Source of the DNA: a virus
IMG/VR virus record: IMGVR_UViG_3300021131_000056
Location: 1 to 21,923 of that record
DNA length: 21,923 nt
Direction: 5' to 3' (one strand)
Below the pieces are notes generated by a model. The model saw only the letters and a list, made by a program, of their open reading frames with translations. It did not search any database and was not told where the DNA came from. Positions 1 through 21,923 of this stretch are shown here, one piece after another (positions within the stretch are counted from its first letter, which is position 1; each line of letters begins with the position of its first letter). The position numbers and the translations under genes were made by a program.

Positions 1-1
1 G

Positions 2-1363
2 GAAGCTCTCATTGTGAAGAAGCACGAAGCCTCTGAAGTGATCCATCCGCCATGGTCGCTGGGCTTCGTCTATGTGGCAGCCACCGACACCTTCCTACGC
101 CACCGCACCCGCCAAGAGTACAAACGCATTGCGCTCGACAGCGTTTTCTCGCGCAAACTGCTGCCCACCGCAGAGGAGTTGCAAGCGATGGACAAAGATG
201 TAAACGAGCACACGCTGGGCACGCCCAAGTTTCTGCCGTCGCTTTACCTGCTCAACCACCTCAAGTGCCAGACTGTTGACGACGTGACCTACAACCCGGC
301 AGCACCGGAGGACATCATCGTGCGCGAGGACGGCAAGCTCTACGTCAACATCTACCGTCGCAGTTATCGCGAAGCCGACCCCGCGCTCGCCAGCTACGTC
401 GAAGACCTGATGTGCGAGCAGCTTTCCAACCTCATCGCCGAGCCGCACTACCGCACGCACCTACTTGACTGGATGGCTTACAACGTGCAGTACCCCGGCA
501 GCAAGCTCCGCCATGCACTATTGCTCCAAGGTGGTGAAGGCTGCGGCAAGACTCTCATCTTTTACAGCCTCCGCGCTGCCCTCGGCAACGACAACACAAA
601 GATCGTCAACAGCGACACCATCAAAAAGGGGTGGAACGAGTGGGCCTTCGGCAGTCAAGTGGTGTGCATCGAGGAGTTGCGTGTCGCCGGGGTCAACCGT
701 CACGAGGTGATGAACACTCTAAAGGAGCCGATCACCAACGACTTCGTGCCGGTGAATGAGCGGGCCAAGAACACTCGCAACGTGCAGAACCGCACTAACT
801 ACCTCGCGTTCACCAACCATCACGACGCCATTGTGGTAGGGGAAGACAGCCGCCGCTGGTGGGTGGTGAAGTCCGCGCTCCAGCACAAAGAGCAAATCCG
901 CGCTATCGTGGACAAAGACCCTGAGTACTTCGCTCGGTTCGCTGAGTCACACGCCACCCACGCGGGGGGTTATAGGCATTTTTTCGAGAACCACACCATC
1001 TCGTCGAACTTCAAACCGTCCGGCCCGGCCCCCGCCACCACCTATTTGCAGGAGATGGTGTCCGACACCAGCGACGAAGTGACCGCCGCTATCACCGAAG
1101 CCTGGGAAGAGGGCAACAGCCCGCTCATCGGCAATGACGTGGTGGCCTTCACCACTCTGCGCAGTGCCCTTGACATCAACGGCCTGAAGGGACTCACCCA
1201 AGCCCGCCTGGCACACGCACTGCGCAACGCTGGGTTCCAGACATTCGGCAAGCACATGATCGGCACCGTGCGTCAGTCCGTGTGGGCACGCCCTGATCGC
1301 CTCAACGGCGAAAATCCTGTCGAATTGTTGTTGCAGAGGTCTAAAAATTCATCCATGCTTTGA
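2..1363 (+). CDS. SF3/P4-type primase-helicase (DUF5906-like), 5' end cut by window
   Basis: This is an ATP-driven helicase of phage replication, of the kind fused to or working with a primase. The frame is open to the window edge, so the true start is probably upstream; the first in-frame start is GTG at 14, giving 449 residues. Counting from that GTG, the Walker A motif GGEGCGKT lies at residues 173-180 and the Walker B-like VVCIEELR at about 216-223. These are followed by a sensor-type stretch with FTNHHDAIVVGEDSRRWWVV (about 266-287), typical of the DUF5906/D5-like SF3 helicases of phages and plasmids. An N-terminal primase domain is not seen and may lie outside the window. Two small genes follow closely. 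The family call rests on motifs and is fairly secure; the exact subfamily is less so. Confidence 0.85.
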   Translation, partial: EALIVKKHEASEVIHPPWSLGFVYVAATDTFLRHRTRQEYKRIALDSVFSRKLLPTAEELQAMDKDVNEHTLGTPKFLPSLYLLNHLKCQTVDDVTYNPAAPEDIIVREDGKLYVNIYRRSYREADPALASYVEDLMCEQLSNLIAEPHYRTHLLDWMAYNVQYPGSKLRHALLLQGGEGCGKTLIFYSLRAALGNDNTKIVNSDTIKKGWNEWAFGSQVVCIEELRVAGVNRHEVMNTLKEPITNDFVPVNERAKNTRNVQNRTNYLAFTNHHDAIVVGEDSRRWWVVKSALQHKEQIRAIVDKDPEYFARFAESHATHAGGYRHFFENHTISSNFKPSGPAPATTYLQEMVSDTSDEVTAAITEAWEEGNSPLIGNDVVAFTTLRSALDINGLKGLTQARLAHALRNAGFQTFGKHMIGTVRQSVWARPDRLNGENPVELLLQRSKNSSML

Positions 1364-1365
1364 AC

Positions 1366-1587
1366 ATGCCTCCCAACCCCGCACTCGTCCCTATCAAAGC
1401 CTTCGTCCGTCAGCACGGCGGAGCGTGGCCCGCTTGGGCTTTCAAACCTACGCGCCCGGCTCGCCGTACCACGCCTAACCGCGTGTTCGTGATCACCCCT
1501 GAACAACTTGCACCAGGACGCCGGTTTGTCGTGGTGGCGCAGGACTGGAATGCAGCGTTTGACCGTCTGGGGGTGCTGCTGTCGTGA
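1366..1587 (+). CDS. Small hypothetical phage protein (73 aa)
   Basis: This is an unrecognised small basic protein rich in proline, arginine and alanine. A TTG at 1360 overlaps the helicase stop, but ATG at 1366, three bases past that stop, is the more likely start. The protein has no cysteines and no membrane segment. The C-terminal half (RRFVVVAQDWNAAFDRLGVL) looks like a beta strand followed by a helix. It sits between the helicase and another tiny gene with a GTGA overlap, so it is probably co-transcribed with the replication genes. No function is assigned. Confidence 0.6.
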   Translation: MPPNPALVPIKAFVRQHGGAWPAWAFKPTRPARRTTPNRVFVITPEQLAPGRRFVVVAQDWNAAFDRLGVLLS

Positions 1588-1805
1588 CCGACGCTGACTT
1601 CATCGCCCTGCTCGAAGTACACGACTGGTACTTCGACCGCTCGGATGATGCCCGTGAATATTCACGCGGTCTTGCTTCCCAGAAAAAGCTGCTCTACCTC
1701 TGCCAGCAACAGCCCGAACTGCTTCGGCTCTACAACCACGCAAATAACTGCGTCATCCGAGGCATGCCTTTTGACTTTCCATCCTTCACCAGCCAACGCA
1801 GATGA
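1584..1805 (+). CDS. Small hypothetical phage protein (73 aa)
   Basis: This is an unrecognised protein that starts with GTG at 1584, overlapping the previous stop by four bases (GTGA), which suggests translational coupling. It is rich in aromatic and charged residues (for example VHDWYFDRSDDAREYSRG) and looks like a compact helical domain. It has two cysteines and no obvious metal site or membrane segment. It ends with an ATGA overlap into the next gene. Tight packing in the replication operon supports its being a real gene. Function unknown. Confidence 0.6.
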   Translation: MTDADFIALLEVHDWYFDRSDDAREYSRGLASQKKLLYLCQQQPELLRLYNHANNCVIRGMPFDFPSFTSQRR

Positions 1806-2275
1806 AGGATGAAACGCAACACACCCAAACCACAACACCCATGAAAGACCTCCTCTGGCCTATCTTTGAACCCCTCGTCAACAAAATCGTCGAAGCCATC
1901 GACCGCAACACCGCCGCCAAGGCTGGCGCTTGTGGCAGTCGCACGGAAGCGCAACCCGAGTCGCCCGCACCTGCTGAGAAGGCCGCCAAGCCTGCCAAAG
2001 CCCCCAAGGCTGCCCCGGCACCGGCTCCCGAGCCTGAACCGGCTCCCGAGCCTGAACCCGCTGCCGACCTTCAGGTCATCAGCGAAGACCGTCTAAAGGC
2101 CACCGTGAAGACGCTGACCAATGACGCCAAGCTGAAGCTCAAGGACTACTTCGTGAAGAAGTTCGGGCACAACACCATGGCCGAGATCGCCGAAGAGAAT
2201 CGTGCCGACATCCACGCCAAGTCCATCGCCCTCGGTGCCGTGGACACGGACCCCGACGACTTTGGCCCCTTTTAA
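1802..2275 (+). CDS. Hypothetical protein with Ala/Pro/Glu linker and acidic aromatic C-terminal tail (157 aa)
   Basis: No known family is recognised. Three parts are visible: a short helical N-terminus (MKDLLWPIFEPLVNKIVEAI), a long low-complexity Ala/Pro/Lys/Glu linker (about 53-88) with APEPEP repeats, and a folded C-terminal segment with predicted helices (LTNDAKLKLKDYFVKKFG). The last residues, DPDDFGPF, form an acidic tail ending in phenylalanine. Such tails are known from bacterial SSB (DDDIPF) and from T7 gp2.5, where they recruit replication proteins, so a replisome accessory role is possible but inferred. The start is ATG 1802 (ATGA overlap) or the internal ATG at 1841. An intrinsic terminator follows at 2300-2331, so this gene ends the first operon of the window. 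Confidence 0.65.
   Translation: MKDETQHTQTTTPMKDLLWPIFEPLVNKIVEAIDRNTAAKAGACGSRTEAQPESPAPAEKAAKPAKAPKAAPAPAPEPEPAPEPEPAADLQVISEDRLKATVKTLTNDAKLKLKDYFVKKFGHNTMAEIAEENRADIHAKSIALGAVDTDPDDFGPF
2021..2056 (+). repeat. Two tandem 18-bp copies encoding an APEPEP-type linker
   Basis: The unit CCGGCTCCCGAGCCTGAA occurs at 2021-2038 and again, identical, at 2039-2056, followed by a partial degenerate copy. It lies in frame in the Ala/Pro/Glu linker of the 157-aa protein. The repeat length is a multiple of three, so slippage would only change linker length. Confidence 0.9.
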
Positions 2276-2299
2276 TTTCCTCGCCAACTGAACCGAATC

Positions 2300-2331
2300 A
2301 GCCGTTGCTCCGATGAGGGGCAGCGGCTTTT
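2300..2331 (+). terminator. Rho-independent terminator after the first operon
   Basis: The arms 2300-2311 (AGCCGTTGCTCC) and 2317-2328 (GGGGCAGCGGCT) pair over 12 bp, with two G-U wobbles and a five-base loop (GATGA). The stem runs directly into TTTT at 2328-2331. It lies 25 bp after the stop of the 157-aa gene and 14 bp before the next ATG, as expected for a transcription terminator. The U-tract is short, so some read-through into the next genes is likely. Confidence 0.8.
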
Positions 2332-2344
2332 GGGGTACGCAATT

Positions 2345-2548
2345 ATGAAAACCCAGCCTATCGCTCCAGCTTTTGCCCCCAAAATTCAACGTGAATATCC
2401 CACTTTGTCAGGACTCACCAAACGCGAGTATTTTGCGGCTGCGGCCATGCAGGGCCTTTGTGCCAACGAATCCTGCGCAGGGTTTGACGAAATCGCTCTT
2501 GACGCCGTAAAGCACGCAGACGCACTCATCGCCGCCCTGAACAAATGA
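2345..2548 (+). CDS. Small conserved-type phage protein (67 aa), LTKREYFAAAAMQG motif
   Basis: The ATG at 2345 is preferred over an upstream TTG at 2330 because 2330 lies inside the terminator U-tract. The protein has a short disordered N-terminus, the stretch LTKREYFAAAAMQGLCAN and a C-terminal helix DAVKHADALIAALNK. This layout (TKREYFA-A-A-QGL followed by ADALI-AL) is common among small proteins next to phage replication genes, but no biochemical function is known to me. It overlaps the next start by ATGA (2545-2548), so it is probably coupled to the nuclease gene. The sequence GGGG about ten bases before the ATG may serve as a weak ribosome binding site. Confidence 0.7.
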   Translation: MKTQPIAPAFAPKIQREYPTLSGLTKREYFAAAAMQGLCANESCAGFDEIALDAVKHADALIAALNK

Positions 2549-3744
2549 CCTCCCCCGCTCCCATCCCCGAACACTCCCGCCTTTCCCCGTCCAAAGCCCA
2601 CACCTGGACCGAATGCACGGCGGCACTCGCTTTTGTCAAAGCCAACGAGCATCGCTTGCCACCCGACAAGTCCGGCCCGGCTGCCATGGAGGGCACCAAA
2701 GCCCACACGGTTGCCGAGTATCTATTGCTGGGCAAACCTGCACCAAGCTGGGCCAGCAAGGAGATGCTGCGCCACGGCAAAGCGTACGCCGAGTTCTGCC
2801 ACGAAGTGATGGGGCCAAAGCGTGACGTGATCCGCTGGGGTGCCGAGTATCGGGCACCGCTGTATTACCTGCCCAGTGAGCGCGGCACCGTGGACTTTCA
2901 CGCGTTGACCAAGACCGGCGTGCATCTGGTGGACTACAAATACGGCTACGACCCAGTGGACTCCGAGCGCAACCTGCAAATGGCGATCTACGCCCGCAGC
3001 TTGATCGAAGACATGTTCGATGGCTTCTGGTATGGCCCACTGCCCGACGAGTTCCCCGTGACCGCGACCATCTTTCAGCCGCGATTGGAGAAAGACCACA
3101 CCACCTGGACGACGACCTGGGGCGAACTCAAAAAGTTCACTGACGAAGCGATCACTCCGAAAGCGCAGACAATCCTGCGCGGGGATACCGGCGTGTTCAA
3201 ATGCGGGCCGAAGATTTGCAAGTGGTGCCGAGCAGATGTGATCTGTGAAGCCTACAACAACTCCCTGCTCGATGACTTCAGGGACGTGGTGGAAGCCGTG
3301 CCGGACAAAGACCTGCCCGCCGTCTCCGCCATGCCGGACGAACGCCTCGTCCAGTTGTTCAACCACCGCGACAAGCTCACCGACTTTATCAAGGCACTGG
3401 AGAAATTCGTCAACGGGCGCATGCTTTCCGGCAATAAGCTCCCAGGAGTCAAGCTGGTGCTCAGTCGCGGCGGTCATCGCAAGTGGTCTGACCCAGACGC
3501 AGCGGGCAAACTGCTGCTCAGTCTGAAGCTGCCCTACGACGACGTGTACCCACCATCAGATGTCATCACTCCCGCTGTGGCCGAGAAGCTCACCAAGGAT
3601 ATGAAGGGCGAGAAGATGATTGAGATGCAACGTCTCATTATCAAGCCGCCCGGCCAACCCATCGCGGTGCCCGAGAATGACCCACGCGCACCGTACGAGA
3701 ACGACCTGACCAGCGACTTCGCTGGGGTCGATTTGTCCGAATAA
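2545..3744 (+). CDS. Cas4-like PD-(D/E)XK Fe-S nuclease (DUF2800 family)
   Basis: This is a probable phage recombination/replication exonuclease. The nuclease core is visible: H54 in EGTKAHTVAEYL, D117 in GTVDFHA, D130 and K132 in LVDYKYG, and the RecB-type motif NLQMAIYA (143-150). A cysteine cluster C220, C225, C228 and C234 (CKWCRADVICEAY) resembles the Fe-S cluster of Cas4/AddB-type nucleases; C24 may be another ligand. The length (399 aa) is usual for DUF2800. It sits immediately before a DUF2815 ssDNA-binding protein, a gene pair that recurs upstream of PolA in many phages. The C-terminal tail carries SDFAGVDL (390-397), which is also present in the DUF2815 protein. Its biochemical activity is inferred from motifs. 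Confidence 0.88.
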   Translation: MTSPAPIPEHSRLSPSKAHTWTECTAALAFVKANEHRLPPDKSGPAAMEGTKAHTVAEYLLLGKPAPSWASKEMLRHGKAYAEFCHEVMGPKRDVIRWGAEYRAPLYYLPSERGTVDFHALTKTGVHLVDYKYGYDPVDSERNLQMAIYARSLIEDMFDGFWYGPLPDEFPVTATIFQPRLEKDHTTWTTTWGELKKFTDEAITPKAQTILRGDTGVFKCGPKICKWCRADVICEAYNNSLLDDFRDVVEAVPDKDLPAVSAMPDERLVQLFNHRDKLTDFIKALEKFVNGRMLSGNKLPGVKLVLSRGGHRKWSDPDAAGKLLLSLKLPYDDVYPPSDVITPAVAEKLTKDMKGEKMIEMQRLIIKPPGQPIAVPENDPRAPYENDLTSDFAGVDLSE

Positions 3745-3747
3745 AAT

Positions 3748-3791
3748 TTGACTCCCCGCCAATAGTGTGGAGATTCAACCTACTGCATAAC
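3748..3791 (+). promoter_or_regulatory. Possible weak promoter region upstream of the DUF2815 gene
   Basis: The gap 3745-3831 begins with TTGACT (3748-3753), three bases after the nuclease stop. A good -10 at the normal distance is not present; AGATTC at 3771 or CATAAC at 3786 are poor candidates. The 8-mer AATAGTGT (3761-3768) recurs at 4891-4898 before the polymerase gene, in both cases downstream of TTGACT. This suggests a shared control element rather than a clear sigma-70 promoter. Confidence 0.25.
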
Positions 3792-3831
3792 GCAGCAAAC
3801 TAGAAACCGAGAACCCGCAAAACCGCATAGC

Positions 3832-4551
3832 ATGAGCACCCCAGCACCCGCAAGAGATCCCAACGTCGGCACTTTCAGTGGCCGTTTCAGCTTCCCAGTA
3901 ATCAACGAGAAGCAGCGCCTAGCCGCCGAGCAGAAGCGCATGAAGAACCCCAAACCTGGCGAGGAGGACAAGTCCACCGGTTTCGGCTGGAGCGTCATCA
4001 TCGACAAGCAGACCGGTGCCAAGGACATCGAGAAGGCTTGGGAAATCATCAAGCGTGTCGCCGCTGAAAAAGCCGAGTGGACGGGCAAGATCGTCATGGT
4101 CAAAGGTCGCAAGGAACCACTGGTCAACCAGTCCAACCCCAAAGCCGAGAAGGTGGTGCTCATGGGCATTGCTCTGCACGAGGGCGAAGACAAAGCCGAC
4201 AAAGCTGGCTACGGTGATGATGTGATGTACATCAGTGCCAACCGTTCGGTGTCCAAAGGTCCACCTGCGGTCAAGGACAAAGCCTTTCAAGACATTCGCC
4301 CTGAAGAGTCGCACTACCCCTACGCTGGCTGCTATGTGAAGGTCAGCGTGCGCTTCTGGGCACAGGACAACGACTTCGGCAAGCGCATCAACGCCGAGGC
4401 CCGCGTGGTCATCTTTGACAAACACGGCGAACCGTTTGGCGAAGCACCTGTCGATGCTGAGTCCGACTTTGCCGGTGTTGACCTCGACGCCGACGATGAG
4501 ACTGCCCCAGCCGGGAAGTCCAAGGCTGCCGTGGACATCGACGACATGTAA
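3832..4551 (+). CDS. DUF2815-family ssDNA-binding protein
   Basis: This is a probable phage single-stranded DNA-binding or annealing protein acting at the fork and in recombination with the preceding Cas4-like nuclease. The 239-aa protein has the DUF2815 layout: an N-terminal GTFSGRFSFPVINEKQR, a central lysine-rich part (GWSVIIDKQTGAKDIEKAWEII), VMYISANRS and a conserved YPYAGCYVKVSVRFWAQDN strand segment. The acidic C-terminal tail (from about 205) is probably disordered and contains SDFAGVDL (211-218), identical to the end of the nuclease, before ending VDIDDM. Acidic tails in SSBs usually recruit partners. The start ATG 3832 has no Shine-Dalgarno sequence in front. The family call is by pattern and fairly sure. 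Confidence 0.82.
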   Translation: MSTPAPARDPNVGTFSGRFSFPVINEKQRLAAEQKRMKNPKPGEEDKSTGFGWSVIIDKQTGAKDIEKAWEIIKRVAAEKAEWTGKIVMVKGRKEPLVNQSNPKAEKVVLMGIALHEGEDKADKAGYGDDVMYISANRSVSKGPPAVKDKAFQDIRPEESHYPYAGCYVKVSVRFWAQDNDFGKRINAEARVVIFDKHGEPFGEAPVDAESDFAGVDLDADDETAPAGKSKAAVDIDDM

Positions 4552-4571
4552 CCACTTTGGCCTCTCCCTGC

Positions 4572-4678
4572 CTCCCCGCGCACAATAATAACCCTCGCCG
4601 GTGATTGAGTGACGGAAACGCGGAGGTGGCGGGGAGAAGGTCATCCAAATCACCGGAAGGCGCTGGTGCGAGTCCAGC
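4572..4678 (+). ncRNA. Candidate structured RNA element with pseudoknot, upstream of DNA polymerase
   Basis: In the gene-free gap 4552-4945, CTCCCCGC (4572-4579) is fully complementary to GCGGGGAG (4629-4636), and CCGGTGATT (4598-4606) is fully complementary to AATCACCGG (4648-4656). The segments interleave in the order a-b-a'-b', which is the topology of an H-type pseudoknot or of two alternative stems. A five-bp hairpin GCTGG/CCAGC with a seven-base loop follows at 4662-4678. A two-tetrad G-rich motif (GGAGGTGGCGGGG, 4622-4634) lies inside. It resembles no RNA class I can name. It could be an RNA element controlling the polymerase, a small RNA, or part of a replication origin. Pairing is seen directly; function is inference. 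Confidence 0.35.
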
Positions 4679-4684
4679 CGAGTT

Positions 4685-4869
4685 TGTGCATTCTTGTAGT
4701 GTAAAGGAGCATCCTGAATCGTCCGGCCTGAGGAGTAAAAATGCACACTTCTTTCAAACGCAGGTCTTTCCAGAGATAAAGGCGTTTCATGCGCCAAACG
4801 AATGGTTCATAACCGTGGCCTGCTCCATTTTCTAAACACCTTCGGGAAATCCAGGGATCGCTGTCCTGG
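4685..4869. other. Hairpin-rich non-coding stretch before the polymerase gene
   Basis: No convincing gene is seen here. Inverted repeats are TGTGCATT (4685-4692) with AATGCACA (4740-4747); AAACGC (4756-4761) with GCGTTT (4782-4787), enclosing CTTT/AAAG (4766-4769, 4778-4781); and a hairpin CCAGGG/TCCTGG (4851-4856, 4864-4869; one G-U) with a seven-base loop. Base composition is visibly richer in A+T than the flanking genes. Together with the pseudoknot just upstream, this makes the gap a candidate regulatory RNA or replication origin. Confidence 0.4.
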
Positions 4870-4892
4870 TTGGTCAATACGAGGTTGACTAA
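4870..4892. promoter_or_regulatory. Operator-like inverted repeat in front of DNA polymerase
   Basis: TTGGTCAA (4870-4877) and TTGACTAA (4885-4892) form an inverted repeat with seven of eight positions matching and a seven-base spacer, the size of a dimeric repressor site. TAAAAT at 4898-4903 is a fair -10 element but has no good -35 at 16-18 bp. The polymerase ATG follows at 4946. A regulator site is plausible; no candidate repressor is visible in the window. Confidence 0.35.
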
Positions 4893-4945
4893 TAGTGTAA
4901 AATCAAAAGTCAGAATAAGCACACCCGACCATTTTCTGCAACGCC

Positions 4946-7900
4946 ATGCCGTTTTCCATAGACTACGAAACCAAGAGCAGGGCAGACCTGGGCAACGTCG
5001 GCACTTTTCGATACGCCAAAGACCAGAGCACCGATGTCCTGTGCGTCTCCATCCGCAAGGACAAAGGCCCGGTGCTGGTGTGGATTCCTCCGCAGTACGA
5101 AACCCACGGCGACGTGTTTGGGGGTGTCGCCAGCGACCCCGGCGCGAAAGAACTACTCACCGAAGCCATGGAGTCCGACGAGCCGCTCAACGCTTTCAAC
5201 GTGCTGTTCGAGATCGCCATCACCGAGCACGTTCTGTGCCGCCTATACGGTTTCCCGCTACCCAACCGCAGACGCTGGCGCTGCACCATGGTCCTTGTCC
5301 GACGTGCCAATATCCCGGCATCTCTTGCCAAAGCGGCGGAGGCTCTCGGTATGCCACAGCAGAAGGACTCTGCGGGTAGCCGCCTGATCAAGAAGTTCTG
5401 CATCCCGCAGGAGGAAACCAACGAGTTTATCCACCCGCGCCAAGACTCGACCTCGTTCAAATCCTTCGCCGAGTACTGCCGCCAAGACACGTTGGTAGAA
5501 AGCGACATGCTGGAGCCGCTCAAACCGTTTGAGATGCGTGGTTGGGTGCTCGACATCTTCTTGGAGAGCATTGAGATGAACTGCCGGGGTATGCCCCTTA
5601 ACCTCGACGCGCTACGCAAGGCAGACGCCATGATTGAAAAGGAAACCGGCCCTGCCTTTGCCCAGTTTCGCGAACTTACCGGACTCAACCCCACGCAGAG
5701 CGCCAAGGTGAAAGCCTGGATCAACGCCAAAGGCCTGACCCTGGACAACTTGCAGGGCGATACCTTGGAAGCTATCGTCGATACCCTGGTGCAGTCGGGC
5801 CAAGAAAAGGCTCGGCAGGCGATTGAACTGATGCGGAAGATAGGTTTTGCCTCGGTGAAGAAGATCCGCACCATGCTGGATTGCGTAGGCCCAGATGACA
5901 ACTACCTCCGTGGATCTCTGGAATTTCACGGTGCCTCGACGATGCGCTGGAGCGGCAAGCTGCATCAGCCGCAGAACTTCAAGTCCCCCGAGGAATGGGC
6001 CGAGTCACTCACTGGCAAAATGTACGCCGACCTGTGCCATGGGGAGAGCAAGGAAGAACTCGAATGGTGGTATGGTCGCCCGATCTTTTCCATCCTCGCC
6101 AACTGCATCCGTCACTTCATTCAGGACAAACAAGGTCCAATGCTATCCGCCGACTACACCGCTATTGAGGCGATGATCTTGGCCTGGCTGGCGGGGGAGG
6201 AGTGGCGACTTGAGGTGTTTCGCACCCACAAGAAGATTTACGAGATGTCCGCCAGCCAGATGTTCGGCATCCCAATGCAGGAGTTTGAGGATTACAAGGC
6301 CAAGCACGGTAAGCATCACCCGATGCGCAAGACTGGGAAGGTGGCCGAGCTTGCGTGCATCGCGGAAGGCCAGCTTGTCACCACCGACCAAGGGCTGGTG
6401 CCGATTGAGCAGGTCACGTTGGAGATGAAGGTGTGGGATGGGATTTCATTTGTCAGTCACCAAGGTGTAGTGTATCAGGGTATCAGGGAAGTCCTGACTT
6501 ATGAAAACCTCACCGCTACGGAAGATCACATCGTATTCACAGAAGCAGGGCAAATGCAGTTCATTGACGCAGCCCGTCGGGGTAAACACTTGCACCAAAC
6601 CCGACCAAGTGGGCACGGTGTTTGGATGGGTAAAAGTGGTGTCCCCGTTGAGAGTGTACGTGAAACCCAATTGGCAAGAGTGCCAAGTGCAAACCGAGTG
6701 CCAAGGGTGCGGGAGGGTGTCTTGGCAAAACTGGTCGAGCCTGCAACGCGGCCTTTCCAAAGGCTGCCAGCGTTGTTCCCAGCCGAGGCGTACTCCCGCA
6801 TGGCTGCACAGCAGAGTGTCGGCAATGGAACAAAGATGCAACAACCCGAGGACTCCCAATTTCTACAACTACGGTGGAAGAGGAATCGAGTTTCGTTTCA
6901 GCACCGTGCTGGAAGGCAGCATATGGGTTCAAGAAAATCTGGGGTTACACCGAGGTCGAGAATTGGATCGCATCAACAACGATGGGCATTACGAGCCGGG
7001 AAACCTGCGATATGCCACTCGCTCCATGCAGAATCTCAACGCCAGACGCACAAAGATGACTGCGGAATGGTACGAGTGGTGCCGGACCAAAAGCCCCTAC
7101 TCCTTCCATACTTCGGTTCACCGGCTATCGTCAATGCAGAGCACAGAGGAGGTGATCGAGTCCGCGAAGGAAGCAGTGGTCAACAAGCGCAAGAACTGGC
7201 GTGTGATCCGAGGCCGACTCATCGAACTCGGGTATATGACATCATGAACTGTGGCCCGCGTAACCGCTTCACGGTGTCCGGCGTATTGGTTCACAATTGT
7301 GGGTACCAAGGAGCAGAGGGCGCACTGGTCAAGTTTGGCGCTCTCGACATGGGGCTGACACAGGACGAGTTGACACCTATCGTTGAAAAGTGGCGAGCAG
7401 CCAACCCCATGATCGCCGACTTCTGGCATGCCTGCGAACGTGCAGCCATCCGAGCAGTGAAGATGCCGGGCCAAATCTTCGAGGTGGGCAAGCTGTCCTT
7501 CGTCTGCGCCCGTGCCGCTGGTGCTCACTACTTGTTCATGCGCCTACCGTCTGGCCGGAAGCTGGCCTACCGTGATCCCAAGATTTCCGAGGTGCAGGCC
7601 AAAAGCAAAAAGACTGGCAAGGAGTACACTAAGACCTCGCTGTCCTACTATGGGCAGATCCCCGGCCCCACTGGTGCCAAGTCCACCAAATGGGGGCATG
7701 TCAGCCTATACGGAGGGAAGGCCACGGAAAATGCCTGCCAGGCAATCGCCTTCGACATCATGGCAAATGGCACCCTCAAAGCCGCCGCCAAAGGGTACCG
7801 CATTTACTCGTTGATCCACGATGAAGCCTTGGCGGCATTCGACGGACCCCACCAAAGCCTAGAGGAGTTTCAACGATGCCTTGAAGACGTGCCAGCATGG

Positions 7901-7957
7901 TGTGACGGGCTACCAGTGAGCACCAGTGGAGCAGTTGTCCCCTATTACACCAAATAG
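4946..7957 (+). CDS. Family A DNA polymerase with 3'-5' exonuclease, interrupted by an intein
   Basis: This is the replicative polymerase of the phage. The N-terminal DnaQ-type proofreading domain shows exo I DYETKS (D6, E8), exo II FNVLFE (N85, E89) and exo III YCRQD (Y177, D181). The polymerase domain shows motif A DYTAIEA (D403, E408), motif B RKTGKVAELA-CGYQG split by the intein after A470, and motif C HDE (958-960). The translation product is 1003 aa; removing intein residues 471-784 gives a 689-aa polymerase, a normal size for phage PolA-type enzymes. The start ATG 4946 follows the structured gap and has no Shine-Dalgarno sequence. The DUF2800-DUF2815-PolA order is a common phage replication cassette. 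Activity requires protein splicing, because the intein sits in the nucleotide-binding O-helix. Confidence 0.93.
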   Translation: MPFSIDYETKSRADLGNVGTFRYAKDQSTDVLCVSIRKDKGPVLVWIPPQYETHGDVFGGVASDPGAKELLTEAMESDEPLNAFNVLFEIAITEHVLCRLYGFPLPNRRRWRCTMVLVRRANIPASLAKAAEALGMPQQKDSAGSRLIKKFCIPQEETNEFIHPRQDSTSFKSFAEYCRQDTLVESDMLEPLKPFEMRGWVLDIFLESIEMNCRGMPLNLDALRKADAMIEKETGPAFAQFRELTGLNPTQSAKVKAWINAKGLTLDNLQGDTLEAIVDTLVQSGQEKARQAIELMRKIGFASVKKIRTMLDCVGPDDNYLRGSLEFHGASTMRWSGKLHQPQNFKSPEEWAESLTGKMYADLCHGESKEELEWWYGRPIFSILANCIRHFIQDKQGPMLSADYTAIEAMILAWLAGEEWRLEVFRTHKKIYEMSASQMFGIPMQEFEDYKAKHGKHHPMRKTGKVAELACIAEGQLVTTDQGLVPIEQVTLEMKVWDGISFVSHQGVVYQGIREVLTYENLTATEDHIVFTEAGQMQFIDAARRGKHLHQTRPSGHGVWMGKSGVPVESVRETQLARVPSANRVPRVREGVLAKLVEPATRPFQRLPALFPAEAYSRMAAQQSVGNGTKMQQPEDSQFLQLRWKRNRVSFQHRAGRQHMGSRKSGVTPRSRIGSHQQRWALRAGKPAICHSLHAESQRQTHKDDCGMVRVVPDQKPLLLPYFGSPAIVNAEHRGGDRVREGSSGQQAQELACDPRPTHRTRVYDIMNCGPRNRFTVSGVLVHNCGYQGAEGALVKFGALDMGLTQDELTPIVEKWRAANPMIADFWHACERAAIRAVKMPGQIFEVGKLSFVCARAAGAHYLFMRLPSGRKLAYRDPKISEVQAKSKKTGKEYTKTSLSYYGQIPGPTGAKSTKWGHVSLYGGKATENACQAIAFDIMANGTLKAAAKGYRIYSLIHDEALAAFDGPHQSLEEFQRCLEDVPAWCDGLPVSTSGAVVPYYTK
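6356..7297 (+). mobile_element. Intein in polymerase motif B (314 aa)
   Basis: Hint-type splicing features are present in the polymerase frame. These are the first residue C471 followed by IAEGQLVTTDQGLVPIEQV (block A), block B TEDH (T525-H528), block F VYDIMNCGPRNRFTVSG, and the end VLVHN with C785 as the +1 residue of the C-extein. Both junctions fall within the conserved motif B, a typical intein insertion point. Between roughly 6600 and 7228 the polymerase-frame translation has no recognisable domain, because this stretch instead encodes an HNH endonuclease in another frame. The frame is nevertheless open throughout. Exact excision would leave LA-CGYQG, an ordinary PolA sequence, which supports the boundaries strongly. 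Confidence 0.92.
6501..7247 (+). CDS. HNH homing endonuclease nested out of frame inside the intein
   Basis: This open frame is shifted relative to the polymerase/intein frame and lies wholly inside the intein coding region. It has the classic layout of phage HNH endonucleases: VGTVFGWVKVV (37-47), a zinc-binding pair C67-C70 and C89-C92 (CQGCG ... GCQRC), MEQRCNNPRTPNFYNYGGRGI (109-129) and the HNH core LDRINNDGHYEPGNLR (155-170) with YATRSMQNLNARR. The ATG at 6501 is an upper bound for the start; residues before about 35 overlap intein block B and look non-native, so GTG 6609 or GTG 6618 may be the true start. The stop TGA 7245-7247 lies just inside the splicing block F region. It probably makes the break that spreads the intein. 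The start codon and its expression are unproven. Confidence 0.8.
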   Translation: MKTSPLRKITSYSQKQGKCSSLTQPVGVNTCTKPDQVGTVFGWVKVVSPLRVYVKPNWQECQVQTECQGCGRVSWQNWSSLQRGLSKGCQRCSQPRRTPAWLHSRVSAMEQRCNNPRTPNFYNYGGRGIEFRFSTVLEGSIWVQENLGLHRGRELDRINNDGHYEPGNLRYATRSMQNLNARRTKMTAEWYEWCRTKSPYSFHTSVHRLSSMQSTEEVIESAKEAVVNKRKNWRVIRGRLIELGYMTS

Positions 7958-7960
7958 TCT

Positions 7961-8488
7961 ATGACCACCCAGCACATCATGATCGACCTTGAAACCCTCG
8001 GCACTCGACCTGGTAGCATTGTGCTGACCATTGGAGCGGTGAAGTTCAGCAAGCTGGGAGTCGGCAAAAAGTTTTATCGCGCCATCTGCGAAGCTGACTC
8101 ATCCGCTAACGGTCTTTCCAGCGACCCTTCCACCGTTGAATGGTGGAGCAAGCAGTCTCCAGAAGCTCGCGAAGCTGCATTCTTAGGCACAGAAAGTCTG
8201 CGTGAAGCACTCTTGGCTTTTACCGATTTTTGCGGTGCCGACGTTATCCGCGTATGGGGCAACGGCTCTGACTTCGACAACGTGCTGCTTGAAGAAGCGT
8301 ATCGTGCAGCAGAGCTTGGAGTGCCTTGGAAGTTTACCGGCAATCGCTGCTACCGCACGGTGAAGAACTTGTTTCCCAAAGTGACCGTTCCTTCTGTCGG
8401 CACCGCGCACAATGCTTTGGATGATGCCATCTACCAAGCCAATCACCTGATCGCCATATCAAAAAGGCGCTGCTTCGACCTGTCATGA
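7961..8488 (+). CDS. DEDDh 3'-5' exonuclease (Rv2179c/RNase T-like)
   Basis: This is a 175-aa exonuclease of the DnaQ superfamily. The first acidic pair is in MIDLETLGT (D9, E11), the second motif in VWGNGSDFDNVLL (D104/D106) and the third in HNALDDA (H150, D154). The histidine makes it a DEDDh type, and the overall pattern resembles the Rv2179c-like family common in phages. It starts three bases after the polymerase stop, so it is co-transcribed with it. The polymerase already has a proofreading domain, so this enzyme may process RNA or DNA ends rather than proofread. It ends in an ATGA overlap with the next small frame. Confidence 0.85.
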   Translation: MTTQHIMIDLETLGTRPGSIVLTIGAVKFSKLGVGKKFYRAICEADSSANGLSSDPSTVEWWSKQSPEAREAAFLGTESLREALLAFTDFCGADVIRVWGNGSDFDNVLLEEAYRAAELGVPWKFTGNRCYRTVKNLFPKVTVPSVGTAHNALDDAIYQANHLIAISKRRCFDLS

Positions 8489-8709
8489 GCGCCTTCACCT
8501 GCCCCTCCTGTCAAAAACAAATCACCGTTGAACCCTTAGACGCACCCCTCCGACTATGCCGCGACTGCCGAAACCAAAAACACGCAAGCCTCTCGAAAAG
8601 GAAATCGAGAAGAAAATCTGCGACTACGCCAAGCAGCTTGGATGCTACGTCCGCAAGTTCACCAGCCCCAACCAGCGGTCAGTGCCCGACCGACTCATCA
8701 TCGCCTTAG
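8485..8709 (+). CDS. Possible zinc-ribbon peptide overlapping the VRR-NUC gene (74 aa)
   Basis: ATG 8485 overlaps the exonuclease stop (ATGA). The first 31 residues contain two CxxC pairs, CPSC and CRDC, spaced like a small zinc ribbon. After about residue 31 the sequence becomes Ser/Lys/Arg/Pro-rich and coincides with the first half of the VRR-NUC gene in another frame, so it may have no selected structure. The 71 bp from 8485 to 8555 would otherwise be a gap, unusual in this packed operon. It could be a true overlapping gene or the remnant of a zinc ribbon once fused to the nuclease. Moderate to low confidence. Confidence 0.45.
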   Translation: MSAFTCPSCQKQITVEPLDAPLRLCRDCRNQKHASLSKRKSRRKSATTPSSLDATSASSPAPTSGQCPTDSSSP

Positions 8710-8906
8710 GTGGCGCGGTGGGATTCCTCGAAATTAAGCGTGGCGGCGAAAGTCCCACGAAAGCGCAGGAGCACGAGATGAACTTGCTCAAGAAGCAAGG
8801 CTGTGACGTGTGGTGGTGTGACAACGTGGATGTCGGCAAAGCCTTCGTGGACGCGCTGGTCAAAGCAGGAGAAAAGAACAAAGAAAATCAGGACTTCTGG
8901 GGATGA
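8556..8906 (+). CDS. VRR-NUC domain nuclease
   Basis: This is a 116-aa stand-alone VRR-NUC protein, a PD-(D/E)XK nuclease family frequent in phage replication cassettes and probably acting on branched or Holliday-type DNA. Visible features are an N-terminal helix EKEIEKKICDYAKQLGC (E16 region), the catalytic SVPDR (D45), FLEIKRG (E59, K61) and a conserved glutamine in TKAQ (Q71), followed by WWCDNVDVG. The length is typical of the minimal family. The C-terminus NKENQDFWG is an acidic/polar tail ending in FWG, shared with the next two proteins. The gene overlaps the methyltransferase start by ATGA (8903-8906). Confidence 0.88.
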   Translation: MPRLPKPKTRKPLEKEIEKKICDYAKQLGCYVRKFTSPNQRSVPDRLIIALGGAVGFLEIKRGGESPTKAQEHEMNLLKKQGCDVWWCDNVDVGKAFVDALVKAGEKNKENQDFWG

Positions 8907-9634
8907 GCATTCAACTTATGCTTGGCGAATGCCTTGAGCGCATGCAGGAAATCGAAACCGGCAGCGTGGACATGGTGATGGCTGATCTGCCTTATGGAAC
9001 GACTGCCTGCAAATGGGACACAGTGATTCCTTTTGTCCCACTCTGGGAGCAATACCGTCGCGTGTGCAAGAAAAATGCAGCCATCGTGCTCACGGCAAGC
9101 CAGCCGTTTACGAGCACTCTTGGAGCATCAAATGCCGATGCGCTAAAATACTCATGGGTGTGGGCGAAGTCCTCGGCAACTGGGCATCTCAACGCCAAAC
9201 GGATGCCAATGAAAATCCACGAAGATATACTGGTGTTTTCTGATGCCCCACACAACTATTTTCCGCAAGGGCTAAAGCCTCATGGGAAAATCACCCGGCG
9301 CGGGAGCAACGGAGACAACTTCGGCAAAAGCGGGGTCGAAAATTTCCAAGAGTGGACAAACTATCCGCGTTCTATTCTTGAGTTCCCTTCTGAGGGAAGA
9401 CCGATCCACCCGACTCAAAAACCGGTCGCCTTGATGGAGTACTTGATCCGCACTTATACCAACGAAGGCGAGACGGTTCTCGACAACACCATGGGTAGTG
9501 GTACAACCGGCGTGGGTTGCATCAACACCAGGCGCAGCTTCATCGGCATCGAGCGTGATCCCGCCTACTTTAAGATTGCGCAGGCCCGGTGCGGCGTCGA
9601 GCCTGGGTTCAATGAAAAGGAGTTCTGGGGATGA
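8903..9634 (+). CDS. DNA methyltransferase, beta class (N6-adenine or N4-cytosine)
   Basis: This is a SAM-dependent DNA methyltransferase modifying adenine N6 or cytosine N4. Motif IV DLPYGTT (D28-Y31) comes first and the SAM-binding motif I, DNTMGSGTTGVG (194-205), is near the C-terminus followed by FIGIERDPAYF; this order defines the beta class. The segment HPTQKPVALMEYLIR is the usual motif X region. No restriction endonuclease partner is adjacent, so it is an orphan phage enzyme that may protect phage DNA from host restriction. It lies in the replication operon with ATGA overlaps on both sides. The protein ends NEKEFWG, sharing the FWG tail. Target site unknown. Confidence 0.92.
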   Translation: MSIQLMLGECLERMQEIETGSVDMVMADLPYGTTACKWDTVIPFVPLWEQYRRVCKKNAAIVLTASQPFTSTLGASNADALKYSWVWAKSSATGHLNAKRMPMKIHEDILVFSDAPHNYFPQGLKPHGKITRRGSNGDNFGKSGVENFQEWTNYPRSILEFPSEGRPIHPTQKPVALMEYLIRTYTNEGETVLDNTMGSGTTGVGCINTRRSFIGIERDPAYFKIAQARCGVEPGFNEKEFWG

Positions 9635-11073
9635 ACTTCACTCCCGCCCCGCCGCAAAAGCTGTTGATCGACAAGATGTGCAGCCAAGACATTGTTTATG
9701 GACTTCTGGGATGTGGCCTTGGCAAGACCGCCGCCGTGCTCGCTGCCTTCGTTCAAATGAAAGCCGAACGCAGGGTGAAGGCCATGCTGGTGATCGCACC
9801 CATGCGAGTATGCACCTTGACATGGCCCATGGAGGTGCAGGCATGGTCACAATTCAAACACTTGTGTGTGGCTAATCTTAGAACTCCGCTGGGGCGGCAG
9901 GCGTTTATTGCTGGGAGAGGAGATGTGTTTCTCGTGAACTACGAGTCCATCCCGCTGCTTGTAAAATTGGTGGAGAAGCGTGGAGGCACTGTCCCCTACC
10001 AGATGGTGGTGTACGATGAAATTACAAAGGCTAAATCTTCACAGTCTAAGCGTATCAATATGCTACGCCGTGAAGTACCACAGGTCAAGTATCGAACGGG
10101 CCTAACTGGTACTCCGACGCCAAATTCCTTGATGGACTTGTTCGCTCAAGTACGGCTTCTAGACGATGGCCAACGGCTGGGTCGCAGCTTTGACCATTTC
10201 AAGAAGACTTACTTTAGCCCGGTAGATTACCACCAGTATGACTGGCAACCAGTCGCAGGCGCTGCCGAGCGTATCGACTCCCGTATTGCTGACATCACCC
10301 TCACCCTGCGCACATCGGACTGGCTCAAGGATTTGCCGGATTACAACGTTAACGACATCGAGATAAAACTGCCACCCCACGTCATGGAACAATACGAGGA
10401 GTTCAAACGTGAGTTGATCTTGGACCTTCGCCGGGAAGTACAGATTACAGCAGCCAATGCGGCGGTGCTAGTACGCAAGCTGCTCCAGTTTACTTCTGGC
10501 TGCATCTACGATGGGGAGAAGAAAGCACATGATGTGCATGACTTCAAAACGGCTGCTCTTGCCAAGCTGGCAAAGGAGACCAAAGAGCCGTTGCTAGTAC
10601 TGTGTGATTTCAAACACGAGCAAGAGCGCATCAGGCGCAAGTTTCCACAGGCCCGGTTCTTCGCCGATGCGAAAACTCCGTCCTTACAAGTGCAACTCAT
10701 TACTCAGTGGAACCGGCGCGAGATACCCATGCTGGTCGGACACCCTCTTTCGATGGGACATGGTCTGAACCTTCAGGCAGGATCACAAACCATGGTGTGG
10801 ATGACCCTCTCATTTTCGAGAGAGCAGTATGAACAAACGATTGCCCGATTGTATAGAAGGGGTCAAAGGAATGTCGTTACCGTCCACCGTCTCATGGTGC
10901 CCGGCACAGTGGATGATGTAGTGGCCGAGGTGCTGGAGGAAAAGCGCAACACCGAGCAACGTCTGCTCACTGCTCTGATGCTCTTGGAAGGGGATCGCAA
11001 AGGCAGGCCCGCGCTCAAGATCAAACCCTCTGAACCTGAAGGAGAGTTCGACGAAGAAGCCTTCTGGGGTTGA
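9631..11073 (+). CDS. SNF2-like SF2 DNA helicase/translocase
   Basis: This is an ATP-dependent DNA translocase of the small phage SNF2 type. The motifs appear in order: Walker A GCGLGKT (27-33), motif II VVYDEITKA (D129, E130), motif III LTGTPTPN (158-165), then in the second RecA lobe LVGHPLSMGHGLNLQAGS (about 366-383) and motif VI QTIARLYRRGQ (about 402-412), followed by the typical HRLMVPGTVDDVVAEVL. At 480 aa it has no extra DNA-binding domain, as is usual for phage versions found next to VRR-NUC. It probably remodels forks or recombination intermediates together with the nuclease. It ends EFDEEAFWG, the third consecutive FWG tail. Codon choice is somewhat more A/T-rich than in the structural genes. 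Confidence 0.92.
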   Translation: MNFTPAPPQKLLIDKMCSQDIVYGLLGCGLGKTAAVLAAFVQMKAERRVKAMLVIAPMRVCTLTWPMEVQAWSQFKHLCVANLRTPLGRQAFIAGRGDVFLVNYESIPLLVKLVEKRGGTVPYQMVVYDEITKAKSSQSKRINMLRREVPQVKYRTGLTGTPTPNSLMDLFAQVRLLDDGQRLGRSFDHFKKTYFSPVDYHQYDWQPVAGAAERIDSRIADITLTLRTSDWLKDLPDYNVNDIEIKLPPHVMEQYEEFKRELILDLRREVQITAANAAVLVRKLLQFTSGCIYDGEKKAHDVHDFKTAALAKLAKETKEPLLVLCDFKHEQERIRRKFPQARFFADAKTPSLQVQLITQWNRREIPMLVGHPLSMGHGLNLQAGSQTMVWMTLSFSREQYEQTIARLYRRGQRNVVTVHRLMVPGTVDDVVAEVLEEKRNTEQRLLTALMLLEGDRKGRPALKIKPSEPEGEFDEEAFWG

Positions 11074-11097
11074 CGAAAACAGATAGCAGGTTAAAAT
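11070..11097 (+). promoter_or_regulatory. Sigma-70-like promoter for the DUF3310-terminase operon
   Basis: TTGACG (11070-11075) and TAAAAT (11092-11097) are separated by 16 bp, close to the sigma-70 consensus. The -35 overlaps the stop codon of the helicase gene. The next ATG (11108) is only 10 bases past the -10, so the transcript would be nearly leaderless. This fits the absence of a Shine-Dalgarno sequence. Confidence 0.6.
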
Positions 11098-11107
11098 TCA
11101 CCACACA

Positions 11108-11359
11108 ATGACTCCTGAAACAGCACCGAATCCCCAGCAACGTTTGTCCGCCCTCGACACTCAAGTCGGCGGCACTCACTACAAAGACATGGCGATCCAG
11201 CCGATTGAGTTCTGCACCAAAAACCGGCTCGGCTTTGCCGAGGGATTGGCGATCAAATACATCTGCCGCCACGAGCAGAAGAACGGCGCACAGGACTTGG
11301 ACAAAGCCATCCACTGTTTGCAACTCCTGCGAGAACTGCGCTACGGTAATCCTTCCTGA
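11108..11359 (+). CDS. DUF3310 protein (83 aa)
   Basis: This is a small phage protein with the DUF3310 signature GGTHYKDMAIQPIEF (21-35), the helix FAEGLAIKYICRHEQKNG (43-60) and DLDKAIHCLQLLREL (63-77). The family is common in phages and sometimes annotated as nucleotide-kinase-like (SaV), but its activity is not established. It is first in the operon after the promoter at 11070 and overlaps the terminase start by one base (TGATG). Confidence 0.85.
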   Translation: MTPETAPNPQQRLSALDTQVGGTHYKDMAIQPIEFCTKNRLGFAEGLAIKYICRHEQKNGAQDLDKAIHCLQLLRELRYGNPS

Positions 11360-13362
11360 TGCCTCCCCCTGCCAAACCCGCCGCCGCCAAGCGCCCTGCC
11401 GCACAACCCGTGCAGCAGCCCAACGAGCGCACTCACATTGCACGGTACGGGCGGTGGTGGAAGCGGCTGCCGGGAGTGCCCAAGACCAGTGCAGGCTATG
11501 ACCTGTTGCAGGAGGTTGCCATCGAGAAGTACATCTGTGGCAACTACGACGCCTTGGTGGCGCTGCCTGGCAGTCAGTTGAACCCGTGGACCTGGCACTT
11601 CCGCAGGTTCATCTCACTGATGCTGGAGCGGCCCGAAACAAATCCGCGCTACCGCTTCGAGTGGAACCCCTACGCCATGCGGATGCTGGAGGAGGCGTAC
11701 AAAAACAACTTCCTCGCGGTTGCCGGTCATGCCAGTTGCTCCAAGTCGGAGTTCTTCGCCCTCTATGCGATTGGTCGGTTCCTCATCGGTGCTCGCTTTC
11801 CTGACTGCCCGGTGGCCTCGCCGGAATACGTCAAGGTCTTCATTACCTCCACCTCGTTGGATGAATCCCGTGGTCGTATCTGGGGCGTGGTCGAAGGATA
11901 CTGGGCAGAGATTTGTCGGTTCTTCGGTGGTGAGCAGTACATGCAGGCCAAGCTCATCTCTTCCACCGGGAAGATCGTGCGAGTCAATCCCGACGGCAGG
12001 CAGAACCAGCTTTCAGGAATCACTCTGGTAGCTGGGGGTAAGGGGCAAGACAAGGACGCCTCCACCAAGATCGGTTTCAAGAACCGCTGCGTAATCTTCA
12101 TCGCAGATGAACTGCCACTGTTGACGCACGCACTCTACAACACCGCCATCACCAACTTGCAGTCCAACGAGTACCTGCAATTCATCGGCATCGGCAATCC
12201 CACCTCGCCGTTCGACCCGCTCGGCGTGTTCATGGAACCGGATGAAGGCTGGGCCTCGGTTGATGAAACCTTTAACGGGTGGAAGACCAAGCGCGGCTAC
12301 TGCATCCGCTTCGACGGGGAGAAGTCTCCCAACGTGCTTGCTGGTCGAGAAATCTGGAAAGGCATTCTCAGCTTGCGCACCGTCACGGATCTGCGCGAAA
12401 GCCTCGGCCCCAAGTCACCCGAGTATTACCGCATGGTGCGCGGCTACCTCTCCCCCGATGGTGACGCCAACGCCATCTACACCGAGGTCGAAATCATCTC
12501 CAGCGGCAGTCAGGGCAAAGTTACCACCTGGCTCACGCCACCCGAGTTGATCGCGTTCATCGACCCGGCCTTCAGCCATGGCGGGGACGAAGCGCCCATG
12601 TGTGTCGCCCGCCTCGGCGACTACTTCTCACCCATCCACCAGCGCAACGTCAAAGGCATCGAACGAGTGGAGACAGTCAACCTTATGGCGAAGGTGGACG
12701 CCAGCAACAAGGAGATAGATCGCAACCAGCAGTTAGTGAACCTGTTCCACGAAGAGTGTGTTGCCCGAGGGATCAAGGTTGAAAACCGGGGTGTGGACTC
12801 CACGGGCGCAGGTGATCCGTTCTCCACCCTCATGGCGATCACCATGGGACGAGGCTTCCAGATGGTGAGCTTTGCCGGTGCGCCGTCAGACAAGACCGTC
12901 GGCACCACCAACTCCCGCAGCGGCAAAGACCGTTTCGCCAACCGCGTCTCCGAGTTGTGGTACGTCGGCAAAGACTTTATGAAGGCCGGGCAGATACGAG
13001 GACTGGACCCTGAAACCTGCATCCAAATGTGCGCCCGCATGTACAAGCTGGTGGACCGGGAGAAAGTTGAGGTCGAGTCCAAGAAGATCATGAAGCAGCG
13101 GACCAACGGGCGAAGCCCCGACCGTGCCGACGCCTTCTTTGGCTGCATCGAGATTGCCCGCCGCCGCTATGGTCTGTCCTCGCTGGTACGGGCTGGCACA
13201 CGCGCCCCGCTGCCGTCTGCACCGGAAAGCCGCACAGCCTACCGCCAGGCCGCCCTGGAGTCCACGCTGGCCGGGCGTTCAGGCAAACCTCGGTTCTCCG
13301 ATCTGAACGTGCCCACGTTGAGCGGGGTAAACGGATTTGCAGATTCGCAACGATTCGGTTGA
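11359..13362 (+). CDS. terL: Terminase large subunit (packaging ATPase and nuclease)
   Basis: This is the motor that cuts and packages phage DNA into proheads. The ATPase domain carries a Walker A position VAGHASCSKSEF (G123-S130) and Walker B VIFIADELPLL (D250, E251), followed by IGIGNPTSPFDPLG, a coupling-motif-like segment. The RNase H-like nuclease domain shows IAFIDPAFSHGGDEA (D402), NRGVDSTGAGDPF (D480) and SPDRADAFFG (D588/D591). At 667 aa it is on the long side for TerL, with a disordered Ala/Pro N-terminus. The Walker A is unusual: serine replaces the glycine before the catalytic lysine (SKS instead of GKS). No small terminase subunit is recognisable nearby, and a portal gene does not follow directly. 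Confidence 0.9.
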   Translation: MPPPAKPAAAKRPAAQPVQQPNERTHIARYGRWWKRLPGVPKTSAGYDLLQEVAIEKYICGNYDALVALPGSQLNPWTWHFRRFISLMLERPETNPRYRFEWNPYAMRMLEEAYKNNFLAVAGHASCSKSEFFALYAIGRFLIGARFPDCPVASPEYVKVFITSTSLDESRGRIWGVVEGYWAEICRFFGGEQYMQAKLISSTGKIVRVNPDGRQNQLSGITLVAGGKGQDKDASTKIGFKNRCVIFIADELPLLTHALYNTAITNLQSNEYLQFIGIGNPTSPFDPLGVFMEPDEGWASVDETFNGWKTKRGYCIRFDGEKSPNVLAGREIWKGILSLRTVTDLRESLGPKSPEYYRMVRGYLSPDGDANAIYTEVEIISSGSQGKVTTWLTPPELIAFIDPAFSHGGDEAPMCVARLGDYFSPIHQRNVKGIERVETVNLMAKVDASNKEIDRNQQLVNLFHEECVARGIKVENRGVDSTGAGDPFSTLMAITMGRGFQMVSFAGAPSDKTVGTTNSRSGKDRFANRVSELWYVGKDFMKAGQIRGLDPETCIQMCARMYKLVDREKVEVESKKIMKQRTNGRSPDRADAFFGCIEIARRRYGLSSLVRAGTRAPLPSAPESRTAYRQAALESTLAGRSGKPRFSDLNVPTLSGVNGFADSQRFG

Positions 13363-13377
13363 CTTTCGCCCTATCAT
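13359..13377 (+). promoter_or_regulatory. Possible promoter elements before the 147-aa gene
   Basis: TTGACT (13359-13364) overlaps the terminase stop codon and TATCAT (13372-13377) lies 18 bp before the ATG at 13396, a suitable -10 position. The two are only 7 bp apart, so they cannot act together as a sigma-70 promoter, and no -35 is seen at 17 bp. Weak evidence. Confidence 0.2.
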
Positions 13378-13395
13378 CCACGACACACCCTCACC

Positions 13396-13839
13396 ATGGA
13401 AGAATTTGAACACTCCGAAGCCTTGAAACGTGCGCTGCGCATGGCTGACGGCGACACGGTGTTTCAGCAAGGAGTCGAGGACGAGTTTTGCACCGGTCTT
13501 TACGATCACGTTGTTGACCTCGGCGGCTGCGAAAAGAGGACGCCAGCAATCCTGATGGATTATCTAAATGCTGTGCTCGGCAACGTGCGCAAAACCTTTC
13601 TCATGGTGGTGCCACTCTCGGCCCACCCGACCGAGCCTTACTTGTTCCCCGAGGACAACACTGATCCCGACCGGCTTATCAAGTGGCCACTGGAAATGTG
13701 GCTCGACTTCATCCGCGTGCGGGTGAACGCGGGAGACAACTTCATTATCACCGGCTCATGGCATTACCCCGGCCTACGCCCGGCATCCTCGCAGGTGCCG
13801 AAGTCCACGGGGTTCATCCAGTTTACCAGAATCTCATGA
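13396..13839 (+). CDS. Hypothetical phage protein (147 aa)
   Basis: This protein is not recognised. It starts at ATG 13396 after a 33-bp gap, without a Shine-Dalgarno sequence. It is acidic at the N-terminus and has an alpha/beta look: a helix with MDYLNAVLGNVRKTFLM, a strand MVVPLSAHP and a helix with LEMWLDFIRVRVNAGDNFII. The end, GFIQFTRIS, is strand-like. There is no signal peptide or membrane segment. It begins the operon that leads through two small genes into the glycosyltransferases and overlaps the next start by ATGA. Function unknown. Confidence 0.65.
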   Translation: MEEFEHSEALKRALRMADGDTVFQQGVEDEFCTGLYDHVVDLGGCEKRTPAILMDYLNAVLGNVRKTFLMVVPLSAHPTEPYLFPEDNTDPDRLIKWPLEMWLDFIRVRVNAGDNFIITGSWHYPGLRPASSQVPKSTGFIQFTRIS

Positions 13840-14216
13840 AAACCGCCAAGCCACACACCCCTCCTGCTCGTGCCCGCAACATGCTTCCCAGTGCCGAACC
13901 TCCCTATCGCTCCAACCTGAGTCACGTTGTCGAAGGGAAACCACAACCCGTGATGGTTGCTGAATCTGTGCGCGAGTTGCCCTCCCACCTCAACCGCCTC
14001 GCCAACGAAATCGGGTACCTTGAGCACGTTGTTGACGAACTGGCCAACCGCTTGGAACCGGTGCTTTCTCCACGACCCAACGGTCTTGGCTGCGAAGGCA
14101 ACTCCGATCCATCCCCGCCGCAGTCTCCTTTAAGCAATGAGGTGGAGAACTCCGCCAATCGGGTGATCTTCCTGCGCCTGCGTCTTGACCAACTGACCGG
14201 GAGCCTCGCCATCTGA
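13836..14216 (+). CDS. Hypothetical helical phage protein (126 aa)
   Basis: ATG 13836 overlaps the previous stop (ATGA) and is chosen over upstream in-frame codons that lie inside the previous gene. The protein has a disordered Pro/Arg-rich N-terminus. A helix follows with heptad-like spacing (LPSHLNRLANEIGYLEHVVD then ELANRLEPVL, about 49-78), then a Pro/Ser linker and a second helix (NEVENSANRVIFLRLRLDQL, about 102-121). Two such helices around a linker are common in small phage structural or assembly proteins, but no family is identified. It overlaps the next gene by TGATG. Confidence 0.65.
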   Translation: MKTAKPHTPPARARNMLPSAEPPYRSNLSHVVEGKPQPVMVAESVRELPSHLNRLANEIGYLEHVVDELANRLEPVLSPRPNGLGCEGNSDPSPPQSPLSNEVENSANRVIFLRLRLDQLTGSLAI

Positions 14217-14614
14217 TGAAGCTCTTCCTCCCCAATGGCACTGAACACGAAGTGCCCAAAGAGACCAAGCCGGTCCCCACTCTCTCCGACGTGCCGGAAA
14301 GCGCACAGCCCTACGACTACGCCGCCGAAGCTGCTCAGACCGCGCTGTCCTGCTGGCAGGATGAGGACACCAAGGGCATCCCCTGCAACCCGGTGCTCGC
14401 TGGCGCGATTGCCAAGCGCATCGCCTTCTTCATGCAAACCGCTGGCCGAGCCTACGAGGGTGCCGCCTATTACCGTGGCATCATCGACCAGTGTGGTGCT
14501 CACATTGGCATCGAAGCCTTCACCGCTGACGATGGCTCCATTCAGGAAGACGTGCTCGCGGCGAAGTTGCCGGAGTTGGTGCATAAGCTGATGACCGAAG
14601 ATTACAATGCCTGA
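14216..14614 (+). CDS. Hypothetical phage protein (132 aa), YYRGIID motif
   Basis: This protein is unrecognised by function. After a flexible N-terminus there is a helix with VLAGAIAKRIAFFMQTAGRA and the stretch AAYYRGIIDQCGAHIG (about 83-98), then FTADDGSIQEDVLAAKLPEL and a final helix. This YYRGIID-C-HIG / DDGS-EDVL pattern is familiar from small hypothetical phage proteins near structural genes. The start overlaps the previous stop (TGATG) and the end overlaps the glycosyltransferase start by eight bases. It is probably cytoplasmic, with no membrane segment. Confidence 0.65.
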   Translation: MKLFLPNGTEHEVPKETKPVPTLSDVPESAQPYDYAAEAAQTALSCWQDEDTKGIPCNPVLAGAIAKRIAFFMQTAGRAYEGAAYYRGIIDQCGAHIGIEAFTADDGSIQEDVLAAKLPELVHKLMTEDYNA

Positions 14615-16958
14615 CCCTGTGAAAATATCCCTCCTCCACGCAACCCGTCGCCCCGACGCCGCCAAGAAGTGCCAACAGCTTTGGCTGGACCGCACCGAGA
14701 ACCGCGCAAACGTCGAGATCGTCACCGCCATTGACGCGGGGGACGTTGCTTGCCAAGCAGCTTTCCCCGATGCCGCCGTCTCCACTGGCTACGGTGCCTG
14801 CGCTGCTTGGAACGAAGCCGCCAAGCACGCAACCGGCGACATCCTGGTAGTGCTGGACGACGACTGGGAATGCCCACACGGATGGGACGAGTTGATCGTG
14901 TCGCGCATGTGCAATGGTGCCGACATTCTGCACGTCGGCGACAAGCACCGGAAAGACGACCTGATCTGCCACCCCATCGTCTCGCGCCGGTTCTACGACA
15001 CCATCGGCTACATCTGGCACCCGGCATTCAAGTCCGTCTATTGCGACAACTGGTTCACCACCATGGCAAAAGCATGGGGCTACGTCGATGCAACTGAAGG
15101 TGGCACCGTGGACCTGGGGTTTCTGCATGCCAACCCGTCCCAAGGTTACGGGCAGGAGGACGATGTGGCCCGCATCAGCAACTCCGGTGAACGCTACGCC
15201 CACGGCAAAGCCGTCTTTGACCAACTCACCCAGAACAACGTGGTGCTGGCCTTCACCGCCTACAACCGGGTGGACTTCCTCAAGCGCAGCCTCGACTCGT
15301 GGAGGCACACCAACTTGAGCCTCGTCACCAGCGTCCAGTTTTTCATCGAGCCGAGCGACCAGCTTGCCGAGATTCTGGAAGTCATTAACGTGTTCAAGGC
15401 ACTCTGCCCGGTGCCAGTGATCGTCCACGTCAACCCTGAGAAATATGGCGTCTTGCGCAACCCGTGGGAGCTTTTCGACAACTTGTTCAACAAGCAGTTA
15501 GCACAGTTCGTGATCCTCGGCGAAGACGACTTTCTGGTATCGCCCGACACCCTCGACTTCTTCGAGGCGATGCGCGGGCAGATGAACGACTCAACCATGG
15601 CTATCTGCGCTAAGTGGGTTGGAGCCGGTGCCAATCGTGAGCCTGCTTCGTGGCACCGCACCAACGAGTTCACCGGCAACGTCTGGGGCACTTCAAAGCA
15701 AGTGTGGAACTCCTTCCTGCGCGACACCTGGGACTTCGATTACAGCAGCGGCACCCCTGACGCTCCGGAGTCGGGGTGGGATTGGAATATCGGTCTGCGC
15801 GTCATGCCCCGCAACGGTCTGCACTGCATCGTGCCCACGGCCTCACGGTCCTACCACATTGGCACTGTCGGTGTCCACTGCACCGAGGAAGACTACCAAG
15901 CTACCACCACTCACAACTTTGTGTCGGCAGCCTACAAGGGTTCCTACGTTGGCTGCTCTAAAGGCGTGTCGGAGTTGCGCGTCTCCAGCACCGGCGATCT
16001 TGGCGACATCGTGGTGATGCTCGCCACCTTGAAGGCGACCGGCAAGCAGTGCGACGTGTATTTGCGCAACGCTCCCAACACCGCCGGTATTCTGCACCGC
16101 GTCCACCTCATCAAACCCTTGCTGGAGACACAGCCATACGTCGGCAGTGTCAACGTTTGGAAGGATGAAGAGTTGCACTGGGAGTCCGAGCGGTTTCGCC
16201 ACTACGGGTACACCAACAACGGCCTGAACCTCGCGCACAACCATGCTCAGGCAGCGGTGCAGGATGGCTTCATCTCTGAGTTGCCGGACGTGCGCAACCC
16301 GTGGCTCACCGTTGAGCCGGACACCCGTTATGCTGGTCGCGTCATCATCAACCGCAGCTTTCGCTACAACAACGACACGTTCCCGTGGGCCAAGATCGTG
16401 GACCACTATGGCGAGAAGATTTTGTTCATCGGTCTGCCCGAGGAGCACGCAGCGTTCTGCGCCAAGTTTGGGCACGTCGAGTACTCGCTGCCTCGCGACT
16501 TCCTCGTGGTCGCACAGACCATCGCAGGCTCGGCGCTATTCATCGGCAACCAGTCCTCCTGTATGACCGTGGCAGAGGGGCTGAAGCATCCGCGCATCCA
16601 AGAGGTGTGCCTGACACAGCCGGACTGCATCTACCCGCCCGGCACTGGTGCGCAATATGTCGCCGACGGCAACGTCCGACTACCCGATGGCACGGTGCTC
16701 AAGGGCAACCGACCCCCTGCCGAGAGGAAAACCGCCGTCACGCCGCCAGGCGGATGGAAGTACCCCGGTCACGACACGCTGCCCATCTTTGAGGTGCTGG
16801 TGAAAACAGTTGCCAGAGGGGAGAATCTCACTACTGAGGAAGCCGCCAACCGCGTGTACGACGCCAACGTTGAACGCTGTCCTGAGTTCTTCACCGACCG
16901 CACTCTGCGGATGGAGCTTCAGAAGTTTAACCGCGCACTTGAACAATACCCAGCATGA
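14607..16958 (+). CDS. Multi-domain glycosyltransferase (two GT-A-like and one GT-B-like domain)
   Basis: This is a 783-aa fusion with three apparent glycosyltransferase-like parts. The first GT-A-like domain starts ISLLHATRRPDAAKKC and has a metal-binding LDDDWE (D84-D86). The second begins about residue 212 (VVLAFTAYNRVDFLKRSL) and has LGEDDF (E306-D308) and a WDWNIGLRV segment. The third, from about 450, resembles GT-B heptosyltransferase-like enzymes: STGDLGDIVVMLATLKATG at the start and LFIGNQSSCMTVAEGL (about 643-658) where the family binds the nucleotide sugar. The C-terminus (about 709-783) carries TPPGGWKYP, a module shared with the cysteine-rich protein at 18536-19129. It may glycosylate a virion protein, the host surface or modified DNA; the acceptor is unknown. 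Domain calls are from motifs. Confidence 0.75.
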   Translation: MPDPVKISLLHATRRPDAAKKCQQLWLDRTENRANVEIVTAIDAGDVACQAAFPDAAVSTGYGACAAWNEAAKHATGDILVVLDDDWECPHGWDELIVSRMCNGADILHVGDKHRKDDLICHPIVSRRFYDTIGYIWHPAFKSVYCDNWFTTMAKAWGYVDATEGGTVDLGFLHANPSQGYGQEDDVARISNSGERYAHGKAVFDQLTQNNVVLAFTAYNRVDFLKRSLDSWRHTNLSLVTSVQFFIEPSDQLAEILEVINVFKALCPVPVIVHVNPEKYGVLRNPWELFDNLFNKQLAQFVILGEDDFLVSPDTLDFFEAMRGQMNDSTMAICAKWVGAGANREPASWHRTNEFTGNVWGTSKQVWNSFLRDTWDFDYSSGTPDAPESGWDWNIGLRVMPRNGLHCIVPTASRSYHIGTVGVHCTEEDYQATTTHNFVSAAYKGSYVGCSKGVSELRVSSTGDLGDIVVMLATLKATGKQCDVYLRNAPNTAGILHRVHLIKPLLETQPYVGSVNVWKDEELHWESERFRHYGYTNNGLNLAHNHAQAAVQDGFISELPDVRNPWLTVEPDTRYAGRVIINRSFRYNNDTFPWAKIVDHYGEKILFIGLPEEHAAFCAKFGHVEYSLPRDFLVVAQTIAGSALFIGNQSSCMTVAEGLKHPRIQEVCLTQPDCIYPPGTGAQYVADGNVRLPDGTVLKGNRPPAERKTAVTPPGGWKYPGHDTLPIFEVLVKTVARGENLTTEEAANRVYDANVERCPEFFTDRTLRMELQKFNRALEQYPA

Positions 16959-18196
16959 AAATCTGCATCCCCGCATCCGCCCACGACAAACACCTCCTCG
17001 CTGCCCAAGCTGACTGCCTGCTCAAGTGCGGCGGCTTGGAGGAGCACACCGTTCACTACTTCCCCACCCTGTCCGCCAAGGAGGCTGCCTACGAGGCCGC
17101 TGAGAAGCTGGGTGCCGAGGTCCATCCGTTTGACCGCGACTTCCCCGGTGGCGCTCCTGTCGCCTGCAACAACCACTTCGCCATGGTCGTGGATGCCCTC
17201 GGCAAGATGGGCAACGCCGAACCGTTCCTGGTGATGGAGCCAGACATGCTGCCAGCGCCTGGCGTTCACCGCTGGGCTGATCGCCTGTTGGAGGACTACC
17301 GCATGCGCGGTGCGCCGTTCATGGGCAACGTCGTGCCGACGCCTTTTAACGCGGACGGGCAACTGACCTACTCCGACGGCGACACCATGATGATGGGCTG
17401 CGGCATCTATCCGCCGTTCATGGAGAAGGACGAGCGCATCAAGCCTCTCATCAAAGACCTGTCCATGCCTGAGTGGATGAATCCCAAGATCCCTTGGGAC
17501 ATCTACCTGCGCTGGGCGATCAAGAACATCGGCGTGTCCGACACTCCGCTCATCGCCGACATGTGGGCAACTGAGAAGTACCTACTCACTGCCAAGGGCA
17601 TCGAGTGCCAGTCCGTTGACCATGGCGAGAAGGTCGTGCGCAAGCGTGGCGGCGTTGTGCCCAAGGAGGCGCTGCTGATCCACGGCTGCAAGGACGGGAC
17701 ACTGGCTCAGATCGTGCTGAACGACGTGAAGTGGTCGGATGTGCAGAAAGCAGCGGCAGAAGGCGTTTCGTTCAAAGCTCTTGGGAAGCAGGTCGCAATT
17801 ACCCCGCGTGCAGATGGATGGTCAGACGTGCAAATTCAGGACGAGAAAAACGCTGCGGAAGCCGCAGACGACGATGACTTCTGGGGCGACGACAAGCAGC
17901 CTGCACAGTCCGAACCGGCAGAGCCTGCCACGGTCATCCCCGTGGCCGCGCCCAAGCCGAAAGCCGAACCCGCGAAGCCCAAGGCACCAGTGGAAGCGCC
18001 AAAGGTGGTCGCCCGTTGCACCGTCACCCGTGGTGACATCGAGAAGGCCATGGGCGGCGAGTCCATGCGTGCCAGCGCCCTTGCCGACAAGCTGGGGGTG
18101 AAGGTCGAAGACCTGATCGGCACGTTCGCCACGAACGGTTACGTCGTCGCTGCCGCTGGGTGGGTGAAAAGCACAATTCCGATCACTGCCGATTGA
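16955..18196 (+). CDS. Glycosyltransferase-like protein with disordered linker and C-terminal helical domain (413 aa)
   Basis: The N-terminal part (about 1-260) looks like a GT-A-type glycosyltransferase: MKICIPASAHDKHLLAAQ, the DxD-like FLVMEPDMLP (95-97), MMMGCGIYPP and a late HGCKDGT. A long low-complexity linker follows (about 295-355), containing DDDDFWGDD and an Ala/Pro/Lys/Glu stretch much like that of the 157-aa protein. The last 60 residues (DIEKAMGGESMRASALADKL then GVKVEDLIGTF) resemble a small winged-helix or IF2-N-like domain that could bind nucleic acid or protein. It overlaps the larger glycosyltransferase by ATGA, so the two probably act on the same substrate. The enzyme assignment is moderately sure; the tail's role is not known. 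Confidence 0.65.
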   Translation: MKICIPASAHDKHLLAAQADCLLKCGGLEEHTVHYFPTLSAKEAAYEAAEKLGAEVHPFDRDFPGGAPVACNNHFAMVVDALGKMGNAEPFLVMEPDMLPAPGVHRWADRLLEDYRMRGAPFMGNVVPTPFNADGQLTYSDGDTMMMGCGIYPPFMEKDERIKPLIKDLSMPEWMNPKIPWDIYLRWAIKNIGVSDTPLIADMWATEKYLLTAKGIECQSVDHGEKVVRKRGGVVPKEALLIHGCKDGTLAQIVLNDVKWSDVQKAAAEGVSFKALGKQVAITPRADGWSDVQIQDEKNAAEAADDDDFWGDDKQPAQSEPAEPATVIPVAAPKPKAEPAKPKAPVEAPKVVARCTVTRGDIEKAMGGESMRASALADKLGVKVEDLIGTFATNGYVVAAAGWVKSTIPITAD

Positions 18197-18221
18197 CAGA
18201 CTGCGGAGATTCGTCCATACT
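18193..18221 (+). promoter_or_regulatory. Sigma-70-like promoter for the alpha-CTD-like gene
   Basis: TTGACA (18193-18198), a perfect -35, overlaps the stop codon of the glycosyltransferase gene. CATACT (18216-18221) follows at the ideal 17-bp spacing. The ATG at 18238 is 16 bases downstream, giving a leader of about ten bases with no Shine-Dalgarno sequence. Confidence 0.6.
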
Positions 18222-18237
18222 GAAATCCCTCACATCC

Positions 18238-18609
18238 ATGAACCTGCGATCCTACCTAGAAGGTAAAGGTGCCTTAGGCACTCGCACCATACGTGCTATC
18301 GACTGGTTTCTCCAAGACAAGAGGTACGTTGGGGAGTTTGAAGACTGGGTAAAGGATATGACGCAGGCGTGCCTGAAAACAAGGTATTGCAGAATCCACA
18401 ACTTGGGGAGAAAAGGGCTACTTTTGTTAGCGGAGTACTACCATCTGGAAATACCGGAAAAAGTGGACACCATCCCAGGATTGAAAGCATCCCTGACAAT
18501 GGCTAGAAAATATATTGCCCAGTTACAGCAGGAGATCAAAGACCTTCGCGCATCCAACAGTGCTCCCAGTAGTCCGGCTGCTTCCCCAGCTTTTGGTCCA
18601 CAGCTTTGA
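18238..18609 (+). CDS. Small protein with RNA polymerase alpha-CTD-like helical domain (123 aa)
   Basis: ATG 18238 is chosen because it follows a good promoter; the frame extends upstream only through that promoter and the previous gene. The segment LGTRTIRAIDWFL ... YCRIHNLGRKGLLLLAEYYHLEI (about 14-83) resembles the RpoA C-terminal domain, in which a helix-hairpin-helix motif (NLGKKSL) binds DNA and activators. A coiled-coil-like helix (MARKYIAQLQQEIKDL) and a Ser/Ala/Pro tail follow. It may be a transcription modulator, but it could equally be another helix-hairpin-helix protein. Base composition and codons (AGA, TTA) are more A/T-rich than in neighbouring genes, a sign of separate acquisition. 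Its 3' end overlaps the convergent gene by 74 bp. Confidence 0.6.
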   Translation: MNLRSYLEGKGALGTRTIRAIDWFLQDKRYVGEFEDWVKDMTQACLKTRYCRIHNLGRKGLLLLAEYYHLEIPEKVDTIPGLKASLTMARKYIAQLQQEIKDLRASNSAPSSPAASPAFGPQL

Positions 18610-19129
18610 GCACGTTCACCGGGTAGTAGGTCTTGGCGTCTATCTGACAGCCACAACTTTTGCAGCCACGCTTGTGAAACTCCGCTGGTCGGTGAATCCG
18701 CCGATTCCCCAGTAATTCGGTCAACATTCGAGTGACCCAGCCACAAGGGAACACGCAAGAGACGTAGCCCAGCTTGGGGCAGGTGAGGCAAATGTCGGCA
18801 CGCCGGGCGTGCTCCTCCTCACTGACCAAGTCGTGGCCGACCTGCTCTTGCAGCGTGAGCAGGAACCGCCGCACGTCATCACCGGTCATCGGGATCTCGG
18901 GATTCTCTACGTCGATGCACTCGATGGCGGGGTTCTGGCCGCACAGTTCATCAAGCACCACGATCTCCCAGCCGCTCTCAATGGCGATACCATTGGCCTG
19001 CCGCTGCGCCCGCACCTGCTGCAACAGCACCATGAGGCTGCTGCTGGCAAAGGGCACGCCGGTAATCGGGTCGAGGTATTTCCAGCCGCCGCCTGGCGGG
19101 GTTACGGCTTCGTTGGCGGGGCGTTTCAT
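18536..19129 (-). CDS. Cysteine-rich protein with PPGGGWKY module (197 aa)
   Basis: This gene is on the reverse strand, downstream of the large virion-type gene and overlapping it by ATGA (19126-19129). The N-terminus has VTPPGGGWKYLDPITG (about 9-24) followed by a helix, matching the C-terminal module of the 783-aa glycosyltransferase. The second half is rich in cysteine: CLTCPKLGYVSCVFPCGW (about 114-131) and HKRGCKSCGCQIDAKTYYP (about 152-170), which looks like a treble-clef or zinc-ribbon metal site. No known enzyme motif is seen. It may be a small virion or scaffold-associated zinc protein; function unknown. The stop lies inside the convergent alpha-CTD-like gene. Confidence 0.7.
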   Translation of the reverse strand: MKRPANEAVTPPGGGWKYLDPITGVPFASSSLMVLLQQVRAQRQANGIAIESGWEIVVLDELCGQNPAIECIDVENPEIPMTGDDVRRFLLTLQEQVGHDLVSEEEHARRADICLTCPKLGYVSCVFPCGWVTRMLTELLGNRRIHRPAEFHKRGCKSCGCQIDAKTYYPVNVLKAVDQKLGKQPDYWEHCWMREGL

Positions 19130-21923
19130 TTGACGGGGATGGCCTCCAGCATGGCGCGGCGTCGTGCATTCTCAACCTTCTTGTCGATGATGCTCTGAAC
19201 GTGCTTGCGCTGCACGTCATTGGCGATCTTCGGAACAGAGGTAACAAGTTCCTGCACTGCCGCCTTGGTGAGTTCACCGGCACGCCTCTTGAAGGTGTAG
19301 TTCTGCTCTGGCGTGAACAGACCATTCTCCATCGCTCCAAGCTCAATCGCCCGGCGCTTGATACGGTCGTGTGCTTCTTTCGGCAGGTACTTACCAATCT
19401 CGATGGTCTGCTCCATGCCGGGGATGTGCAGGTCGTTGCGGCCCAGATAGTCGGCAACGGCGTGCGGCTCACGATGGGTGGTGATGCGGCGGAGGATGGG
19501 ATAGCCATCCATCTTGATAGGTTCGCCGAACACGTTGAGGTCCGGCTTGGTGCCGTAGCTCTTGGCAAAGGGGATGTCCCGCAGTAGCGCCGAGGTGAGT
19601 GAGTCACTGGACACCTTATTAGGGTCGAAGATGGTGTTGATGTCGCGAAGCAATCCCTGTGCAGGCAGTAGCCCCTTGGCAGCGTTGACCGGGATGTCCG
19701 ACATTTTCTTGTCCGATGCTTGGAACATCACCGACTCCATGGCGGTGTCGAGAGAAGACATCACACCTTGGTTGAGGAACCCCTTCACTGACGTTTTCAG
19801 GATGTAGGCCAGACGCTGCGCAGAGGTCTTCTTGTCCATGTTCTTGTAGCGCATGGCGTCCATGGCGCTGCCCGCTGCGGCGAACATCATGCCAAAAGGC
19901 ATTTCAGAGAATTTGACATAATGGTCGCCCATCTTGACTGAGTAGGGAACCCAGCCTTTCGGCATCTGCGCCCGCTTGGTCTTGCTCTCCGGTCCCCAAC
20001 CGTACACCATGAAAGGCACATCCTCGTCGGGGTCGTCCTTGTGAGCGTGCGCCAGGGCGTACATGATCGCGGCGGCAGCCATACCGGCGACGGCAGCCAT
20101 GGCGCGTTCACGGCGCTCCATCTGGTCGAACTGAACAGTGCCTTCCTTAAAATCGACTTGGCCGTTCCAAAGACTGCCCGCTTTCACGTCCGAGAGATGA
20201 CCACCGAGGACAGCACGCACCAGACCAACGGGGGTGTAGTCCAACGACTGCTCGAACAGGTTAGAGACGATCTTGTTGAAGGGGATGAGCAACTGTCCCA
20301 CCGGGAGGCCGAGGATGTTGAGTTCCTTCTGGAAGGCATCGACGAGTTTGCTGATGAACTTGCCAGAGCCTTCCGGTTCCTGCTGAAGCACGATGCGGTC
20401 GGCGAAGCGGTTGCCCGCTTTGGTGCCACTCGCGGCTCTGCGGGCGTTGCGTGCTTCGCGGGCCATGCGGTCCACGGTGAGCAGGGCAGGCGTCTGTCCA
20501 GCGTCAATGAGCGTCTGACGTGCCGCACGCAGGTCTTCTTCGATCTGCGCGGTGTCGCCGCCAAGGCTATCAATGAATGCCTTGTAGAACTCTTCTGGGC
20601 TGCGCTTCTCACCGGACTCCTTCTCCTGCTCCAACAGCGCACGGTGAGCGGCGAGGTAGGCATGCCCCTCGCGGGCCGTGTTCCATGCCAGGGCGTCAAT
20701 GGCCTGCATGATGCGGAAGACATAGCGCATACGAGTTCCCGCGCTGGCGATGTAGGCGACCCACTCAGGCAGCGTGGATGGGCCTTTCTTGCGCAGAAGT
20801 TCCAAGGCATTGACAATGTTCTTGCCGCCATATTTGGACACCTTGTAAAGTCCGCGCCCCTGCATGGCGGCTTTGGCTTCTTTCAACCCCGTGCTGAGAC
20901 CTTCGCCGAGTGCGCCTTTGAGGTAGGCACCGGCGCTGCGTGGGTTGGAGATGGCGTTGAACAGCGAGCGCGGCACGAAGTTGAGCAGATTGCCCAGCAT
21001 GCCCATACCCTGCGTAGAAACACCTGAAAGGATGTTCGCGTACCACGCGGAGAGCAGCACGTCGCGAGCGGCAATGCCTTTCCACAGGCCAAGCTCCTCA
21101 TCGAGGTCTTGCTGCTTGTCGAGGCGAGCCGGACCTTTGGGCAGCGCATTGATTTCGCGGACCAACTTCTTGATCCTGGTCTGCTGCTCGGCACTCAGCG
21201 GTGGCAGCCCAAAGGCTTCACCGAACGCATCGAAGAAGGCTTGGTCGTCGAGAGCACCAGCAGTGTCGGCGGTGAACAGAGTTTTCAGTGACTTCTCAAT
21301 CTTCTCACGCGGAGCGCGGGGCTTCGGCTTGAGAGACTTCATAAGCTGCTGCACGGCACGCTCGGCGTCTTTGATCTTTTCGGCAGCAGCAATCTCTGTG
21401 CGAAGCGCGGCAGCAGCTTTGTCCAGTTGCTCGGCGGTGGCGCGATCCACGTCGAAAGCGACCAGCTTGTCTACGAAGTCGGGGACTTCCTTTTTCAAGT
21501 GCTCGCCGACGATGGCGGACACGGGGTTCTGGTCAGGTTTGCCGCGCTGCGGTCCCGCCATCTTCTCGCCAATGCGATTGATGGCTTGCTCGGCGACACC
21601 TTGATTGCGCAATGCCTTCATGAAGGCGGCACGGTGCTCGGCCACACGGCGGCGAGCCTCTACGGCTTCACGCTGGGCCAGCCATGCAGTGTGCTTGTTG
21701 CTGGCGATGAAGTCGAACGCGGCACCCACCTCATCGCGAAGCATGCCGAGGTTACGCTGCACCGTCGGGTCGTTCGGATCGGTAAGCAGCCCTTCGATCT
21801 TTTTCATCACAGCGTCCACCACCTTGGAACGAGTAGCAGCAGGACTCTGGTTAGTGTCGAACAACTTTGTCCAGTCCACCTTCAAGTCTTTCAACTCAGC
21901 GTTGATGGCGCGGCGCACGGAAG
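19126..21923 (-). CDS. Large polyvalent/internal virion-type protein (LPD38-like), 5' end cut by window
   Basis: The reverse-strand frame is open to the window edge; the first in-frame start is GTG at 21918 (930 aa), so the true protein is probably longer. The N-terminal 280 residues are mostly charged helix. A hydrophobic amphipathic segment WYANILSGVSTQGMGMLGNL lies at about 289-308. LIPFNKIVSNLFEQSLDYTP (about 545-564) and a hydrophobic AVAGMAAAAIMYALAHAH (about 606-623) follow, then VPYSVKMGDHYVKFSEMPFG. This pattern matches the LPD38 region of phage polyvalent proteins, which are often injected with the DNA or form the internal core. The C-terminus is basic. The role in ejection or as an internal virion protein is inferred. 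Confidence 0.7.
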   Translation of the reverse strand, partial: SVRRAINAELKDLKVDWTKLFDTNQSPAATRSKVVDAVMKKIEGLLTDPNDPTVQRNLGMLRDEVGAAFDFIASNKHTAWLAQREAVEARRRVAEHRAAFMKALRNQGVAEQAINRIGEKMAGPQRGKPDQNPVSAIVGEHLKKEVPDFVDKLVAFDVDRATAEQLDKAAAALRTEIAAAEKIKDAERAVQQLMKSLKPKPRAPREKIEKSLKTLFTADTAGALDDQAFFDAFGEAFGLPPLSAEQQTRIKKLVREINALPKGPARLDKQQDLDEELGLWKGIAARDVLLSAWYANILSGVSTQGMGMLGNLLNFVPRSLFNAISNPRSAGAYLKGALGEGLSTGLKEAKAAMQGRGLYKVSKYGGKNIVNALELLRKKGPSTLPEWVAYIASAGTRMRYVFRIMQAIDALAWNTAREGHAYLAAHRALLEQEKESGEKRSPEEFYKAFIDSLGGDTAQIEEDLRAARQTLIDAGQTPALLTVDRMAREARNARRAASGTKAGNRFADRIVLQQEPEGSGKFISKLVDAFQKELNILGLPVGQLLIPFNKIVSNLFEQSLDYTPVGLVRAVLGGHLSDVKAGSLWNGQVDFKEGTVQFDQMERRERAMAAVAGMAAAAIMYALAHAHKDDPDEDVPFMVYGWGPESKTKRAQMPKGWVPYSVKMGDHYVKFSEMPFGMMFAAAGSAMDAMRYKNMDKKTSAQRLAYILKTSVKGFLNQGVMSSLDTAMESVMFQASDKKMSDIPVNAAKGLLPAQGLLRDINTIFDPNKVSSDSLTSALLRDIPFAKSYGTKPDLNVFGEPIKMDGYPILRRITTHREPHAVADYLGRNDLHIPGMEQTIEIGKYLPKEAHDRIKRRAIELGAMENGLFTPEQNYTFKRRAGELTKAAVQELVTSVPKIANDVQRKHVQSIIDKKVENARRRAMLEAIPVK

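Follow-up and report, generated by a model that had tools for sequence, protein, structure and literature searches.

A phage PolA intein that shares its DNA with an HNH endonuclease gene read in another frame, and its relatives in phages and prophages

Inteins that carry an endonuclease are usually described as a single polypeptide with a nested endonuclease domain. Dassa et al. 2009 reportedly described split inteins with an intervening endonuclease gene, the so-called fractured genes. Like the locus described here, these have a free-standing and apparently separately expressed endonuclease gene at the endonuclease position of a mini-intein; the host gene of a fractured gene is in two parts and trans-spliced, whereas here the host frame is whole and is read through the endonuclease gene. 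The orthodox HNH intein is exemplified by the dCTP deaminase intein of cyanophage CL131, which has HintN and HNH_3 parts in frame and for which splicing was demonstrated (PMC6293099). It resembles the present case in the location of the HNH between the Hint halves and in its residence in a phage DNA-metabolism gene, but its HNH is part of the splicing polypeptide, whereas the HNH considered here would be a separate protein from another frame. The nearest published case is that of ShiLan and the Pacc40 insertion: the ShiLan domain of mycobacteriophage methylases is an out-of-frame HNH, explicitly without a splicing domain, which is thought to remain in the methylase and for which the authors detected no ribosome-binding site (Arsenault, Gosselin, Gogarten 2025, PMC11855218). 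An out-of-frame HNH in a phage gene, an open host frame and zinc fingers flanking the HNH are common to both, but unlike ShiLan the locus described here has a complete Hint domain, and its family has a conserved internal start with a ribosome-binding site as well as HNH-less mini-inteins at the same site. No description of an out-of-frame endonuclease inside a splicing intein was found in the open-licence literature, which is not proof of absence, and the double-coded arrangement is apparently new for inteins.

The DNA analysed, hereafter the window, is the whole stretch of 21,923 nucleotides of the IMG/VR virus record IMGVR_UViG_3300021131_000056. The features relevant to the overlap, all on the plus strand, are as follows.

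4946..7957, + strand: gene of PolA, the phage family-A DNA polymerase; a single ORF of 1003 aa, open through the intein, with relatives annotated as DNA polymerase
6356..7297, + strand: intein in the polymerase frame, from C471 to VHN784 and followed by Cys, delimited by alignment with relatives and mini-inteins and by a Hint fold match
6356..6601, + strand: HintN part, containing block A (CIAEG...) and block B (TEDH); 31 inteins have invariant columns here, and AlphaFold gives a pLDDT of 86-96 for residues 1-80
6485..6491, + strand: Shine-Dalgarno-like AGGGAAG within the Hint coding sequence, 9 nt before the HNH ATG, identified from duplex scores and synonymous enrichment in the family; weak in this copy, whereas most relatives have a strong one
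6495..6497, + strand: stop codon of the HNH frame just 5' of the HNH ATG; the frame opens at 6498
6501..7247, + strand: gene of a zinc-finger HNH endonuclease of 248 aa, +1 relative to PolA, identified as an ORF and by family alignment, PHROGs and its predicted fold
6608..7210, + strand: double-read stretch, predicted to form a disordered loop that links HintN and HintC when read in the polymerase frame and a folded nuclease when read in the HNH frame
6699..6776, + strand: Cys4 zinc finger of the HNH protein (C67, C70, C89, C92), invariant in 32/32 aligned proteins
6960..7040, + strand: HNH core (E154, D156, R157, Y164, N168, N180), invariant in 32/32 aligned proteins
7211..7297, + strand: HintC part with blocks F and G (RVYDIMNCGPRNRFTVSGVLVHN); invariant columns, high AlphaFold confidence for residues 289-314

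The PolA protein matches PF00476 (DNA_pol_A) with an E value of 2e-7, slightly short of the Pfam cut-off owing to the interruption of the polymerase domain by the intein. The intein occupies the gap between PolA residues A470 and C785 in the motif B region of the polymerase, between KVAELA and CGYQG, and has all the splicing residues, namely C1, H313-N314 and the +1 Cys. Across 31 aligned inteins C1 and the terminal HN are invariant, as are T55 and H58 of block B and the columns of blocks F and G, all in the host frame, and the +1 Cys was found in the listed type A loci (see below) with the exception of one masked locus. When the intein was modelled with AlphaFold in the polymerase frame, the Hint parts were confident (most blocks 85-96), and the top Foldseek matches of the Hint model were the gp41-1, Npu DnaE and Ssp DnaB inteins with a probability of 1.0, while residues 85-284, which correspond to the HNH overlap read in the polymerase frame, had a pLDDT of about 36 and are predicted to be a disordered loop. 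Identification as an intein is by motif and fold, since the Pfam and NCBIfam profiles do not call it (TIGR01445 matches weakly, in 4 of 32). From its intact splicing residues, its fold and its patchy occurrence, the insert is most reasonably considered a cis-splicing intein. The surrounding genes (2-18193) code for a DUF5906/VapE-like protein, a DUF2800 protein, an Enc34-type single-stranded (ss) DNA-binding protein, PolA, an exonuclease, a DNA methylase, an SNF2 helicase and a 783-aa glycosyltransferase-like protein.

The HNH gene lies entirely inside the intein, so that 747 bp are read in two frames. A reading made from the sequence alone (hereafter the sequence-only reading) had placed the splicing blocks in the polymerase frame and a complete zinc-finger HNH in another, which agrees with the ORFs 4946-7957 and 6501-7247; its estimate of about 640 bp for the overlap was too small, given that the family-conserved start is the ATG at 6501, and its preferred HNH start near 6609 is probably wrong for the same reason. 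The HNH family assignment rests decisively on PHROGs, in which the window protein matches the HNH endonucleases phrog_3377, phrog_374 and phrog_8790 with E values of 1.5e-18 to 2.6e-17, and not on Pfam, which fails to detect an HNH domain in the window protein and finds HNH_3 only weakly in 4 of 33 relatives. The HNH frame folds well in AlphaFold (mean pLDDT 84). A sequence search of PDB with this protein gave no match, and Foldseek found weak fold matches among solved structures, none of them an HNH; among predicted viral HNH proteins the model found a match at E ~1e-8. Where the textbook HNH motif has its first catalytic His, the window's family and the type C relatives both have Asp-Arg. 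The window copy is full length with all the invariants of the family, and this conservation suggests that the protein is an active nuclease.

Searches with the HNH and the polymerase led to Gardnerella phage AB1 and Streptococcus Javan phages, whose polymerase ORF spans an unannotated +1 HNH. A search of viral contigs with the window HNH as a single protein gave no matches, and an alignment-based profile search found 39 viral and 32 bacterial or prophage contigs; the relatives come from Bacillota, Gardnerella, a Spirochaetales genome and a Synergistales genome. Those with the window's arrangement are referred to as type A (typical intein length 309 aa): in all the contigs found, the Hint and adjoining polymerase blocks have a frame in common, relative to which the HNH is +1. 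No polymerase-frame stop was found in any translated type A intein, with the one in L035 not being whole since its N part is missing. More than 70 type A loci with a GC content of 38-59% have the same +1 offset, which is kept at about 40% protein identity, and therefore an indel or assembly error is no explanation for it. Aligning the related PolA intein genes thus bore out the expectation that the offset is shared and that the polymerase frames are open across the endonuclease; neither compensating indels nor relatives with an in-frame endonuclease and stops in the second frame were found. At the level of sequence, the double-coded arrangement is confirmed as a general one which recurs in dozens of unrelated phages and prophages. 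In L035 (3322-3472 and from 3967 on) the N part of the polymerase and that of the Hint domain are absent upstream of an otherwise intact HNH overlap, and a DUF2800 RNA motif is located immediately upstream.

The sequence-only reading had cautioned that open frames can arise by chance, and this was answered by shuffling each HNH gene's own synonymous codons, which keeps codon usage but not all neighbour effects. For the window, the shuffles have on average 7.0 polymerase-frame stops and only 0.03% of them are fully open (P=0.0003), compared to 0 stops observed. The same was done for 34 lineages with less than 85% nucleotide identity, a threshold which reduces but does not remove shared descent; 3.6-14.6 polymerase-frame stops per gene are expected from the shuffles and 0 were observed in all 34, with the summed log10 P being below -115 (each P floored at 1/3000). 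The mechanism of stop avoidance is visible codon by codon, since a T-ending codon before AA, AG or GA would create a polymerase-frame stop: none of the 1,386 HNH codons in these contexts ends in T (0/309 2-fold, 0/896 4-fold and 0/181 Ile codons), as against 60% of 2-fold, 23% of 4-fold and 39% of Ile codons in other contexts. This is the same open frame viewed at single codons and not a second independent test. A polA exon, used as a control, has T endings in 53% of 2-fold and 19% of 4-fold codons and no comparable avoidance, and in free-standing HNH homologues each of the two other forward frames is interrupted by 4 to 32 stops. Differences between relatives amount to 0.59 at position 3 of HNH codons vs 0.32 and 0.24 at the other two (pairwise values, uncorrected for ancestry), and therefore the HNH frame is truly coding. 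Where the HNH frame has an early stop (L003, L065), the polymerase frame is still open, as would be expected if selection for the polymerase holds the second frame open. Taken as a comparison of sequences, these data show that the requirement for polymerase keeps the second frame stop-free by way of synonymous choices in the HNH gene.

Most lineages have a stop in the HNH frame right ahead of the ATG, with the frame opening 130-142 nt into the intein, and in the window the stop at 6495..6497 limits any route to the HNH by frameshifting upstream. The ATG overlaps an invariant Hint tyrosine (TAT-GA) whose codon is TAT in 30 of 34 lineages, with 15.7 expected (P=1.6e-9). The ribosome-binding site of the window is weak (-5.5 kcal/mol vs -8 to -14 in many relatives, where the Shine-Dalgarno sequence ahead of the HNH ATG extends up to AAGGAGGT). 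Across the family the Glu codon of this site is GAG in 22 of 28 cases, with 12.2 expected (P=7e-5), a signal which is modest by itself because the HNH-less mini-inteins also have GAG at this position. The energy test is likewise modest alone (Stouffer z -3.05) because GAGGT is favoured by the Hint residues as such, and it is weaker than the start-codon test. The usual ATG is lost in L011, L023, L027, L040 and L078, which have an upstream ATG with a good site instead. The conserved start and ribosome-binding site support the view that the HNH is translated separately by internal initiation, as the sequence-only reading had suggested in assigning the endonuclease a start of its own.

The occurrence of the element is patchy. 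A mini-intein without the HNH is present at the window's insertion site in L010, while L008 and L049 retain the 5' part of the HNH alone, with 141 codons deleted, and L046 and L047 have lost 46 codons, the frame being kept in both cases. Intein-free polymerase loci exist as well. One of them, L124, shares 93.4% identity with L003 across the site, and homing is expected to leave such a pattern of presence and absence.

Two further groups of PolA inteins have the same architecture at other sites. Type B inteins are found in Jerseyvirus and Dhillonvirus, including Salmonella phages, at a site 4 residues upstream of the window's, and type C inteins in Shewanella SFCi1, Caulobacter RW and APSE-1 between GGK and CEN..QA or near variants of this site. 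The endonuclease does not lie in the Hint frame as it does in an orthodox intein, being +1 to it in types A and C and +2 in type B. A single PolA ORF in L216 (1126-4959) contains two inteins, one at the window's site, where the HNH is +2, and one of type C, where it is +1, so that all three forward frames of this gene are used. Existing annotations of Salmonella phages Ent1 and SS3e and of APSE-1 show pieces and not the arrangement: the Ent1 record (HE775250, type B) reads 'intein encoding splicing domains' and does not mention an endonuclease, while that of APSE-1 (P45/P46 in NC_000935, type C) includes the overlapping HNH gene P46 and makes no connection to an intein.

In an HNH tree produced by a quick method, with free-standing genes sampled using a type C query, type C is located among free-standing genes and apart from types A and B. 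Considered along with the frames, which are not the same in all groups, this placement points to several invasions that took place independently (two or more according to the tree), and we conclude that free-standing HNH genes probably entered mini-inteins out of frame repeatedly. The earlier proposal that a free-standing HNH gene invaded a mini-intein is supported: HNH-less mini-inteins do occur at the site and the tree places type C among free-standing genes, the only group for which it shows such a source, while for type A, to which the window belongs, a free-standing source is presumed.

Several loci differ from this architecture. An APSE-like type C copy in L219 (3604-4749) has a decayed HNH, with the zinc-finger part missing and a stop, and recognisable intein ends. 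A second, upstream intein site in PolA is split in L067 (852-5298), where PolN-IntN and IntC-PolC are separate ORFs; between the halves are an apparent antisense DUF3800-like gene, named from its sequence, and a match to the DUF3800-I RNA (2942-3052, minus strand), and this fractured gene also has an overlapping intein of type A in its C half. At that upstream site L063 has an ordinary in-frame intein (2482-3360), LAGLIDADG-like by eye, which shares one ORF with an overlapping HNH intein, and L078 has a mini-intein (2991-3330) apparently frameshifted between its N and C halves.

Very probably, then, the locus is an overlapping-gene intein in which an HNH gene invaded a PolA mini-intein out of frame and two products are made from one transcript. 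The invading gene would have come from a phage family which also exists free-standing. Ribosomes starting at the polA start would make the precursor and read the HNH DNA as a disordered loop, some 200 residues long, that joins HintN to HintC. The Hint domain, judging by its intact splicing residues, would excise the intein together with this loop. Other ribosomes would enter at the internal ribosome-binding site and ATG in the Hint sequence, as the selected start signals suggest, and make the HNH alone, which presumably cuts intein-free polA, so that the whole element may spread by homing.

The same picture could arise in one genome if an in-frame HNH intein of the usual kind had acquired a pair of compensating frameshifts, either recently or as a sequencing or assembly artefact, and the record of Salmonella phage SS3e, annotated as three genes, does contain a frameshift. 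We give this reading practically no weight: for the family it is refuted by the exact stop avoidance across 34 lineages and by an offset that is identical in all type A loci, which were assembled or isolated independently of one another (e.g. MW387018 and MK448719) and are related at about 40% protein identity. No more credible is removal of the insert at the RNA level, as an HNH-encoding intron of group I or II. Such ORFs are typical of phage introns, but Rfam gave no gathering-level intron match in the window or in seven related loci, and the insert lacks stops in the host frame, carries all the intein splicing residues and has a Hint fold.

Programmed ribosomal frameshifting, which would yield a PolA-HintN-HNH fusion with no internal initiation, is improbable: it is common in phages and the offset is uniform within each group, but the stop just ahead of the HNH ATG in most lineages leaves only a short stretch in which to slip, there is selection on the HNH start codon and on its ribosome-binding site, and the offset varies between the groups. 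It is equally hard to believe that the HNH frame is a decaying, unexpressed relic and that only the splicing frame matters today, even though broken or deleted copies occur (L003, L065, L008/L049, L046/L047 and the APSE-like L219), given that the 32 aligned proteins do not vary at their zinc-finger and core residues, substitutions fall mostly at HNH third positions, the start codon is maintained and the window copy is intact. Sequencing error, an RNA intron and a relic alone were thus rejected as readings on the basis of the conserved offset, the lack of an Rfam intron and the HNH invariants, respectively.

The overlapping-gene intein differs from the usual single-polypeptide form in that a pair of overlapping genes appears to supply its two activities, in no fewer than three groups of PolA inteins and with two offsets. 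Well-sequenced phages such as the Salmonella Jerseyviruses are included, and their annotators noticed a single frame. It provides a natural, long and conserved overlap that encodes a structured protein in one frame and is simply kept open in the other, making the origin and upkeep of dual coding measurable, and a concrete route by which free-standing homing endonucleases may enter mini-inteins. Tentatively, and with the balance leaning somewhat against it, out-of-frame entanglement might be a repeatedly evolved and perhaps adaptive intein life-style, where sharing the nucleotides of an essential gene would shield the endonuclease from frameshifts and most deletions and separate initiation would set its dose independently of splicing. 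Inteins recorded in databases as lacking an endonuclease may conceal one in another frame.

Follow-up and report, generated by a model that had tools for sequence, protein, structure and literature searches.

An acidic Phe-Trp-Gly tail common to unrelated proteins in a lineage of uncultured phages

Genes and FWG copies of the window

The window, the whole stretch of DNA analysed here, is a 21.9 kb (21,923 nt) fragment of an uncultured phage. It encodes a replication module consisting of a DUF2800 nuclease, an Enc34/T7-type SSB, a family-A DNA polymerase, a VRR-type nuclease, a DNA methyltransferase and an SNF2 helicase. The relevant features are as follows.

2545..3744, + strand: DUF2800 nuclease (Pfam DUF2800, E 1e-55)
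3712..3735, + strand: SDFAGVDL near the DUF2800 C-terminus, also in the SSB tail
3832..4551, + strand: Enc34/T7-type SSB (DUF2815), ending in DIDDM, without FWG (Pfam Enc34_ssDNA-bd, E 1e-17)
4462..4485, + strand: SDFAGVDL in the SSB tail
4946..7957, + strand: family-A DNA polymerase, ending in VVPYYTK, without the shared tail; candidate hub (Pfam DNA_pol_A, E 2e-7)
8556..8906, + strand: VRR-type endonuclease gene, C-terminal ENQDFWG (PHROG 93 endonuclease, E 6e-26; without Pfam match)
8883..8903, + strand: VRR tail codons, E-N-Q-D-F-W-G
8903..9634, + strand: N4/N6 DNA methyltransferase gene, C-terminal NEKEFWG (Pfam N6_N4_Mtase, E 1e-25)
9611..9631, + strand: methyltransferase tail codons, N-E-K-E-F-W-G
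9631..11073, + strand: SNF2-type helicase gene, C-terminal DEEAFWG (Pfam SNF2-rel_dom, E 3e-17)
11050..11070, + strand: SNF2 tail codons, D-E-E-A-F-W-G
16955..18196, + strand: 413-aa protein, putatively GT-A-like, with an internal motif (no Pfam match; weak Foldseek matches)
17867..17893, + strand: internal motif DDDDFWGDD in a disordered linker, residues 305–313 of the 413-aa protein

The three consecutive acidic-FWG C-termini (ENQDFWG, NEKEFWG and DEEAFWG) and the fourth, internal copy in the 413-aa protein were all read where the sequence-only reading had placed them. The structure model of the 413-aa protein is of low confidence, and its weak Foldseek matches to glycogenin and GnT-I, of GT-A type, weakly suggest a GT-A-like protein. 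Another window protein, of 157 residues, ends in DDFGPF and is not among the FWG carriers. The VRR and methyltransferase genes each show an ATGA overlap with the next start, which is absent at the SNF2 gene.

The model of the window SSB, of moderate confidence and with pLDDT below 50 for tail residues 213–239, confirms the fold and is uninformative on binding; the best Foldseek match is 5odl (E 6e-10) and the profile match is 5odj (E 4e-25). The DNA_pol_A score of the polymerase is 30.8 bits against a curated cutoff of 34.3, and its relatives align across both halves.

Frequency of the tail

From residue frequencies, such a C-terminus is expected by chance at a rate of 3.4e-4 per protein. The window contains three tailed ORFs. 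Related IMG/VR contigs, found by homology searches, carry the tail on many more proteins, with six to eight tailed ORFs per genome in near-complete relatives (one of the eight in G012 is an out-of-frame relict). Since the gene caller overlooks short or atypical genes, and called two of the three tailed genes in the window, all ORFs of at least 40 aa ending in the tail were counted as well. The nucleotide pattern F-W-x-stop gave 60 matches compared with 5 for a reversed control in 17 records, several of which are near-identical, so the matches are not independent. The proposed comparison of tail frequency with chance thus came out far above expectation.

The stricter pattern F[DN]E[DE]xFWG-stop was matched in 15 viral contigs, of which 14 had already come up in homology searches with SNF2 or the terminase; the fifteenth, L033, has both of these genes as well. 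Its single match across bacterial and archaeal genomes totalling 257 billion bases is chance-like and lies outside the ORFs called on that strand. No gene among the 1044 called in 22 named phages has an end of the form [FYW]W plus at most two residues. A profile search of bacterial host genomes found no relative; the terminase weakly matches an Akkermansia phage, a similarity that does not establish the host.

Conservation in related phages

An FW tail is present in 15 of 18 rows of the SNF2 family (the others being L006, with the variant FNWDD, and the tail-less L010 and L025), in 12 of 13 rows of the VRR family (the exception being L010) and in 2 of 11 rows of the DUF2800 family (relatives L006 and L007 only), while no SSB is FWG-terminal (0/12 rows, the nearest being SDDWD of L006); these row counts include many near-identical phages. 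The VRR C-termini vary in their flanks with FW constant (QDFWG, GDFWE, KDFWA, GGFWK, PRGFWG and QGGFWG), and the internal FWG of the 413-aa family is retained in 5 of the 7 homologues read, within a linker that is otherwise unalignable. Alignment of homologues, suggested earlier as a check, therefore shows FW(G) retained in the SNF2, VRR and 413-aa families while the flanking residues drift.

For further comparison, 30 tailed representatives were picked by hand, excluding near-identical copies, the out-of-frame ORF ending at L016:9415, the L006 variants of SSB (SDDWD) and SNF2 (NWDD), and internal copies. Most of these tails are acidic, several VRR tails barely so (SPRGFWG, REGGFWK). In all 30, a set picked for having FW, the residue after F-W is G, D, E, A, K or S. 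The F codons are TTC (16) and TTT (14), the G codons GGA (12), GGT (8) and GGC (1), and the stop codons TGA (24), TAA (5) and TAG (1). Since F, G and stop codons differ among carriers with F-W fixed, conservation acts on the peptide: the FWG tag is real and is conserved at the protein level.

Carriers of the tail

The scan for carriers took in the relatives and, where fetched, the remainder of their records. It added a C5-cytosine methyltransferase, two Dam-type methyltransferases, an N4/N6 methyltransferase fused to a small domain of no known family, a PAPS-reductase-like protein, a DUF4326 protein, an acetyltransferase of PHROG 11143 with two copies, HNH-like proteins, HTH-like proteins (weakly assigned as such) and several proteins of no known family. 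The motif had been described as phage-specific and as carried by four proteins; instead, it spans the lineage rather than one phage, with far more than four carriers. Nucleic acid is the substrate or ligand of most recognised carriers, and no recognised structural protein is found among the named ones.

With the last 18 residues cut off, the 30 representatives fall into 13 clusters (blastp, E 1e-3), one of which links methyltransferases with the small domain of no known family through the fusion protein. For the acetyltransferase, of 382 residues, the best rows of homologues stop aligning at about residue 348 (some weaker rows reach 357 and 379), and DUF4326 homologues in other phages align to residue 80–82 of 98, short of the tail. 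As these alignments to other phages mostly end before the tail, the tail is an add-on. The tag is thus common to non-homologous proteins and is added as new genes arrive.

Shared acidic tails in named phages

Twenty-one named phages with an Enc34-type SSB, together with T7 (22 in total), were analysed for acidic tails, defined as at least four D/E among the eight residues preceding the last. In Enc34, whose SSB has a known structure, acidic ..EV is the common ending of the primase, ORF3, exonuclease, SSB and terminase small subunit. Pairs of acid-tailed proteins within one genome have an equal last residue in 222 of 363 cases (0.61), compared with 0.19 between genomes; the 363 pairs include no homologues, and this degree of sharing was reached in 0 of 10000 permutations. 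A control without three close Enc34 relatives gave the same permutation result (0/10000), with 149 of 237 pairs equal. For proteins without an acidic tail, the corresponding values are 0.078 within and 0.071 between genomes, a small excess that 1 of 1000 permutations reached, indicating that composition contributes slightly.

The dominant last residue is V in Enc34 (8/10) and Chi (8/9), and L in MA12 (10/11), SS2019XI (7/8) and FoX4 (7/7). Enc34-, Chi- and FoX4-type phages each have 6–10 unrelated proteins per genome with a common acidic tail and a phage-specific V or L end. No or few acidic tails were found in S1/44, BPP-1, KcrB and eiAU. Since BPP-1, KcrB, eiAU and Adelaide have a family-A polymerase without shared acidic tails, presence of the polymerase does not predict tails. 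Both the window lineage and the named phages have several non-homologous proteins per genome with one common terminal motif, and the window tail looks like an aromatic variant of phage-specific acidic tails.

Comparison with known systems

The closest known system is that of T7, in which gp2.5 ends in DGDF and gp4 in DTDF. According to published work, the acidic tails of gp4 bind basic patches of the family-A polymerase gp5 (PMC12593628, PMC5997990), and tail-less gp4 loses processivity (PMC12593628, PMC5997990, PMC8835902). As in the window lineage, where most of the 30 tails compared are acidic, two non-homologous T7 replication proteins have a common acidic-aromatic tail (..DF), and the window phage likewise has a family-A polymerase together with an SSB of gp2.5/Enc34 type. 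The window lineage differs in having many more tagged families, including DNA-modification enzymes, in placing one more residue after F-W where the T7 tail ends in Phe, in having internal copies, and in having no FWG on its SSB. Two defining features of the T7 tail, a terminal aromatic residue and presence on the SSB, are lacking, and the window tag is therefore not of the T7 type; by analogy, it probably works like the T7 shared tail, yet is set apart from it. The precedent of SSB-docking peptides invoked by the sequence-only reading is accordingly close to the best one, T7 gp2.5/gp4, but the window SSB itself ends in DIDDM rather than FWG.

Enc34 and Chi have the same replication module as the window lineage, and their SSB and several other proteins have one acidic tail. 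These tails end in V (..DEV) rather than F-W-G, and the available sections of the report on the Enc34 SSB do not describe sharing with other proteins (PMC5686142). In the crystals reported there of Enc34 SSB, DUF2815 proteins and gp2.5, the acidic ends insert into the groove of a neighbour (PMC5686142). The FWG tag may have a receptor other than that of the DEV-type tails. A literature search for shared phage tails, with most subscription journals outside its scope, found none described beyond T7.

Two bacterial systems are also comparable. The C-terminal tip of bacterial SSB, DDDIPF, combines acidic residues with an aromatic residue, as the window tag does, and recruits many partners; in that case, one SSB bears the tip and the partners read it, whereas in the window lineage the enzymes bear the tag. 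A PF end preceded by acidic residues, as in this tip, occurs in none of the 30 tails. In phage T4 and in bacteria, unrelated proteins dock on the clamp through a short hydrophobic C-terminal peptide, which resembles the window tag in being a short terminal peptide of unrelated proteins and differs in sequence.

A probable docking motif

The favoured reading, of moderate confidence and in part bearing out the docking motif proposed by the sequence-only reading, is that the tail serves as a short linear motif for docking, carried by many unrelated DNA-acting proteins, with a single partner common to all where the phage replicates its DNA; docking itself is likely. The motif would consist of acidic residues followed by F-W and a small or acidic residue, mostly at the C-terminus and at times in a disordered linker. 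It would dock its carriers on the partner, such that modification, nuclease and helicase enzymes would work on nascent phage DNA.

The most probable partners would be the family-A DNA polymerase of the phage, on the model of T7 gp4–gp5, or the OB-fold groove of its SSB, on that of the Enc34 crystals. The polymerase itself is untagged: it has no tail in 12 of 12 rows of the window's group, nor the shared tail of its own phage in any of the 18 named phages in which a polymerase was detected (four of the 22 gave no match to the queries, though FoX4 has an annotated one). The gp4–gp5 case, the crystal grooves and the untagged polymerase together suggest docking on the polymerase or the SSB groove. 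These analogies do not distinguish the two, and a host factor may also serve.

The tail of the DUF2800 nuclease also resembles the SSB tail of its own phage more than those of others, though not in every phage, and in the window both include SDFAGVDL. Its tail was scored against the SSB tail of the same phage in 26 phages, T7 excluded, and in a second version from which six were dropped; both versions gave 0/10000 permutations, and with 20 phages the score is 528 compared with a permuted mean of 400 (sd 21). The own pair ranks first in only 5 of 26 phages, is below the mean of the others in pCB2051A, S1/44 (in which the SSB tail may be misread from a partial SSB match), Fanboy and SJC23, and is about equal to it in KcrB and L007.

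No reader gene exclusive to tail-bearing genomes was recognised, since the core replication genes are also present in the relative G003, which is without FWG. A few small untailed proteins (e.g. L048:4801-5160 and L048:1004-1300) occur in tail-bearing genomes, are absent from G003 and have no reader hallmark.

Alternatively, the tail could dock on a host protein, such as the sliding clamp or another replication factor, and thereby hijack the host rather than join a phage hub. Proteins of PCA1 ending in SDLFG, SDLFN and KDLFT resemble clamp motifs, but a Q-x-x-L-F or QLxLF-like core, the bacterial clamp consensus, is present in 0 of the 30 tails. The last residue also differs among phages of related enterobacterial hosts. 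Host docking is thus rather unlikely, even with short clamp-binding peptides as a general bacterial precedent (review PMC11139829).

Apparent gene exchange at tail-coding repeats

In L021, the SNF2 tail directly adjoins ATGAAATTTAACC. In L016, a C5 methyltransferase gene is flanked exactly by the SNF2 tail and another tail copy, after which L021-like downstream sequence resumes (77/100 nt, compared with 33/100 after the L016 SNF2 gene). An out-of-frame FNEAQFWG copy lies a short way upstream of the functional C5 tail, as a relict beside it. The terminal 27 nt of the SNF2 gene and of its neighbour are identical at 21–25 positions in L005, L008 and L016, and those of the window VRR and methyltransferase genes at 18. 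Judged by the C5 gene between two tail copies and the relict tail, the tail-coding repeats look like joints at which genes are exchanged, and part of the tail spread is DNA recombination, which could move tails without function.

Taken further, the shared ends might be mainly a DNA effect, with the repeats serving as recombination joints for cassettes and the peptide as a by-product. The similar SNF2 and neighbouring ends and the flanked C5 gene favour this account. It is nevertheless improbable, because the codons of the carriers differ while F-W is constant, the 413-aa family retains FWG within a drifting linker, VRR tails with varied flanks all have FW, and the window VRR and methyltransferase ends agree at only 18 of 27 nt. 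A pure nucleotide motif as the main cause was rejected since codons vary, and was retained as a rival for the mode of spread.

Extending the docking reading to T7/Enc34-module phages in general is more tentative, and somewhat short of an even chance. These phages may use a genome-wide C-terminal membership code, in which each phage has one tag (DEV, DDL, DDI, acidic-FWG etc.) that would be read by a phage hub and carried by the primase, nucleases, terminase small subunit, DNA-modifying enzymes and often the SSB. In the window lineage, the tag-coding repeats would be the joints, so that a captured gene would gain the tag upon insertion. If the tail is such a docking code, it would allow uncharacterised proteins working at the phage replication site to be listed from sequence only, and would explain how newly acquired genes join it. 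The two-protein case of T7 would become a general rule, testable in culturable Chi or Enc34, and a phage-specific tag with its reader would be a simple orthogonal recruitment module.

A signal that sorts proteins into the virion or into a compartment of the phage, instead of towards a replication protein, would also account for a tag on many kinds of protein, some of no known role, like an address label; it is very improbable given that the named carriers are of replication or modification type and include no recognised structural protein. At two of the window copies, the closing GGGGATGA overlaps the next start, yet a translation-coupling or ribosome-binding constraint at ATGA overlaps was rejected as having next to no likelihood, in agreement with the earlier argument that overlap alone is insufficient: the window SNF2 gene has no start overlap, stops and last codons vary, internal copies exist, and tails are found on both strands.

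C-terminal tails in the window phage and its relatives

An identical octapeptide, SDFAGVDL, is encoded at 3712–3735, at the end of the DUF2800 nuclease (2545–3744, plus strand), and at 4462–4485, in the tail of the Enc34/T7-type ssDNA-binding protein (SSB; 3832–4551, plus strand). Comparable matching between the tails of these two proteins is found in other phages.

In the relative contig L016 (L016:9386–9444), a C5 methyltransferase has the working tail SFNEEDFWG, and a short way upstream of this tail lies a relict one, FNEAQFWG, which is out of frame. In another relative, an N4/N6 methyltransferase is fused to a small unknown domain (L049:3068–4282), which occurs elsewhere among the relatives as a separate protein of 119–149 residues that is also FW-tailed.

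One relative lacks FWG (record G003; L010 and L054–L056). Its proteins have ends including EEEWV, DEFV, EEDFV and DDLWV, with DDI-type ends on the SSB and other proteins, and these may constitute a tag of its own.

Other shared or acidic ends

Small proteins close to replication genes terminate in EGDPF (L015:7245–7691) and DTEPF (L010:9138–9587), and a 157-residue protein of the window (1802–2275) in DDFGPF. These ends represent a second acidic type within the same phages.

In Erythrobacter phage EliS-R16L (PQ394075), the last residue of the acidic tails is isoleucine in five of nine; a 137-residue protein terminates in DDLDDDIPF, which resembles the C-terminal tip of bacterial SSBs. Curvibacter phage PCA1 (OP588919) carries SDLFG on its primase, SDLFN on its exonuclease and KDLFT on its VRR nuclease; these ends form a further shared tail, one that is not acidic.

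Lineage and polymerase length

Matches of the window terminase (11359–13362) to named phages are all weak. In the best of them, with the terminase of an Akkermansia phage, 36% of the query aligns at 27.5% identity; judged by the terminase, therefore, no named phage is closely related to this lineage.

The family-A DNA polymerase of the window (4946–7957, plus strand) contains 1003 residues, compared with 712 in the relative L006. The extra middle part resembles an intein at its start and at its end. It is overlapped by a 248-residue open reading frame in another frame (6501–7247), which had no Pfam match.
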